From assembly GCF_008973825.1 (NCBI RefSeq), contig NZ_WCHR01000020.1:62001-126000 (forward strand): a DNA stretch of 64,000 nt, read 5' to 3'. Of this stretch, positions 1 to 64,000 are shown in pieces. The translations under genes and the position numbers were made by a program. The stretch's first letter is position 1. Every line of letters starts with the position of its first letter. Source of the DNA: Gemmobacter serpentinus. Lineage in GTDB: Bacteria > Pseudomonadota > Alphaproteobacteria > Rhodobacterales > Rhodobacteraceae. Below the pieces are notes generated by a model. It was not told the origin of the DNA. It worked only from the letters and a program-made list of their open reading frames with translations, and did no database searches.

Positions 1-116
1 TTCAACTCGGCGTTGCCGACTGATTTCGAAACCTTGGGCAATGCCTTCAGCAAGGCCGTCTCGGCCCAGTAGATATCCTGCAAGGTATGCAGGAACGCAT
101 CCTCAAGCGTCTTCAT
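1..116 (-). CDS. DUF892 (YciE/YciF) ferritin-like protein, N-terminal part
   Basis: Only the first 38 codons are inside the window; the gene runs off the left edge. The start is the ATG at 116. The visible residues begin MKTLEDAFLHTLQDIYWAE, the usual opening helix of the DUF892 ferritin-like family, including the D-x-Y-x-A-E pattern where the first metal-binding glutamate lies. Family members are small four-helix stress proteins of poorly known function. It follows the PRC-barrel gene on the same strand with a hairpin in the 72-bp gap, so it may be read through from that gene's promoter. Confidence 0.8.
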   Translation of the reverse strand, partial: MKTLEDAFLHTLQDIYWAETALLKALPKVSKSVGNAEL

Positions 117-145
117 AGGGTCCTCTCTGGAATGATGTCGCAAGG

Positions 146-170
146 TCGCCCGCCCTGATCGGGCGGGCGA
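146..170 (-). terminator. Hairpin between PRC-barrel and DUF892 genes
   Basis: A perfect 10-bp stem (146-155 with 161-170) closes a 5-nt loop. No T-run follows on the minus strand, so it is a partial terminator or mRNA-stabilising hairpin rather than a textbook intrinsic terminator. Confidence 0.5.
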
Positions 171-188
171 TGACAGGTCAGGAAAGGA

Positions 189-485
189 TCAGTGGCGATG
201 CTCTGGCAGCGCCTTCAGCTCGTCCTTGGTCCAGCGGGTCACCGCATGGACGGCGTTGCTTTCGTCGCGCATGAAAGCAAGGTCACGGGCCGGAACCGCC
301 ACTGGCTTTGCCCCAATGCCAAGAAAGCCGCCGACATCGACGATAACCTGCGCCCCGACACCCAGACCATGCACTTCGGATACATGGCCGATCTTTTCAT
401 CCCCAGGCCCGTAGATCGTCGCGCCACTCAGCACGGGCTCGGTCAGTTCGGTGTCGTTCAGGCGGATATGCTTCGTATGGTCCAT
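189..485 (-). CDS. PRC-barrel domain protein
   Basis: A 98-residue protein matching the PRC-barrel fold over nearly its whole length: a strand with V-L-S-G-A-T-I-Y-G-P, then G-D-E-K-I-G-H-V-S-E-V, then V-D-V-G-G-F-L-G-I-G-A-K-P-V-A-V-P. PRC-barrel proteins of this small type are common in alphaproteobacterial stress regulons and have no known enzymatic activity. The ATG at 485 has a GGAGA ribosome site just upstream. An EcfG-like promoter lies about 40 nt before the start, which agrees with a general-stress role next to the DUF892 gene. Confidence 0.85.
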   Translation of the reverse strand: MDHTKHIRLNDTELTEPVLSGATIYGPGDEKIGHVSEVHGLGVGAQVIVDVGGFLGIGAKPVAVPARDLAFMRDESNAVHAVTRWTKDELKALPEHRH

Positions 486-522
486 GGCAGTCTCTCCTTT
501 TCACAAACACTCGTGGGGGAAA

Positions 523-548
523 AACGCCCCGCCATCAGGACGGGTTCC
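523..548 (-). promoter_or_regulatory. EcfG-type general stress promoter
   Basis: On the minus strand the sequence reads GGAAC (548-544), 17 nt, then CGTT (526-523). This fits the GGAAC-N16/17-CGTT consensus of alphaproteobacterial EcfG sigma factors. It points at the PRC-barrel gene with a leader of about 30 nt. The matching elements and spacing are visible; the assignment is inferred. Confidence 0.65.
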
Positions 549-940
549 GGCCTGCCATCCGCCATCGGCGGGAGATCGCCGGACAGCGCGTGACGCATAC
601 CCATGCCGGACGCCGAATACCCCGGCCCCAAAGCCCCCCAAGTCCCCCGGCCCCGACCTTCGGGAGCCGAGACATCCAGAGCCGCGTGTTCAGACCGTGC
701 CCGGAACATCCGCCCAGATACGCACCCCCCTGGCCAGGGCTTGGGCAAAGCAGGGCATGGGCAAGTCGGGCACGCTGCAAGGCTGCCTGCGTCGGAATGG
801 CAGGGCTTGGGTCGTGCCACCAGACATGCCCGCTTCAGGACCATCCCCCGCTTTGGAACCCCTTCCCGATCGGGAAGTTGGTCACCGTGAGATGGGTTCA
901 CGATTTACTGCCACAATTCAACTTACTGCGGGGTGCGGCT
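549..940. other. Non-coding stretch between divergent genes
   Basis: No convincing gene. An open frame continuous with the transglutaminase gene runs back to 590 but translates to proline/arginine-rich sequence without family resemblance and lacks a good ribosome site, so it is treated as untranslated. Contains C-rich runs around 625-660. Apart from the EcfG-like promoter at its left edge, no clear regulatory site is seen. Confidence 0.5.
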
Positions 941-1795
941 GTGCTGATCAACTTGGGATATGAGATCGAAATCACCTGCGAACAACCGACCGAGGTGATC
1001 GCATTGTTGGACCCACATCCCGATCTTGACTGCAAGGTCGTCCGCACAAGCGGCTTGCAGATCACTCCCTCCATCCAGGACCGGACCTATATCGACCGCT
1101 ACGGTAATCGCTGCCTGCGGCTGACCGCCCCCGCAGGTGTCACGCGGCTTTTCCGAGACAGTGTGATCGCGATGGACGGGCACCCGGATCCCTGGCCCGC
1201 CCCGAAAGATGGCACCACAGATGGCGCCGTCAGGGAAAGCCCGGTCAGCGCGCTGCCGGATGACGTTCTCGGCTATCTTCTTGCCAGCCGTTACTGCGAA
1301 ACCGATCTGATGATGACGCAGGCCTGGGCGCTATTCGGCCATGTGCCACCCGGCTGGGCAAGGGTGCGCGCGATCTTTGATTATGTTCACCAGCATCTTA
1401 CCTTCGGCTATCAGCACGCGCGCGCCACCCGCACCGCCTCCGAGGCCTGGAAAGAGCGCGTGGGTGTCTGCCGTGACTTCGCCCATCTCGCGATCACGCT
1501 CTGTCGCTGCATGAATATTCTTGCACGCTATGCCAACGGCTATCTGGGCGATATCGGCGTGACGGCAAACCCTGCCCCGATGGACTTCAACGCCTGGTGT
1601 GAGGTCTGGCTGGAAGACCGCTGGGTGACGCTTGACGCGCGCCACAATACGCCGCGCATCGGGCGCGTTGTCATTGCGCGCGGCCGCGACGCGACCGATA
1701 TCCCGTTGATCCACACCTTCGGCCCGCATCAATTGACGGCTTTCAGGGTCTGGACAGAAGAAGTGCCCGATACGGAAGTTCGCTCGGTCGCCTGA
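941..1795 (+). CDS. Transglutaminase-like cysteine protease family protein
   Basis: Assumed to be 284 aa, starting at GTG 941 (V-L-I-N-L-G-Y-E-I), which matches the usual N-terminus of this family; the frame is open further upstream to 590. An N-terminal beta domain is followed by the transglutaminase core with W-K-E-R-V-G-V-C-R-D-F-A-H carrying the catalytic Cys, then F-N-A-W-C-E-V-W-L and T-L-D-A-R-H-N. Where many transglutaminase-fold proteins have H-A-W, this one has N-A-W; some bacterial members also vary here, so activity is uncertain. It is convergent with the histidine kinase, only 4 bp apart. Substrate is unknown. Confidence 0.8.
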   Translation: MLINLGYEIEITCEQPTEVIALLDPHPDLDCKVVRTSGLQITPSIQDRTYIDRYGNRCLRLTAPAGVTRLFRDSVIAMDGHPDPWPAPKDGTTDGAVRESPVSALPDDVLGYLLASRYCETDLMMTQAWALFGHVPPGWARVRAIFDYVHQHLTFGYQHARATRTASEAWKERVGVCRDFAHLAITLCRCMNILARYANGYLGDIGVTANPAPMDFNAWCEVWLEDRWVTLDARHNTPRIGRVVIARGRDATDIPLIHTFGPHQLTAFRVWTEEVPDTEVRSVA

Positions 1796-1799
1796 CACC

Positions 1800-3704
1800 T
1801 CAGCCCCGATCCCGACCCTCGTCCAGAAACAGCTCCCGCGGAAGGCGCAGGATCAGACGCATCCCATTAGCGGTAAGATCCCGCGTGAACCTGCCACGAA
1901 ACTGGCCCTCAACCACGGCTGTCAGAAGTTTCGAGCCAAATCCCCCACCCTCCGGGGTCTGCGCATCGGCATGGACATGCCCCTCTTCGCGCCATTCGAT
2001 CGTGACCCCATCGGTGTCCCGCTGCAACGCCACGAAAAGCCTGCCATCCGGCGCGGCGATGGCACCATATTTGGCTGAATTGGTCGCAAGCTCGTGGAAG
2101 ACCAGCGCAAAGGCTGACACCGATTCCGCGCGGATCCGGAGGGCGGCCCCGTTCTGGGCGTCTTCGGTGACCGTCTCGCGGCCTTCGTCGCTCTGACGGT
2201 ATGGCGCGAGAACCTCGCGCAGAACATCCATCAGCGCAACGGCCTGATCCCTTCCCGTGGCCTTGACCAACCTGTGCGCCTTGTGCAGCAGGGCAAGCCG
2301 TTCCCGGATTTCCAGCGCGAAGGGCTTGGCCTCCGGCCGGTCCCGCAGCGACAGGCTGATCAGCCCGCTCACCAAGGCAAAAAGATTGCCGATCCGGTGG
2401 TCAAGTTCACGGTTGACCAGGTCACGCTCGGTCTCCAGCAGCTTGGCATCCTCGATATCGGTGGAGGTGCCATACCAGCGTGTGATCGTCCCCTCCGCAT
2501 CCCGCACCGGAAGGGCGATGACACGCAACCAACGATAGCCGTCACGATGATGCCGGAACCGATAATCGACATCATAGGGCTGGCCCGTCTTCAGACAGGT
2601 CGACCATTCCTGTTGAACGCGGTCGTGATCTTCGGGATGCACCAGATCCGCCCAGAGTGTCGGCGTGAGATTGGCATGGGCGATCCCGGTGAATTCCGTC
2701 CAGCGACGATTGAAGAAATCATGATTGCCATGGCGGTCGGTGCTCCAGACGATCTGGGGGATCGCCTCGACCAGCGTGTCAAATCTGAGATTGCTGTCGG
2801 CCAGCGCCGCCGCCGCCTCGGACTGGATGGTGGTGTCGATGACAATCCCTGCAAAGCCAGAGATGGTGCCCTGTTCATCAAGGATTTGCCGCCCCGAGAC
2901 GACATACCAATGCAATGCGCCATCCGCGGTGATCGTGCGGAACCGGCTGTGAAAGGTGCCGCCGCCCTTCACCGCCGCATCGACTGCGGCCAGAACCCGG
3001 CCGCGATCGTCTTCATGCAGGTTTTGCAACAGCGTCTCGATCGCGATGCCCGACCGCGCATCAGCCGGTGAAATGGCGTATTGCGCGGCCAAGGTGCCAT
3101 CGATCATCATCTTGCGGGACCGGATGTCGAAATCCCATGTGCCAATGATGCCTCCCGCCTCCAATGCGACATCGACGCGTTCTTGTGCCCGCGTCAGGGC
3201 GCGTCGTGTCAGGATATGGTTGGTGGTCTCGCTCGCGGCCATCAACGTCCCAAGGATCTGACCGTCATCGCCGATGATCGGCGACAGTCCGAGGTTGAAC
3301 CAGCAGGTGGTGGCCGCACCGTCGCGGATCAGCCGGATCGGCTGATCCTTCAGGCGATGGCTTCGCCCCCGATAGGCGTCATCGATCTTCTCGCGATAGA
3401 ATTTCCGTGCAACCGGCAATGAGTCAAAGATCGGTCTGCCCTGTGCCTCCTGCCATGCATCCCCGAAGATCTCGCGGGCGGCCACGTTGCAGACAACAAT
3501 CCCCTCACGCCCGATCAGCACCGCCATAGGCGAGGCGGCATAAAGCACGGTCCTGACCGTCGCGCGCAAGGCTGGCGGCCATGCCGCAACCGGACCTGCG
3601 GCTGTCCTCTCCCAATCAACCGCGAGAATGGCTGCGCGGATGCCATCGCGCGCATCCGTCGGCCCGCAGAATTCTTCGCTCTCTGGAAACAAGCGTTCAG
3701 CCAT
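1800..3704 (-). CDS. PAS-domain HWE-family sensor histidine kinase
   Basis: A 634-residue cytosolic kinase with no membrane segments. Three PAS-like domains lie at about residues 45-155, 175-290 and 305-420; the last has the Y-R-W-L-R PAC pattern. The HWE-type transmitter follows, with the phospho-accepting His436 in R-E-L-D-H-R-I-G-N, the N-box E-L-A-T-N-S-A-K-Y-G and the W-x-E motif in I-E-W-R-E-E. HWE kinases are typical of alphaproteobacteria, often sensing light, redox or general stress through PAS domains. No response regulator is adjacent, so it is an orphan. No ligand-specific residue such as an LOV cysteine motif is recognised. Confidence 0.9.
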   Translation of the reverse strand: MAERLFPESEEFCGPTDARDGIRAAILAVDWERTAAGPVAAWPPALRATVRTVLYAASPMAVLIGREGIVVCNVAAREIFGDAWQEAQGRPIFDSLPVARKFYREKIDDAYRGRSHRLKDQPIRLIRDGAATTCWFNLGLSPIIGDDGQILGTLMAASETTNHILTRRALTRAQERVDVALEAGGIIGTWDFDIRSRKMMIDGTLAAQYAISPADARSGIAIETLLQNLHEDDRGRVLAAVDAAVKGGGTFHSRFRTITADGALHWYVVSGRQILDEQGTISGFAGIVIDTTIQSEAAAALADSNLRFDTLVEAIPQIVWSTDRHGNHDFFNRRWTEFTGIAHANLTPTLWADLVHPEDHDRVQQEWSTCLKTGQPYDVDYRFRHHRDGYRWLRVIALPVRDAEGTITRWYGTSTDIEDAKLLETERDLVNRELDHRIGNLFALVSGLISLSLRDRPEAKPFALEIRERLALLHKAHRLVKATGRDQAVALMDVLREVLAPYRQSDEGRETVTEDAQNGAALRIRAESVSAFALVFHELATNSAKYGAIAAPDGRLFVALQRDTDGVTIEWREEGHVHADAQTPEGGGFGSKLLTAVVEGQFRGRFTRDLTANGMRLILRLPRELFLDEGRDRG

Positions 3705-4196
3705 GGATCACCGCCAGGAACCGTCACCAAGTCGACGGAGATTAGAGCCGGGTCTGGAATTGTGTCCAGACGGTCGTCACTTCTGGCAGAATCCCAGTGT
3801 GATCGCCAGCGTCCATGTTCTGGGGCGGCTTGCCGATGCACGGCGCTGCCCTGAAACGCGCATGGGCCAGCTCGGCGGCGCGGCACGCATGTTGGCGGGC
3901 TCATGCAGCCGCGCGCGTTCGTCAATCGGCAGAGGCCATAGGCGGGGGTGCCGCCCCAGTCCGCAGCAGCAAGGTGCGTTGCACAAAAAACATGCCTTGC
4001 GGGAGCGCGGTCACAACATCATTCGGCCCGCAATCCTGTCGGGCCGTTGCCTGCCGATCCCGGCAAGCCCCGAACCGGGCCAATGGAACAGAAAGATGCA
4101 GGCCTGACAGCCTGCGGGAGCCGTGCGCCCTGCCCCTGCCCGCGACCGCCGCTCCTGCACGGATGGTCGTCGGTTGCAGCCCGATCAGGCCATGGA
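3705..4196. other. Intergenic region without recognisable gene
   Basis: About 490 bp between the histidine kinase start and the end of the SDR gene. Open frames on both strands translate to low-complexity sequence without family features. The first 100 bp must hold the kinase promoter, but no clear sigma factor consensus was identified. Confidence 0.5.
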
Positions 4197-4955
4197 TCAC
4201 ATCCGCATCAGCAACCCGCCATCCACCGCCAGTTCGATCCCGGTGATGTAGCTCGCCGCATCCGACAGCAGGAACAGCGCCGCATTGGCCATATCCTGCG
4301 GCGTGCCGATCCGCCCCAGCGGCGCATAGGCCGCAACGGCCTTCAGCACTTCCTCATTGTCCCACCGCGCCTGCAACGGCGTCACCGCCATACCCGGACA
4401 GATCGCGTTGGAGCGGATGCCTTCCGCCGCCAGCTGCATCGCCAGCGACTTGGACAAGGCGCAAAGACCGGCTTTCGAGGCCTGATAGGCATCCTGCGGC
4501 TGGGGGTCGCCGCGATACCACTGGATCGTCGAGAAATGCACCATTGCCCCGCCGCGCCCGGACTTGCGCATGAAGGGAACGGCGGCACGCGCGGTCAGCG
4601 CAGGCGCAGTCAGGTTGATAGCAAATACCTGATCCCAGACCGCCATATCCATCTCAAGCACCGATTTGTCGCGCCCGAACCACAGCACACCCGCCACATT
4701 GGCCAGATAATCGATGCCGCCGCGCGCCTCGCCCGCGCGGGTGATCGCATCGGTTACAAAGCCCGCATCAGCCAGATCGCCGGTGCAATAGGTCAGCCGG
4801 TCGCCAAAGCCTGCAAGGCTGTCGGGCTGCGGCTTCAGGTCGATGGCCGTGACGACCGCCCCCGCCTCCAGCAGCCCAAGGGCGATGGCCTCGCCCATCC
4901 CCCCACCTGCCCCGGTGACCACGGCATGACGGCCGGAAAAGTCATATTTGATCAT
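4197..4955 (-). CDS. SDR-family NAD(P)-dependent oxidoreductase
   Basis: A 252-residue classical short-chain dehydrogenase. The cofactor motif is T-G-A-G-G-G-M-G at 14-21, N-V-A-G lies near residue 86, and the catalytic residues are Ser142, Tyr157 and Lys161 in Y-Q-A-S-K-A-G. The C-terminus S-Y-I-T-G-I-E-L-A-V-D-G-G is standard. It oxidises or reduces an alcohol/ketone; the substrate cannot be read from sequence. It is divergent from the aldehyde dehydrogenase gene and shares a 160-bp AT-rich control region with it, so it probably belongs to the same catabolic regulon. Confidence 0.9.
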   Translation of the reverse strand: MIKYDFSGRHAVVTGAGGGMGEAIALGLLEAGAVVTAIDLKPQPDSLAGFGDRLTYCTGDLADAGFVTDAITRAGEARGGIDYLANVAGVLWFGRDKSVLEMDMAVWDQVFAINLTAPALTARAAVPFMRKSGRGGAMVHFSTIQWYRGDPQPQDAYQASKAGLCALSKSLAMQLAAEGIRSNAICPGMAVTPLQARWDNEEVLKAVAAYAPLGRIGTPQDMANAALFLLSDAASYITGIELAVDGGLLMRM

Positions 4956-5060
4956 TCTTCAGCTCCCGCCAGCCCGATTTTTGACCCGGGCGTTCATTCT
5001 TGAATTTCGGTGAGCCTAGGGCCTTTCATCCGAAAGACAAGCCAAAATAGAAAAAAGTTG

Positions 5061-5073
5061 CTAAAATGGAAAT
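5061..5073 (+). promoter_or_regulatory. Candidate operator motif CTAAAATGGAAAT
   Basis: This 13-mer lies in the AT-rich gap between the SDR and aldehyde dehydrogenase genes. A copy differing in two central bases (CTATTATGGAAAT) lies on the minus strand at 15013-15025, upstream of livG. Both sit where an operator of the regulon would be expected; the XRE-cupin regulator at 7434-8045 is the obvious candidate to bind them. This is inference from two sites. Confidence 0.45.
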
Positions 5074-5117
5074 TTCAGGTTTGTATCCGCAAAACACATA
5101 GGAAACAGGGTCTCACA

Positions 5118-6497
5118 ATGTCTCAGAATGGCTTCGCCGTGATCTCGCCGGTTGATGGGTCGGTCTATACCGAACGTGCCTATGCCACGGCGTCGGAGAT
5201 TGCGTCTGCATTGGAGACGGCCCGCGGCGCAGCACGGGCCTGGCACCGCATCCCGCTGCATGAGCGTGGCAAGATCCTGCTGCGCTTTGGCGAAGAGATG
5301 AAGGCGCGTGCCAGCCTGTTGGCCGAGGCCGTGACCTGGGGCATTGGCCGCCCCGCCTGGCAGGCCGATGAGACCCCGCGCCTGGCCCTGATCGGCGAGC
5401 TGCTGACCGGTGCCGCCGCAGGCACGCTGGCCGATACCGATTTCGAATCTGAGACCGGCATCCGGCGCTACAGCCGCCCGGTGGCAACCGGGTTGCACCT
5501 GTCGATCTGCGCCTGGAACTATCCGACAGCCATGCTGGGCTATCTGGTCAGCCAACCCTTGCTGGCGGGCAATGTTGTGATCCTGAAACACTCGCCGCAG
5601 GTGCCGCTGATTGCCGAACTGGCCCAGGCCGCCTGGCTGGCGGCAGGCGGATTGCCTGGTGCCTTCCAGGCCCTGCACCTGTCGCATCCCGATGCCGAAA
5701 GCCTGATCGCGGGCGGCAATTTTCAGTCGGTGAACTTCATCGGCTCGGTCGCGGGCGGCAAGCGCGTTCATGCGGCGGCGGGCGGCACCATGACCGCCGT
5801 GCATCTGGAACTGGGCGGCAAGGATCCGACCTATATCCGCGCCGATGCCGAGATCGACCGCATCGTCGCCGATATTGCCGAGGGCTGCTTCTCCAATGCC
5901 GGGCAAAGCTGCTGCTCGGTCGAACGGATCTATGTCGATCAGCAGATCGAGGCCCGCTTTACCGAGGCGCTGCTGGCCGAGGCCGCGAAATGGACCATCG
6001 GCCACCCGGTTCAGGACAAGGCGATGCTCGGCCCGGTGGTCAGCGCGGCGGCCGCCACACGGATCAATGACCAGATCGCAGCCGCCCTTGCCGCCGGGGG
6101 GCGCGGCCTGATGGTGCCAAAAACTGATCTTGGTGCGGCCTATGTGCCTGCAACGGTGCTGGCGGGCCTCAATCACGGTATGTCGATCATGCGCGATGAG
6201 CTGTTCGGGCCGGTGGCCTGCATCCAGACCGTATCGGGTGATGCCGAGGCCATCGCGCTGATGAACGATTCCACCTATGGTCTGTCGGCCAGCATCTGGA
6301 CCTCCGACATCGCACGCGGCGAGGCGCTGCTGGACGAGGTCGAGGCGGGCACGGTCTATCTGAACCGCTGCGACCATGCCGATCTCTATCTGCCCTGGGG
6401 CGGCGTGAAAGACTCCGGTCTTGGCCGCACCAATGGCCGCGTCGGGCTGATCGAGACCACCGCCGCAAAATCCTTCCACATCCGCACCCTCGGCTGA
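5118..6497 (+). CDS. Aldehyde dehydrogenase family protein
   Basis: A 459-residue NAD(P)-dependent aldehyde dehydrogenase. The ATG at 5118 follows AGGAAACAGGG; the frame is open further upstream but that part lacks family resemblance. Visible catalytic features are Asn134 in C-A-W-N-Y-P, Glu231 in L-E-L-G-G-K-D-P and the nucleophile Cys265 in N-A-G-Q-S-C-C. The C-terminal P-W-G-G-V-K-D-S-G-L-G-R is typical. Its neighbours (amidohydrolase, amidotransferase, glutamine synthetase-like ligase) suggest it oxidises an aldehyde formed from an amine, in a role like PuuC, but the substrate is inferred. Confidence 0.92.
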   Translation: MSQNGFAVISPVDGSVYTERAYATASEIASALETARGAARAWHRIPLHERGKILLRFGEEMKARASLLAEAVTWGIGRPAWQADETPRLALIGELLTGAAAGTLADTDFESETGIRRYSRPVATGLHLSICAWNYPTAMLGYLVSQPLLAGNVVILKHSPQVPLIAELAQAAWLAAGGLPGAFQALHLSHPDAESLIAGGNFQSVNFIGSVAGGKRVHAAAGGTMTAVHLELGGKDPTYIRADAEIDRIVADIAEGCFSNAGQSCCSVERIYVDQQIEARFTEALLAEAAKWTIGHPVQDKAMLGPVVSAAAATRINDQIAAALAAGGRGLMVPKTDLGAAYVPATVLAGLNHGMSIMRDELFGPVACIQTVSGDAEAIALMNDSTYGLSASIWTSDIARGEALLDEVEAGTVYLNRCDHADLYLPWGGVKDSGLGRTNGRVGLIETTAAKSFHIRTLG

Positions 6498-7258
6498 TGA
6501 TGCGGCTGGACACATCCACCCTTGCACAGCTTGCCGCAGCATCCGTCGAAGTGCTGCGCGAGGACGAGATCAGCCCGCTGATGCTGCTGTGCGAACACGC
6601 CGGGGCCCAGGTGCCGGCCCCCTGGGGCAGCCTGGGGCTGGACCCGGCCTTTCTGACCACGCATTACGCCTGGGATCCCGGCGTGGACGGGCTTACCCGG
6701 GATCTGTCGGCGCGGCTGGCCGCCCCGGCGGTGCTGACGCGCTATTCGCGGATCTTCACCGATTACAACCGCTTTGCCGATGACTGGGATCACATGCGCC
6801 CCGATCTGGGCGGCATTCCGGTGCCCGCCAATCTGGCCATCTGCCCCGAAGAGCGCAGCCTGCGCCGCGCGATTGCGGTCGATCCGGTGGATCGTGCAAT
6901 CCGCCGGGTGCTGAACGGGCGGCGCGCCGTGGTGTCGGTGCATTCCTTTACGCCGGTCATGGCGGGTGACCGCCGCCCCGTCGATATCGGGGTGCTCTGG
7001 CGCGAGGACAGCCCCTTTATCCGCGCAGCACTGGCCGGTCTGCAGGCCCGTGGCACAGCGCTTGGGCTGCGCATCGGCGACAATGCGCCCTATGACTGGC
7101 GCAAGGTCGAGGCCTATAGTCTGGACGCCCATGGATTGCGGCGCGGCCTGCCCTGCTTCTATCTGGAAATCAACAATGCCCTGTTTGGCACCCCGGCTGA
7201 GGCGGCGCTTGGCCCCTTGCTGGCCGCTGTGTTGAACGCGGCGCTGGAAACTGTGTGA
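6497..7258 (+). CDS. N-formylglutamate amidohydrolase family protein
   Basis: A 253-residue protein whose start overlaps the aldehyde dehydrogenase stop by one base (TGATG), so the two are translationally coupled. It has L-L-C-E-H-A-G at the N-terminus and S-V-H-S-F-T-P, both giving the metal-binding residues of the FGase family, and ends with L-E-I-N-N-A-L-F. The family hydrolyses N-formylglutamate or other N-acylated amino acids. Here it is more likely to cleave an N-acyl or gamma-glutamyl intermediate than to serve histidine breakdown, since no hut genes are present. Confidence 0.85.
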   Translation: MMRLDTSTLAQLAAASVEVLREDEISPLMLLCEHAGAQVPAPWGSLGLDPAFLTTHYAWDPGVDGLTRDLSARLAAPAVLTRYSRIFTDYNRFADDWDHMRPDLGGIPVPANLAICPEERSLRRAIAVDPVDRAIRRVLNGRRAVVSVHSFTPVMAGDRRPVDIGVLWREDSPFIRAALAGLQARGTALGLRIGDNAPYDWRKVEAYSLDAHGLRRGLPCFYLEINNALFGTPAEAALGPLLAAVLNAALETV

Positions 7259-7433
7259 CGCAAGCGGCTGCGGCACCGGCGCGAGATCGCGACCGCGCAA
7301 CACGCGGTCTGGCGCAATCGCGCAAGCGGTGCCCAAGCGGCGCAAAGCCGAAGGGCTGGTCACTCCGAAGGACTGGCTGACAGGGTCCGGGCAAGTCCCT
7401 ATACTGCTGGCTGGTATGGCAAAGGGAAAAGGT

Positions 7434-8045
7434 ATGGGTCTGGACGAAGGTGGGGTGGGTGATCTGGGCGGGGCCATCCGGCAAACCCGCAAACGGCTGA
7501 ACCTGTCGCTGAAAGAGCTGAGCGAGAAGTCAGGCCTGACGGTGTCGCAACTTTCAAAGCTGGAAAACGGCAAGCAGCGCATTTCCGTTGATCTGGCCTT
7601 GCGGATTGCCGGTGTGCTGCATGTGCCGGTCACCTCGTTTCTGGCCGCCCCCAGTGCCCGGCCTATGGCGCGCCGCTCGATCATCCGGGCAGGTCAGGGA
7701 ACCCGGCACGAGACCAAGGGCATGGTCTATGAGGTGCTGAGCAGCGATTTCCGCGACAAGAGCAACCTGTTCTGGAACGTCACCGTGACCGGACGCAGCA
7801 TGGAAGAAACCGGCGGCTGGCGGTCCCATGCGGGCGAGGAATTTCTGCGCATCCTGACCGGCAGCCTGATCCTGCATACCCAGCATTACGAGCCCTTGCT
7901 GCTGGAACCAGGTGACAGCATCCAGTTCGATGCCGAGATGGAACATGGCTATGTCTGCCACAGCGAGGCGCCAGTCCTGATGCTGATGTCAAACTCCATG
8001 CGGCCCGCGTTGCCGCCGGGCTTTCCCACCGGACCGGGGACCTGA
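7434..8045 (+). CDS. XRE-family regulator with C-terminal cupin domain
   Basis: Probably 203 residues from ATG 7434, eight bases after AAGGGAA; ATGs at 7416 and 7329 in the same frame are possible. The helix-turn-helix lies at about 14-65 (S-L-K-E-L-S-E-K-S-G-L-T-V-S-Q-L-S-K-L-E-N-G) and a cupin at about 115-190 (S-H-A-G-E-E-F-L-R-I-L-T-G and L-E-P-G-D-S-I-Q-F-D). This is the PuuR-like architecture, in which the cupin senses a small metabolite. It is placed between catabolic genes with its stop abutting the amidotransferase start, so it probably controls this regulon. Confidence 0.88.
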   Translation: MGLDEGGVGDLGGAIRQTRKRLNLSLKELSEKSGLTVSQLSKLENGKQRISVDLALRIAGVLHVPVTSFLAAPSARPMARRSIIRAGQGTRHETKGMVYEVLSSDFRDKSNLFWNVTVTGRSMEETGGWRSHAGEEFLRILTGSLILHTQHYEPLLLEPGDSIQFDAEMEHGYVCHSEAPVLMLMSNSMRPALPPGFPTGPGT

Positions 8046-8765
8046 ATGTCGCGGATCCTGATCTTCAAGGCGGGCACGCTTGCGCCCTATTCCACTGATT
8101 TCACCTGTCGTTTCGGGGATACCGAAGACACGTTCATCGCCGCCGCCGGCCTTGCGCCCGATGAGGTCGAGGTGATCGACCTTTACCGCGATCAACCACT
8201 GCCCGAGATCGGTGCCCATGCCGGGGTGATGATCACAGGTGCCGCCGCCATGGTCACCGAACAGGCCCCCTGGATGCTGCGCGGTGCTGCTTGGCTGCGT
8301 GCGGCGGTGGCCGCCGACCAGCCGGTTCTGGGCATCTGCTTCGGGCATCAGCTGCTGGCCCATGCGCTTGGCGGCACGGTCGGCCCCAACCCGACGGGGT
8401 TGGAGGCCGGAACGCTGCCGATCACCCTTGCCCCCGATCCGCAGGACCCGCTTTTCGGCCCGGTCGCCACCGGCACGCGGTTTCAGGAACACCATTACCA
8501 GACCGTGCTGACGCCGCCGCCCGGTTCATCCGTGATCGGGCATAGCGCACAGGATGCGCATCAGGTTCTGCGGCATGGCCCGCACGCCTGGGGCGTGCAG
8601 TTCCATCCGGAACTGACCGGCGAGATGATGCGCCTTTTGATGGATGGGATGCGCGCTGACCATGCCGCCGCAGGCGTCGACCCCAGCGATCTGGATGCGG
8701 GCCTTGCCGATACGCCGGAAGGCCCGGCGCTGCTGCAACGCTTTGTGGCGCTGGCGCGCGGCTGA
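8046..8765 (+). CDS. Class I glutamine amidotransferase (gamma-glutamyl hydrolase-like)
   Basis: A 239-residue stand-alone GATase1 protein starting at the base after the regulator's stop codon. The triad is visible: Cys98 in G-I-C-F-G-H-Q, His187 and Glu189 in G-V-Q-F-H-P-E. There is no synthetase partner domain. Stand-alone proteins of this type hydrolyse glutamine or gamma-glutamyl amides. With a glutamine synthetase-like ligase convergent to it, it could release glutamate from a gamma-glutamylated intermediate, the job PuuD does in putrescine breakdown; that role is inferred. Confidence 0.85.
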   Translation: MSRILIFKAGTLAPYSTDFTCRFGDTEDTFIAAAGLAPDEVEVIDLYRDQPLPEIGAHAGVMITGAAAMVTEQAPWMLRGAAWLRAAVAADQPVLGICFGHQLLAHALGGTVGPNPTGLEAGTLPITLAPDPQDPLFGPVATGTRFQEHHYQTVLTPPPGSSVIGHSAQDAHQVLRHGPHAWGVQFHPELTGEMMRLLMDGMRADHAAAGVDPSDLDAGLADTPEGPALLQRFVALARG

Positions 8766-8846
8766 GACGATTGGCCAGAGACGCCGACCGGCGATCCCGA
8801 AGAGGCAACAGGCGGCCCGCAGCTGACCTGCGCGCTGCCCGTTTCT

Positions 8847-10232
8847 TCAGACAAAATAGCGCTGCCACTCAAAATCGGTGATGCGCTGTGCGGCCCATGT
8901 CTCATAGGCCGCGACCTCGTTGCGGCGGCTGTCGGCATAGTGATCGACAAAGGCATCGCCAAAGGCCGCGCGGCAGAAGTCAGACGCCGCGAAATCCTCC
9001 ACCGCCGCCGCAAGGCTGGATTGCAGCGGCACGGCCCCCTGCGCCATGCCCGGCGACAGCGGCAAGGGTGCGGTGCCCTTTTCGATCCCGTCAGTCCCCG
9101 CCGCCAGTATCGCGGCCAGCGTCAGATAGGGATTGATATCTGCCCCCGGCACCCGGTGTTCAAACCGGCAGGCGCCGGGCGTCGGCGTGGTGATCGCCCG
9201 AATGGCCGCCGTGCGGTTTTCATAGCCCCATGACACATCGGTGGGCGACCAGGCCCCGCGATCAAACCGGCGATAGGAATTTATTGTCGGGCGGAACATC
9301 ACATGGGTGTCGCGCATATGCTGCAACAGACCGCCCAGGAAATGCTGTCCGACCGGCGACAGGTTGTTCACCCCCGCCGCGAGCACCGGCACATCATCTT
9401 GCCACAGGCTGAGATGGTGATGCGCGCCACAGGCGCTTTCCTTGCCCGGCGGCTGGAAGCGCGTCATGAAGGTCGCGACCAGCCCGCGCTCGGCGCAAAG
9501 CTCACGCAGATGCAGCTTGGCCCGCATCGCATCATCCGCCGCCTCGACCGCCGGTTTCGGCGTCAGCGCGAATTCATACATGCCATAGCCATATTCGGTG
9601 ACGAAAGAGGCCACGCCGATCCCCAGCATCTCCATCCGGCGCATGAATTCAGTCACAAGATCCTGATAATCGCCGCTGCGCACCAGATCATAATTGACCA
9701 GAGAATGCCCCCAGGGTTGCAGTTCGCGGTAGCGCCCCTGCTGCATCAGCGCGTGATCGGCATGAAAGATGCCGAACTCGTATTCCAGCGCCACCCGCGC
9801 CTCATAGCCCGCCGCGCGCAGTCGCTGATCGGCCGCCTGCAGCACATGACGCGGATCGACCGCACAGGGCGATCCGTCCAGCATATAGCCGTTCATGATG
9901 ATCGAGGCGGTATCCTTGCGCCAGCCATGCACCCGGATGCTGGACGGATCGGCCAATGCCTGAATATTGGGATAGCCATTGTCATCTGATGCCAGCGCCG
10001 AGGCGAAGGCCGTGTCGCCGATCGGCTGGCCGTCCCCATGCGACACGCAGTAAAGGATCCCGTTCAGCGCATCCCCAGATGCCGACAGCTTCAGCGGCGA
10101 TATCTTGGACCGAAAGCCGCCGGTCATATCGACCATATGGCTTTGCAGCCAGGTGACGCCTGCGGCCTTCAGCTTCTTGTATTGCGCCTCGTAATCGGGG
10201 GCCCAATGCGCGGCCTGTTCAGCGAGTTGCAT
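8847..10232 (-). CDS. Glutamine synthetase-family (gamma-glutamyl-amine) ligase
   Basis: A 461-residue GS-fold enzyme. ATG 10232 is preferred because AGGAG lies 8 bases upstream; ATG 10238 would be only two bases from it. The start overlaps the end of the upstream livM gene by 14 bp. GS features are visible: an A-C-G-A-H-H-H-L-S-L ATP/metal segment, N-S-Y-R-R-F, W-G-Y-E-N-R-T-A-A-I-R and F-E-H-R-V-P-G-A-D-I-N-P-Y-L. It resembles the PuuA/GlnT-like group that ligates glutamate to amines rather than the housekeeping enzyme; no adenylylation-type Tyr motif is recognised. It is cotranscribed with the liv importer, so the imported compound is plausibly its substrate. Confidence 0.88.
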   Translation of the reverse strand: MQLAEQAAHWAPDYEAQYKKLKAAGVTWLQSHMVDMTGGFRSKISPLKLSASGDALNGILYCVSHGDGQPIGDTAFASALASDDNGYPNIQALADPSSIRVHGWRKDTASIIMNGYMLDGSPCAVDPRHVLQAADQRLRAAGYEARVALEYEFGIFHADHALMQQGRYRELQPWGHSLVNYDLVRSGDYQDLVTEFMRRMEMLGIGVASFVTEYGYGMYEFALTPKPAVEAADDAMRAKLHLRELCAERGLVATFMTRFQPPGKESACGAHHHLSLWQDDVPVLAAGVNNLSPVGQHFLGGLLQHMRDTHVMFRPTINSYRRFDRGAWSPTDVSWGYENRTAAIRAITTPTPGACRFEHRVPGADINPYLTLAAILAAGTDGIEKGTAPLPLSPGMAQGAVPLQSSLAAAVEDFAASDFCRAAFGDAFVDHYADSRRNEVAAYETWAAQRITDFEWQRYFV

Positions 10233-11334
10233 TTTCATCTCTCCTGTCATTGCGTCCCGGAGTGCGCGATACCCGCCATTTCTCCAGAAAATCATCTGCC
10301 TCCCGGTGGCCCAGCAATCCCTGCGGGCGCAGCGCCATGCACAGGACGATCACCATGCCCAATGCCACGCCGGACAGCCCGAGCAGGGCGGGCGTGGTCA
10401 CCCCGCCAATGGTCACACCGGATTCGATATTGCGGATCAGTTCCAGCACCAGCGACAGGATCACCGCTCCCGCCACCGCGCCCGAGACGCTGGCCATGCC
10501 GCCAAGGATCAGCATGGCCAGCGTCAGCATGACCTGCTGAAAGAAGAACAGGCGCGGGCTGATCGTGCCGCTGAACACCGCAAACAGGATCCCGGCCAGG
10601 CCGCAGACCAGCGCCGAAAGGATCCAAGCGTGGCGGCGCAGGGCACGGCTGTCAATGCCGATGGCGTCCGCCGCTTTCTGATCCTGCGCGCTGGCGCGCA
10701 ATTGCAGCCCGCCGGGGCTTTCACGAAACAGCCGGGCGATCAGGATCACCGCGCAGGCCGCCAGCAGCAATTCGGGCAAACCGATCAGTTTGGGGATGCC
10801 GAAAAAGCCCTGATTGCCCTTGAACAGCGCAGGCCAGTGCAGAAACACCGAATGGATCACCATCAGGAAGGCCAGGCTGACAATCGTAGCGGCGATCCCG
10901 GACAGCCGCGCGATGACCCGGGCCGAGATCCAGGCGATCACGCCCACCACCAGCAGCGCCAGCGCCGCGCCGGGCAGCCAGTGCAGCTCCACCCCGGCCA
11001 GCCCGAAGGGCGCATTCGGGATCGACAGCTTTTTCATCACAAGTGGCGTGGTCAGGATGGCCATGCCATAGGCACCCAGCCCGACAAAGGCGCTATGCCC
11101 CAGATGCACGATGCCGGAATTGCCGGAATAGATCTGCAACCCCACCACGATCATCAGATTGATCAGCGCCATCGCCGTCAGATTCTGCACCCAGCCCGGC
11201 GCGACCATCAGCACGATCAGCCCGATCACGATGACCGGCAGCGCCGCCAGCGCCCCTCCGGCCAGCGCCCGGCCCCACCAGGGCAATGGCGCGGCAACTG
11301 CCCCGGCGGGCGCGGTATCAAGATCCTGTTTCAT
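10219..11334 (-). CDS. livM: Branched-chain amino acid-type ABC permease LivM
   Basis: A 371-residue inner-membrane permease with about ten hydrophobic segments and the LivM signatures Y-S-G-N-S-G-I-V-H-L-G-H-S-A-F-V-G-L-G-A-Y and I-L-G-G-M-A-S-V-S-G-A-V-A-G-A. It carries a cytoplasmic E-S-P-G-G-L-Q-L-R-A-S loop. It lies 2 bp after livH and overlaps the start of the ligase gene. It forms the membrane channel with LivH. Confidence 0.92.
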   Translation of the reverse strand: MKQDLDTAPAGAVAAPLPWWGRALAGGALAALPVIVIGLIVLMVAPGWVQNLTAMALINLMIVVGLQIYSGNSGIVHLGHSAFVGLGAYGMAILTTPLVMKKLSIPNAPFGLAGVELHWLPGAALALLVVGVIAWISARVIARLSGIAATIVSLAFLMVIHSVFLHWPALFKGNQGFFGIPKLIGLPELLLAACAVILIARLFRESPGGLQLRASAQDQKAADAIGIDSRALRRHAWILSALVCGLAGILFAVFSGTISPRLFFFQQVMLTLAMLILGGMASVSGAVAGAVILSLVLELIRNIESGVTIGGVTTPALLGLSGVALGMVIVLCMALRPQGLLGHREADDFLEKWRVSRTPGRNDRRDENATR

Positions 11335-11336
11335 GG

Positions 11337-12236
11337 TCAGAATTCCTTGTCACCCAGATCACGGCGCGTGCCGAACAGGCCTTCGGGGCGATAGATCAGG
11401 ATCATGGTGACGATGACATAGGTCAGCGCATCCTTCAGCCCGCCCATCTCTTGCGGCAAAAGGACGAGCAGCCCGACCTCGATAAAGCCCAGTAGCATCC
11501 CGCCGGCCGCCGCCCCGAACAGCGACCCAAACCCACCGATCACGCAGGCGACAAAGGCCTTGAGCACCAGCGAAAAGCCCATATCGGGGGTCACGCCGCC
11601 GCGCCGGGCAAGAATAAAGACACAGGCAATCCCCGCCAATGCGCCAGAGATGACAAAGGCCGCAGCCACCACCCGATTGGCCTTGATCCCCATCAGCCGC
11701 ACGGTCGAGAAATCCCGCGATGCCGCCCGCATGGCGATGCCCAGAAGCGACCGGCCCAGAAAAGCACTAAGCGCCAGCATGGCCAGCAAGGCCGCCGCCA
11801 GTTCCATCACCTGCAGCGAGGAGATCGCCCAAGGCCCCAGATGCCAGGTCACGTTCAGCCCGTTCAGCGCTGGAAAGGCCTGCGGTCGCGGCGAGACCAG
11901 AAGCTGGAACAGGTTCTGCAACACGATGCTGACGCCAAAGGCGGTCAGCAGCCCGGTGGTGACTGGGGCATTGCGCACCGGGCGGAACGCGACGCGTTCC
12001 AGCGCGACCGACATGATGATCGCCGCCGCAATCGCCAGCCCGATCACCAGAAGTGGTGCGCCAAAACCAAGCCCCGCAAAGAGCAGCACCGCATAGGCTG
12101 CCCCGGCAATCACCTCGCCATGCGCGAAGTTCACCAGACCCATGATCGAAAAGACCACCGCCAGCCCGAGCGCGATCAGGGCATATTCCGCCCCGAAGGC
12201 AAGGGCGTTCAGCAATTGCTGGATCAGATATTCCAT
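11337..12236 (-). CDS. livH: Branched-chain amino acid-type ABC permease LivH
   Basis: A 299-residue permease with N-G-L/F-A-H-G-E-type motif V-N-F-A-H-G-E-V-I-A-G-A and G-G-F-G-S-L-F-G-A-A-A-G-G, typical of LivH. The start ATG at 12236 overlaps the livF stop (TGATG); a GTG three bases earlier is possible. Pairs with LivM. Confidence 0.92.
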   Translation of the reverse strand: MEYLIQQLLNALAFGAEYALIALGLAVVFSIMGLVNFAHGEVIAGAAYAVLLFAGLGFGAPLLVIGLAIAAAIIMSVALERVAFRPVRNAPVTTGLLTAFGVSIVLQNLFQLLVSPRPQAFPALNGLNVTWHLGPWAISSLQVMELAAALLAMLALSAFLGRSLLGIAMRAASRDFSTVRLMGIKANRVVAAAFVISGALAGIACVFILARRGGVTPDMGFSLVLKAFVACVIGGFGSLFGAAAGGMLLGFIEVGLLVLLPQEMGGLKDALTYVIVTMILIYRPEGLFGTRRDLGDKEF

Positions 12237-12952
12237 CACATCCCCGCATCGCCAAGATAGAGCTTCATCACATCGGCCCCCGCCAGATCTGCCGGGCTGC
12301 CGCGATAGCTGACCCGGCCCGAGGCCAGCACACAGACCTGATCGGCAAAGCGCATGGCCTGTGCCGCGTTCTGTTCCACCAGGATCACGGTCAGCCCTTC
12401 GGCCTTCAATTGGCCGATGAAATCGAAGATTCTCGCCACGATCAGCGGCGCCAGCCCCAGCGAGGGTTCATCCAGCAGCAGGACCTTCGGGCGCGACATC
12501 ATCGCCCGCGCGATGGCCAGCATCTGCTGCTCACCCCCCGACAGGGTTCCCGCATGTTGGTTGATGCGTTCGCCCAAGACGGGAAACAGGCTCAGATAGC
12601 GGTCGGTATCCTGCCGCACGCCCGTCGCATCGCGCCGCAGCGCCGCCCCCATGCGCAAGTTTTCGGCAACCGTCAGATTGGCAAAGATCCTGCGCCCTTC
12701 GGGGGCGACCGCGATGCCACGCTTGATCCGGTCCTCGACCGGCAGGCGAGAGATATCCTCGCCCGCCAGCATGATCCTGCCGGTTGCCGGAACCAGCCCG
12801 CTGATCGCCGCGATGGTGGAGGTCTTGCCCGCACCATTCGGCCCCAGAAGCGCGATCAGCGCGCCGGCCCCCGCCGCCAGATCAAGATCCCGCACGGCCC
12901 GGACCGGGCCATACTGGACCGAGACCGTCTCAAGGCGCAGCATCTCTGACAC
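12236..12952 (-). CDS. livF: Branched-chain amino acid-type ABC ATPase LivF
   Basis: A 238-residue ATPase with Walker A G-P-N-G-A-G-K-T-S, signature L-S-G-G-E-Q-Q-M-L-A-I-A-R-A and Walker B V-L-L-L-D-E-P-S-L-G-L-A-P, the last being diagnostic of LivF. It is followed without a gap by livH and preceded by the binding-protein gene 3 bp away. Confidence 0.93.
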   Translation of the reverse strand: MSEMLRLETVSVQYGPVRAVRDLDLAAGAGALIALLGPNGAGKTSTIAAISGLVPATGRIMLAGEDISRLPVEDRIKRGIAVAPEGRRIFANLTVAENLRMGAALRRDATGVRQDTDRYLSLFPVLGERINQHAGTLSGGEQQMLAIARAMMSRPKVLLLDEPSLGLAPLIVARIFDFIGQLKAEGLTVILVEQNAAQAMRFADQVCVLASGRVSYRGSPADLAGADVMKLYLGDAGM

Positions 12953-12955
12953 GGG

Positions 12956-14104
12956 TCAGCGCCAGTTCGGCACAAAGGCCGGAATGCTGTCTTGCAGGAC
13001 CACGCGCTTGCCGTCCTTGAAACCGATGACCGGCACAGTCTTGACCGGCGAGCCGCCATTTTCGGCGTAAGAGATCACCTCGGCCGTCACGCCCGGATTG
13101 CCGCCTTCGGCGCGCAGCGCCGCCCGGATCGCGACCGGATCGACCGACCCCGCCCGCACCGCAGCCGCATGGGTTTCCAGCACCATATCGGCACCCAAAG
13201 CATCGAAGATGCCCTGCACCTTGAAGCCGCGCGCCTTGCAATCGGCAAGGAAGGTATCGATAGAACTGCCGGTGCCGGTCGGGCCGTGGGTGGCAAAGAT
13301 CACCTTGTCCAGGGCGCTCGGATCTGCAACCGTCCCCTCCAGCGAGGGATCATCGAAACCGTCCGAGCCGATGACCAACCCGTCAAAGCCGCTGGCCCGC
13401 AATTGGCGGATCAAAATGCCGACATCGGGCAGCACCGAGGAAATCATCACCGCATCGGGTTGCGGCTGCATCGCGCGGATCTGCGCGATCTGCGGCGACC
13501 AGTCGCTGGTGCCGATGCTATGGCTCAACCGCCCCGCCACTGTGCCACCCAGATGCTCGAAGCTCTCGCCGAACCATTCGGGCAGCATATCGGACCAAGA
13601 TCCGGCATCCGCCGATTTGAACAGAACGACCGAGCGCGCGCCTGCGGCATAGGCCGCCTCGGCGGTGGCGGCCCCATTCACCGGATCGGGCACCGCACCC
13701 GCGATGAAATTCTCGAAACCCGCGATCTGCATCTCGACCTGGGTATTGGGGGCGGAAAACACGGTTGCGCCGGTCTCTGCCGCGACCTGGGCAATCGGGA
13801 TCAGCGAATCCGGGAAGGGGATGCCGGTCACGACCTGTGCGCCCTGATCGAGAAATTTCTGCGCGATAGAGACCGAAAGCTGCGGCTCTGACCGGGTATC
13901 TTCGACCAGAATATCCACCTTCGGCCCCTGCCCGGCCTTGTTCAGCGTATCTGCCATGCAGCGCGCGCCCTCGACCTCGGCATAGGGGGCATAGGCCCCT
14001 GTCAGCGAGGCGGCGATGCCGATACGGATGTCTTCGGCGCTCGCCATCCCGGGAACCGTCAAGGTCAGCGCAAGTCCGAGGCCCGTGCATTTCATCTTGT
14101 TCAT
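12956..14104 (-). CDS. ABC transporter substrate-binding protein (LivJ type)
   Basis: A 382-residue periplasmic binding protein with a Sec signal peptide cleaved after M-A-S-A-E at about residue 24, followed by I-R-I-G-I-A-A-S-L-T-G-A-Y-A-P-Y, the standard opening of the Peripla_BP_6 family. Although related to LivJ, this large family binds amides, aromatic acids, amines and other compounds. Given the ligase and aldehyde dehydrogenase nearby, an amine or amide ligand is more likely than leucine. Confidence 0.88.
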   Translation of the reverse strand: MNKMKCTGLGLALTLTVPGMASAEDIRIGIAASLTGAYAPYAEVEGARCMADTLNKAGQGPKVDILVEDTRSEPQLSVSIAQKFLDQGAQVVTGIPFPDSLIPIAQVAAETGATVFSAPNTQVEMQIAGFENFIAGAVPDPVNGAATAEAAYAAGARSVVLFKSADAGSWSDMLPEWFGESFEHLGGTVAGRLSHSIGTSDWSPQIAQIRAMQPQPDAVMISSVLPDVGILIRQLRASGFDGLVIGSDGFDDPSLEGTVADPSALDKVIFATHGPTGTGSSIDTFLADCKARGFKVQGIFDALGADMVLETHAAAVRAGSVDPVAIRAALRAEGGNPGVTAEVISYAENGGSPVKTVPVIGFKDGKRVVLQDSIPAFVPNWR

Positions 14105-14156
14105 CTTTCCCTCCGCATTGGGCCGCCCAAGTCAGACAACCTCTTTTCTATTGGCT

Positions 14157-14903
14157 TTATCTTATTGGCTCTGTTGTATCGGCCCGGTTGCCGGGCCCGA
14201 CATAGACCTCGATGACCTGAGGATCGCGCCAGACATCTGCGGGAACCCCGCTGGCAATCAGCCGCCCCTGATCCATGACGAACAGGCGGCTGCAGACATT
14301 GTTGATGAAGGCCAGATCGTGATCGATCACCACCACGCCCACATCGCCCCGGTCGCGGATCAGGGTAATGACCTGATGCAACCGCTCGGTCTCTTCGTCA
14401 TTCAGACCGGCGGCGGGTTCATCCAGCAGCAGGATGCGCGGCGCGGTCGCCATGGCACGGGCGATCTCCATCCAGCGCCTTGTGCCATAGGGAAGGCTTC
14501 CCGCCGTCTCGCGGGCACGGCTGGCCAGCCCGAAGGTTTCCAGCAGGTCATCGGTGCGCAGGGACGCGGCCCGGTCGGGGTTCAGGCGGCGCGCCCGCAG
14601 GAGCGCCACCTCGACATTCTGGCGCACCGTCAGATCGGGGAAGATCCGCAGATTCTGAAAGGTGCGCGCGACACCAGCCGCCGAAATCTCTTGCGGGCTG
14701 CGGCCCTGAAGCGGCTGTCCGCCCAGGGTGATCATGCCCTGATCCGGCACCAGAAAGCCGCTGATCGCATTGACCAGCGTGGACTTGCCCGCCCCGTTCG
14801 GACCGATCAGCCCCACGACCTCACTGGCGGCACAATCCAGTGAGGCACCGGCAAGCGCAAGCACGCCCCCAAAGGACTTGTGAATTCCTGAAACGGACAA
14901 CAC
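14157..14903 (-). CDS. livG: Branched-chain amino acid-type ABC ATPase LivG
   Basis: 248 residues from GTG 14903, which follows AGGGAAAGG by nine bases; the open frame extends 84 bp further but without family resemblance. Walker A is G-P-N-G-A-G-K-S-T, Walker B is I-L-L-L-D-E-P-A-A-G-L-N, and the C-terminus has the LivG-specific V-Y-V-G-P-G. The signature region reads L-P-Y-G-T-R-R-W-M-E-I-A-R-A, as in LivG (L-S-Y-G). First gene of the minus-strand liv-ligase operon. Confidence 0.9.
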   Translation of the reverse strand: MLSVSGIHKSFGGVLALAGASLDCAASEVVGLIGPNGAGKSTLVNAISGFLVPDQGMITLGGQPLQGRSPQEISAAGVARTFQNLRIFPDLTVRQNVEVALLRARRLNPDRAASLRTDDLLETFGLASRARETAGSLPYGTRRWMEIARAMATAPRILLLDEPAAGLNDEETERLHQVITLIRDRGDVGVVVIDHDLAFINNVCSRLFVMDQGRLIASGVPADVWRDPQVIEVYVGPGNRADTTEPIR

Positions 14904-15012
14904 GGCCCGATACCTTTCCCTGTTGCGCCCGGTCTCTAGGCCAGACTGCTTGGGGTAAATCGTTATCAAAGTTTTGCTGAAGAGCAATCTTAATTTTCTT
15001 CATTGGATAATT

Positions 15013-15025
15013 ATTTCCATAATAG
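15013..15025 (-). promoter_or_regulatory. Candidate operator motif CTATTATGGAAAT
   Basis: Second copy of the 13-nt motif found at 5061-5073, about 110 nt upstream of livG. Its central part is also a small inverted repeat, ATTAT-TTCC-ATAAT on the plus strand. Proposed operator of the XRE-cupin regulator. Confidence 0.45.
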
Positions 15026-15075
15026 AAAATTGCTGCCCTCGGCGAACCGCCCCTCTGGCCCCACACATGCATCCT

Positions 15076-15115
15076 GCAGATCCCCCGTCCCGACGATACG
15101 GGGCGGGGGATCTGC
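15076..15115. repeat. Strong 16-bp hairpin upstream of livG
   Basis: Segment 15076-15091 pairs with 15100-15115 over 16 bp with one G-T wobble and an 8-nt loop. No T-run on either side. It could end transcription coming from the PLP-enzyme gene or be a stand-alone palindromic element. The surrounding 14904-15415 stretch has no gene. Confidence 0.6.
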
Positions 15116-15344
15116 GGAGGTGCCTGAAAGCCGCGATGCGGCTTGCGCAGGCGGGCGCGTAGAAAGCCCGGCCAACGCGGATGCCGGTCACGGCATCGCC
15201 GCAGCAGGATTGGCCGCTGAACGCAGGGGCACGCTCCCCGACCGTGGCCGATCAAGGCCGCACGAATGGGGGACGATCGCTGTCCCACCGCAGGCGCGAA
15301 GCACAGACCGGCATAGGGCCAGCAGCAGGCCAGGCCAATGAGAT

Positions 15345-15376
15345 GCGGGGCCCATGCGACATGGCATGGGCCCCGC
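15345..15376 (-). terminator. 13-bp perfect hairpin after PLP-enzyme gene
   Basis: GCGGGGCCCATGC (15345-15357) and its exact complement (15364-15376) enclose a 6-nt loop, starting 40 nt after the stop of the minus-strand PLP-enzyme gene. There is no U-run, so termination efficiency is uncertain. Confidence 0.6.
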
Positions 15377-15415
15377 AGCCGAGATTGATACTATCTGCTA
15401 TCCTGCGCGTAGCGG

Positions 15416-16519
15416 CTACATGAACCCGCCCACACCGCGATCCAGAAAGGCCTCGATCCGCGCGCGCCAGGGGGCGATATCGATGCCCTGAGCTTTCAGC
15501 CAGTCATCATTGTAATAGCTGTTGCTATAGCGATCACCACTGTCACAGACCAAAGTCACGAACGCGCCTTGCTCGCCCCGCGCTTTCGCCAGCGACGCCA
15601 GACAGAGGACACCCATGAAATTCGTGCCGGTCGAGCCCCCGACGCGCCGGAACAGGCGCTCCGACAGCACCCGCGCCGCCGCGATCGAAGCTGCATCCGG
15701 CACCTGTATCATCTGATCCACCACACCGGGAATAAACGAGGGTTCGACCCGTGGGCGCCCGATGCCCTCGATGCGCGATCCGCTTGCCGTGATCGACATG
15801 TCGCCGCTTTGCCATGCGTCATAGAAGGCAGAACCCTCCACATCGACCACGCAAAGCCGGGTCTCCAGATTGCGGTATCGGATATAGCGCCCGATCGTGG
15901 CGGATGTGCCGCCGGTTCCCGCGCTCATCACCACCCAATCCGGCACCGGCTGGGCCTCACCCGACATCTGGCGGAACATGCTGTCGGCAATATTGTTGTT
16001 GCCGCGCCAATCTGTCGCCCGTTCTGCATAGGTGAACTGGTCGAGATAATAGCCGCCCGCCTCTGCGGCGATGGCTTCGGCCACCTCATAGACCTGGGAG
16101 GCATTGTCGACAAAGTGGCAGCGCCCCCCCAAGGCGGTGATGGCGTCAACTTTCTGCTGGCTGGTCGAGCGGGGCATGACTGCGGTGAAGGGAAGGTCGA
16201 GCAGCCTGGCAAAATAGGCCTCCGACACCGCGGTGGACCCCGATGACGCCTCCACCAATGCCGTGCCCTTGCGGATCCGGCCATTGCAGATCCCATAGAG
16301 AAACAGCGAGCGCGCCAAGCGGTGCTTGAGACTGCCCGTCGGATGGGTGCTTTCATCCTTCAGATAGATCGAGATCCCCGGCAAACCCACGAAATCCAGC
16401 TTGACCAGATGGGTATCCGCAGAACGTTGGCCGTCGGCCTGCAAGAGTTCAATCGCCCGCCTTGTCCAGACACGCTCTTCCTGTGACAAGCTCCGCGGTG
16501 ATTTGCAGCAATCCTGCAT
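15416..16519 (-). CDS. PLP-dependent cysteine synthase-family enzyme
   Basis: 367 residues from ATG 16519, preceded by GGAAGGA; upstream extension of the frame overlaps the ridA remnant and is not credible. It is a fold type II PLP enzyme: the Schiff-base lysine lies in [12 protein letters not shown], the substrate loop is [10 protein letters not shown], and the phosphate-binding loop is [10 protein letters not shown]. The length and V-C-D-S-G-D-R-Y motif match the cysteine synthase/cystathionine beta-synthase-like group. Substrate is uncertain: it could make or break down cysteine or a related beta-substituted alanine. The truncated ridA just upstream suggests it once formed an operon with an enamine deaminase, as expected for an enzyme with an aminoacrylate intermediate. 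Confidence 0.85.
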
Positions 16520-16523
16520 GATC

Positions 16524-16634
16524 TCAATCCTTCCTACCCAAAGCAATAATCGCTTCGACCTCAACCAACGCGCCTTTTGGCAGGTCTGCAACCTCGAATG
16601 TGGAACGGGCAGGATCCCCTGCCGCTGCCCGGCC
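16524..16634 (-). pseudogene. C-terminal remnant of a RidA-family gene
   Basis: On the minus strand, 37 codons ending at TGA 16524-16526 read [21 protein letters not shown] followed by A-I-I-A-L-G, the C-terminal strand of RidA/YjgF enamine deaminases. Upstream the frame meets a stop at 16635-16637 and the rest of the gene is missing. The stop lies five bases before the PLP-enzyme start, so the original pair was tightly coupled. Confidence 0.75.
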
Positions 16635-16834
16635 TCACCGTGCGACCGCTCCGTCTGAACATTCCCTTCCTTTGGGGCGTGGTGACCGCCTTTGGTGCCG
16701 CCAAGTCGCGGATCGTTCCGCAATTGCTGAATGCGATGACCAAGGCCGGCAACCTCGATATCGCCGGGTTCCGGCTACGGGATTCAAAGGATATGGAGGG
16801 GATCATCAAGGAAATGACCGAAAGAACGCTCTGA
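16617..16834 (+). pseudogene. C-terminal fragment of an unrecognised protein
   Basis: A plus-strand frame reads about 70 protein-like residues ([19 protein letters not shown] then [14 protein letters not shown]) to TGA 16832-16834. It looks like the end of a real protein but has no start or ribosome site, and its left edge falls at the broken end of the ridA remnant. The two fragments meet in opposite orientation, as expected at a deletion or inversion junction. The parent family was not recognised. The following 490 bp (16835-17326) show nothing else. Confidence 0.45.
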
Positions 16835-17326
16835 TCCGGCGGCGGCACGCTGATTTCGCACCGCATTTCCAACCGCCCTTGGACAGTCGCGCCATGATCT
16901 TCGGCATCGATGCCCTTCCAAGATGTCACGGCCAGACAGCCGCCCTTTGCGCGCGGCCCCAATTGGCAGGCCGCCGAAAGTGAGCCCATGGCAGGTGACA
17001 ATTGCGCCCCGATGACCCGATGACAGGGGGGGCCCTGTCAGGCCAGTTCCGCCGATTGCCATAGGGGCGCGGCCAGCGCCCCGCGCGCGGCATTGACCGC
17101 AACGGCGCAGGCCCGGCGCGATACCTCGGATCCCGGCCCTGCAAACCGGCCACCGCGAATTTGACTTGTGAACAGGCCCTGCCGCCTGCATCCTTGCGCC
17201 AATCTCGCCCGGATCTGGCGGTGATTCAGCGGCCGCAATGGCCGCAACCTTCGACAGAAGGCACCCCGCCAGAGAACGGTGCCCGTCGGATCGGACAACA
17301 AGGCGCGACATGGGGGGGTAACGCCG

Positions 17327-18352
17327 ATGCTGGAGACCGCATTGCTGGAGGATGGCCAGGGCAGGCCGCTGCTTCAGGGCAAGCTGAACGGCACCCGCGA
17401 CTGGGCCATCGTCAACGATTTCTGCGCCAGGGCCTATATGCCGCTGACCAGCCGCCCGCTGACCCATGGCATGGACCCCGAGGCCACGATGCGCATGTTG
17501 AAGGTCGGCCAGATCACCTTCAGCCGCTTCTGCTTTGGCACACCGACACGGGCCGATGAATTCGATCCCAGCTCTGGCAATATCATCGTGGTCAATACGC
17601 TGCGCGGATCGGTGCGCCACCCCCTGGGCGGCAATGATGCTTTCGACACCCGGCCCGGCGACAGTTATGTGGTGGATTGCAGCCGCACCGATTACTGGAA
17701 CGTGGCCGATGGCAACGACCTGCAACTGAACCTGACCATTCCCCATCAATTGATGGAAGAGACGGCGCTGCGCTGGTATGGCTTTGTGCCCGGCGACGAG
17801 CTGTGGCGCAAGCGCATGGTCTTTGGCGTCGGGCACAGCGCCTGGTTGTCGCTGCTGGAATATGCCACGCGGTCGCTTGATGCGCGGCGCGATGCGATCG
17901 CGAACCCGCTGATCGAGCGACGGGTTGAGGAAACCATCAGCCTTGAACTGTTGCAGAACTGGGCCCTGAGCGCCGATCTCAATCTGGAAACCGGGGCGCG
18001 GGCGGCGGCACCGCATTATGTGCGCGAGGCCGAACGCCTGATGACCGAACTGGCCGCCGAAGCCCCCGGCGTGCTGGATATCGCGGCCCGACTGGGGGTC
18101 AGCGCCCGCACCCTTTCGGAAGGGTTCCGGCGGTTTCGTGGCTTTACCCCGCAAGATTATCTTGGCCGCGCGCGCCTGGATGCGCTGAACCGCGCCTTGA
18201 ACGCAGCCGCACCGCAAGCAACCGTGTCACAGATCGCGGCGGCGCATGGCTATATCAATCTGGGGGCGCTGGCCGTGAAATATCGCAGGCAATTCGGCGA
18301 AACCCCTGCGGCCACATTGCGGCGCCGCCAGAAACGAAAGCATATGGTATAA
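17327..18352 (+). CDS. AraC-family transcriptional regulator
   Basis: 341 residues from ATG 17327, preceded by a G-rich ribosome site. The N-terminal half (about 20-200) resembles the AraC-binding-like domain with R-P-G-D-S-Y-V-V-D; the C-terminal half (about 235-335) has the two AraC helix-turn-helix units, I-A-A-R-L-G-V-S-A-R-T-L-S-E-G-F-R-R-F and the second around A-A-A-H-G-Y. It lies 190 bp upstream of an alcohol dehydrogenase on the same strand, and a 20-bp-period direct repeat occupies the gap, so control of that gene is likely. Inducer unknown. Confidence 0.88.
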   Translation: MLETALLEDGQGRPLLQGKLNGTRDWAIVNDFCARAYMPLTSRPLTHGMDPEATMRMLKVGQITFSRFCFGTPTRADEFDPSSGNIIVVNTLRGSVRHPLGGNDAFDTRPGDSYVVDCSRTDYWNVADGNDLQLNLTIPHQLMEETALRWYGFVPGDELWRKRMVFGVGHSAWLSLLEYATRSLDARRDAIANPLIERRVEETISLELLQNWALSADLNLETGARAAAPHYVREAERLMTELAAEAPGVLDIAARLGVSARTLSEGFRRFRGFTPQDYLGRARLDALNRALNAAAPQATVSQIAAAHGYINLGALAVKYRRQFGETPAATLRRRQKRKHMV

Positions 18353-18396
18353 CATAACACGCCGCAATTTCCTTGCTGGGCAAGAGCGCAGTTTGC

Positions 18397-18432
18397 TGCC
18401 GATCCCGAACGCGATTTGCCGATCCCGAACGC
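18397..18432 (+). promoter_or_regulatory. Tandem 16-bp direct repeat, probable AraC operator
   Basis: TGCCGATCCCGAACGC occurs exactly twice, at 18397-18412 and 18417-18432, with a 20-bp period (two helical turns). Same-face tandem repeats are the standard operator form for AraC regulators. The pair lies 110-145 nt before the alcohol dehydrogenase start and directly after the AraC gene. Confidence 0.65.
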
Positions 18433-18542
18433 CGCCCTGCATACCTTTGCATGCATAGCCCACCCCCTGCCGATAGCCTTGCCCCCGGGGCCGGAGACAC
18501 GCCGCGCCCCGTAACTGACCGCTGGCAAGGAGGAGGACCGGC

Positions 18543-19580
18543 ATGAAGGCGCTCGTTTATCAAGGACCCGGCAAGAAAGACTGGATCGAGAAGGAAAAAC
18601 CCGGAATCCAGAAGCCGACTGATGTCATCGTCAAGGTGATGAAGACCACAATCTGCGGCACCGACCTGCATATCCTGAAAGGCGATGTGCCCACGGTGGA
18701 TGTGGGCCGCATCCTCGGACATGAAGGCGTCGGCATCGTCGAAGAGGTTGGCGGTGCCGTGCGCAATTTCAAGAAGGGCGATCCGGTGCTGATCTCCTGC
18801 GTGACCTCTTGTGGCTCCTGCCCCAATTGCAAGCGCCAGCTTTACGCGCATTGCGCCGATGGCGGCTGGATCCTGGGTCACAGGATCGATGGTACGCAGG
18901 CGGAATATGTCCGCATTCCGCATGGCGACAACTCGCTTTATGCGATCCCCGAAGGCGCGGATGAAGAGGCGCTGGTCATGCTGTCCGACATCCTGCCCAC
19001 CGGGCTGGAGATTGGCGTGCAGGCGGGGCGGGTGAAGCCCGGCGATACCGTCGCCATCATTGGGGCTGGCCCGGTCGGCATGTCGGCGCTGCTGACTGCA
19101 CAGTTCTATTCGCCCGGTCGTATCGTGATGATCGACACCGATCCGGCACGGCTGGAGCTGGCGCTGAAGTTCGGCGCCACCGATACCGTGCAGGTTGGCC
19201 AGACCGATGCCGTGGCGCATGTCCTGCAGATGACCGGCGGCACCGGCGTCGATGTGGCGATCGAGGCGGTCGGCGTGCCCGCGACCTTTGACATCTGCCA
19301 GAAGATCGTGGCGGCAGGTGGCAGCATCGCCAATGTCGGCGTGCACGGCAAACCCGTGCAGCTGCATATCGAAGAGCTGTGGATCAAGAACATCAATATC
19401 GCGATGGGTCTGGTCTGCACCAGCACGACTCCGATGCTGCTGAAGACGCTGCAGGCAGGCAAGGTCAATGCCAAACAGCTGATCACCCACCGTTTCGGGC
19501 TGGGCGATATTCTGCAAGCCTATGACGTCTTCGCCAATGCGGCCCGCGAGAAGGCGATGAAGGTCATCCTTTCAGCCTGA
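18543..19580 (+). CDS. Zinc-dependent alcohol dehydrogenase
   Basis: 345 residues with a strong ribosome site (AGGAGGAGG). Medium-chain zinc dehydrogenase: catalytic zinc ligands Cys38 and His60 with Glu61, four structural-zinc cysteines at 90, 93, 96 and 104 and the Rossmann motif G-A-G-P-V-G at 174-179. The G-H-E-G-V-G and N-V-G-V-H-G-K-P patterns resemble bacterial secondary-alcohol and tetrameric short-chain alcohol dehydrogenases. Next to a propane/alkane-type monooxygenase operon, oxidation of a secondary alcohol such as 2-propanol is a natural role, but this is inference. Confidence 0.9.
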   Translation: MKALVYQGPGKKDWIEKEKPGIQKPTDVIVKVMKTTICGTDLHILKGDVPTVDVGRILGHEGVGIVEEVGGAVRNFKKGDPVLISCVTSCGSCPNCKRQLYAHCADGGWILGHRIDGTQAEYVRIPHGDNSLYAIPEGADEEALVMLSDILPTGLEIGVQAGRVKPGDTVAIIGAGPVGMSALLTAQFYSPGRIVMIDTDPARLELALKFGATDTVQVGQTDAVAHVLQMTGGTGVDVAIEAVGVPATFDICQKIVAAGGSIANVGVHGKPVQLHIEELWIKNINIAMGLVCTSTTPMLLKTLQAGKVNAKQLITHRFGLGDILQAYDVFANAAREKAMKVILSA

Positions 19581-19594
19581 CCCTGTATAACGAG

Positions 19595-19620
19595 GATGGC
19601 GGGCGAAAGCCCGCCATCCG
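19595..19620 (+). terminator. GAAA-loop hairpin after alcohol dehydrogenase
   Basis: An 11-bp perfect stem (19595-19605 with 19610-19620) closed by a GAAA tetraloop, 14 nt after the alcohol dehydrogenase stop and 30 nt before the end of convergent katG. It can serve both strands; there is no T-run. Confidence 0.65.
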
Positions 19621-19649
19621 CAATCAGGTTTTCCGGTGAGCCGCCGCCA

Positions 19650-21953
<2,304 letters not shown>

Positions 21954-22015
21954 CTAGCCCCGACAATGACTTCAGGGAAACTTGAATATTCTGATGATGT
22001 ATATAAGATATTCTG

Positions 22016-22954
22016 ATGCGAAACCTGACCCTGAAACAGATCCGCTATTTCGATGCCCTGGCCCGGCTGGGCACCTTCAGCGCGGCAGCAGAGGCCTGCG
22101 CGGTGACCCAGCCTGCCTTGTCGATGCAAATCAAGGAGATGGAGGAGGGCGCGGGATCCCCCCTTCTGGAACGCGGGCCGCGCGGGGTGCGGCTGACCGC
22201 CTTTGGCACCATGGTGCATCAGCGCGCCAAGGCCATGCTCGCCATCCTCGAAGACCTCGACGGGCTGTCCCGCGCGGCGGGCGGTGCGCCTGCAGGCAAG
22301 CTGCGGCTGGGCGTGATTCCGACCATTGCGCCCTATCTGCTGCCGGCCGTCATCACCCGGCTGGCGGAAGAATTTCCCGATCTGAGCCCGATCCTGCGCG
22401 AAAGCATGACCTCGCGCCTGATAGATGAGTTGCTGGATAGCCGGATCGATGCCGCGATTCTGGCGCTGCCGGTGGACGAACCCGCACTGACCGAGGTTGC
22501 GCTTTTCACCGAACGTTTCGTGCTGATCCGCCCCCAACAGGAGGCCGACCGTCCGGTGCCCAACCGTGACAAGCTGCGCGAGATGCGGCTTTTGCTGCTG
22601 GAAGAAGGGCATTGCTTCCGCACCCAGGCGCTTTCCTTCTGCGACATGCCCTCGACCCAGCCACGCGAAATGCTGGATGGAAGTTCCCTCTCGACGCTGG
22701 TGCAGATGGTCGGGGTTGGGGTCGGCGTGACGCTGATCCCCGAGATGGCGGTGGAGATTGAAACCCGATCGGCCGCCGTGTCGGTTTCGCGCTTTCGTGA
22801 CCCGCAGCCTTTGCGATCCATCGGCATGGTCTGGCGCAAATCCAGCCCGATGGAGGCGCATCTGATGCAGATTGCCGAGGTGGTTCGCGCCTGCGGGCTG
22901 CGGCTGCGCCAATCCCGCGGGCTGACCACGCTGCCCGGCTGGCGGCGCGATTGA
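22016..22954 (+). CDS. oxyR: LysR-family peroxide sensor OxyR
   Basis: 312 residues: LysR helix-turn-helix at about 1-60 and a ligand domain with redox cysteines at 200 and 209 in E-E-G-H-C-F-R-T-Q-A-L-S-F-C, matching the C199/C208 pair of OxyR. The disulfide formed by peroxide turns it into an activator. Divergent from katG with a 149-bp AT-rich gap that must hold its operator. Confidence 0.95.
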   Translation: MRNLTLKQIRYFDALARLGTFSAAAEACAVTQPALSMQIKEMEEGAGSPLLERGPRGVRLTAFGTMVHQRAKAMLAILEDLDGLSRAAGGAPAGKLRLGVIPTIAPYLLPAVITRLAEEFPDLSPILRESMTSRLIDELLDSRIDAAILALPVDEPALTEVALFTERFVLIRPQQEADRPVPNRDKLREMRLLLLEEGHCFRTQALSFCDMPSTQPREMLDGSSLSTLVQMVGVGVGVTLIPEMAVEIETRSAAVSVSRFRDPQPLRSIGMVWRKSSPMEAHLMQIAEVVRACGLRLRQSRGLTTLPGWRRD

Positions 22955-23182
22955 AAACCGGCCTACGCCGCGGCGCAGCTGCACAGTCGACCGGGATGCT
23001 TTCGCGGAAATACTTGCTGAAAGCCATATCCCTATTGTAGCTTTCTTTCGCAGAAGCGGTGGTGCAAGCCTGTTTCAGACACAGGATGCAAGGCTGTGAC
23101 CCAGACCGTCAGCGGGGAGGCTGACCAGGGTCATATTCTTGATTTCAAAGGTAAAGATCTCTGGACATTTGGGAGGATGACC

Positions 23183-23677
23183 ATGGTCGACATCATTTCG
23201 AAACGCGATGGCCCGCGCCGCGAGGATGAGCGCGCAAGGCGGATGATTCAGGCGAATCAGGGTGCGATCACCCAGATCGCCGACCATCTGACCCAAGGGG
23301 CCTATAGCGCCGACAAACGGGCCAAGGCCGCTGCCGCCAACGCGCCGCCACCGCCCGAAGGTAAGCTGATTTTTGATGGTGCCGCAGGCGCACAGATCAG
23401 CTCCGACACCGGCGATATCCGGGTGCGGGTCAGCGTCAACAACCGGGTTGTCGCCTATGACAGCGGCTCGGGTCGGCAGGTGCATTTTCTCGGCGAGATC
23501 CGCCGTCAGGATGGCACGCGCTATTTCGCGCTGGCCTCTCGCGAGAACGGGTTCATGTCGTCCCTGCCCGATGAGGTGACCGAAAGAATCGGCGAGCTGG
23601 ATGGCCAGATCATCGATCACGCCTGCCCCGAAAGCCTGCTTGCCGCCGAAATCTCGGAACGCCTGGGCTTCAGTTGA
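23183..23677 (+). CDS. Uncharacterised 164-residue protein beside sigma-54 activator
   Basis: ATG 23183 is six bases after GGGAGG. The N-terminal third is basic and charged (S-K-R-D-G-P-R-R-E-D-E-R-A-R-R) and helical; a short A-A-A-N-A-P-P-P-P linker follows; the C-terminal half (about 70-164) is a compact mixed domain with V-R-V-S-V-N-N-R-V-V-A-Y-D. No signal peptide, membrane segment or known family. It is expressed in the same direction as the sigma-54 activator 123 bp downstream, with a hairpin between them. A role in regulation or monooxygenase assembly is possible only from position. Confidence 0.75.
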   Translation: MVDIISKRDGPRREDERARRMIQANQGAITQIADHLTQGAYSADKRAKAAAANAPPPPEGKLIFDGAAGAQISSDTGDIRVRVSVNNRVVAYDSGSGRQVHFLGEIRRQDGTRYFALASRENGFMSSLPDEVTERIGELDGQIIDHACPESLLAAEISERLGFS

Positions 23678-23692
23678 TCGCGTCCATCTGCT

Positions 23693-23713
23693 GGCACCCG
23701 GCAAAGGGGTGCC
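23693..23713 (+). terminator. Small hairpin before sigma-54 activator gene
   Basis: GGCACCC (23693-23699) pairs with GGGTGCC (23707-23713) around a 7-nt loop, 15 nt after the preceding stop codon. Weak, no T-run. Confidence 0.4.
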
Positions 23714-23800
23714 GATCCTCCCGCAGATATCGGATCACCTGCATCTCGGCGCGACGTAGCAAGGGCGATGCTTTCGCCCCAGCCCCTTGGGAGGACTTGC

Positions 23801-25816
23801 ATGACCGATCAGCTTTCGGGATTTCATACCCGGACCGGCATGTTTGATGACTGGCTTGACCAGCGCGCCACCATGCGCGCCTGGGAAGATTTCCTGACCT
23901 ATCGCAATATGGAGCAAAGCCGCACTGCCGGGGTGCGCCGCGAAATTCTCGAATCCTGGACGCGCAGCCTGGCCTCCGGCATTGATGCCACGGCCGAGCT
24001 TGCGCCCCTGGACGAGACCGAAGAGATGCTGGAGGCAGCGCAGCAAAAGAACGCAGATCTGCGCGCCGCCGCCGAACGCCCCTTTGAGAAGATGGGGCCG
24101 CTCTTGTCAGAGGCCAACGCGCTGCTGATCCTGACCGATGCCGAGGGGCTGGTGCTGGAACAGATTGGCGATCTGCGCACCCATTACGCCGCGCGCAGCA
24201 TCCATCTGATCCGGGGCGGCAAATGGGACGAGGCGGCGATCGGCACCAACGGTATCGGCACGGCGATCCGGTCGGGGCGGCCCACATTGGTTCATGCCTC
24301 GGAACATTTCTGTCAGGGCATCAAGGCCTGGACCTGCGCCGCGGCCCCGATCCGCGATCCGGTGGATCAACGCATCATCGGCGCGGTGGATCTGTCCGGC
24401 CCGCCCGCGATCTTTCGTCCGCATAATGTGGCGATGATCGCCTCGGTCGCGCGCGAGATCGAGGCCGCATTGGCGGAACGCGAGGAGATGCGCCGCACCC
24501 GGCTGCTGGAGGCATTTTGGGACAATGGCCCGGCGCGCAGCAGCCGCGACGCGGTGCTGATCCTGGATCGCATCGGCCGGGTGATGTATCATCGCATCCC
24601 CTCGGACGCGCCGCGTGACCAGATGGTTCCGAAGCTGTCGCTGGGGCAGAAGTTCATTCCGCTTTCCGTAACGATGAGCGATCAGGACATCGCCCGGGCC
24701 ATCCCGCCGGATCTGCGCCCCAGCGGCATTTCGCGGCTGTTCCTGGATGGCGAGTTCAGCGGGGCCGCGCTGGTGCTGCCGCCGCGCATCCGGGCTGTGT
24801 CGACCCCACCGGCGGAGCCCTTCCGCATTCCACCGCGCGCGGGGGCCGAGCATGACGAATTGCTGATGATCGGTCAGGCGCCGAAGTTCAGCACCGCAGT
24901 CGATCTGGCCCGCCGCGCAGCAAGCGCCGGATCTGCCGTGCTGATTCAGGGTGAGACCGGGGTCGGCAAGGAGCTGTTTGCGCGGCTGATCCACAGTGCG
25001 GCTGCGCATAAGGGGCGTGCCCCTTTCATCACGGTGAATTGCGGCGCAATCTCGGCCGAGCTGTTCGGCTCAGAACTGTTCGGCCATGCCCCGGGGGCCT
25101 TTACGGGCGCCACACGCGACGGCAAGCCCGGCAAGTTTGAACAGGCCGATGGCGGGGTGCTTTGCCTTGATGAGATCGGCGAGATGCCTTTGGAATTGCA
25201 GCCCTATCTGCTGCGGGTTCTGGAGCAAAGGGCCGTCTATCGCATCGGCTGTTCTCGCAGGCGCCAGGTGGATGTGCAACTGGTCGCAATGACCAACCGC
25301 GATCTGAGCCAGGAGGTCGAGGCCGGGCGCTTCCGCCGGGATCTGTATTACCGGCTCGGCGCGATCACCATCGAGGTGCCCCCGCTGCGGGAACGGCAAA
25401 GCGACATCCTCGCGCTGGCCGATCACTTCAATCGGGCGGTGGCGGTGCGGCTGAAACGCGAGCCGCTGCAATTGTCGGAGGAGGCCGCGCATCTGATGAC
25501 GGGCTATGCCTGGCCCGGCAATGTGCGCGAATTGCGCAACATGTTCGAGCGCCTGCATCTGATGCTGTCCGGCAGCGTGGTCACCGCCGAAGATCTGCCC
25601 AAGGCGATGCGCGAAGTCGTTGCCAGCACCGCACCCGCGGCCCCGATCGACGCTGCAACGCTGGTCAATCTGACCGATGTGGAGGAGCAGACGATCCGCC
25701 GCACGCTGATCGCCGAACAGGGCAATCTGACGCGCGTGGCCAATGCGCTCGGCATTTCGCGGCCGACGCTTTATCGCAAATTGAAGACTTACGGCATCCG
25801 CCGCACCTTTGGATAG
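23801..25816 (+). CDS. Sigma-54-dependent activator, GAF-AAA+-Fis (AcoR type)
   Basis: 671 residues from ATG 23801 (ribosome site GGGAGG). A GAF-like sensor region spans about 80-225 (A-A-I-G-T-N-G-I-G-T-A and the G-A-V-D-L-S-G-P pattern of AcoR-type activators). The AAA+ domain has Walker A G-E-T-G-V-G-K-E at 384-391, an intact GAFTGA at 432-437, Walker B V-L-C-L-D-E at 453-458 and the arginine-finger region R-R-D-L-Y-Y-R-L near 512. A Fis-type helix-turn-helix closes the protein at about 641-665. It can therefore open sigma-54 promoters. It converges on the groEL end of the mim operon and is the best candidate to act from the repeats at 34408-34620. Confidence 0.95.
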   Translation: MTDQLSGFHTRTGMFDDWLDQRATMRAWEDFLTYRNMEQSRTAGVRREILESWTRSLASGIDATAELAPLDETEEMLEAAQQKNADLRAAAERPFEKMGPLLSEANALLILTDAEGLVLEQIGDLRTHYAARSIHLIRGGKWDEAAIGTNGIGTAIRSGRPTLVHASEHFCQGIKAWTCAAAPIRDPVDQRIIGAVDLSGPPAIFRPHNVAMIASVAREIEAALAEREEMRRTRLLEAFWDNGPARSSRDAVLILDRIGRVMYHRIPSDAPRDQMVPKLSLGQKFIPLSVTMSDQDIARAIPPDLRPSGISRLFLDGEFSGAALVLPPRIRAVSTPPAEPFRIPPRAGAEHDELLMIGQAPKFSTAVDLARRAASAGSAVLIQGETGVGKELFARLIHSAAAHKGRAPFITVNCGAISAELFGSELFGHAPGAFTGATRDGKPGKFEQADGGVLCLDEIGEMPLELQPYLLRVLEQRAVYRIGCSRRRQVDVQLVAMTNRDLSQEVEAGRFRRDLYYRLGAITIEVPPLRERQSDILALADHFNRAVAVRLKREPLQLSEEAAHLMTGYAWPGNVRELRNMFERLHLMLSGSVVTAEDLPKAMREVVASTAPAAPIDAATLVNLTDVEEQTIRRTLIAEQGNLTRVANALGISRPTLYRKLKTYGIRRTFG

Positions 25817-25829
25817 GGCGCAGGAAAAA

Positions 25830-25855
25830 CCCCGCGCGGCCGCATCCGCGCGGGG
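25830..25855 (-). terminator. Intrinsic terminator of the mim-groEL operon
   Basis: A 10-bp GC stem (25830-25839 with 25846-25855) is followed on the minus strand by five T residues (25829-25825), about 120 nt after the groEL stop. A good Rho-independent terminator for the leftward operon; it starts 14 nt after the stop of the convergent activator gene. Confidence 0.8.
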
Positions 25856-25922
25856 AAGGCCGACACCACCAGATCGGGCACAGCCGCCCGGGGACAAGGG
25901 TGACTGATCCGGGTGCCGGACA

Positions 25923-25953
25923 CATGTCCCGCCTGTATCACAGGCGGGACATG
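25923..25953. terminator. 13-bp perfect hairpin between convergent genes
   Basis: CATGTCCCGCCTG (25923-25935) and its exact complement (25941-25953) enclose a 5-nt loop. On the plus strand GTGACCTTTT follows, so it may stop transcription from the activator gene; on the minus strand it is 20 nt past the groEL stop. Confidence 0.6.
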
Positions 25954-25973
25954 GTGACCTTTTCCGACGGGGG

Positions 25974-27608
25974 TTACTGCCGCCCCAACCGCTCCGACCC
26001 GCCGCCAAGGGCCGGACCTGCGGTCGGATCAACGTATTCCTCCTGATGGCCGATCAGGGTCTCGGTGGTCAGGATCAGACAGGCGACCGAGGCCGCATTG
26101 GCCAGAGCCGAACAGGTGACGCGCACCGGATCGACGATGCCGGCCTCGATCATGTCCTGGAAACGGCCCTGTGACGCATCAAAGCCCATGCCATCGCCGG
26201 ATCGCACGACCTCAGCGATGACCGCATTGGGGTCGCATCCCGCATTCAGCGCGATCCGCGCCAGCGGCCGCGTGAGCACTGATCGCACCAGATCGACCCC
26301 CGCCGCCACATCACCCGAGGCCCCGGCCACCACATCGTCAAGCACCGGCGCGGCATGGGCCAGCGCCGAGCCGCCGCCCGGCACCACGCCCTCCTCCACC
26401 GCGGCGCGGATCGCATAAAGCGAATCCTCGATCAGCTGGATCTTGCGCTTTTGCTCCACCGGGGTCAGGCCACCGGCATGGATCACCGCCGTGCCGCCCG
26501 ACAGTTTGGCCAGCCGTTCGCGCAGCTTGTCCTGTTCGATATTGGGCGGGGCGATATCATATTGGCGCTGCACCTGCAGGCGGCGCGCCGTGATCGCACC
26601 CGCATCGCCCGCGCCACCGATCACCGTGGTCTGACTGGCCGAGGCCCGGACCTGCCGCGCTGCGCCCAATTGCTCACGCGTGACATTCTCGACCTTGCGG
26701 CCCAGATCGCGCGCCAGCACTTCGCCCCCGGTCAAGATTGCCAGATCATCCATCAATGCCTTGCGCCAATGGCCATATTCCGGCGGATGCACGATCAGAT
26801 ATTTGCCCGGAGGCGCGGCCTCCAGCAAGGTCACAACCACTTCGGGCGCGATCTCTTCGGCCACGATCAGCAACGACCGCCCTTCAGCATCGGCAATGGC
26901 GCGCGCGCCATCCAGCGCGGACGGCGAGAGGATCTTCTGATCCGTCAGCAGGATCAGCGGCTTGTCCAGCACCGCCTCCATCTCGTCCTGATCGGTGACC
27001 ATGTGATGCGAGATATAGCCGCGTTCAAAGGACATGCCCTCGATCACTTCCAGCGTGGTCTCCACCGTGACCGAGAAATCGGCGGTGATGATGCCATCCT
27101 CGCCCACGCGGGAATGCGCTTCGGCCACGATCGCGCCCAGACGGGGATCGGTCGCCGCAATATTGGCGACGGCAGCCAGCAGACGCGGATTGTCTTTTAC
27201 CGGCACGGACTGGGCGTGCAGCGTCTCCACCACCTTGGCCACCGCCAGCTCGATCCCGCGGCACAGATCCACGGTCCGGGCACCGCGCTCAGCCTGGGTC
27301 ACGCCCTGCTGGATCATCGCATTGGCCAGCACGATGGCGGTGGTGGTGCCGTCGCCCGCGACCTCATTGGTCTGCATCGAAACCTCGCGCACCACCTGCG
27401 CGCCCATGTTCTCGAAACGGTCGGGCAGTTCGATTTCGGTGGCGATCGACACCCCGTCACGGGTCACCAGCGGTGTGCCCACGGGGCGATCGATCATCGC
27501 GTTCAGCCCCTTGGGGCCCAGCGTCGGCTCAACCGCGGCGGCAAGGCGCGCAACCCCGCGCGCCAGCGCCCGGCGGGCCTCGATCGAGTGCAGCAGAAAA
27601 TTCGGCAT
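25974..27608 (-). CDS. mimG: Divergent GroEL-like chaperonin (MimG type)
   Basis: 544 residues from ATG 27608 (GGGAGG upstream). The GroEL ATPase motif is conserved as D-G-T-T-T-A-I-V-L-A (85-94) and T-L-G-P-K-G-L-N replaces the usual G-P-K-G-R-N. The protein diverges from housekeeping GroEL and ends without the Gly-Gly-Met tail (...A-L-G-G-G-S-E-R-L-G-R-Q). No groES is adjacent. Mycobacterial binuclear-iron monooxygenases of the Mim type need a dedicated GroEL-like protein to fold the large hydroxylase subunit, and this gene is last in the mim operon, so the same role is expected. Confidence 0.9.
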   Translation of the reverse strand: MPNFLLHSIEARRALARGVARLAAAVEPTLGPKGLNAMIDRPVGTPLVTRDGVSIATEIELPDRFENMGAQVVREVSMQTNEVAGDGTTTAIVLANAMIQQGVTQAERGARTVDLCRGIELAVAKVVETLHAQSVPVKDNPRLLAAVANIAATDPRLGAIVAEAHSRVGEDGIITADFSVTVETTLEVIEGMSFERGYISHHMVTDQDEMEAVLDKPLILLTDQKILSPSALDGARAIADAEGRSLLIVAEEIAPEVVVTLLEAAPPGKYLIVHPPEYGHWRKALMDDLAILTGGEVLARDLGRKVENVTREQLGAARQVRASASQTTVIGGAGDAGAITARRLQVQRQYDIAPPNIEQDKLRERLAKLSGGTAVIHAGGLTPVEQKRKIQLIEDSLYAIRAAVEEGVVPGGGSALAHAAPVLDDVVAGASGDVAAGVDLVRSVLTRPLARIALNAGCDPNAVIAEVVRSGDGMGFDASQGRFQDMIEAGIVDPVRVTCSALANAASVACLILTTETLIGHQEEYVDPTAGPALGGGSERLGRQ

Positions 27609-27682
27609 CGGGTAATCCTCCCTTGTGACCGGACGCGCAGGGTCGCGCCGGTTTCCCTTCATGGTGGTTGGGTTGGCGTGGC

Positions 27683-28519
27683 TCAGCCCCGGTGGCCCGG
27701 ACTGTCCGGGCTGGCCCCATAGGTGCTGGCTGGCTGCTCCCGGGGCGGCACCCGCCCCAGAATGAAATCGATCAGCTCCGGCTCCTCTCCGGAACGGTCG
27801 ACCTCTTTGTAGCGCGCGGCGGCAAGGCCCCGGCACATGGCGCCGTTGAACTCCATATTGATGCGCAGCGCGCGCAGCCGCATGAGATGATCGCCCAACT
27901 CTTCGGACGGCAGCGGATCACCCCGCCAGGTCACGAAAGCCGGATCATCGGGCAGCAGCGCCAGACCGTCCGCAACAAGGATCTCGCGGTAACGCGGCTT
28001 TTGCATCGCGGCCTCGGGCTGGTTGCTCAGGTTCAGCGCATCAAACCCGGCAAGTGACAGGCCGGTGATCTGCGCATGGGTCCAGCCCATCGCGATCAAG
28101 CCGCGGATCACCGCCTCTTGCCGGCGCAGAAAGGCCTTCTCGCGGAAGGTCTCGCGCAGTTCGGACAGATCCGCCCCGTCGCTCATCTCTGCGAAGACTG
28201 CATCAAACGACTGGTCGCCATTGACGGCGGCATTCACCCGCTCGGCATAGCAATGGTCCAGCAGGACAACCCGCGCGGCACAGGCCCAGGACGGGGCAAG
28301 TGCCGCCCGGCGAATGCCATCGGCCATCAGAAAGGCGAAGTTCGGCGAACACCAATAGGTCGGCAGGCGAAAGGCGATCTCGACCTCGCCGCGCCGCACC
28401 TCCAGCCGTTCGACAAAGCCCATATCGGTGATCGGCTCATCCAGCTCGGGGTCGGTGACGGCGCCAAGACGCCGCCACACTTCCCTTGCCTGCGCACCTT
28501 TGATCTGCGGCAGGCCCAT
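27683..28519 (-). CDS. MIP18/DUF59-type metal-sulfur assembly protein
   Basis: 278 residues. The N-terminal 90 residues match the DUF59/MIP18 family: V-T-D-P-E-L-D-E-P-I-T-D-M-G-F-V, then W-C-S-P-N-F-A with a conserved Cys. The C-terminal 170 residues form an additional mostly helical domain not recognised elsewhere. Homologous genes accompany propane/ketone-type di-iron monooxygenase operons. DUF59 proteins act in iron-sulfur or metal-centre assembly, so insertion of iron into the hydroxylase or reductase is plausible. It starts 3 bp after the amidohydrolase stop. Confidence 0.82.
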   Translation of the reverse strand: MGLPQIKGAQAREVWRRLGAVTDPELDEPITDMGFVERLEVRRGEVEIAFRLPTYWCSPNFAFLMADGIRRAALAPSWACAARVVLLDHCYAERVNAAVNGDQSFDAVFAEMSDGADLSELRETFREKAFLRRQEAVIRGLIAMGWTHAQITGLSLAGFDALNLSNQPEAAMQKPRYREILVADGLALLPDDPAFVTWRGDPLPSEELGDHLMRLRALRINMEFNGAMCRGLAAARYKEVDRSGEEPELIDFILGRVPPREQPASTYGASPDSPGHRG

Positions 28520-28522
28520 GGC

Positions 28523-29545
28523 TCATTCCGCCGCGATACGGATGGGCGCTTGCGCCAGTTCGGCGCGCTTGGCCGCCACGTCGATATCGTAAAGCCGCGC
28601 CGCATTGAGGCCGAGGATCTTCTCCTTGATCTCGTCGGTCAGCTGCACGCCGCGTTCCTGTGCGATATCCTCGGGGATCTGGAAATCCCAGAACTTTTCC
28701 ACCAGCCATTGCGGCGTCCAGATCGCGTAATCCGACCCGAACAGGATCTTCTCCGGCCCGATCCAGAACAGAAGTTCGGAAATAATCTCGGCAAAGTAGC
28801 GCGGGCGCGAATGGATGAAGGGAAGCGCCACGGCGAGGCCGCCATAGACGTTCGACTCCTGGGTCGCGATCCAGCAGAAATCGTCCAGACGCGGCAGGCC
28901 GCAATGTTCGATGATCCAGTTCAGGCCGAGGAAATCGGTCGCCGCATCATCCACATCGCCCACCGCAAAGGCATCTTTCGACAGCGGCCGGATGGTCGGG
29001 CCTTTATGGACATGGATGTTCTTGATCCCGAGCTTCTCGCAAAGCTCGAAGCACTTATAGGCCGAGGGATCGGTCAGCTTCCAGCCTTTGGAATCCCCGT
29101 TCCATTCGGCAGTATACATCTTGACCCCTTTGATATCGAAGGTCTCTTTCATGTAATGGATGTATTCCAGCGCCTTTTCGCCATCGCGTGGATCGAAGGA
29201 CCCGTTCACGATGAAACGACCGGGGTTAACCTCTGCCAGCTGGGTCGACCGCTCGATGGAGCTGAACCCTTCCTTGTAGAAATCCTTCAGGTAGGTGGAC
29301 TGGATGATTGCCATGTCATCGGGCCCGTCGATGAACAGATCGCGGTAAACCTGTTCAACCGTCTGCTTCTCGAACTTCTCCTTTTCCCAGAGCTGTTCCT
29401 TCGGGCTCAGCCCTGTGTGATAGGCGTAGAAGCAATCGATGAACTGCTTGCCATGCACATTGCGCTGGTTCTCGGGGCTGCCGTTCCAGAAATGGGTGTG
29501 GCAGTCCAGCACGAAGATCTCTTTGCCGTCGGGTGTCTTGAACAT
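28523..29545 (-). CDS. Amidohydrolase-family protein of the mim operon
   Basis: 340 residues from ATG 29545 (GGGAGG upstream). An amidohydrolase-2 TIM-barrel protein: the metal-binding D-C-H-T-H-F-W lies at residues 14-20, a second histidine in N-I-H-V-H-K-G, another in I-I-E-H-C-G-L-P, and an aspartate in L-F-G-S-D-Y-A-I-W. The same gene follows mimD/prmD in actinobacterial propane monooxygenase operons, where it is needed for or linked to activity, but its reaction is not established. Tight spacing to the MIP18 gene indicates cotranscription. Confidence 0.88.
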   Translation of the reverse strand: MFKTPDGKEIFVLDCHTHFWNGSPENQRNVHGKQFIDCFYAYHTGLSPKEQLWEKEKFEKQTVEQVYRDLFIDGPDDMAIIQSTYLKDFYKEGFSSIERSTQLAEVNPGRFIVNGSFDPRDGEKALEYIHYMKETFDIKGVKMYTAEWNGDSKGWKLTDPSAYKCFELCEKLGIKNIHVHKGPTIRPLSKDAFAVGDVDDAATDFLGLNWIIEHCGLPRLDDFCWIATQESNVYGGLAVALPFIHSRPRYFAEIISELLFWIGPEKILFGSDYAIWTPQWLVEKFWDFQIPEDIAQERGVQLTDEIKEKILGLNAARLYDIDVAAKRAELAQAPIRIAAE

Positions 29546-29662
29546 AAGGGTCCTCCCTGGATTTTGTCTTGGTAAGGGCTGTCGGATGCTGGCCGCGCGT
29601 CTGCCTTGCGGGTGCTGCCGCGCGGTGGCAACGGGGTGCCCGAAGGCACCCCGCACGGGCGG

Positions 29663-30034
29663 TCAGATATAGGCGAAGACCTCGTCCATATCGCCGAACA
29701 GGATCACCGTGTTGTCATCGATCCGCACCATGCGCCCGTAATGGGTCGAGGTGTTGACCTCGAAAATCTCGGCCGTCATCTCGCGGCCCAGATATTCGCT
29801 GATGTCATCCATCTTGAAGATCAGCTTGCCCTCGCCGTCGATGCGGATGGTGGCCGGGTTATAGGTCACCGTCACCTTCGGGTCCTGATCCATGTATTCG
29901 GCGATGGCGCGGGCCTCGACCGAGTCATTCATGGTGACGCCGCATTCATGCGAGATTTCGCGGCTGCTGAGGTCGATGTCCTTCATGGACTTGAAGATAT
30001 TGCTCTTCGTGCTGTCGCGTGCTGTGCTGGACAT
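29663..30034 (-). CDS. mimD: Monooxygenase coupling (effector) protein MimD
   Basis: 123 residues of the MmoB/DmpM family of small cofactor-less regulatory proteins (A-I-A-E-Y-M, V-T-Y-N-P-A-T-I-R-I-D-G-E-G-K-L). It binds the hydroxylase and gates electron transfer and substrate access. It starts 12 bp after the mimC stop. Confidence 0.92.
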   Translation of the reverse strand: MSSTARDSTKSNIFKSMKDIDLSSREISHECGVTMNDSVEARAIAEYMDQDPKVTVTYNPATIRIDGEGKLIFKMDDISEYLGREMTAEIFEVNTSTHYGRMVRIDDNTVILFGDMDEVFAYI

Positions 30035-30046
30035 GGGTCTCTCCTC

Positions 30047-31105
30047 TCAGCGGCTCAGGCCGATTTCGCCCAGGATCTGCGCCAGCCGCTCATGCGAGGC
30101 GGCCTGTGCATCGGCGAAGGACACGGGTTTGGAATGGGGCTGCGACCAGACAGGTTGCAGCGCGGTCGCGGCGCGGTCGGCCAGATCGCCGTGCTTCTTG
30201 ACCCAGGACTGGAACAGCGCGCGGTTATGGGCCCCGTGCTTTTCGTCGTGAACCAGCAGGTAGATCAGGTCGATCGTATTGGCGAGATTGCGCTCGTAAT
30301 CGGCTTCGGCCGCCGAGATCACCGGGGGCGTGATAAAGTCATTATTCGCCGCCGCCGCCTGCATCAAAAAGCCCGAGCGGAACAATTCGCCCACCAGCGG
30401 CTCGAAGATCAGGTTGATGGCGAAATACTGCTCCAGATAGTCTTCGGACCCCATGATCGACTCGATCGCCAGGCGGCAGGGCTGCCAGGCCGGATCCTCC
30501 AGCCAGGCCTTCTTGCCCAGCTCGTCATCCCAGCCTTCGATATCCATGCCGATCTCGGCCAGATAGAGCGTGATGTCCTGCGCCAGCCGCATCTTGTAGG
30601 ACGAATTGGTCAGCGTGGCATTGTTGATCATCTGGGTATAGCCATAGCGCTGCGCCTGCATCAGCGAAGTGCCAAGGCCAAACTCGGCATGTTTCCACGC
30701 GCCCAGATGCGTCTGCAGAACCTTTTGCCAGACCCTGTCGAACACCAGATGCGCGCCGGCCTTGCGGGCATTGCCGATGACGGCCTGCACCATGGTCTCG
30801 ATCTTCGACTGGCGCTGATAATGGGTGCGTTCCCATTCCTGATCCGGCGCGCGGAAGGCGTGCCAGTTCGAGGACAGCGCCCTGGTATTGTCCTTGGTAT
30901 AGGCACCCTTGCCATTGCCGAAGCTGATGATCCAGTCCTGGATCAGATAGCGTTCGGGATCGGGCTGCACGTCAACCGTGACATCCTCGTAATGGGTGGC
31001 CCGCTTGCCGCGCGGTTCGAAGTAATTGTATTTGCGGCTGGTCGATCCCGCGAAGATCGCAGAGCCGGCGGCCCCTGATCCGGTAGCGGTGGCTGTTGCT
31101 GCCAT
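30047..31105 (-). CDS. mimC: Monooxygenase hydroxylase small (beta) subunit MimC
   Basis: 352 residues, all-helical, ferritin-like beta subunit of soluble di-iron monooxygenases (R-K-Y-N-Y-F-E-P-R-G-K-R-A-T-H-Y-E-D-V-T, typical N-terminal segment). It lacks the di-iron ligand motifs, as expected for the non-catalytic subunit. The order large subunit-reductase-small subunit-coupling protein is that of group 5/6 propane and ketone-type enzymes. Confidence 0.93.
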   Translation of the reverse strand: MAATATATGSGAAGSAIFAGSTSRKYNYFEPRGKRATHYEDVTVDVQPDPERYLIQDWIISFGNGKGAYTKDNTRALSSNWHAFRAPDQEWERTHYQRQSKIETMVQAVIGNARKAGAHLVFDRVWQKVLQTHLGAWKHAEFGLGTSLMQAQRYGYTQMINNATLTNSSYKMRLAQDITLYLAEIGMDIEGWDDELGKKAWLEDPAWQPCRLAIESIMGSEDYLEQYFAINLIFEPLVGELFRSGFLMQAAAANNDFITPPVISAAEADYERNLANTIDLIYLLVHDEKHGAHNRALFQSWVKKHGDLADRAATALQPVWSQPHSKPVSFADAQAASHERLAQILGEIGLSR

Positions 31106-31157
31106 TGGTCTTTCCTCCCTGGGTGGTTTGGTTCACTCGATGAGCGGTCGGGCCGTG

Positions 31158-32216
31158 CTAGTGACCCGACGAACCGGACGTCGTGGTGAACTTGTCGTAG
31201 AAAATCCGCTCGCTTTCGAAATCGAGCATGAAGAGCGTCGGCGTCAGCGCGTCGATCATCGGCGGCGGACCGCAGGCATAGACATCGCCCTGCCCTTCCA
31301 GACCCAGCTCGCGCAGTTTGCGGTCGACCGCCTCATGAACAAAGCCGGTCTCGCCGTTCCAGCCGCTGCCCTCGGGGGCGTGTGACAGGACCGGAATGAA
31401 TTCGACCGAAGGGTTGGTCGCGGTGATTGCGGCCAGCCGCTCCAGATGGAACAGGTCGTCCTCGGTGCGCGCGCCATAAAAGAAATAGACCGGCCGGTCC
31501 TCGCCGCTTTCGATATGGTCATGCAGGATCGACCAGACCGGCGACATGCCCGACCCCGCGCCCACCAGCACCACCGGACCCTCGCGACCCTCGCGGCGGA
31601 AACACATGCCATAGGGGCCGGTCACCGTCACTTTTGCTCCGGCCCGGATTCCTCCGCTGTCGAGCTGGTTGGAGAATTTTCCTTCCGGGTATTTCTTGAT
31701 GATGAAGGAGAGTTTTTGGGTTTCGCTCGGCGGATTTGCCATGGAGAACGAACGCGTGATCGTCTCCCCTTCTTCGGTGGTGACCGTGATGTCGACATAC
31801 TGACCCGCCCAGAACTTGAGCGGCGCGTTCAGCTCAATCTCGACGCCGCGAATGTCATGCGTGAGTTTCTGGAAATCCGTGATCTGTCCGTCGAACTGTT
31901 TGACGGGGATGGATTTCGACAGCACCTCCTCATCGTAGTTCAGAAGGTCGATCGTCAGGTTGTCGAAAGCCTTTGCGCGGCACATCAGGATCTGGCCGGA
32001 ATCCCGGTCGCCATCATTCAGCGCGAAGGTGGAATATTTCAGCATCTCGACTTCACCGTCGAGCAGCACGCATTTGCAGGCGGAACATTGCCCCTCCTTG
32101 CATCCGTGGGGCAGCGCGATCCCCTGGCGGAATGCGGCATCAAGGACGGTTTCGTCTTCCTCGACCTCGAATTCCACGCCCACGGGTTCAAGCCTTACGG
32201 TGTAAACCTCTCCCAT
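31158..32216 (-). CDS. mimB: Monooxygenase reductase MimB (2Fe-2S, FAD, NADH)
   Basis: 352 residues. A plant-type ferredoxin domain supplies Cys39, Cys44, Cys47 and Cys79; the FAD motif R-S-F-S lies at 155-158 and the nucleotide-binding G-A-G-S-G-M-S-P at 219-226. It passes electrons from NADH to the hydroxylase. It is separated from mimA by 100 bp containing a stable hairpin. Confidence 0.95.
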   Translation of the reverse strand: MGEVYTVRLEPVGVEFEVEEDETVLDAAFRQGIALPHGCKEGQCSACKCVLLDGEVEMLKYSTFALNDGDRDSGQILMCRAKAFDNLTIDLLNYDEEVLSKSIPVKQFDGQITDFQKLTHDIRGVEIELNAPLKFWAGQYVDITVTTEEGETITRSFSMANPPSETQKLSFIIKKYPEGKFSNQLDSGGIRAGAKVTVTGPYGMCFRREGREGPVVLVGAGSGMSPVWSILHDHIESGEDRPVYFFYGARTEDDLFHLERLAAITATNPSVEFIPVLSHAPEGSGWNGETGFVHEAVDRKLRELGLEGQGDVYACGPPPMIDALTPTLFMLDFESERIFYDKFTTTSGSSGH

Positions 32217-32283
32217 TCTGTCCGGCCTCCCCGCCGTCAGTCCAGCAACCCAAAGGCTGCCCTCGGTCCATTCTGTTGAAAGA

Positions 32284-32305
32284 CGGGGGCCGGGTCCGGC
32301 CCCCG
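32284..32305 (-). other. Hairpin in the mimA-mimB gap
   Basis: CGGGGGCCGG (32284-32293) and its complement (32296-32305) form a GC-rich stem with a minimal loop directly after the mimA stop. No T-run. Likely an RNA-stabilising or attenuating element that raises mimA over mimB expression. Confidence 0.55.
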
Positions 32306-32316
32306 CCCGCCTGCGA

Positions 32317-33984
32317 TCAGTTGCAGGGATTGATGGTGAAGCCCGCCTGATATTCGGCGATATGCTTGGCCCGCGCCTCGGGGGTCATTTCGCGCAGCAG
32401 GGTCAGCGGCGACAGCAGGGTATGGCCGCGCACATCGTCCAGCGTCCACATATCCTTGTTGTCAAAGCGCAAATGCGGCTGCGGCACCAGGGTTTTGCCA
32501 TCGTCACGGACGAAGTTCAGATCCTTGATGGCATCGGCCAGATCCCAACCATGATAGACGGTTTCCCATTCGCGCTTGCCCGAGAACTTGCCCATCGCCG
32601 GCGTCGGACGACCCTGATACTCGTTCGAGAAGGCCTCGACGGCGGTCCAGCGGTCCAGCTCATGCGCAAAGGTGTGCAGTTGGCCGTCGATCTCGTCCAC
32701 CACCATATCCTCGCGGATGAGGCAGGGCACCAGGCAGGACCAGCAGCGATGCGGATAGACGTAGCCGGTTTCCTCGTTGAAGGTGATGACCTTCTGGCCC
32801 GGCTTCGACAGTTTGGCATACCATTTCCAGAAGTCGCCGAATTCGGCATACCAGCCCGGATACTTGTGCTCGAACCATTCGAAGTCCTTGTCGGTCTGGG
32901 CTTCAATCCGCCAGAAGTTCACCGGCCAGCCGACCGCGAAGAACTGCGCGACCTTGTGCACATAATTCTTCTTGGTGATCCGGTTCCAGGCTTCCTGGAC
33001 GTCATCGTGATGCACCTTGATGCCGTATTTCTCGAGCGGCAGCATATAGGTGCGGTAGTAGTCTTCGAAGATCCAGCGGTGCCACATCTCCGCGTAGGAT
33101 TCCTTCTCCTTGTCGCGGTTGGTGGTGCCGTATTCGATCAGCGTGCCAATGGCGGCATCGACGATGGCGTGGTTCTGCCAGAATGCATAGCGCAGGTCGC
33201 GTTCCAGCAGCAGGTGGTTCTCCGGCTCTTTCAGCGCGGCCATCAGCAGCGAGTGGCCATTGCCGATATGGCGGCTTTCATCGGATTGCACCGACAGGAA
33301 CACGGTGGGCAGCGCGTAGTCGCCATTGCGGGCGGCCTCCGACGGCATGGCCACGAAAAGCGTGTTGGTGAAGGCAGTTTCGGCGACCACAGTCAGATAC
33401 ATGCAGGCCGAGGTCATCACGTCGCCGGTGATGAACCCCTCGCCGAACTGGCGACCGATGGTGGTGGCATAGCACTTGCCAAAGGCCTCTTCGGTAATGT
33501 CGAAGCCCGCCGGATCGATATAATTCTCCATATACCACTTCTTCAGGTTCATCTGAATGGTGGAATGGCGGAACTCGTCGACCATCTGCATGGTAAAGCC
33601 GGTGCGCAGATCCTCACCCGGTGCGATGCGCGCGACCATTGCCATGGAGCGCGCCGCCGAGATTTCCGGGAAGGGGATGATCGCCAAGAACAGCTTCATC
33701 CATTCCACCCAACGGGGCTGGACGTTGCGGAACATGTCGCCGCGCAGCGCCGCATCCAGCGCGCCATAGACACGGTTGTCCTTTTCTTCCTGCATCGGGA
33801 AGTAGGAGCGCAGCACCTGCTTCATCGGGTCGCGCGGGGCCTTGGCGATCTTGTAATCGGTCGGGAAGGTCGCGGCTTCCTGAACATAGCTGGGGTTCCA
33901 GCCAAGGTCCGAGATCTTCTTCGTGGCTTCGCCGACCGAGATCCCGCGCTGCGCGGTGATCTTGTTGAGCGTAAGTTGCGTCAT
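32317..33984 (-). CDS. mimA: Monooxygenase hydroxylase large (alpha) subunit MimA
   Basis: 555 residues. The di-iron carboxylate site is visible: Glu107 in F-P-E-I-S-A, Glu137/His140 in D-E-F-R-H, Glu202 in V-A-E-T-A-F and Glu236/His239 in S-D-E-S-R-H. Length and motif context match the MimA/PrmA group of soluble di-iron monooxygenases, which hydroxylate propane at C2, acetone and phenols. First gene of a seven-gene operon. Substrate cannot be fixed from sequence: propane, 2-propanol/acetone or a phenol are the leading options, and the two alcohol dehydrogenases nearby favour an alkane. Confidence 0.95.
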   Translation of the reverse strand: MTQLTLNKITAQRGISVGEATKKISDLGWNPSYVQEAATFPTDYKIAKAPRDPMKQVLRSYFPMQEEKDNRVYGALDAALRGDMFRNVQPRWVEWMKLFLAIIPFPEISAARSMAMVARIAPGEDLRTGFTMQMVDEFRHSTIQMNLKKWYMENYIDPAGFDITEEAFGKCYATTIGRQFGEGFITGDVMTSACMYLTVVAETAFTNTLFVAMPSEAARNGDYALPTVFLSVQSDESRHIGNGHSLLMAALKEPENHLLLERDLRYAFWQNHAIVDAAIGTLIEYGTTNRDKEKESYAEMWHRWIFEDYYRTYMLPLEKYGIKVHHDDVQEAWNRITKKNYVHKVAQFFAVGWPVNFWRIEAQTDKDFEWFEHKYPGWYAEFGDFWKWYAKLSKPGQKVITFNEETGYVYPHRCWSCLVPCLIREDMVVDEIDGQLHTFAHELDRWTAVEAFSNEYQGRPTPAMGKFSGKREWETVYHGWDLADAIKDLNFVRDDGKTLVPQPHLRFDNKDMWTLDDVRGHTLLSPLTLLREMTPEARAKHIAEYQAGFTINPCN

Positions 33985-34248
33985 GCCATGAATCTCCTGA
34001 TGTTGACGGCCTGAACTGGCTTGTTCCGGGCCGGTGGGCGGTTTTTCCGCCCGGGCTTTCCGGCGCAGCCCTTGCAGGCGGCCGGGTCAGGTCACGGCAA
34101 AGGTTTCGGGCAACGCGGCCAGAACCCGAGATCGGCAATACATGTCGCGTGCTGCCGTGCTTCGGTGGCCTCGCTTCTCCTCCCATGTCCTTCGTTCTTG
34201 TGGGGTCCACCCGGGATCGGGCAGCCGCCTTATTGTGCTGGGGATACA

Positions 34249-34264
34249 TGCAGAACCCGTGCCA
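34249..34264 (-). promoter_or_regulatory. Sigma-54 promoter of the mim operon
   Basis: On the minus strand the 16-mer TGGCACGGGTTCTGCA matches the -24/-12 consensus TGGCACG-N4-TTGCA with one mismatch and exactly ten bases between the invariant GG and GC. Transcription would start near 34238, giving a leader of about 250 nt before mimA. Confidence 0.85.
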
Positions 34265-34407
34265 GATCGACGAAACGGGATGTATTTTTTGGGATCAGGA
34301 TCGAGTAAACCAATCAAGTCATTGTATTTTAATAATTTTAATTTCTAGGGAATTTTGGGCGGCATGTGCGGGCACGCCAGAGCGTTGTCCCCGCTGCCGT
34401 TGCAAAA

Positions 34408-34620
34408 CGTTACAGCTGTCACGACCGGGCCGAACAGTGTTGCGCAAAACTGTAACGAACGGGCCGTTACACAGGGCCAGCCCCGCTCCGCGCCACGATT
34501 CGGTGCCGGAATGGCCCGCGGCAGGTGCGGTAAACCCATGCGGCATTGCAGCATGTAACGCGCATCAGCAACTGTAACGGGCCGCCGGAACGGACCGTTA
34601 CAAACGTAACAAAAGTTAAC
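34408..34620. promoter_or_regulatory. Repeated TGTAACG/CGTTACA enhancer sites
   Basis: Sites: imperfect palindrome 34408-34423; TGTAACG 34451-34457 with CGTTACA 34465-34471 (7-nt gap); half site 34554-34560; TGTAACGG 34573-34580 with CCGTTACA 34595-34602 (14-nt gap); partial sites at 34605-34610 and 34615-34620. They lie about 140-370 bp upstream of the sigma-54 promoter, as activator enhancers do. The remaining sequence between 34265 and 34740 has no gene. Confidence 0.75.
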
Positions 34621-34740
34621 GATTTTTCCATTTCAAATCATAATCTTAGGTCCACAAATCTTTGGATGCCGCGCCCCTGCCCTGTTAATCTTGGCGAAGA
34701 TGCCGGCTGTGCCCGGCCTGTTTGCCGAAGGGCCTTTCCC

Positions 34741-35190
34741 ATGTCGGATCCGATGAATCCCGATCAGACACCTTCCCGCAGCACGGCGGCAGCCATGCTT
34801 GCCCGCGCGCCGCAGGATCTGGTCTTCACCATGCGCTTCCTTGGCCAAAGCCAGGAAATTCTGCACAGCCATTTCCGCCGCTTTCTGGAAGATCGGCTGG
34901 CCGAAGCCGGGGTCACGGTGGACAGCCATCCCTTGCTGCCCTTCTTTATCGACAGTCACGCGGTAGAGTTGCGCGAATTTGTCGTGACCGGCGTTTCGCT
35001 GGCCCGCAGCTTTCGTCTGGGCGAGATCGAGATCCTGACCGGCGATGTCGAAACCCTGATGCGCGTCGATATCTGGGATGCCATCGCCTGCCATATCGAC
35101 ATGGCTGAAACCCGCTTTACCGCTGGTATCCAGCGCGTCGTGGACCGGCTGGAGGCCGATGAGGCCGCCCTGCGCAGAACACCATCATGA
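34741..35190 (+). CDS. Uncharacterised 149-residue protein, divergent from mimA
   Basis: ATG 34741 follows AAGGG. Mainly helical: D-L-V-F-T-M-R-F-L-G-Q-S-Q-E-I-L-H-S-H-F-R-R-F-L near the N-terminus, and a central V-D-S-H-P-L-L-P-F-F-I-D-S-H-A-V-E segment with His, Asp and Glu. No signal peptide or membrane segment, and no family recognised. It shares the enhancer region with mimA, so it may be coregulated, although no matching sigma-54 site was found on the plus strand. Confidence 0.7.
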   Translation: MSDPMNPDQTPSRSTAAAMLARAPQDLVFTMRFLGQSQEILHSHFRRFLEDRLAEAGVTVDSHPLLPFFIDSHAVELREFVVTGVSLARSFRLGEIEILTGDVETLMRVDIWDAIACHIDMAETRFTAGIQRVVDRLEADEAALRRTPS

Positions 35191-35196
35191 GCCGGA

Positions 35197-35442
35197 TCAA
35201 TGCACCACGCCAGCAGCGGACGCGCCGGGCAGAAAGCCCCAGATCGCAGCCAGATCCTCGCGCATCTCACGATGCGCGGCCGCAAGGATCTGCACCCTGC
35301 GCCCCTCGTCCAAGGCCGCAAGCTGTTCCTGCACCGCCGCAGCACCCATGGCCCCCACAAGCGGATGATCGGCCCCCAGAAGGGCCCTGGCAGCCCGGCC
35401 AATGGCGGCAAGGAAACGGGTCTCGGGATCGGGCTGCTGCAT
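35197..35442 (-). CDS. Small uncharacterised protein (81 residues)
   Basis: ATG 35442 has AGGAGG seven bases upstream. Ala-rich, helical, with R-F-L-A-A-I-G-R-A-A-R-A-L-L-G and H-R-E-M-R-E-D-L-A-A-I-W-G-F. It converges on the preceding gene (6 bp apart) and is divergent from the next one. The good ribosome site and clean fit between neighbours support a real gene; function unknown. Confidence 0.6.
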   Translation of the reverse strand: MQQPDPETRFLAAIGRAARALLGADHPLVGAMGAAAVQEQLAALDEGRRVQILAAAHREMREDLAAIWGFLPGASAAGVVH

Positions 35443-35503
35443 CGCGGCCTCCTGTCTTCGGGCCCCGGATCGCGGGGCAGAACTCTGACGTATGGGGTGC
35501 AGA

Positions 35504-35800
35504 ATGACCAAGGATCCGCGCAGCGCACAAGATATTTTGGCAGATCAGTTCCGCATCACCGCCGATCTGAGCCAGTTGACCGGCACCTATCATCGTCTGT
35601 TGCAGCGTCAGGCGGCAACGGCCTTTGCCCGGCAAATGCTGGAGGACCGCCCCGGTCCGGGAGCCTCGAACCCAGGACTTGCCGAGGCCGAAGCCGCCGA
35701 GGCGTTTGCCCGGCAAGAGGCCAGCGCGATGGAGGCCCGGATTGCCGATCTGGAACGACACCTTGCTGCCCTTGGGCATGAACTTGCCGCATTGAAATGA
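35504..35800 (+). CDS. Small helical protein (98 residues)
   Basis: ATG 35504 is chosen; an ATG at 35492 is in frame. The protein is strongly helical with a C-terminal coiled-coil-like segment (A-R-I-A-D-L-E-R-H-L-A-A-L-G-H-E-L-A-A-L-K). No family recognised. It is followed after 10 bp by the propeller gene, so the two form an operon and the coiled coil could mediate assembly. Confidence 0.65.
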   Translation: MTKDPRSAQDILADQFRITADLSQLTGTYHRLLQRQAATAFARQMLEDRPGPGASNPGLAEAEAAEAFARQEASAMEARIADLERHLAALGHELAALK

Positions 35801-35810
35801 GGACCCCGAC

Positions 35811-36956
35811 ATGAGCGAAACCGCCACCCGTAAGGCCGCGCCGGATGCGCCCGCCGCATCGCCACAATCCCCCCTGTTCGATCTGTTGGCGCGCAGCTGG
35901 CGGCTTGATGTGCCGGTTGCCGAAATCGCCTTTGATGCGGCTGGCAAGGCCGCGGGCTTTGCGATGGAGGATGGCCGGATCGCATTGATGCCGCTCGAGG
36001 ATGCGGAGTCGCCCCTGCACCGGATGCGGGTCGAGGCCGATAGTGGGCGCAGCACCATCCGCCCGCGCGAAAAGCCCGTGGCGGCACCGATCCTCACGCC
36101 GGAACTGGCGCAAGGGTCCGCAATGCTCGCGGTCTCGGGCAGTATCGGGCTTGTGGCCGCGGGGCAGGATGGCCGCATTCATCGTGTGACGCCGAGGGGG
36201 CAAGTCATCCCGATGACCGGCAAGCCCAGCCCGATCTTCGCATTGGCCTCGGACGGTCTGGGACGGCTGGCCATCGCCCGCGACGGGTGGGTCGACCTGC
36301 ATGATGAAGAAGGCATGGCCCGGCAAAGCGGGCTCTTGACGCCGGGCCCCGCCTCCGCCCTCGCCTTCGCACCGGGCGATGGCACGCTGGCGGTGCTATT
36401 GCCCGATGAACTGTTTCTTGGGCCGCCGCGACAGGGCTATGACAGTCTGCCGCTGGGTGGCCATGGGCCGCTGGCCTTTTCCACCGATGGCGCATGGCTG
36501 GCCGGATCGAACGGCAAGGATGGGTTCTGGCTGTTGCGGCGGGCCGACCGCGCCGTCGCCCGGATCGGCAATTTTCGCGCGCCGCCCGCGGCACTGGCCT
36601 TCAACCGCGCTGCGGGGGCGGTGTTCGCCGCGGGGGCATTCCGTGCCGCAGGTTGGGCGCTGGATACGCCGCCGATCGGGAATGAGACCACTGGTGCCCT
36701 GAAAACCGGCCAATCCGGTCTGGTGCTGATCGAACGGATCGCAGCCCATCCCACGCGCGACCTGATCGCGCTTGGCACGGCGGATGGCGCGGTCTCCATT
36801 GCGCGGGTCGGGCATGGTGCCGAAATGGCGCTGCGACAGGCCGATGGCCATGCGGTGACCGCGCTGCACTGGTCATCGGACGGGCTGCACCTCGCGCTCG
36901 GCACGGCAGGCGGCGAGGCCGCGCTGGTCACGCTGCCGCCACAGATCTTCAAGTGA
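35811..36956 (+). CDS. Beta-propeller (WD40-like) protein
   Basis: 381 residues without signal peptide. Seven or eight degenerate blades of about 40 residues can be traced, for example L-A-F-S-T-D-G-A-W-L-A-G-S, L-A-F-N-R-A-A-G-A-V-F-A-A-G and L-H-W-S-S-D-G-L-H-L-A-L-G-T-A. Such propellers act as scaffolds rather than enzymes. Placed between a coiled-coil protein and a 62-residue protein, in a block between the monooxygenase promoter and the RpoN paralog; it might form a complex with these neighbours. Confidence 0.75.
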   Translation: MSETATRKAAPDAPAASPQSPLFDLLARSWRLDVPVAEIAFDAAGKAAGFAMEDGRIALMPLEDAESPLHRMRVEADSGRSTIRPREKPVAAPILTPELAQGSAMLAVSGSIGLVAAGQDGRIHRVTPRGQVIPMTGKPSPIFALASDGLGRLAIARDGWVDLHDEEGMARQSGLLTPGPASALAFAPGDGTLAVLLPDELFLGPPRQGYDSLPLGGHGPLAFSTDGAWLAGSNGKDGFWLLRRADRAVARIGNFRAPPAALAFNRAAGAVFAAGAFRAAGWALDTPPIGNETTGALKTGQSGLVLIERIAAHPTRDLIALGTADGAVSIARVGHGAEMALRQADGHAVTALHWSSDGLHLALGTAGGEAALVTLPPQIFK

Positions 36957-36990
36957 CCGCCAAGACCCAGACATGACGAAAGGACAGGAT

Positions 36991-37179
36991 ATGACCCAAG
37001 CCGCACAGATGCCGCAAACTGCCGAAGATGCCAGCAAGGATGCTTTTTTCGCCCGGATCGCAGAGGTCTCGCAGGAGATGATCGCGGCCCATGGCAAGGA
37101 TTTCGCCATGGGGACGCTGGTTCTGGCCGCGCGCTGGATCGCCAGCGACAAGATCGGTCCGACCCAGGCGCCACATTAA
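36991..37179 (+). CDS. Small protein (62 residues)
   Basis: ATG 36991 lies eight bases after AAAGGA; ATG 36973 is also in frame. Acidic N-terminus, then A-F-F-A-R-I-A-E-V-S-Q-E-M-I and F-A-M-G-T-L-V-L-A-A-R-W-I-A, an amphipathic helix. Ends 10 bp from the stop of the convergent gene. Function unknown; third gene of the propeller operon. Confidence 0.6.
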   Translation: MTQAAQMPQTAEDASKDAFFARIAEVSQEMIAAHGKDFAMGTLVLAARWIASDKIGPTQAPH

Positions 37180-37189
37180 CCTGACGGCA

Positions 37190-38146
37190 TCAACCCGGCA
37201 GCGCGCTGGCAGGCCCGGTATCGGTTTCGGACGCGCGGCTCACCAGCGCGCAACGCATCTGATCGAAGATGATATCCCGCGCCGCTGCGGCATAGGCCAG
37301 CAGCGGTGCTTCCTCGGCTCCGGCGAGGGCAATTTGCGCCAGATCCTCGGCCAGACCGATGTCGATCAGATGCGCCCAGGCACACAACTCGTGCAGGCGA
37401 TGCGTCACGAAATCCAGCGCGTCGCGCGCTACCGGATCGTCAGGCCAAAGCGGCGCGGCGGTCTGCCGCCCCCGCCCGAGAGGAGAGCTATGCACCGCAG
37501 AGCCCAGCAGGGTCAGCACCGCGCGCCGCCAATGGCCATATTCGCTTTGATCCGAGTGATCGAGGCCGATGCTATACAGCTTTTCCGCCACCAGCCGGAA
37601 GGCGCGCCCGCCCGCAATATGGCGACGCCAGAAATCATGTGCCTCATCGGCGCTGCGACAGGTGACAAAGGCCTGCGCCAATTTGCGGCGCAGCAGCAGC
37701 GCCAGCACCATATCAACATCCTCCGAGACCGAACGCGCCAGTTGCAGTGCCGGCACCGCAAGACCCGACAGCACCAGCTGGCGCAGGCCGGCCACGGTCT
37801 CGATCATGCGCCCGGTCAACAAATGCAGCGCGCAAAGCTGGTCATGGCTGAGCCGCAACCCATCCACCTGCCGCCCCACCCCGGCGGCACGATGCAGGCC
37901 GGTAAGCCAGATCAGCGCCTGATCGAACAGGCACAGCCCATCATGGGCGCGGCTGTCTGCGGCGGGCCGATCCGGTGCCTGCAGCGGGCGAAAGCCCGGC
38001 AAGGTGCGAATGGTCTGCCCCCAGATCCGGTCAAGATCATGGCCTTGCATCGCCCAGATCTGCCGGATCCGCGCCGCAAGCTGCGGCGACATTTCGCGGT
38101 AGAACGCCTCCGGTCCCAACATTGGATCTGCGCGATCAAACCTCAC
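37190..38146 (-). CDS. Uncharacterised helical protein divergent from RpoN paralog
   Basis: 318 residues from GTG 38146, six bases after AAGGA; ATG 38122 is the alternative. Nearly all helical, with a central L-A-R-S-V-S-E-D-V-D-M-V-L-A-L-L-L-R-R-K-L segment and R-A-F-R-L-V-A-E-K-L. A loose resemblance to DUF5677-like helical proteins is possible but not convincing. Only 29 bp separate its start from that of the RpoN-like gene, so the two promoters overlap or one is read from within the other gene. Confidence 0.65.
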   Translation of the reverse strand: MRFDRADPMLGPEAFYREMSPQLAARIRQIWAMQGHDLDRIWGQTIRTLPGFRPLQAPDRPAADSRAHDGLCLFDQALIWLTGLHRAAGVGRQVDGLRLSHDQLCALHLLTGRMIETVAGLRQLVLSGLAVPALQLARSVSEDVDMVLALLLRRKLAQAFVTCRSADEAHDFWRRHIAGGRAFRLVAEKLYSIGLDHSDQSEYGHWRRAVLTLLGSAVHSSPLGRGRQTAAPLWPDDPVARDALDFVTHRLHELCAWAHLIDIGLAEDLAQIALAGAEEAPLLAYAAAARDIIFDQMRCALVSRASETDTGPASALPG

Positions 38147-38175
38147 CTTGGATCCTTTTGCAAAGGGGCTATGCC

Positions 38176-39396
38176 ATGCCGATGACCGCACGGCTTGCAC
38201 AGGGTCAGCGCCAGTCGCTGGGCTTTCGCCAGATCCAGGCCATGGGCCTGTTGCGGCTGACCAATGAGGGGCTGGCCGCCGATCTCGCGCGGCGCGCAGC
38301 CGGCAACCCCTTCCTGCGCCTGCGACTTCCAGCCGGGGCGGCCTTTGCCGAATCCGATCTGGCGGCTGAGGATACCGGCGGGCTCTATGCCCATCTGACC
38401 GGCCAGTTGCGGCTGATCGCTGCGGCGCGCGCCGATCCGCATCTGACCCATGCGCTTCTGGAGGCGCTGGATCAGAACGGCTGGCTTGACCGCCCGCTGG
38501 CCACGATTGCCGCGTCCGTCCAACGTCCCCTTGCCGATGCCGAGGCCTTGCTGGCTGCGCTGCAACAAGGGGTGGAGCCGGTCGGGCTTTTCGCCCGCGA
38601 TCTGGCCGATTGCCTGCGCCTGCAAGCGGCAGATCGTGACCAGCTGACGCCGGTCATGGCGGCGGTGCTGCGGCATCTGGATCTGCTGACCAATGGCGGC
38701 ATGGCTACGCTGATCGCAGCCACCGGCGCCACGGCAGAGGAGGTCTCGCTGTGCCTTGCCCGCATCCGCCGGATGGATCCGCGGCCCGGGCTGGCCTTCG
38801 GCGGCGCCCCCGCACCGCTGCGGGCACCCGATGTCATCGTGTCGCGCGGCGCGGACGGCTGGCAGATCGGGTTGAATCGCAGCACCTTGCCTGTGCTTGA
38901 TCTTGCGCCCAAGGGGCCGATCGATGCGGGCCTGCGTGCCCTGCGATCCGAGGCAGAATGGTTGGCCAGCATCGTGGAGCGGCGCAATCGCACCGTGCTG
39001 GCGGTCGCCCGCGCCGTGCTGGATCGCCAGCGCGGCTTTCTGGACCATGGGCCGGGGGCGCTGCTGGCGCTCAGCCGCACGCAGATCGCGGCGGGGCTCG
39101 GCCTGCATGACAGCACCGTGGGCCGGGTCGCGCGCGACCTGCTGATCGAGACGCCGCAGGGCCTGCGCAGTCTGTGCAGCCTCTTCGGTGGCGGCCCAAC
39201 CGGGGCCGAGGCGGCAGGGGCTGCCATCCGGCATCGACTGGGCCAGTTGGTGGCGGCTGAACCCCCACAGGCACCGCTGGATGACGCGGCCCTTGCCGCC
39301 CGCCTGACCGCCGAGGGCAAGCCGTTGTCGCGCCGCACCGTCGCCAAATACCGCGCCATGCTGGGCATTGCACCTCAGGGCCAGCGACGGCGCTGA
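38176..39396 (+). CDS. Divergent, shortened RpoN (sigma-54) paralog
   Basis: 406 residues, against about 480 for usual RpoN. Region I is short but present (Q-G-Q-R-Q-S-L-G-F-R-Q-I-Q-A-M-G-L-L-R-L and N-P-F-L); the usual acidic region II is nearly absent. The core domain contains M-D-P-R-P-G, the helix-turn-helix H-D-S-T-V-G-R-V-A-R-D-L at about 311-322 and the RpoN box S-R-R-T-V-A-K-Y-R at 385-393 that reads the -24 element. Key DNA-contact motifs are intact, so it can probably recognise sigma-54 promoters. Its place beside the mim operon suggests a dedicated sigma factor; a housekeeping RpoN would be elsewhere. Confidence 0.88.
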   Translation: MPMTARLAQGQRQSLGFRQIQAMGLLRLTNEGLAADLARRAAGNPFLRLRLPAGAAFAESDLAAEDTGGLYAHLTGQLRLIAAARADPHLTHALLEALDQNGWLDRPLATIAASVQRPLADAEALLAALQQGVEPVGLFARDLADCLRLQAADRDQLTPVMAAVLRHLDLLTNGGMATLIAATGATAEEVSLCLARIRRMDPRPGLAFGGAPAPLRAPDVIVSRGADGWQIGLNRSTLPVLDLAPKGPIDAGLRALRSEAEWLASIVERRNRTVLAVARAVLDRQRGFLDHGPGALLALSRTQIAAGLGLHDSTVGRVARDLLIETPQGLRSLCSLFGGGPTGAEAAGAAIRHRLGQLVAAEPPQAPLDDAALAARLTAEGKPLSRRTVAKYRAMLGIAPQGQRRR

Positions 39397-39406
39397 TCGC
39401 GTCGCC

Positions 39407-41242
39407 TCAGTCACCGAGATGCTTGTAGATCGTGGTCCGCGACATGCCCAGGGCGCGCGCCGCCAGCGTAATATTGCCATCATGGTGTTGAACGCTGGCC
39501 CGGATGGTCTGGCACTGGCTTTCCTTCCAGGGGATGCCCGCGCATTGCCGGCAACAGGGCGCAGGCACGGGCTGCACCTGCACAGGCAAGAGCCCGTTCA
39601 GATCATGCGGCTCCAACAGGCCATCGGCGCAGGTCAGCACCGCCTGGGTTACACTCGCGCGCAGTTCATGCAGGTTGCCGGGCCAGTCATGCGCGCCCAG
39701 CCGGGCCATTGCCGCATCCGATATCCGCGCGCCCGGCCGCACCGCACGGGCAAAGCGCAGCGCCAGCGCCGCCAGATCGCCGCGCTGCCTGAGCGGCGGC
39801 AGGTCCAACCGGAAACCTTCCAGCCGGTAACGCAGCGCGGGCAATAACCCCGCCAAGCCATCAGGGTCACTGGTCACGCTGATGACCCGCACATCACAGC
39901 AGACCAAGGCACCGCTTTGCGGCTGACGGTATTCGCCCGCATCCAGCACCCCGGCCAGGGCAGCCTGTGCCGAATGGGGCAACGCCGTCACCTCATCCAG
40001 CACCAAGGTGCCGCCATGGGCCTGCTGCAACAGGCCCGGCCGCTGGCCATCACCCAGAAGTTGCACCAGATCCGCCTCCGCCAGAAGCCGCCCATCCAGC
40101 GTGACCATCGGGCCGGACCGGCCCGATGCACCATGTGCCAGCCGCGCGATCAGCGCCTTGCCCGTGCCGGTCTCGCCACTGATGGCGATTGCCGCGCCCC
40201 GCCGTGCCGCATCCGGCAGCGCCTGCAATTGTTGCCAAAGTGCCGGATCCTCGACCACCACGTCGCGAAACAGATTGCGCGCAGGGGCAGCCGGCTCCGC
40301 CAATGTCGGCTTCAAGCGCCGCGCCAGCGCGAAACTGGCGCGGTTCGCCACGCAGCGCAGCGACACCGCCGATCCGATCCGGTCGCGAATGCGCAGCGTC
40401 TCGCCCTCGGCCAGACGGCGCTGGATGGCGGAAAAGGGTTGTTCAAAGATCCGGTCGAAGTTTTCGCCCAGCAACCGCGGAAAGCCGGTCAGGAACATCT
40501 CGCCCTTGCGGTTCACCGCCGTCAGCGTCAGATCCTCGGCCAGAACCAGCATCCCCATCGACAAGGTGCCGAGATATTCGGGGCGCGGATGGAATTGCAG
40601 CACGATGCTGCGGTCATGGCGGGCGCGGATCAGGCTGTTCTCGATGCTGGAGGCCGACATCTGCACCAATGCCGCCGTATGCTGCTGCCGCACCGCCGAC
40701 ATGGAGGATGCATCCAGCACCCCGGCCAGCCGCCCTGCTCCATCAAAGATCGGGGCCGAGATGCAGGAGACATCCCCATGCGCCCGCAGGAAATGTTCGC
40801 CGCCATAGACCTGCGCCGGGCGTCCGGTTGCGATGCAGACCCCCATCGCATTGGTGCCGCGCAGATCCTCGCTCCAGACCGAGCCGGGCACGACTTGCGC
40901 CCCGGCATCGGTCTCGGCGAATTGCGCATCCTGCAGCGTGTCGAGCACCACCCCTTCGGGCGAGCCGAGCGCGATCATGAAGTTGGATCCGGCGATCTGG
41001 TCGAACAGCAATTCCAGCTCGGGCCGGGCAAAGCGGATCAGATCGGCGTGCAACTGGCGAGAGACGGTAAACTCGTTTTCCGACAGGATCATTCTGCGCG
41101 CACGATCCAGCGGATCCAGCCCATGCGACAGGCTGCGCAGCCAGCTTTCGGTGATATCGCCCGGCAAGGCCCCACCCGGAAACCTGCCTTGCGATTCAAG
41201 CTGATGGCGGGCGCGTGTCAGCGCCGAAGTCTGCATCTCCAT
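39407..41242 (-). CDS. AcoR/NtrC-type regulator lacking GAFTGA
   Basis: 611 residues from ATG 41242; an ATG at 41272 is less likely. A GAF-type sensor region (about 60-230) and a PAS-like segment precede an AAA+ domain with Walker A G-E-T-G-T-G-K at 356-362, Walker B T-L-V-L-D-E at 412-417 and R-Y-R-L near 471-474. Where GAFTGA should be (about 397-405) there is only a short G-D-G-Q-R-P-G-L. A Fis-type helix-turn-helix lies at 590-608. Without the GAFTGA loop it should not remodel sigma-54 holoenzyme in the normal way. MimR of mycobacteria, which have no sigma-54, is a related case. It converges on the RpoN paralog, 10 bp apart. Confidence 0.9.
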   Translation of the reverse strand: MEMQTSALTRARHQLESQGRFPGGALPGDITESWLRSLSHGLDPLDRARRMILSENEFTVSRQLHADLIRFARPELELLFDQIAGSNFMIALGSPEGVVLDTLQDAQFAETDAGAQVVPGSVWSEDLRGTNAMGVCIATGRPAQVYGGEHFLRAHGDVSCISAPIFDGAGRLAGVLDASSMSAVRQQHTAALVQMSASSIENSLIRARHDRSIVLQFHPRPEYLGTLSMGMLVLAEDLTLTAVNRKGEMFLTGFPRLLGENFDRIFEQPFSAIQRRLAEGETLRIRDRIGSAVSLRCVANRASFALARRLKPTLAEPAAPARNLFRDVVVEDPALWQQLQALPDAARRGAAIAISGETGTGKALIARLAHGASGRSGPMVTLDGRLLAEADLVQLLGDGQRPGLLQQAHGGTLVLDEVTALPHSAQAALAGVLDAGEYRQPQSGALVCCDVRVISVTSDPDGLAGLLPALRYRLEGFRLDLPPLRQRGDLAALALRFARAVRPGARISDAAMARLGAHDWPGNLHELRASVTQAVLTCADGLLEPHDLNGLLPVQVQPVPAPCCRQCAGIPWKESQCQTIRASVQHHDGNITLAARALGMSRTTIYKHLGD

Positions 41243-41626
41243 GGGCTCGGCCCCTCCCCGGACCTTCTCCATTCCCGTGCCCGTTCGGAACCTGCGCCCG
41301 CTTACGCCGACGCGTAACACAAAGGCCCTTCCCGTGGCGGTCGCGCCCCCGAACCTGACAAAGCGTATCGGCTGGGCGCCCCCTGTCAATCGCCGCGCAT
41401 GATTCGCGGCGCGGGTGTTCAGGATCTGGACATCCGCGCCGATGAGATCACGCCGCGCAGCCGATCCGGCCGGAATGTCCAGCGCCTGAACGCCACGAAA
41501 CCGCACTTCGTCCAGATCGCGAACGGCTGCATCTGCGGCATGGGCTTTCGTTGCACCGGGCCGCACCTGAGCCGAAAACTGCCCCTCACCGCCGAGGAGA
41601 GCGGTATCCGAGGAGGTTAGCCAACC
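41243..41626. other. Divergent control region, regulator / alcohol dehydrogenase
   Basis: 384 bp between divergent genes. A 73-codon open frame (41399-41620) has no ribosome site or family resemblance. No convincing sigma-54 site: a TGGGCTTTCGTTGCA stretch at 41541-41555 has the GG-GC spacing one base short. A GAGGAGG ribosome site for the dehydrogenase lies at the right edge. Confidence 0.5.
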
Positions 41627-42679
41627 ATGAAAGCCCAGGTTCTTCATGCCTATGATCCCGCTTTGACCGCGCCTGAATGGGTGCGCGAGACCGAAGTGGC
41701 CGATCCCAAGATCATCAAATCGAATGACGTCATCATCCGCATCGGCGGCGCAGGCGTCTGCCGCACCGATCTGCATATCATCGAGGGGGTCTGGCGCCCC
41801 CATACCGATCCGACCGGCACCGGGTTGCTGCCGCTGATCATGGGCCATGAGAATGCGGGCTGGATCGAGGAGATCGGCCCCGAGGTCGAGGGCTTCCGCA
41901 AGGGCGATCCGGTCATCGTGCATCCCAAGGTCACTGGTGGCACCTGTATTGCCTGCCGCCGTGGCCATGACATGCATGGCGAGGGCAAGTTTCCCGGGCT
42001 GGACAGCAACGGTGGATATGCTGAACTGCTGCACACTTCGGCCCGCAATCTGATCGCTTTGCCCAAGACCCTGGCACCGCGCGATGTGGCGCCCTATGCC
42101 GATGCCGGGCTGACCGCCTATCGCGCGGCCAAAAAGGCCGCGCAGCAATTGCTGCCCGATCATGCGGCGGTGGTCATCGGCGCGGGCGGGCTTGGCCATA
42201 TCGGCATTCAGGTCCTGCGCGCGATGTGCGCGGCACGGATCATCGTGGTCGATACCTCTGACGCCTCGCTGTCGCTGGCGGGCGAACATGGTGCCGATCA
42301 CCTGATCAAAGCCGATGGCGGCGAGGTCGAGGCCGTCTTGGCGCTGACCGGCGGCAAGGGGGCCGAGGCGGTAATCGATTTCGTGGGCGAAAAGGGCACC
42401 ACGAAAAAGGGCATCGACATGACCCGCGCCATGGGCAGCTATTACGTCGTGGGCTACGGCGAGGATATTCGCGTGCCCACCGTCGACATGGTGATTACCG
42501 AAAAGAACATCATCGGCAATCTGGTCGGCACATGGGCCGAACTGACCGAACTGATGGCGCTGGCCGATCGCGGTTTGGTGGAACTGGCCACCAAGCATTA
42601 CCGCCTGTCGGAAGCCAATCAGGCGCTGCAGGACCTGCATCACGGCAAGATCCGGGGCCGCGCCGTTCTGGTGCCCTGA
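41627..42679 (+). CDS. NAD(P)-dependent zinc alcohol dehydrogenase of the mim island
   Basis: 350 residues with a strong ribosome site. Catalytic zinc ligands Cys45 and His74 with Glu75, and Rossmann motif G-A-G-G-L-G at 185-190. It belongs to the alcohol dehydrogenase type found beside actinobacterial propane monooxygenase operons. The structural-zinc loop is reduced: Cys107 and Cys110 remain, but the first and fourth usual cysteine positions are glycine (V-T-G-G-T-C and D-M-H-G-E-G). It probably oxidises the alcohol made by MimABCD. Confidence 0.9.
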   Translation: MKAQVLHAYDPALTAPEWVRETEVADPKIIKSNDVIIRIGGAGVCRTDLHIIEGVWRPHTDPTGTGLLPLIMGHENAGWIEEIGPEVEGFRKGDPVIVHPKVTGGTCIACRRGHDMHGEGKFPGLDSNGGYAELLHTSARNLIALPKTLAPRDVAPYADAGLTAYRAAKKAAQQLLPDHAAVVIGAGGLGHIGIQVLRAMCAARIIVVDTSDASLSLAGEHGADHLIKADGGEVEAVLALTGGKGAEAVIDFVGEKGTTKKGIDMTRAMGSYYVVGYGEDIRVPTVDMVITEKNIIGNLVGTWAELTELMALADRGLVELATKHYRLSEANQALQDLHHGKIRGRAVLVP

Positions 42680-42686
42680 TCCCGCC

Positions 42687-42730
42687 AGGTCGCCCGCTCT
42701 GGCCCGGTGCGGAGCCTGGGCGGGCGACCT
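42687..42730 (+). terminator. Terminator-like hairpin after alcohol dehydrogenase
   Basis: An 11-bp perfect stem (42687-42697 with 42720-42730) with a 22-nt loop, followed by TTTG. It begins 7 nt after the dehydrogenase stop and separates this gene from the ABC operon. Confidence 0.6.
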
Positions 42731-42765
42731 TTGACCGCAACCATAAATGATTTCGGGAGGATGTC

Positions 42766-44316
42766 ATGACCACCACCAGAACCCGGCTTCGGCGGGGCGC
42801 GCTGGCCAGCACCACGCTGGCAGGAACGGCCTTGATCCTTGGTGCAAGCGGCACCATGGCGCAGGACTATTCCAGATACGGTATCCAGGCCGATACGCCC
42901 GGTATCTGCAGCTTTGAAGCCATCGATGCCAAGGATTATTCCGGTCGCACCCTCAATGTGATCACTCATGCGATCCCGGTGATCGGCGAGCCTACGGCAC
43001 TCCATGCCCAGCAGTTTCAGGAATTGACCGGCGCCACGGTCAATGTCGTGCATGTGCCCTTCGGTGATCTGTTCCAGCGCATCATGATCCCGTTCCAGAC
43101 CCAGCAATCGGCCTATGATGTGCTGTTCTACGGCTCGCTCTGGCTGGGTGATTTCAACCCCTATCTCGCCGAGGTGCCCGAGGCCTATCAACAGGTCTCC
43201 GGGATGCAGGCAGTGACTGAAACCTATCGCGGCGTCGCCAGCTGGGGTGGCAAGATGCTGCAATATACCATGGATGGGGACCGCCATTACCTGAAATATC
43301 GCGCCGATGTCTTTGCCAACCCCGAGGCGCAGGCACTGTTCAAGGAAAAGACCGGCCGCGATCTGACCGTGCCCGCCACATGGGAAGAATACAACGAAGT
43401 CGCGGCCGTCTTCACCAATACCGATTGGGACAATGACGGCGCGCCGAATTTCGGCACCGCCGAGGTGACCAAACGCGACGATCTGATGTTTTCGGCCTTC
43501 ATCAGCCGGGTTGCGCCCTATGCGAAACATCCCGATGTGAAGGGCGGCTTCTTCTTTGATCTGGAGACGATGACCCCGCAGGTCAACACCCCCGGCTGGG
43601 TGCGTGGGCTGGAGCTGTTCGTGGCGGCGCAAGCCTCGATGCCGCCCGGCGGCACCTCTTTCGGGCTGGGCGACGAGATCTTCTCCTTCGGGGGCGGGCA
43701 GACGCTGATGTCCTATAGCTGGGATGATGCCTTCATCCAGGCGATGCAGGAAGACAGCCCGATCCGCAACAAGGTGGCGGCTGCGATGCTGCCCGGCGCG
43801 GCAGAGGTCTGGAACCGCGACACCGGCCAATGGGACAAGTTCGACGAACCGAACCGTGTGGCCTATGTCACCTGGGGCTGGACTTCGGCGGTGGCAAAAG
43901 ACAGCCAGAACCAGGACATGGCCTTCGATTTCCTGTGTTTCTTCGCCAATGAGGGCAATACCGAATCCGATCTGCAGATCGGCCGTTTCGGCATCAACCC
44001 TTATCGTGACAGCCATTTTGACCCGGCCTTCTATGAAAGCGCGCTTGGCTGGGACAAGGCGGTGGCCGAAACCTATACCGCGACGCTGAAAGGCATCGAC
44101 ACTGCGCCCAATCAGGTCTTCGACCTGCGCGTGCCGGGTGTGGGCGAGTTCATGTCATCTCTGGCCGCAGGTGTCGCCCGGGCGCAATCAGGCGAACAAA
44201 GCCCGCAACAGGCGCTGGATGGCGTGGCCGCAGAATGGACCGCCATTGTGGAGCGTATCGGCCCTGACCGCGTGCGCGAGGCCTATGCCAATGTGGTGGC
44301 GCTGGAAGACCGCTGA
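42766..44316 (+). CDS. ABC sugar/polyol-type substrate-binding protein
   Basis: 516 residues with an N-terminal signal sequence (twin basic residues, hydrophobic stretch, A-Q-D at about 33). A family 1 extracellular solute-binding protein, large for the class, with H-A-Q-Q-F-Q-E-L-T-G-A-T-V and Y-D-V-L-F-Y-G-S. Ribosome site GGGAGG. First gene of a five-gene importer operon. The gene order with two separate ATPases resembles the rhizobial glycerol importer GlpSTPQUV, so a polyol or sugar alcohol is a reasonable guess. Confidence 0.9.
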   Translation: MTTTRTRLRRGALASTTLAGTALILGASGTMAQDYSRYGIQADTPGICSFEAIDAKDYSGRTLNVITHAIPVIGEPTALHAQQFQELTGATVNVVHVPFGDLFQRIMIPFQTQQSAYDVLFYGSLWLGDFNPYLAEVPEAYQQVSGMQAVTETYRGVASWGGKMLQYTMDGDRHYLKYRADVFANPEAQALFKEKTGRDLTVPATWEEYNEVAAVFTNTDWDNDGAPNFGTAEVTKRDDLMFSAFISRVAPYAKHPDVKGGFFFDLETMTPQVNTPGWVRGLELFVAAQASMPPGGTSFGLGDEIFSFGGGQTLMSYSWDDAFIQAMQEDSPIRNKVAAAMLPGAAEVWNRDTGQWDKFDEPNRVAYVTWGWTSAVAKDSQNQDMAFDFLCFFANEGNTESDLQIGRFGINPYRDSHFDPAFYESALGWDKAVAETYTATLKGIDTAPNQVFDLRVPGVGEFMSSLAAGVARAQSGEQSPQQALDGVAAEWTAIVERIGPDRVREAYANVVALEDR

Positions 44317-44430
44317 TTGCGGCGGCGGGCTGGACCTTACCGGCCTTTTCCCGCCCCGCCTTGCTGCGCCTTTGTCCCGGCCCTGACACCGGGGCAAAGG
44401 CCCTTCCTCCGGAACCACAAAGGGGGCGCC

Positions 44431-45300
44431 ATGTATCGCCAGAAATATATCTTCCTGCTACCGGGGCTATTGGTCCTGATCGCGGTCATCCTGTTCCCGC
44501 TGATCTTCACCATCCGCGTCAGCTTTTCGTCCTGGGATGTCTATAATCCCGGCCTGAACGATGCAGGCGGCGCGATGTATGCCCGGATGTGGGAGGATGC
44601 CCGCTATTGGCAGGCGTTGTGGCGGCTGTCGCTTCTGAGTGTTGCGACCGTGCTGATCCAATATCTGCTGGGTTTTGCCCTGGCGCTGCTGGTCTGGCGC
44701 GACATCGCCGCGCGGCGGTTTTTCCGCGTGCTGTTTCTGGTGCCGATGATGACGACGCCGGTGGTGATGTCGGTGATCTGGCGCACGATCTTTCATGAAA
44801 GCCTTGGGCCGCTGAACCCCATCCTCGAGGGGTTGGGCATCGGCGCGCAGCCCTGGCTGTCGCATCCCGGCTTCGCCTTTGTCGCCGTGATCATCGTGGA
44901 GGTCTGGCAATGGACGCCCTTCATGTTCCTGCTGCTGCTGGCGGGCCTGCTGTCGCTGCCGTCCGAGCCGTTCTTGGCCGCCAAGATCGACGGGGCCGGG
45001 CCGATCCGCACCTTCCTGTCGGTGACATTCCCGATGATGGGCGCGATTTCGGTCGGCGCGATCCTGATCCGCGCCATCGAGGCATCCAAGATCATGGAAA
45101 CCGTCTATGTCCTGACCTCGGGGGGCCCCGGCACCTCGACCGAGACGGTGAGCTATTACATCTATATTCGCGGGATGCGGGATTTCCAGATCGGCTATTC
45201 GGCGGCGCTGTCTCTGACCTATCTCATCATCATGGCAGTGGCGCTGACCCTGATCGCCAAGGCCCTGATGCGATTGATGGTGCGGGGGGCCGGGGCATGA
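44431..45300 (+). CDS. ABC sugar-type permease, first subunit
   Basis: 289 residues from ATG 44431 (AAAGGGGG upstream). Six membrane segments and the cytoplasmic EAA-like loop E-P-F-L-A-A-K-I-D-G-A-G-P-I-R-T-F that contacts the ATPase. MalF-like family. Overlaps the next gene by 4 bp. Confidence 0.92.
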   Translation: MYRQKYIFLLPGLLVLIAVILFPLIFTIRVSFSSWDVYNPGLNDAGGAMYARMWEDARYWQALWRLSLLSVATVLIQYLLGFALALLVWRDIAARRFFRVLFLVPMMTTPVVMSVIWRTIFHESLGPLNPILEGLGIGAQPWLSHPGFAFVAVIIVEVWQWTPFMFLLLLAGLLSLPSEPFLAAKIDGAGPIRTFLSVTFPMMGAISVGAILIRAIEASKIMETVYVLTSGGPGTSTETVSYYIYIRGMRDFQIGYSAALSLTYLIIMAVALTLIAKALMRLMVRGAGA

Positions 45301-46139
45301 GAACGCTGTATCTGGCGCTGAAATACCTGGCCGTCACCCTGTGGTCTGCCTTTGTGATCTTTCCGTTTCTGTGGATGCTGAGCACCAGCTTCAAGACCCA
45401 GAACGCCGTGACCGGCGGCGCGACATGGCTGCCATGGCTGCAATTCGAGCCATCGCTTGCCGGGTGGCGGGCGCTGTTCGGCGGCGCGGGCGGGGTCAAT
45501 ATCGTGAAACCCTATCTGAATTCGGTGGTGGTGACCGGCACGGCCTCGGCGATCGCTCTGGTCCTTGGCACGCTGGCCGCTTACGGCTTGTCGCGTTTCA
45601 GCTTCCGCGCCGGCCCGATCCGCAATGGCGACATCACCTTCTTCTTCATCAGCCAGCGCATCATGCCGCCCATCGTGCTGGCGATCCCGTTCTTTCTGAT
45701 GCTGCGCTGGCTGGGGCTTCTGGACAGCCTGCCGGGGCTGATCCTTGTCTATGTCGCCGCGCTGATGCCGATCGCGGTCTGGGTCATGGTGGATTTCTTC
45801 AACACCATTCCCCGCGCGTTGGATGAAATGGCGTGGATGGATGGCTGCACGCCGGTCACCACCTTTATCCGGGTGATCCTGCCCAATGTCCTGCCGGGAC
45901 TGGTGGTGGCGGGCATGTTCTGCCTGATCTTCGGCTGGAACGACTTTTTCTTCGCCTTCACGCTGACCTTCACCAAGACGCAACTTCTGCCGGTCTCCAT
46001 CGTGGCGCTGAATTCATCAGTGACGCCGTGGTGGTCGCTGTCGGCTGCCGCCATCGTCTCAGTCGCGCCGCTGGCGGTGCTGGCCTTTGTGGTCGAACGC
46101 TTCCTTGCAAGCGGTGGCCTGAAAGGGGCGGTGCGCTGA
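45297..46139 (+). CDS. ABC sugar-type permease, second subunit
   Basis: 280 residues, MalG-like, six membrane segments, EAA loop A-L-D-E-M-A-W-M-D-G-C-T-P-V-T-T-F. Start overlaps the previous stop (ATGA) and its stop overlaps the next start (TGATG), so translation is coupled throughout. Confidence 0.92.
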   Translation: MRTLYLALKYLAVTLWSAFVIFPFLWMLSTSFKTQNAVTGGATWLPWLQFEPSLAGWRALFGGAGGVNIVKPYLNSVVVTGTASAIALVLGTLAAYGLSRFSFRAGPIRNGDITFFFISQRIMPPIVLAIPFFLMLRWLGLLDSLPGLILVYVAALMPIAVWVMVDFFNTIPRALDEMAWMDGCTPVTTFIRVILPNVLPGLVVAGMFCLIFGWNDFFFAFTLTFTKTQLLPVSIVALNSSVTPWWSLSAAAIVSVAPLAVLAFVVERFLASGGLKGAVR

Positions 46140-47197
46140 TGCTCAGGCTTTCCAATCTTGATCTGGCCGAAGATGGCGTGCCGCATCTGGCAGATATCAG
46201 TCTGGACTTCCGGCCCGGCCTGACGACGCTTCTGGGCCGCACGGGGGCTGGCAAGACCACGCTGCTCCGCGCCATTGCCGGGCTGGCACACCCTTTCGGG
46301 CAGATCAGCTTCAACGGCCAGGACTGGGCGCAATTGCCACCCTGGCATCGGCCGGTCGCCATGGTGACACAGCAATTCATCAATTACCCGCATCTGAACG
46401 TGCTGGACAACCTGGCCTTTCCGCTGATCCGGCGGGGCGAGGCGCGCGCGGCGGCATTGGCTGCGGCAGAGACCATGCTGGGGCGGGTCGGCCTCGCGCA
46501 GATGGCAAGCCGTCGCCCGTCAGAACTGTCGGGCGGCCAGCAACAGCGCGTGGCGCTGGCGCGGGCATTGGTCAAGGGCGCGCCGATCCTTCTCTTGGAC
46601 GAGCCCTTCGTCAATCTGGATTACAACCTGCGTGAAGGAATGCGCGAGGAGCTGATGGCGCTGCTGCAATCGGGCGGCGAGACGACGGTGATCTATGCCT
46701 CCACTGACCCGCGCGAGGCGCTGCGCATGGGCGACCAGACTGTCCTCATGAGTGAAGGGCGCGCCCTGCAATCGGGGGCACCGCGCGCGGTCTTTGCCGC
46801 CCCCGCCGCATTGGCGGCGGCGCGGGTGGTCAATGATCCGCCGATCAATATTCTCTCGGCCCGGCTCGACGCCACATCGCTGGATATCGACCATCTCGGC
46901 CCGTTCCCGCGCGATGCCCTGCCTGAAGATCTGCCCCCCGGCGGCTATTCGCTGGCCCTGCGCGCCGAGGACATCCGGCAGAACGGAACCGTGTCGGCCC
47001 GTGTGGCCCTGACCGAAGTCTCAGGTTCCGAAACCGTGACCCATCTGCAGGCAGGGGCCCAGCCGCTGGTGATGCTGGAACGGCGGGTCCAGAGCCATCC
47101 GCTTGGCGCGGAGATCAGGCTGGCGCTCGATCTTCGTCGAGCGTTGATTTACGGCGCGGATGGCGCGCTGATCGCGAAAGGGGCCGCGCATGGTTGA
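46139..47197 (+). CDS. ABC importer ATPase A (no H-loop histidine)
   Basis: 352 residues, MalK/UgpC-like with a C-terminal regulatory domain. Walker A G-R-T-G-A-G-K-T (33-40), Q-loop Gln78, signature L-S-G-G-Q (130-134) and Walker B I-L-L-L-D-E (150-155) are intact. The H-loop His is replaced by Thr189 (A-S-T-D-P where V-T-H-D-Q is usual). It overlaps the second ATPase gene by 8 bp, so the two should make a heterodimer. Confidence 0.92.
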   Translation: MLRLSNLDLAEDGVPHLADISLDFRPGLTTLLGRTGAGKTTLLRAIAGLAHPFGQISFNGQDWAQLPPWHRPVAMVTQQFINYPHLNVLDNLAFPLIRRGEARAAALAAAETMLGRVGLAQMASRRPSELSGGQQQRVALARALVKGAPILLLDEPFVNLDYNLREGMREELMALLQSGGETTVIYASTDPREALRMGDQTVLMSEGRALQSGAPRAVFAAPAALAAARVVNDPPINILSARLDATSLDIDHLGPFPRDALPEDLPPGGYSLALRAEDIRQNGTVSARVALTEVSGSETVTHLQAGAQPLVMLERRVQSHPLGAEIRLALDLRRALIYGADGALIAKGAAHG

Positions 47198-48245
47198 GAT
47201 CCGTCTGGAACAGTTGGCCCATGCCTATCGCCGCGGCGGGGCCTATGCCTTGCGGCCGCTTGACATGACCTGGCGTTCGGGCGGCACATATGCGCTGCTT
47301 GGCCCTTCGGGCTGCGGCAAGTCGACCATGCTCAACATCATCTCGGGGCTGATCCAGCCATCCGAGGGGCGGGTGCTGTTCGATGGCCGCGATGTCACCG
47401 CCCTCGAGACCGGGCGACGCAAGATCGCACAGGTGTTTCAGGTGCCGGTGATCTATCGGTCGATGACGGTCGGGCAGAACCTTGGCTTTCCGCTGGTCTG
47501 TCAGCGCCTGCCCGCACAGACCCGCCGCAAACGGGTGGAACAGATCGCTGAACGGTTGGGCCTGGGGCCGATGCTGCACCGACCCGCCCACAGCCTGACC
47601 GCGGATCAGAAACAACTGGTGTCGCTGGGGCGGGGATTGGTGCGCGATGATGTGGCGGCGATCCTGCTGGACGAACCGCTGACGGTGATTGATCCGCAGC
47701 AGAAGTTCGATCTGCGCCGCATCCTGAAAGAGATCAACGCCGAATTTGGCGTGACCATGGTGCTGGTCACCCATGACCAGACCGAGGCCATGACCTTTGC
47801 CGAAGAGGTGGTGGTGATGAATATGGGCGAGGTGGTGCAAAGCGGCAGCCCGCGCGCGCTGTTCGAACGCCCCGCCACGCGCCATGTTGGCAGTTTCATC
47901 GGCGCGCCCGCGATGAATTTTCTGCCCGCCGATCCGATGGGACCGCAGGTCGCGGTTGCGGGCACCGGCCTTGCCATGCCCCGGCCGGATGCCACAGAGG
48001 GGCGTTTCTGCCTGGGCTTTCGGCCCGAACACGCCCGCCTTGTGCGCGAAGGGGCCACCATGTCGGGCATCGTGACCCGCATCTGGTTCGAGGGGCTGGA
48101 CGAGATTCTGGCGCTTGACCATCCTTCTGGTGAAGTGCGGCTGCGCGCGCCCGCGGGCATCGGCTTGAAGCCCGGCGATCAGGCGGGCTTCGTGCTGGAG
48201 GATGGCGCGCTGCGGCTTTATCGCGACGACCGTCTGATCGCCTGA
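47190..48245 (+). CDS. ABC importer ATPase B (degenerate signature)
   Basis: 351 residues. Walker A G-P-S-G-C-G-K-S-T (38-46), Gln84, Walker B A-I-L-L-D-E (157-162) and H-loop His195 (V-T-H-D-Q) are intact, but the LSGGQ signature is L-T-A-D-Q (136-140) and the D-loop is T-V-I-D. A C-terminal MalK-type regulatory domain follows. With ATPase A this should give one consensus and one degenerate ATP site. Confidence 0.92.
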   Translation: MVEIRLEQLAHAYRRGGAYALRPLDMTWRSGGTYALLGPSGCGKSTMLNIISGLIQPSEGRVLFDGRDVTALETGRRKIAQVFQVPVIYRSMTVGQNLGFPLVCQRLPAQTRRKRVEQIAERLGLGPMLHRPAHSLTADQKQLVSLGRGLVRDDVAAILLDEPLTVIDPQQKFDLRRILKEINAEFGVTMVLVTHDQTEAMTFAEEVVVMNMGEVVQSGSPRALFERPATRHVGSFIGAPAMNFLPADPMGPQVAVAGTGLAMPRPDATEGRFCLGFRPEHARLVREGATMSGIVTRIWFEGLDEILALDHPSGEVRLRAPAGIGLKPGDQAGFVLEDGALRLYRDDRLIA

Positions 48246-48273
48246 TCCGCATCCATTGCCCGTCTGCCCCCAA

Positions 48274-48313
48274 TGCAGAAGGCCACCCAGACACAGGAGG
48301 TGGCCTTTTTGCA
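48274..48313 (+). terminator. Intrinsic terminator of the ABC operon
   Basis: AAGGCCACC (48279-48287) pairs with GGTGGCCTT (48299-48307), extended by outer TGCA ends, with T5 at 48306-48310. It starts about 30 nt after the ATPase B stop and serves the plus strand; the convergent RHH gene ends 17 nt to the right. Confidence 0.85.
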
Positions 48314-48329
48314 TGGGACGTGTCTGATC

Positions 48330-48713
48330 TCAGTGTTGCTTGCCCGAAGTCGCGGTAAATCTTTGCCGCTCGCGCAAGGCACGCGCTTCAAGCGCCAGGA
48401 TTTCATCGGTGGTCTTGCCATTATTGGTGCCCTGCAACAGCAGCAGCCCCTTCAGCTTTAAGTCGGTGAAGCGCAGACAGCACACCCGCAGGAAGGAGGT
48501 GAAATTGCCCAGATCGTGGCCTTCATCGATCGATTCATTGTAAAGCTGATGCAGAAGCTGCGGCACGTTCAGATCATCGCGCGTCGCGATCTCTTCCAGG
48601 ACCATCCAGAACATGTTTTCCAGCCGCACGCTGGTGACCATCCCGTCCATTCGGATGGAGCGGGTCTGACTTTCCCAAAGCTGCGGATCGGCACCCACGA
48701 ACAATCTGCACAT
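48330..48713 (-). CDS. Ribbon-helix-helix domain protein
   Basis: 127 residues; ATG 48713 follows GGAGGAGG. The core (S-V-R-L-E-N-M-F-W-M-V-L-E-E-I-A-T-R-D-D-L-N-V-P-Q-L) matches the RHH_4-type fold of alphaproteobacteria, often DNA-binding. It lies 95 bp after the GMC oxidoreductase gene on the same strand. It may regulate that gene; target unknown. Confidence 0.8.
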   Translation of the reverse strand: MCRLFVGADPQLWESQTRSIRMDGMVTSVRLENMFWMVLEEIATRDDLNVPQLLHQLYNESIDEGHDLGNFTSFLRVCCLRFTDLKLKGLLLLQGTNNGKTTDEILALEARALRERQRFTATSGKQH

Positions 48714-48808
48714 CGGATGGTTCCTCCTCCCGAAGGGCTATCTTGCAAGGATAGCGCAAGGCCACAGGTTGAAAAGGGCCTGCGACGCACCCGCCGCAGG
48801 CCCCAGGG

Positions 48809-50374
48809 TCACAGGTTGCCGGCTTTCAGCTCACCCGCCAGGTATTCCGCCTGGCGGATGGCCAGCGCGACGATGGTCAGCGTCGGGTTGGCCGCGGCCC
48901 CGGTGGTCATCACCGACCCGTCCGACACAAAGAGGTTCGACACCTCATGCGCGCGCCCCCATTTGTCGACGACACCATCCTCGGGCTTCTCGCTCATCCG
49001 GCAGGTGCCAAGGTTGTGGGTCGATGGATAGGGCGGTGTGCGATGCGAACTGACCGCACCGACGGCCTCATAGAGCTTTTGCGCCTTTTCATAGGCATAG
49101 TTACGCATCGCGACATCGTTGGCATGATCGTCGAAATGCACATTCGGCGCGGCAAGCCCCCATTGATCCTTCACGCTGTCCGAAAGCGTGACGCGGTTGG
49201 TGGCCTGCGGCATGTCCTCGCCCACGATCCACATGCCCGCCGTATTGGCATAGGCATCCATCATCGCTGCAAACTCCGGCCCCCAGGCACCCGGCTCGAT
49301 GAAAGCAGCAAGGAAGGACGGCCCGAGCGACAGCGTCTCCATATAGTAGCCGCCCACAAAGCCGCGTTCGGGGTTGTTGGCCGCCTCATCGGCGATGATG
49401 CCCGCCATGGTCTCGCCGCGGAACATGTGCACCGGCTTGTCGAACTGGGCATAGACCGATCCGGTCATATGGCGCATGTAGTGGCGCCCGACGTGATCGG
49501 CACCATTGGCAAGCCCGGTCGGGAAGCGGTTGCTTTCCGACAGCAACAGCAGGCGGGGCGTCTCGATGGAGTTGCCCGCGACGCAGACAACCTTGGCGGC
49601 CTGACGGTGCAGATTGCCGTCCTTGTCGACGTAAAGCACCGCATCGGCCTTGCCATCAGCACCATGGGTGATGCGCACCACATGACTGTCGGGGCGCAGA
49701 TCCAAAAGGCCGGTCTCCAGCGCGCGCGGGATCTCGCGCACCAATGTCGACCATTTCGACTTGTTCTTGTCGCCCTGGAAGTTGAACCCGTCCTGGATCG
49801 AGGCCGGGCGCCCGTCATAGGGTTCGGCATTGGTCGCATAGGGGCCGGTCGCATATTGCTTGTAGCCGACCCGTTCCGCGCCATTGGCGAAGACCTTGTA
49901 ATTGTTGTTCGCAGGCAGCGCCGGACGGCCATGGCGATGGGTGGACCCCATGGCGATCTCGGCCCGGTCATAATAGGGCGCGAGGTCATCCAGCGTGATC
50001 GGCCAATCCAGCAGCGTGGCCCCGGCCACATCGCCATAGGTCGATTTCGCCTTGAACTCGTAATCCTTGAAGCGCGGCGTGGCCCCCGACCAATGGGTGG
50101 TGGAGCCGCCCACCGCCTTCACGATCCAGGCCGGAAGACCGGGGAAGTCTTTCGCCACGCGCCAGGATCCGCTGGTGGTGCGCGCATCCAGCCAGGCCAT
50201 CTGGCGGAAGGCCTCCCATTCATTGTTGTGATAATCCTCGTTCTTGATGAAGGCGCCTGCCTCCAGAAGAACGCAAGGGATGCCTGCCGCCGTCAGTTCA
50301 TAGGCCAGCGTGCCGCCGCCCGCGCCAGAGCCGATGATGACAACAGCGGCTTCGTCTTTTGCGATCTGGTTCAT
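48809..50374 (-). CDS. GMC-family flavoprotein oxidoreductase
   Basis: 521 residues. FAD-binding I-G-S-G-A-G-G-G-T-L-A near residue 15 and L-L-E-A-G; C-terminal catalytic region S-T-H-N-L-G-T-C-R-M and A-A-N-P-T-L-T. It oxidises alcohols, sugars or polyols. Its start overlaps the small-subunit stop by 4 bp. No signal peptide of its own, so export together with the Tat-carrying small subunit is likely, as in gluconate and sorbitol dehydrogenases. No cytochrome c subunit is adjacent. Confidence 0.92.
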   Translation of the reverse strand: MNQIAKDEAAVVIIGSGAGGGTLAYELTAAGIPCVLLEAGAFIKNEDYHNNEWEAFRQMAWLDARTTSGSWRVAKDFPGLPAWIVKAVGGSTTHWSGATPRFKDYEFKAKSTYGDVAGATLLDWPITLDDLAPYYDRAEIAMGSTHRHGRPALPANNNYKVFANGAERVGYKQYATGPYATNAEPYDGRPASIQDGFNFQGDKNKSKWSTLVREIPRALETGLLDLRPDSHVVRITHGADGKADAVLYVDKDGNLHRQAAKVVCVAGNSIETPRLLLLSESNRFPTGLANGADHVGRHYMRHMTGSVYAQFDKPVHMFRGETMAGIIADEAANNPERGFVGGYYMETLSLGPSFLAAFIEPGAWGPEFAAMMDAYANTAGMWIVGEDMPQATNRVTLSDSVKDQWGLAAPNVHFDDHANDVAMRNYAYEKAQKLYEAVGAVSSHRTPPYPSTHNLGTCRMSEKPEDGVVDKWGRAHEVSNLFVSDGSVMTTGAAANPTLTIVALAIRQAEYLAGELKAGNL

Positions 50375-50886
50375 TGTGCCGCCTCGTATTCTTCGATCCG
50401 CGGCTCGGGCAGCCAGTCCAGATCATTGAAACCCCGGTTGATATAGCCGCCCTTGTCGAAGCTCGGCCCCTCATAGCCCAGCACCGCCCAGACCTCTGGA
50501 TCGTCGTAAAGCGTGACGACGGTGGTGGAGCGCGTCAGGACAAAGAACGGCGTATCCTCGATCGATTTCAGGTGATCGAGCGCCGCCGCCTCATCCATAT
50601 CGGCGAAACCCGCCTGATCCAGATCGTGCAGGGTCGCGGCAAATGCCAGCTTCTGGCCGGGCGTGCCCTCGGCTGCCGTCAAGATCACGCCGGCGGTGCG
50701 CAGATAGGCGGCATCGGGGAAATTCTTGTGCGGGAAAGCCACCCGCACCACCCGCGCCAGCAGCGCCTTGCTGGCCTCATCCTTCGCAGGATCCAGCGTG
50801 AAACCCAGTGCGGCACCGCCCAATGACGATGCGGCAAGCAGGGCCGATGCGCTGCCCAGCAGCACATGGCGTCGTGTCGTCTTCAT
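50371..50886 (-). CDS. Tat-exported gluconate dehydrogenase small-subunit family protein
   Basis: 171 residues from ATG 50886 (GGAGG upstream). Begins M-K-T-T-R-R-H-V-L-L-G, a twin-arginine signal, then a hydrophobic stretch to about residue 30. The rest matches the gluconate 2-dehydrogenase subunit 3 family. It probably carries the GMC subunit to the periplasm. Confidence 0.88.
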   Translation of the reverse strand: MKTTRRHVLLGSASALLAASSLGGAALGFTLDPAKDEASKALLARVVRVAFPHKNFPDAAYLRTAGVILTAAEGTPGQKLAFAATLHDLDQAGFADMDEAAALDHLKSIEDTPFFVLTRSTTVVTLYDDPEVWAVLGYEGPSFDKGGYINRGFNDLDWLPEPRIEEYEAAQ

Positions 50887-50937
50887 GTAGTATCCTCCTC
50901 CCAAAGTCCGGCCTTCACGCGGCCGGTGCGTTCATGG

Positions 50938-51333
50938 TCAGCCGAAACGCCCGCCCTTCTGGATCACCTCGACCTGATAACCGTCGGGGTCCTGAACGAA
51001 GAAGAAGCGGGCAAGGACCTGGCCCTGGTGCTTGAAATCCACCAGTTTGCGGGGTGCGAGGGCGTCGCGCTCGAAACGCGCGTGTTCGGCATCGACATCA
51101 TCCACGATGACGGCGATATGGCCGTAGCCGGTGCCGGGTTCATAGGGGTCAAGCCGCCCCTTGTTGATGGTCAATTCCAGCTCGAAGCCGCTTTCGGCAT
51201 TCGACAGATAGACCAGCGTGAAATCATCGAAATCCAGACGTTCCGCGACCTTGAGCCCGAAGGCACGGTCATAGAACGCCACCGATCTGGCCTCATCCAG
51301 AACCCGGATCATGGAGTGAACAAGTTTTGCCAT
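50938..51333 (-). CDS. VOC-family glyoxalase I-like protein
   Basis: 131 residues, close to GloA. Metal-ligand positions His6, Glu53, His72 (Y-G-H-I-A-V) and Glu122 (Y-Q-V-E-V-I) are all present, so a lactoylglutathione lyase activity is credible. It precedes the GMC pair on the same strand by 50 bp, suggesting detoxification of methylglyoxal or another alpha-oxo aldehyde formed in alcohol catabolism. Confidence 0.88.
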   Translation of the reverse strand: MAKLVHSMIRVLDEARSVAFYDRAFGLKVAERLDFDDFTLVYLSNAESGFELELTINKGRLDPYEPGTGYGHIAVIVDDVDAEHARFERDALAPRKLVDFKHQGQVLARFFFVQDPDGYQVEVIQKGGRFG

Positions 51334-51719
51334 CGGCCCCCCCTTATCGTTCCGGCTATTGGCTGGCCGGTTTTCAAACGATAGGCCGCAGCGGCGCGCA
51401 GCTGGTATTACTTGACTACTACCTGACAGATATTTGGAAATTTCTTGTCGCCGCAGACAGCGCCGACATTTTCAGGCCCTTCTGATGCCGGTTCAGACCG
51501 GCCCAAAGGGCGGGCTGATCGCGCCTCATCGCGCGGCGGCATCCCGGCTTGTTCATCCCACAACCAAACGGCGCGTCATCCGAAATGAAGCCGCCGCGGC
51601 ACAGGCGATCTGTGCCGCGGCGGGATCAGTCTGCCCGCGCCCGGCGGCCTGCCCAGCCGAACGATCGGGATCGATGGCAGATCAGCGCAGCGCGTGCCGG
51701 GGCCTTAGAAACGCCTGCG
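51334..51719. other. Intergenic region
   Basis: 386 bp between the glyoxalase-like gene start and the Rieske gene end, both on the minus strand. The AT-richer part near 51395-51445 is the likely promoter of the glyoxalase-GMC group. No gene recognised. Confidence 0.45.
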
Positions 51720-53054
<1,335 letters not shown>

Positions 53055-53060
53055 TCATCC

Positions 53061-53077
53061 TGAGTTAATTCAACTCA
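53061..53077. promoter_or_regulatory. LysR-type operator TGAGTT-N5-AACTCA
   Basis: A perfect 6-bp inverted repeat with a 5-bp spacer, lying 18 bp before the LysR start and 100 bp before the divergent Rieske gene. It contains the T-N11-A core of LysR binding sites. Confidence 0.75.
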
Positions 53078-53094
53078 TGTCAAGGTGACGCCGG

Positions 53095-54015
53095 ATGCCA
53101 CGCCCCTATGACCTTTCCTCGATGACCGCGCTGATCTCCTTCGAGGCCGCGGCGCGGCATCGCAGCTTCAAACGCGCTGCCGCCGAGATCAACGTGACCC
53201 CGGCGGCGGTCAGCCATCAGATCAAGGCGCTGGAGGCCGATCTTGGCTGCACGCTGTTCACCCGCCAGCATCGTGGCGTGGACCTGACCGAAAAGGGGGC
53301 CTTCCTGCTGGTGGCGCTGCAACGCGGTTTCGAGACCATCTCGGCCTCGGTCGCGCAATTACGCAATGTGCCGCAAAGCGTGGATGTGACCATCCGGGCG
53401 ACAACGGCGGTAAGCGCGCTCTGGCTCACGCCGAAGCTGACCGCGTTCTGGAAAAGCCATCCGACGATCAGCGTGGCGCAGATCGTCAATGATGTCAGCC
53501 CGCCCGGTGGCGCCCCTGTCGGGCGCGATGATCTGAGCATCGGCTATCTGGAACCCGGGGCCACAGATGGTTGGCATATCCTGTTTCGCGACCGCATCCT
53601 GGCGCTTGGCACCCCCGGTTTCGCACAAAAGCACGGCATCAGGTCGGCGCGGGATCTCATCCATGCCCCGCTTGTGCATCTGAGCGGCGATGACAACCCC
53701 TGGACCGGCTGGCCCGACTGGTTCGCAACCCTTGGTCTTGCGGCACCGGCCACGCGTGGGTTTTTGGTGAATAACCATATGATCGCGCTCCAGGCCGCCG
53801 AAGACGATGTCGGCGCAGTCCTTGCCTGGGAGGGGCTGATGCAGGGTGCCTTGAAACAGGGACGCCTGACCCCGTTGGTGCCGGAAAGCATTCCGTCGAA
53901 AACGCCCTTCTGCCTGAAGGTCCCGCCAGGGCTGCGCGGCAAGGCCAGGCTTTTTGCCGACTGGCTGATCGCGAATGCGGCAGGAGATGACGCCCTAGCG
54001 CCCCATATCCGCTGA
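53095..54015 (+). CDS. LysR-family regulator (GcvA-like)
   Basis: 306 residues. The helix-turn-helix lies at about 10-70 (F-E-A-A-A-R-H-R-S-F-K-R-A-A-A-E-I-N-V-T), typical of the GcvA subgroup. Divergent from the Rieske gene with a palindrome between. Its 3' end overlaps the convergent P5C-reductase-like gene by 21 bp. Confidence 0.92.
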   Translation: MPRPYDLSSMTALISFEAAARHRSFKRAAAEINVTPAAVSHQIKALEADLGCTLFTRQHRGVDLTEKGAFLLVALQRGFETISASVAQLRNVPQSVDVTIRATTAVSALWLTPKLTAFWKSHPTISVAQIVNDVSPPGGAPVGRDDLSIGYLEPGATDGWHILFRDRILALGTPGFAQKHGIRSARDLIHAPLVHLSGDDNPWTGWPDWFATLGLAAPATRGFLVNNHMIALQAAEDDVGAVLAWEGLMQGALKQGRLTPLVPESIPSKTPFCLKVPPGLRGKARLFADWLIANAAGDDALAPHIR

Positions 54016-54774
54016 CTTTTGTGCCGCGGCCTTGATGGCGGCGCGGATTGCTGCGCTGAAGCCCGCGGTCTCGGCCGCCTGCAAGCCCGCCGCCGTGGTG
54101 CCGCGATAGTCCAGATAAGCCGCAAGAAGATCACGGGCACGCGACGCATCGCCCTCCAGCAGACGCGCGCCGCCCGACACCACCGCCCCCGCCGCGCGCC
54201 AGGCAGTGCCCTCCGGCAAGCCCTGTGCGATCAGATACTCGGCCAAAGCCTGCGCCATCAGGGCCGGATAGGCGGCACCAGATCCGGGAACGGCGGTCAT
54301 CAGATCGATATGATCCTCACACGGGATTTCCTCTTCAGTGCCGATCGCCGACAGGATGCGGCGTGTCACATCGCGATCCTTGGGGGTTACGGCATCACTG
54401 GCCCACCAGGGCGTCCAGGAGGCTCCGATATCCGCTGCCGCATTCGGCATTGCGCGCAGCACCCGCCCGCCAGATGCGCCAAGCGCCGCCGCCCCGATCC
54501 CCGCCATGAACGAGATCACCAGCCGGTCGGGTGCATGCAAGTGCAGTTCCGGCCAGGTCTCGGGGCGGACCGCGATCACGACCACGTCAGAGGCCCGGAC
54601 CAGTGCCGCAAGATCGGGCGCGAAGGCGACGCCCGGCCATGCCTGATAGGGGCCGGGTTCGCCGCTGCGGTTCAGAAGCGTCAGGCCTTCCGGAGCAACC
54701 ACCCCCTGTTGCAGTAACCGCACCCCCAGGGCAGATCCAAGCCAGCCCGTCGCCCCGATGATCCCGATCCGCAT
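53995..54774 (-). CDS. Pyrroline-5-carboxylate reductase-like enzyme
   Basis: 259 residues. Rossmann start I-G-I-I-G-A-T-G-W-L-G and the ProC C-terminal motif D-Y-R-G-T-T-A-A-G-L. The glycine motif G-A-T-G is atypical for ProC (G-x-G-x-M-G), and the catabolic context suggests it may act on another imine or be an accessory paralog. It follows the ProV gene 9 bp downstream, so it ends the importer operon. Confidence 0.82.
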   Translation of the reverse strand: MRIGIIGATGWLGSALGVRLLQQGVVAPEGLTLLNRSGEPGPYQAWPGVAFAPDLAALVRASDVVVIAVRPETWPELHLHAPDRLVISFMAGIGAAALGASGGRVLRAMPNAAADIGASWTPWWASDAVTPKDRDVTRRILSAIGTEEEIPCEDHIDLMTAVPGSGAAYPALMAQALAEYLIAQGLPEGTAWRAAGAVVSGGARLLEGDASRARDLLAAYLDYRGTTAAGLQAAETAGFSAAIRAAIKAAAQKSADMGR

Positions 54775-54783
54775 CGCGCCGCC

Positions 54784-55827
54784 CTATGCCGCCCGCTTTG
54801 GCACCAGAGCACGGATCAGGGCTGCCATTTCAAGCGTCCCGACGGGCTTGTCCCCGCGCATCACCCGATACCGCCGCGTGGCATCGCCGCCCGACAAGGC
54901 CAGCACATGTTCGAGATTGTCATCCGCATTCACCTGTCCCGCGATATCGTCAGAGGTCAGATCATCCGTCATCACCGAACGCACGCGCAACACCCGCGCA
55001 CGGTTGATATCGCCGATGAAGGCCTCGATGTATGGGTCGGACGGATTAAGCAGGATATGTTGCGGCTCGCCTTGCTGTACCACGATCCCGTCTTTCAGAA
55101 TGACCAGATGATCGGCCAGTTTCAGCGCCTCATCAAGATCATGGCTGATGAAGATGATGGTCTTGTGCAATTCGCGCTGCAGTTCGATCAGAAGATCCTG
55201 CATATCGGTGCGGATCAGCGGGTCAAGCGCCGAGAAAGCCTCATCCATCAGCATGATACCGGAATTGGAGGTCAGCGCCCGCGCAATCCCCACCCGCTGC
55301 TGCATCCCGCCCGAAAGCTGATGCGGATAGCGGGTGCCATAGCCACCCAGGCCCACACGCTCCAGCCAGCGTTGCGCCTCCGGCTCCCAGGATGCGCGCG
55401 GCACGCCCTGTGTCGCCTGGGCCATGCCGGCATTCGCGAGCACCGTATGATGCGGCAGCAGCGCGAATTTCTGGAATACCATCGACATGGTTTTGCGCCG
55501 CAGATCGCGAAGCCGTCCCTCATCGAGCGAAAGCACATCCGTGCCATCGACCAGCACCTCGCCCGAGGTCGGCTCGATCAGACGGTTGAAATGGCGGATC
55601 AGCGTCGATTTCCCCGAGCCGGACAGGCCCATGATCACCGTCGTCTCGCCTTGACGCATATCGATATTGATATCGCTGAGGCCCAGAACATGTTGCCGCT
55701 TCGCCAGCAGTTCCGATTTGGACATGCCCGCAAGCACATCGGCCAGCGCGGCTTTCGGGTTGTCGCCAAAGATCTTGTAAAGATGGCGGATCGAGATTTT
55801 GACAGGTTTTTCCATGGTCATGCTCAC
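54784..55827 (-). CDS. proV: Glycine betaine/proline betaine ABC ATPase
   Basis: 347 residues: Walker A G-L-S-G-S-G-K-S-T, signature L-S-G-G-M-Q-Q-R, Walker B I-M-L-M-D-E-A-F-S-A-L-D-P, and a short C-terminal regulatory region with R-A-R-V-L-R-V-R-S-V-M. Typical ProV/OpuAA. Overlaps the permease gene by 4 bp. Confidence 0.93.
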   Translation of the reverse strand: MSMTMEKPVKISIRHLYKIFGDNPKAALADVLAGMSKSELLAKRQHVLGLSDINIDMRQGETTVIMGLSGSGKSTLIRHFNRLIEPTSGEVLVDGTDVLSLDEGRLRDLRRKTMSMVFQKFALLPHHTVLANAGMAQATQGVPRASWEPEAQRWLERVGLGGYGTRYPHQLSGGMQQRVGIARALTSNSGIMLMDEAFSALDPLIRTDMQDLLIELQRELHKTIIFISHDLDEALKLADHLVILKDGIVVQQGEPQHILLNPSDPYIEAFIGDINRARVLRVRSVMTDDLTSDDIAGQVNADDNLEHVLALSGGDATRRYRVMRGDKPVGTLEMAALIRALVPKRAA

Positions 55828-56873
55828 GCTCCGCGCCGAGAGGATTTGCTGGCATCAAGGCGGGCCAGCGACGCCTTGGTGACGCGGTCAAGGATGATGG
55901 CCAGCAGCACGATGCCGAAGCCCGCAACCAGCCCCACCCCCAGTTCCAGATTGCGGATGCCGCGCAGAACCAGCACGCCAAGCCCGGGTGCCGAGACAAG
56001 CGAGGCAATCACAACCATGGCAAGGCTCATCATGATGGTCTGGTTGACCCCTGCCATGATATTGGGCAACGCCAGCGGGATCTGAACGCCGAACAGTTTC
56101 TGGCGTTTGGTCATGCCGAAAGCGTCGGCGGCCTCGATCACATCGCGGTCAACAAGACGGATGCCAAGGTCGGTCAGCCGGATCACGGGCACAATCGCAT
56201 AAAGGATGATGGCGATCCCGTAGAGCTTCGGTTCGGTCACGCTGAACAGGAAGATCAGTGGGATCAGATAGACGAAGGCGGGCAGCGTTTGCAGCATGTC
56301 AAGGATCGGCGTCATGATCCGCTGCAGCCGGTCGCTGCGCGACATCGCAATCCCGATCGGCACCCCGAAAAGCACACAGATGAAAGCGCAGACAAAAATG
56401 ATCGCAAGGGTCTGCATGGCCTCGGTATAGTGATCGACAAAGGCCAGCGTCACCAGCGCCGCCGCGACAAGCCCGACCACAGACCAGGACCGCGACACCA
56501 GCCAGGTCAGCGCCAGCAGCAGCGGCAGCATGATGAACCAGGGCGTCGCCGTCATCAGCCAGATCATCTCGCGCAGCATCCAGGACAGCGGCTGGGTCAG
56601 CGGGTCCAGCACCACGCGCAACACATCGCGCGCCGACAGAAAGGCGCGCTCCAACCCAAGGGTCAGGTCGCGGGTTTGCGGAAAGGCGGCGCAGGCTGCA
56701 TGAAGATTGTCCAGCGACGGCAGCGGCATCGACCAGAAAGAGCCCGCCTCTTCGCTGCCCCCCTTTGTCTGCGCCAGAAGGGCTGCCATCGACATCGGAC
56801 CGCTGCCCTGATCGCCCCCGCTGCACCAGTCCGTCAGTCCCAGAAATTTGAACAGCCCGTCATAGCTGGCCAT
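55824..56873 (-). CDS. proW: Betaine ABC permease
   Basis: 349 residues, with a cytosolic or periplasmic N-terminal stretch and about seven membrane segments. The D-M-L-Q-T-L-P-A-F-V-Y-L-I-P motif is diagnostic of ProW/OpuAB permeases. Confidence 0.93.
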   Translation of the reverse strand: MASYDGLFKFLGLTDWCSGGDQGSGPMSMAALLAQTKGGSEEAGSFWSMPLPSLDNLHAACAAFPQTRDLTLGLERAFLSARDVLRVVLDPLTQPLSWMLREMIWLMTATPWFIMLPLLLALTWLVSRSWSVVGLVAAALVTLAFVDHYTEAMQTLAIIFVCAFICVLFGVPIGIAMSRSDRLQRIMTPILDMLQTLPAFVYLIPLIFLFSVTEPKLYGIAIILYAIVPVIRLTDLGIRLVDRDVIEAADAFGMTKRQKLFGVQIPLALPNIMAGVNQTIMMSLAMVVIASLVSAPGLGVLVLRGIRNLELGVGLVAGFGIVLLAIILDRVTKASLARLDASKSSRRGA

Positions 56874-56911
56874 CGCTTGCCTCCCCGCTGTTGTCTTTTG
56901 ATTTCGCGACG

Positions 56912-56940
56912 GCCTCCGGCACCTGAAGGATGCCGGAGGC
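56912..56940 (-). other. Hairpin between proX and proW
   Basis: GCCTCCGGCA (56912-56921) pairs with TGCCGGAGGC (56931-56940) around a 9-nt loop in the proX-proW gap. Such hairpins commonly keep the binding-protein mRNA more abundant than the permease part. Confidence 0.6.
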
Positions 56941-56981
56941 GATCTTGCATTGTCTTCTCCGTGATTTACGGCTCAGACCGC

Positions 56982-57974
56982 TTATTGCGGCAGCAGCGCC
57001 GAAAGTTTTTCGCGCGCATCATCGGACAGCCAGGTCGACCATTCCGCGCCATGGGTCGTCAGATACTGGACCGCGACTTCCTGGGCCGAGGCCTTGTTGT
57101 CATCCTGCCAGGCCAGAAGCGCGTTCATGTCATCGGTCTTGAAGGTCATCTTCTTCAGGAATTCGACGATTTCCGGTTTCTCGCCAGCCAGCTTCGCGGT
57201 GACCGCGGTGACGCTGGGGGCCTCGGGGAATTCCGAGACCTGCGGATCGGTCGCATTCGGGCTTTGCAGGTTGGTGAATTTTGCCGCGTCATATTCCCCG
57301 AGCTTCACCTTGGTCATCGGATACTTGCCCAGCGGCACGGTCGGCCCCCAGTAATAGCCGAACCAGGGTTCCTTGGCGCTGACCGCCGCGCCCATCGACG
57401 AGGCAAGGGTCTCGCCCGAGCCGTGGTTGAAGACCTCGATCCCCGAGGCGGGCAGGTTCAAAGCGCGCACAAGATTGTCGCTGACAACCCGGCACCCCCA
57501 GCCTTCGGGACAATTGTTGAACCGCCCGCCGACCAGCGCCGGATTGGCCATCACGCCTTCAATCGTGGCCAGTTCGGGATGCGCTTCGACCAGATAGGTC
57601 GGCAGCCACCAGCCTTCGACCCCACCGGGATCCAGCACATGGGTCAGGGTGACCATGGTGCCCGCCTGTTCCAGCTTCGTATAGGCCTCCCCCGCGGAAT
57701 TGAGCCACAGATCCGTGACGATATCGGGCTCGCCATTTTCCGCGACCGAGGTGATGGCGGGGATCGTGTCGGATTTGACCAGATCGACCTTGCAGCCATA
57801 GCCCTGTTCCAGCAGGAATTTTGCCACCTCGGTCATGATTTCGGCCGAGGCCCAGCCCATCTGTGCGATGGAAAGGTCGCCGCATTGGGCTGTCTGAGCC
57901 TGGGCTGGCGTGGACAGCATGGCCGGGACTGCGAAGGCCCCGCCCATGAGCAAAGCCGTTGCGAGTTTTCTCAT
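56982..57974 (-). CDS. proX: Betaine ABC substrate-binding protein
   Basis: 330 residues with a Sec signal peptide (cleavage after A-Q-A at about residue 26). An OpuAC/ProX-family protein with several Trp residues (W-L-N-S, E-G-W-W-L, W-F-G-Y-Y-W) of the kind that build the aromatic box for quaternary ammonium groups. First gene of the importer operon. Confidence 0.93.
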   Translation of the reverse strand: MRKLATALLMGGAFAVPAMLSTPAQAQTAQCGDLSIAQMGWASAEIMTEVAKFLLEQGYGCKVDLVKSDTIPAITSVAENGEPDIVTDLWLNSAGEAYTKLEQAGTMVTLTHVLDPGGVEGWWLPTYLVEAHPELATIEGVMANPALVGGRFNNCPEGWGCRVVSDNLVRALNLPASGIEVFNHGSGETLASSMGAAVSAKEPWFGYYWGPTVPLGKYPMTKVKLGEYDAAKFTNLQSPNATDPQVSEFPEAPSVTAVTAKLAGEKPEIVEFLKKMTFKTDDMNALLAWQDDNKASAQEVAVQYLTTHGAEWSTWLSDDAREKLSALLPQ

Positions 57975-58085
57975 GTCTCAACTCCCTCTTGTTGGATTTC
58001 TGGTTGGTCTTGCCCCGGCGATCTTTGTCACCGATGGTTTTGAACAGGGTCACCCCTTAAGATCGGCACCGTCATCAAGCCGGCA

Positions 58086-60122
58086 TTACAGGTCCTTCAC
58101 CAGCCGCAGCGCATCATAGATTGCGGCATGAGTATTGCGCGCCGCCACGGCATCGCCGATGCGGAACAGGCGGAAGCGGCCGTCGGGGTTCGCCGCGATC
58201 TCTTGCAGACCGCCCGTGGTCAGCGCCTCGTAATCAACCTGACCAAGATTCGATGACTGCGGCTTCAGCTCGAAGTAAAGGTCATCCAGCGGCCTTGTGC
58301 CGTGATTGACCACCACCTGATCGACCAACCGATCCCGCGTGACGCCGCCGTAATCGCTGCCCAGCGTTGCGCGCAACTGATTGCCATCCCGCGCCACCGA
58401 AACCAGCCGCCATGTCACGGTGAAGGTGGTGTCGCGCTTTTGCAGGCTGCGCATATAGGGCACCAGGTTCATCGCCATCACCTCAGGCGAGAAGGCACGA
58501 TCCGGGGTGACGATTTCAACCTTTGCGCCGGTGGCCGCGATCAGATCGGCGGCCTGCAATGCGGCGTGATCGCCCGCATCATCATAGATCAGCACATTCT
58601 GTCCGGGCTTTGCATCGCCCGACAGGATGTCCCAGGCGGATACCACCAATTCATTGCCATGCGTCAGCACTTCGGTATGAGGCAGGCCTCCGGTCGCCAC
58701 GATCACCTCATCGGGGTTCGTGGCCAGCACATCGCCGGCTTCGGCAAAGGTATTGAACTTGAAGGTGACGCCATGTTTTTCGCACATGGCCTGACGCCAG
58801 GCGATGATCGAGATCATCTCGCGACGGCGTTCCTGCAGGGCGGTCAGACGGATTTGGCCACCAGCCTGGTCTGCGGCCTCGAAAACGGTCACCGCATGGC
58901 CGCGCTCGGCAGCGACGCGCGCCGCCTCCATCCCGCCCGGGCCTGCACCGATGATGGTGACGCGCTTCTTCATCGGGGCCGGGGCAATCGTCTGCGGCAT
59001 GGTTTCTTCGCGGCCGGTTGCTGCATTGTGCAGGCAGAAGGCCAGCCCGCCCTGATAGATCCGGTCAAGGCAGTAATTCGCCCCAACGCAGGGCCGGATA
59101 TCATCCTCGCGCCCTTCACGGATTTTGCGCACCAGATGCGGGTCAGCCATATGCGCCCGCGTCATGCCGACCATATCCACCAGACCCGCCGCGATGGCGT
59201 GACGCGCGGTCGGCACATCCGGGATCTTGGCGGCGTGGAAGGTCGGGAAATTGGTCGCCTTGCGGATCTGGCCCGCGAAATCCAGATGCGGCGCGTTGCG
59301 CATCCCCTGCACCGGGATCACATCGGTCAGCCCGGCATCGGTGTCGATATGGCCGCGCACCACATTGAGGAAATCCACCAGCCCGCTGTCTTTCAGCTTT
59401 TGCGAAATGGCGATGCCATCCTCGGCCCCGAACCCGCCCGGCAGATCCTCATCCCCGGTATAGCGCACACCCAGAATGAAATCCTCGCCGACGCGGGCAC
59501 GGATGCCCTTCAGGATATCAAAGGTAAAGCGAAGCCGGTTGTCGAGACTGCCCCCATAGGGCCCTTCGAGGTCATTGGTCAGCGGCGACCAGAACTGGTC
59601 CATCAGGTGACCATAGGCTTGCAACTCCAGACCGTCGAGGCCTGCGGCTTTCATCCGCTCGGCCGCGTCGATGTAATCATTGATGATGCGCTGAATATCC
59701 CAGTCTTCCATCTTCTTCGGAAAAGACCGATGCGCCGCCTCGCGCTCATGGCTGGGTGACACCACCGGCAACCAGTCTGCCTTGTCCCAACGGGTGCGCC
59801 GCCCCAGATGGGTCAGTTGGATCATCACCGCCGCGCCGTGATCGTGGCATTCATCCGTCAGCCTTTTCATCCAGCCGACCACCTCATCCTTCCAGGCGAG
59901 GATATTGTTGAACACCGGCGGGCTGTCGCGTGAGACACTGGCCGACCCTGCGGTCATGGTCAGCGCCACGCCCGCCTTTGCGCGTTCAACGTGATAGGCC
60001 CGATAGCGGTCTTTCGGCATCCCGTCTTCCGGATAGGCCGGCTCATGACTTGTAATCATGATCCGGTTGCGCAGCGTCAGATGCTTCAGCTGAAACGGCT
60101 GCAGAAGAGGGTCGTTGGTCAT
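58086..60122 (-). CDS. TMADH-like FMN/FAD demethylase (StcD/DgcA type)
   Basis: 678 residues from ATG 60122. An old-yellow-enzyme FMN barrel (1-375) is followed by an FAD/NAD-binding half (I-G-A-G-P-G-G-M-E-A at 391-400). The iron-sulfur region has Cys345, Cys351 and Cys363 but Ala348 where trimethylamine dehydrogenase has its second cysteine (C-V-G-A-N-Y-C). The family oxidatively demethylates secondary and tertiary amines. Here it likely converts N-methylproline to proline, following the Rieske enzyme. About 110 bp upstream of proX and probably cotranscribed with it. Confidence 0.9.
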   Translation of the reverse strand: MTNDPLLQPFQLKHLTLRNRIMITSHEPAYPEDGMPKDRYRAYHVERAKAGVALTMTAGSASVSRDSPPVFNNILAWKDEVVGWMKRLTDECHDHGAAVMIQLTHLGRRTRWDKADWLPVVSPSHEREAAHRSFPKKMEDWDIQRIINDYIDAAERMKAAGLDGLELQAYGHLMDQFWSPLTNDLEGPYGGSLDNRLRFTFDILKGIRARVGEDFILGVRYTGDEDLPGGFGAEDGIAISQKLKDSGLVDFLNVVRGHIDTDAGLTDVIPVQGMRNAPHLDFAGQIRKATNFPTFHAAKIPDVPTARHAIAAGLVDMVGMTRAHMADPHLVRKIREGREDDIRPCVGANYCLDRIYQGGLAFCLHNAATGREETMPQTIAPAPMKKRVTIIGAGPGGMEAARVAAERGHAVTVFEAADQAGGQIRLTALQERRREMISIIAWRQAMCEKHGVTFKFNTFAEAGDVLATNPDEVIVATGGLPHTEVLTHGNELVVSAWDILSGDAKPGQNVLIYDDAGDHAALQAADLIAATGAKVEIVTPDRAFSPEVMAMNLVPYMRSLQKRDTTFTVTWRLVSVARDGNQLRATLGSDYGGVTRDRLVDQVVVNHGTRPLDDLYFELKPQSSNLGQVDYEALTTGGLQEIAANPDGRFRLFRIGDAVAARNTHAAIYDALRLVKDL

Positions 60123-60269
60123 TGATTCTGCCTGTCGGGTGGAATGCCTATTGGCGTCAGGAAAAGCAAAATGTTCACATGTGTCAATTAAAAACTCATG
60201 ACTGAACGGCAGCCGTTCCCTGATGAACACCCACTTGCCGCCTGCCCGGGCCGGCGTTATCACTGCGCA

Positions 60270-60932
60270 ATGGATCAGGCACATGCACCAGAGACGGGGT
60301 GGCGCGGCTCTCGTGAGGGCTGGCTTGAGATCGGCTATAAGGCCCTGATCGAAAGCGGGGTTGATGCGGTCAAGATCCTGCCGCTTGCGCGCCAACTCGG
60401 CCTGTCACGCACCAGCTTTTACTGGTTTTTTACCGATCGAGAGGATCTTCTGGCGGCCCTTCTGGAAGGTTGGGAGGCCAGGACCACAAGGCCGATGATC
60501 GCCGCGACAAAGCAATATGCCGAGACCAGGGCAGAAGCGATGCTGAACGTTCTCAGCTGCTATCTTTCGTCCGACTTCGACCAGAAGCTGGAATTTGCGG
60601 TGCGCAGCTGGGCGCTTCAAAGTGCCGAGGTGGCGACACGGATCGAGACGGCAGACCGCATCCGGCTGGAGGCGCTGGAAGAGATGCTGCGCAAATGGGG
60701 CTATGAGCCGATGGAGGCAGATGTTCGGGCACGCACGATCTATCTCGTCCAGATCGGCTATATCAGTATGCAGTCGAAAGAGACGCTTGAAACCAGGCTG
60801 AAGCGGATCCCGGCCTATGTCGAAACCTATACCGGGGCCAAACCGACCGCGAACGAGATGGCGCGCTTCACCGCGCGCCTGATGCAGTTGCAGGACGCCG
60901 ACAGCCAGAATGGCGTCCGGCGCCCCCGGTAA
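60270..60932 (+). CDS. TetR-family regulator
   Basis: 220 residues if ATG 60270 is used; ATG 60198 is in frame and possible. N-terminal helix-turn-helix I-L-P-L-A-R-Q-L-G-L-S-R-T-S-F-Y-W-F-F. Divergent from the TMADH-like gene, sharing an AT-rich control region (60123-60200), so it likely represses the demethylase-importer operon. No clear operator palindrome was identified. Confidence 0.88.
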   Translation: MDQAHAPETGWRGSREGWLEIGYKALIESGVDAVKILPLARQLGLSRTSFYWFFTDREDLLAALLEGWEARTTRPMIAATKQYAETRAEAMLNVLSCYLSSDFDQKLEFAVRSWALQSAEVATRIETADRIRLEALEEMLRKWGYEPMEADVRARTIYLVQIGYISMQSKETLETRLKRIPAYVETYTGAKPTANEMARFTARLMQLQDADSQNGVRRPR

Positions 60933-61219
60933 ACTGACCCGGATCATGCCGCAGCCCGATTGCCTTACGGCCAAGTGCAGTCGCCCGGGATCTGCCGTTT
61001 GCCCCGCAACATCCGGGCCGCGGGCGCGGATTGCCCCGTCACACAGGACATGTTCATGCGTCGCGTGTTGGCCAAGTGGGCACTACGCCAAGGCTCAGGC
61101 GGTCGGGCGATCCTGAGCATGGATCCGTGCCGCCGCTACACAGGCCAATGCACCGCAGACAGTGCCTGTGCCCGCAGCGCAAGGCGCGGGCCAGCCTGTG
61201 GTCTCGCGAATGCGCCTTT

Positions 61220-62098
61220 TCATCCCCGCGCTTGCGCCATGGCATAATCAGCCAGAACGGCGCAGAGCCGGGTCAGCGTGGCCTGCAATGCGTCAAATCC
61301 GGCGGTGCGGGCGCGCGTGGTTTCGTTCATGTATAGGCGGCGATTGATCTCGAACTGGACCGAATGGCGACCATGGGCCGGGCTGGACCACGCTTGGGTC
61401 AGCTCCGCCCCGCGGAAGGGCTTGTTCAGCGCAACCTCCAGCCCCTCGCCGCGCAGGGTATCGCGGATCAGCGCAACGAATTCCGGTGAGGCCGCGGTGC
61501 CATTCAGATCGCCAAGGCAGATATCCGCACGCTGCGTGCCCGCCCCATCCGAGGAAATGGCATGACCTTCTGCCGTCATCGAATGGCAGTTGATGTGATA
61601 GACCTTGCCAAAGCGGCCATAGGTGGCGTGCATCAGCTGTGCCAGTGTCGCGTGATAGGGCTGCCAATAGCGCCGGATGCGGTCCTCGGCCTCCGCCACG
61701 CTCAGCTTGCGGCTGTGCATCGGCTCATTGCCCCAGGCATAGCGCCACATCAGCCCCATGCCGCGCGCCGCCGTCGGGCTACGCCCGACCGGATGGGGCC
61801 AATCTCCCTCAACCATCGATATATCCATATCGAGCAAGGAACGGTTCACATCGAGAAAACTGCGCGGGAACAATGCAGCCAGAAGCGGCGCACCGACATC
61901 GGGTGCGGCGGCGAACAGCGCATCGACATGGGTATCAGCCGCAACAAGGATGCGCTCGGCACTGACGGCGGGATGAAAGTCAGCCGGAATGGTCAGGCCG
62001 GAATGGGGGCTGTCAAAGACCATAGGCACCGCCGCAACACGAGGGGCGCGGATTTCAAGCACGCCCTCAAGGGTCAGGTCGGTAATGGGATCAATCAT
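61220..62098 (-). CDS. N-formylglutamate amidohydrolase family protein
   Basis: 292 residues. Metal-binding motifs D-S-P-H-S-G near residue 29 and I-N-C-H-S-M near 168; D-V-N-R-S is the conserved arginine segment. It overlaps the serine hydrolase gene by 8 bp. Second FGase-like protein of the window; the partner genes suggest it removes an N-acyl group from an imported peptide or amino acid derivative. Confidence 0.88.
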   Translation of the reverse strand: MIDPITDLTLEGVLEIRAPRVAAVPMVFDSPHSGLTIPADFHPAVSAERILVAADTHVDALFAAAPDVGAPLLAALFPRSFLDVNRSLLDMDISMVEGDWPHPVGRSPTAARGMGLMWRYAWGNEPMHSRKLSVAEAEDRIRRYWQPYHATLAQLMHATYGRFGKVYHINCHSMTAEGHAISSDGAGTQRADICLGDLNGTAASPEFVALIRDTLRGEGLEVALNKPFRGAELTQAWSSPAHGRHSVQFEINRRLYMNETTRARTAGFDALQATLTRLCAVLADYAMAQARG

Positions 62099-63638
62099 GG
62101 CAGGTCTCCTGTGCGGGCAGGCGGGTGGCGGTGATGCCGGGCAGTTCCAGCCCGGCCGAGTTCACATTGACGCGCCGCGACAGCTGCAGGCCCTGATCGG
62201 AAAATGTCAGCGTCAGCGTGTCGCGAAAGGCGGTTTCGACAAAGAGAAGGTCAAGCACCAGCGTCCCGGCACAGGGGGTCCAGGTGGCGCAGGCAGCGAG
62301 TTGCAGCCCCTCTTCAGGTTCATAGGAATGGTGCAGCCGCGCGCCGGGCAGCGTTGAGCGGCTTTCAAGAAACGCGCGATATCCGGCTGGGATGCGATGC
62401 GCGATCCCGGCGACCTGCAACGTCAGCGCAACGCCGCCCGGCACCGGATCCAGCCCGATCCGCTCAAGATGCTGGTCATTGGGGTCCACCTGCCATTGGC
62501 CAAAGCGCCGGGCGATCGCCGCAGGCGCGGCCCCCGGACCACGCGGGCGGGTTGCCACCTGCAGGTCGGCCAGACGCGCCGCCAACCGCGCTTCCGCGCT
62601 CGGAGTGCCTGCGCCAGCCCCAAGCGCCGGGCGCAACAGGTCATAGACCAGATCATGCATACGCGGGTCGCTATCCTCCATCCCGGCGGTAAAGGCCACC
62701 ACGGCACGCTCGTTCGGCAGGGCGATGCAATACTGTCCAAAGAGGCCGTTGGCGGAAAAGCTGTCATGCGGGCCGCGCCACCACTGATAACCGTAACCCT
62801 CGCGGATTTCGGCACCTGGCGCGTCGGGACCAAGGTAGTGATCGCCCGTGAAGGCCCCCATCACCACATCGCGCAATTGCAAACCGACCGCCGCCGTGGT
62901 CCAGTCCCGCGGCAACAGTTGCCGCCCCCGCCATTCGCCGCCCTGCAAATGCAGGATACCCAGTTTCAGCATATCCCCGGTCGTGCAGCTCAGGCCATTG
63001 CCGCCGGTGTTCACCCCGTCCGGCCCCAGATCCCATGACATCGCCGTCGACATCTGCATCGGGCGAAAGATCCTCTCGTCCAGAAGGTCATGGATGCGCC
63101 GCCCGCTTGCACGCTGCACGATGGCCGACAGCATATAGCTGGATGCACTGTCATAGACGAAGACTTCGCCCGGCTCATAGGTCATGGGTTGACGCAAGAA
63201 ATCGGCCACCCAGCTGGTGGTGATGCGCCGCCATGAGCCCCCCGAGATCCCCTGCCCATGCCCGGAGGCCATCGTCAGAAGATCCCGCACCCGCATCCGC
63301 CCAAGACGGGCCAGTTCCTCGTGCGGGAGGTCTGGGGGCGGCAGCTCGGGAAAGAAGCCGATGACCCGATCCTCGACCGAGAGAAGCCCATCGGCCACCG
63401 CCAGGCCGACCGCCGCCGAGGTGAAGCTCTTGGTGACAGAATGCATCATATGGGGTCGTTGCGGCGCATAGGGGGCCCACCATGCATCGAGGATCAGGGC
63501 ATCCTCCTGCCAGACCAGCAAGCTATGTATCTCCAGCCCCTCGCGGGCGATGGCATCAAGCAGGTCCAGCAGGACAGAGGGATCGGTCCCGCGCAACGAT
63601 GGCGCGAGGCGGGGCAGGCCGTCAGTGTAAGGTGTCAT
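62091..63638 (-). CDS. Serine hydrolase, class C beta-lactamase fold
   Basis: 515 residues from ATG 63638, overlapping the ABC ATPase stop by one base. The nucleophile motif S-V-T-K lies near residue 88 and Y-D-S in Y-D-S-A-S-S-Y takes the place of the usual Y-x-N; a long C-terminal beta domain follows (about 350-515). No signal peptide, so it acts in the cytoplasm, likely as a D-amino or amide peptidase rather than a drug-resistance enzyme. Confidence 0.88.
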   Translation of the reverse strand: MTPYTDGLPRLAPSLRGTDPSVLLDLLDAIAREGLEIHSLLVWQEDALILDAWWAPYAPQRPHMMHSVTKSFTSAAVGLAVADGLLSVEDRVIGFFPELPPPDLPHEELARLGRMRVRDLLTMASGHGQGISGGSWRRITTSWVADFLRQPMTYEPGEVFVYDSASSYMLSAIVQRASGRRIHDLLDERIFRPMQMSTAMSWDLGPDGVNTGGNGLSCTTGDMLKLGILHLQGGEWRGRQLLPRDWTTAAVGLQLRDVVMGAFTGDHYLGPDAPGAEIREGYGYQWWRGPHDSFSANGLFGQYCIALPNERAVVAFTAGMEDSDPRMHDLVYDLLRPALGAGAGTPSAEARLAARLADLQVATRPRGPGAAPAAIARRFGQWQVDPNDQHLERIGLDPVPGGVALTLQVAGIAHRIPAGYRAFLESRSTLPGARLHHSYEPEEGLQLAACATWTPCAGTLVLDLLFVETAFRDTLTLTFSDQGLQLSRRVNVNSAGLELPGITATRLPAQETCHD

Positions 63639-64000
63639 CAGATTGGGGCTTTGTCCTGGGATGCATTTTCGCCCGCCGACGCAAAGCGCCAATTCAGCGA
63701 AACGCCGGTTTCAGTGCGCTCGAATGTCGGAATCGCCGACAGCAGCGCACGGGTGTAATCGGTGGTGGGGGCGTCAAAGATCGCGTCACGCGGTCCCTGC
63801 TCGACGATGCGCCCGTCGCGCATGACTACGACGCGATCGGCCATCTGCTCGACCACGCCTAGGTCGTGGCTGATGAACAGACAGGCAAAGCCATAGCGGC
63901 GTTGCAGGTCGCTCAGCAGGTCCAGCACGCGGGCGCGCACGGTCACATCAAGGGCCGAAACCGCTTCGTCCGCGATGATGAACTTCGGGTTGCGAATGAT
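63638..64000 (-). CDS. Peptide-type ABC ATPase, C-terminal part
   Basis: The 3' 120 codons of a DppD/DppF-like ATPase, cut by the window edge. Walker [13 protein letters not shown] and H-loop F-I-S-H-D-L-G-V are visible, followed by the oligopeptide-type C-terminus. It heads into the hydrolase pair, suggesting uptake followed by hydrolysis of a peptide or N-acyl compound. Confidence 0.9.

Follow-up and report, generated by a model that had tools for sequence, protein, structure and literature searches.

Does an rpoN gene that adjoins a monooxygenase operon serve the whole cell or mainly that operon? The question is raised by a 64,000-nucleotide stretch of the Gemmobacter serpentinus genome (hereafter the window), in which a short rpoN lies 4.2 kb from mimA. 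The mimABCD-type soluble di-iron monooxygenase cluster is complete, with two hydroxylase subunits, a reductase, a coupling protein and a GroEL, and the features of the locus, in window coordinates and with the basis of each call in parentheses, are the following.

23768-25816, plus strand, at the far end of the mim operon: AcoR-type bEBP with GAF, AAA+ and Fis HTH domains and GAFTGA at residues 443-448 (domains, motif)
25974-27836, minus strand: operon-specific GroEL of the mimG type (domain match); as listed, this ORF runs into the preceding gene
27683-28519, minus strand: FeS-assembly (PaaD-like) domain protein (domain match)
28523-29656, minus strand: amidohydrolase family 2 protein (domain match)
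29663-30034, minus strand: mimD, MmoB/DmpM coupling protein (domain match)
30047-31105, minus strand: mimC, hydroxylase small subunit (Pfam)
31158-32216, minus strand: mimB, reductase (Pfam)
32317-33984, minus strand: mimA, di-iron hydroxylase large subunit (Pfam Phenol_Hydrox)
34249-34264, minus strand: TGGCACGGGTTCTGCA, candidate -24/-12 promoter of mimA, with C and not T at -15 (motif, position)
34409-34620, no strand: clustered TGTAAC/GTTACA half-sites, a possible enhancer at which the mim activator would bind (repeats)
34741-35190, plus strand: small hypothetical ORF, divergent from mimA (no family match)
35811-36956, plus strand: WD40 beta-propeller protein (Pfam)
37190-38200, minus strand, start uncertain: conserved protein between rpoN and the WD40 gene, predicted to be all-helical
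38176-39396, plus strand: mim-linked rpoN (sigma-54), 406 aa, the genome's sole rpoN (ORF and Pfam domains)
38194-38319, plus strand: region I (activator-interacting domain), residues 7-48 (Pfam Sigma54_AID, below the cut-off)
39106-39144, plus strand: HTH segment HDSTVGRVARDLL (RpoN alignment)
39331-39354, plus strand: conserved RpoN box RRTVAKYR (RpoN alignment)
39407-41350, minus strand, start approximate: another AcoR-type protein, lacking GAFTGA, whose gene converges with rpoN (homology)

Family searches (Pfam, NCBIfam) gave nothing for the ORF at 34741-35190. The protein at 37190-38200, whose ORF as listed overlaps rpoN by 25 bp, matched nothing in Pfam, in NCBIfam or in a fold search at E <= 0.001 (mean pLDDT of the model, 70.6); it is 58-72% identical to proteins at the same place in near relatives, and many of the family's mim clusters retain it between rpoN and the WD40 gene.

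The window RpoN matches the Pfam profiles Sigma54_CBD (123.7 bits, cut-off 22.9) and Sigma54_DBD (125.8 bits, cut-off 22.8), aligns with positions 4-45 of the 46 of Sigma54_AID at 20.8 bits against a cut-off of 23.8, and falls below the cut-off of the RpoN equivalog TIGR02395 of NCBIfam (233 vs 277.35 bits); these scores point to a diverged sigma-54 that stands outside the equivalog. As a preliminary description of the locus had stated, the protein is some 70 residues shorter than usual (71 aa below the 477-aa sigma-54 chains in the PDB), keeps both the helix-turn-helix (HDSTVGRV, where most canonical rows of the alignment have HESTVSRVTxNKY/F) and the RpoN box, and has almost no region II (18 aa). 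Region II has a median length of 19 aa in 21 mim-linked RpoN vs 98.5 in 30 canonical rows, but other RpoN of the family are short as well (medians of 35 in 14 rows and 22 in 7 rows), so we rejected a short region II as a hallmark of the mim-linked subtype. All 31 Foldseek matches of the AlphaFold model (mean pLDDT 82.7, pTM 0.51) at E <= 0.001 were sigma-54 chains; global TM-scores reach only 0.30-0.40 when normalised by query length, and for this reason we place no trust in how the model arranges the domains.

The same description had called the gene a paralog, a label that has to be dropped, as the window gene is the only rpoN of the genome (4.26 Mb, 63 contigs, 99.99% complete). Being the only copy is what one would expect of an ordinary general sigma-54 that lies near mim by chance and serves several activators, an explanation that we regard as unlikely. 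A sole copy had also been named as a finding that would refute specialisation; it was indeed found, yet it does not settle the matter, because rpoN is missing at the Pfam cut-off from 264 of 394 family genomes and because G006 of the same genus, with three rpoN, and Cereibacter sphaeroides, with four, again have one mim-linked copy. The DNA-binding domain was matched over the cut-off in the other 130 genomes and at E <= 0.001 in 141; weak matches of 20-23 bits in G147 and G397 were not taken as a second rpoN, and in another family genome (G041:C54:1297-1632) the rpoN match is broken by a TAG. Within the genus, rpoN is present in G000 (the window genome), G001, G003, G006 and G009, and no match was found in G002, G004, G005, G007, G008 or G010. 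The rpoN-less genomes G002, G005, G008 and G010 are 99-100% complete, which argues against a general role.

To follow the association of rpoN with mim, we called mimA at E <= 1e-100 in 12 of the 394 family genomes and added G001 and G006 from a PF02332 search of 147 relatives, which brought the mimA genomes to 14; G041 has PF02332 matches of 24% identity to mimA and was rejected as a carrier. All 14 have rpoN, and in 12 of them, from nine genera, a divergent rpoN lies 0.5-4.2 kb upstream of mimA. The co-occurrence that the preliminary description had suggested looking for is thus seen, and it supports the proposal of a sigma-54 specialised for mim, in the form of conserved linkage to the target operon across genera, as expected of an operon-specialised Rhodobacterales RpoN. 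Over the 394 genomes, rpoN passes the cut-off in 12/12 with mimA vs 118/382 without (Fisher p 1.2e-6, computed on related genomes that are not independent). Five loci (G000, G001, G003, G006, G061) have the two genes on opposite strands, 2.6-4.2 kb apart, and seven (G147, G149, G192, G306, G397, G412, G449) have them on the same strand at 0.52-0.66 kb; the block made of rpoN, the 37190-38200-type gene (where present) and the WD40 gene is inverted between the two arrangements and the linkage is kept. The linked copy is the only full-domain rpoN in eight of the 12 (G000, G001, G003, G147, G149, G397, G412, G449). G006, G061, G192 and G306 have additional rpoN, and this recurrence of the linkage beside other copies again speaks against a general sigma-54. 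The two remaining carriers, G150 and G197, have mimA without a linked rpoN, and their single rpoN groups with housekeeping copies.

Such linkage could also be passive, with rpoN inherited along with mim, no functional dependence between them, and sigma-70 or another sigma factor driving the operon. All mim-linked copies that we found lie in Rhodobacterales, and two well-supported groups contain 17 of the 20 mim-linked copies placed in a tree (see below), as passive inheritance would have it. It sits poorly with the retention of the block despite its inversion, with the lack of a linked rpoN in the two genomes that have a housekeeping-type rpoN (G150, G197), and with selection: for mim-linked rpoN, three pairs of close relatives gave dN/dS values of 0.19, 0.19 and 0.16, and for mimA two close pairs gave about 0.015, so the linked rpoN is under purifying selection, yet evolves far faster than mimA. 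We consider passive linkage improbable.

The clusters that lack rpoN bear on the same point. Outside the family we read five of the 18 mimA plasmid records that are not from Rhodobacterales (Aminobacter, Rhizobium sp. CB3060, Bradyrhizobium, Caballeronia, Azospirillum), and a class-wide search found mimA in G115 and G746 (3/385, counting the window's own). MimA is 75-94% identical in these seven clusters; the operon GroEL is present in 7/7, an activator of the same type in 6/7 (it was not found at the G115 cluster) and an adjoining WD40 gene, whose product perhaps acts in enzyme maturation, in 4/7, while no linked rpoN was found in any of the seven within the 28-34 kb examined for each. A housekeeping rpoN was found in G115, and the other six hosts presumably have one too. 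Most rpoN-less clusters also have a sigma-54 promoter and an AcoR-type activator, and their hosts should use the housekeeping sigma-54, which again argues against passive linkage.

Among plasmids, 21 records carry mimA, and the three from Rhodobacterales (Paracoccus aminophilus pAMI4, Gemmobacter fulvus and Ponticoccus alexandrii p-SCP4) all have the linked rpoN; pAMI4 was typed as mobilizable. On pAMI4 an IS5-family transposase lies between the reductase and small-subunit genes of mim (L252, 18934-19863). Viewed from the sigma factor, a scan with the alignment of 12 mim-linked RpoN, of which the best 80 of 519 relatives were used, placed mimA within the flank in nine: Paracoccus sp. IB05, Gemmobacter nectariphilus, G. 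caeni, Pseudogemmobacter bohemicus, G. aquatilis, Fuscibacter oryzae, UBA1943, HKST-UBA101 and Cereibacter johrii. Among these 80, mimA stood beside all 7 RpoN that share 55-69% identity with that of the window and beside 2 of the 73 that share 37-47%, with many flanks ending at contig ends. RpoN relatedness alone is therefore no predictor of mim, since 71 of the best 80 relatives had no mimA in the flank examined.

In a 67-row tree, 12 mim-linked RpoN formed one group (80/88). A 62-row tree, built without 15 canonical rows and without L175 (rpoN frame broken near the C-terminus), held 20 mim-linked RpoN and required two changes, with a single change in 42% of bootstrap trees; a Gemmobacter-Paracoccus group (9 rows) and a Ponticoccus-type group (8 rows) were each supported at 100/100. 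The window RpoN lies outside the housekeeping group in both trees, which speaks against a general sigma-54; a single mim-linked clade is not clear, given the 42%, and one or several captures of rpoN by mim are possible. The trees held other unusual copies. Two more divergent rpoN types, each kept between two genera, were seen in G006 (L058, L059) and G056 (L071, L072); all four have their own GAFTGA activator 1.4-6.3 kb away and, from this arrangement, are probably more private sigma-54 modules. Seven family rpoN (L061, L062, L064, L067-L070) form a well-supported, long-branched group with an unusual HTH.

The preliminary description had further placed a sigma-54 promoter about 4 kb from rpoN. 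The site stands, as TGGCACGGGTTCTGCA has one mismatch and lies 3.9 kb from rpoN (we assume the -24/-12 numbering), but a motif match by itself is what chance would give: the window holds 43 sites at up to two mismatches vs 37.7 expected, and we set this count aside as uninformative. The genome has 2645 consensus places at up to two mismatches, about twice the backwards control; so many consensus-like sites could suit a general sigma-54, although the excess is probably due to composition, because shuffles of the window show none; further targets of this sigma factor may nevertheless exist. The mimA site counts as evidence because its position is conserved. Of 28 loci, 27 have their best sigma-54-like site between 205 and 340 bp ahead of mimA, the exception being Caballeronia (L257, -81), and the score of the best site was reached by <= 4% of 100 mononucleotide shuffles in 26 of the 28 (9% for L110, 8% for L253); for L114 we used the site ranked second, at -257, which lines up with the sites of its relatives.

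The sequence of the site differs with the presence of a linked rpoN. Clusters without one have TGGCAC and TTGC in 6/6 (L257 left out). Departures at -15 (C or G) or -22 (A or T) occur in 19 of the 21 distinct mim-linked, private-copy loci (18 with the top-ranked L114 site) vs 0/6 of the others, Caballeronia, which departs at neither position, being outside this comparison. The T of the RpoN box is changed to V, A or M in eight loci, seven of which have A at -22 (TGGAAC or CGGAAC; six with the top-ranked L114 site); the other 13 loci keep the T, and A at -22 occurs in none of them; L112 is the exception to this correspondence between RpoN box and -24 element. These comparisons are Fisher-tested hand counts over few lineages and few evolutionary events, which are not independent, and in them the promoter and the DNA-binding residues of mim-linked RpoN appear to covary. 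Further upstream, six TGTAAC/GTTACA half-sites fall within the 800 bp preceding mimA in the window; the one spaced TGTAAC palindrome pattern tried gave zero matches.

Which activator would work with this sigma factor? Among the PF00158 matches in the window genome, the only canonical GAFTGA is that of the AcoR-type bEBP (23768-25816) at the mim operon, so that by sequence the genome has one cognate bEBP with GAFTGA/GSFTGA, the pairing itself being predicted; we propose this MimR-type protein as the cognate activator. A single canonical bEBP, at the mim operon, is hard to reconcile with a general sigma-54 serving several activators. The other PF00158 proteins of the genome have no GAFTGA, except for one GAFPGA variant (C58); these motif-less AAA+ regulators and the DctD-like GAFPGA bEBP, which could be active with sigma-54, are what a general sigma-54 has in its favor. 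DctD-like response regulators with GAFPGA (G000:C58:57895; G036:C22:19223 and C1:80239) may no longer depend on sigma-54. Beyond the end of the mim operon, 12 of the 14 family mimA genomes have an activator of the same type as the one proposed for the window, and none was found in the stretches examined at mim of G003 and G150; in G003, whose linked rpoN is its only rpoN, the genome has three GAFTGA DNA matches. In G149, G192, G397 and G412, the sole GAFTGA DNA match of the genome, with a pattern that did not include GSFTGA, lies ~12-15.5 kb downstream of mimA.

The convergent AcoR-type regulator noted in the preliminary description is a real ORF (start near 41350 by homology), but its part as a partner of RpoN could not be upheld. 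We rejected the protein (39407-41350) as a partner because GAFTGA is absent from it, and it is probably not RpoN's activator. The same observation bears on a sigma-54 shared, through this convergent protein, by mim and an adjoining alcohol dehydrogenase/ABC transporter unit: a regulator of the convergent type and a dehydrogenase adjoin in several relatives, whereas the window's regulator lacks the motif and none was found next to rpoN in G006 or C. sphaeroides, which leaves this arrangement very improbable.

Operon-specialised sigma-54 for nif and fla are already known in the family. The available text on C. sphaeroides pairs RpoN1 with NifA for nif, RpoN2 with FleQ for fla1 and RpoN3 with AprX for xrpA (PMC11999139), so that each studied copy serves one gene set with one bEBP, as proposed here for mim. 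G061 corresponds to C. sphaeroides 2.4.1, since 3 kb taken from its 105-kb contig match that strain's plasmids at 99.9% identity. It has four rpoN and, among the 10 of 15 PF00158 matches read, five GAFTGA/GSFTGA proteins; WS8N is likewise given five such bEBPs (PMC11999139, available text). From features and neighbours we took L270, 19 kb from rpoN L083, as NifA; L273 and L276 (no HTH), both near rpoN L084, were taken as FleQ and FleT, and rpoN2 is placed within the fla1 locus in the accessible part of PMC7277832. L279, a receiver-domain protein (domain judged by eye), was taken as AprX, and L282 is the AcoR-type bEBP at the mim operon, by elimination the likely counterpart of RSWS8N_04525. 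G036 and G087 each have a single rpoN, of the C5:702120 type, and the PF00158 matches that we read in them include no GAFTGA/GSFTGA bEBP other than AprX orthologs (67-74%); for this reason the C5:702120 type would be RpoN3 and the mim-linked copy RpoN4, an assignment of the 2.4.1 gene made by elimination and not by locus-tag matching. The available text of PMC11999139 assigns no role to RpoN4 or 04525, describes deletion alleles of both, and does not contain the word monooxygenase. Among the literature matches listed for rpoN with mim, propane or di-iron monooxygenase, or for RpoN4, there was no earlier report of an rpoN-mim linkage. Rhodobacter capsulatus, as far as the accessible part of PMC6925177 goes, has one rpoN, which is linked to nifU2 and whose production NifA controls; it resembles the window genome in its sole, operon-linked rpoN and differs in that its RpoN serves nitrogen fixation, not hydrocarbon or ketone oxidation.

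The binuclear iron monooxygenase mimABCD of Mycobacterium is likewise clustered with GroEL and an AcoR-type regulator, and the window cluster shares with it the enzyme family, gene order, GroEL and type of regulator. To our knowledge, Actinobacteria have no sigma-54; in the window, by contrast, sigma-54 belongs to the cluster.

Taken with the alternatives weighed above, we think it likely that the window gene encodes a sigma-54 private to the mim di-iron monooxygenase cluster, and that the sole sigma-54 of this genome probably exists mainly to switch on the adjoining hydrocarbon/ketone-oxidising operon. It would guide RNA polymerase to the -24/-12 promoter in front of mimA and drive little else. 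The promoter complex would be opened by the AcoR-type GAFTGA protein encoded at the operon's opposite end, bound at the candidate TGTAAC/GTTACA cluster, after this protein has sensed a substrate or product, the presumed inducer, through its GAF domain. We propose that the mim cluster brings its own sigma-54 because the family largely lacks a housekeeping one, and that sigma factor and promoter have drifted jointly away from the canonical code. An extension of this reading, which we put forward tentatively and hold at a little under even chances, is a portable, self-sufficient regulon: a plasmid-transferable catabolic cluster with its own sigma-54, bEBP and drifted promoter code that would work in sigma-54-less hosts and be insulated from resident paralogs.

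New with respect to the nif and fla cases are the catabolic target, a self-contained module that plasmids carry, the co-diverged promoter, the RpoN4 prediction, and the correlation of a linked rpoN with the lack of a housekeeping-type sigma-54. They offer a specific and cheap test for RpoN4 and the bEBP RSWS8N_04525 of C. sphaeroides, and sets of sigma factors and promoters that have co-diverged in nature, with which -12/-24 recognition can be studied. For the Rhodobacterales, they suggest that sigma-54 has turned into an operon-level accessory that can move with its target genes rather than a genome-wide factor.
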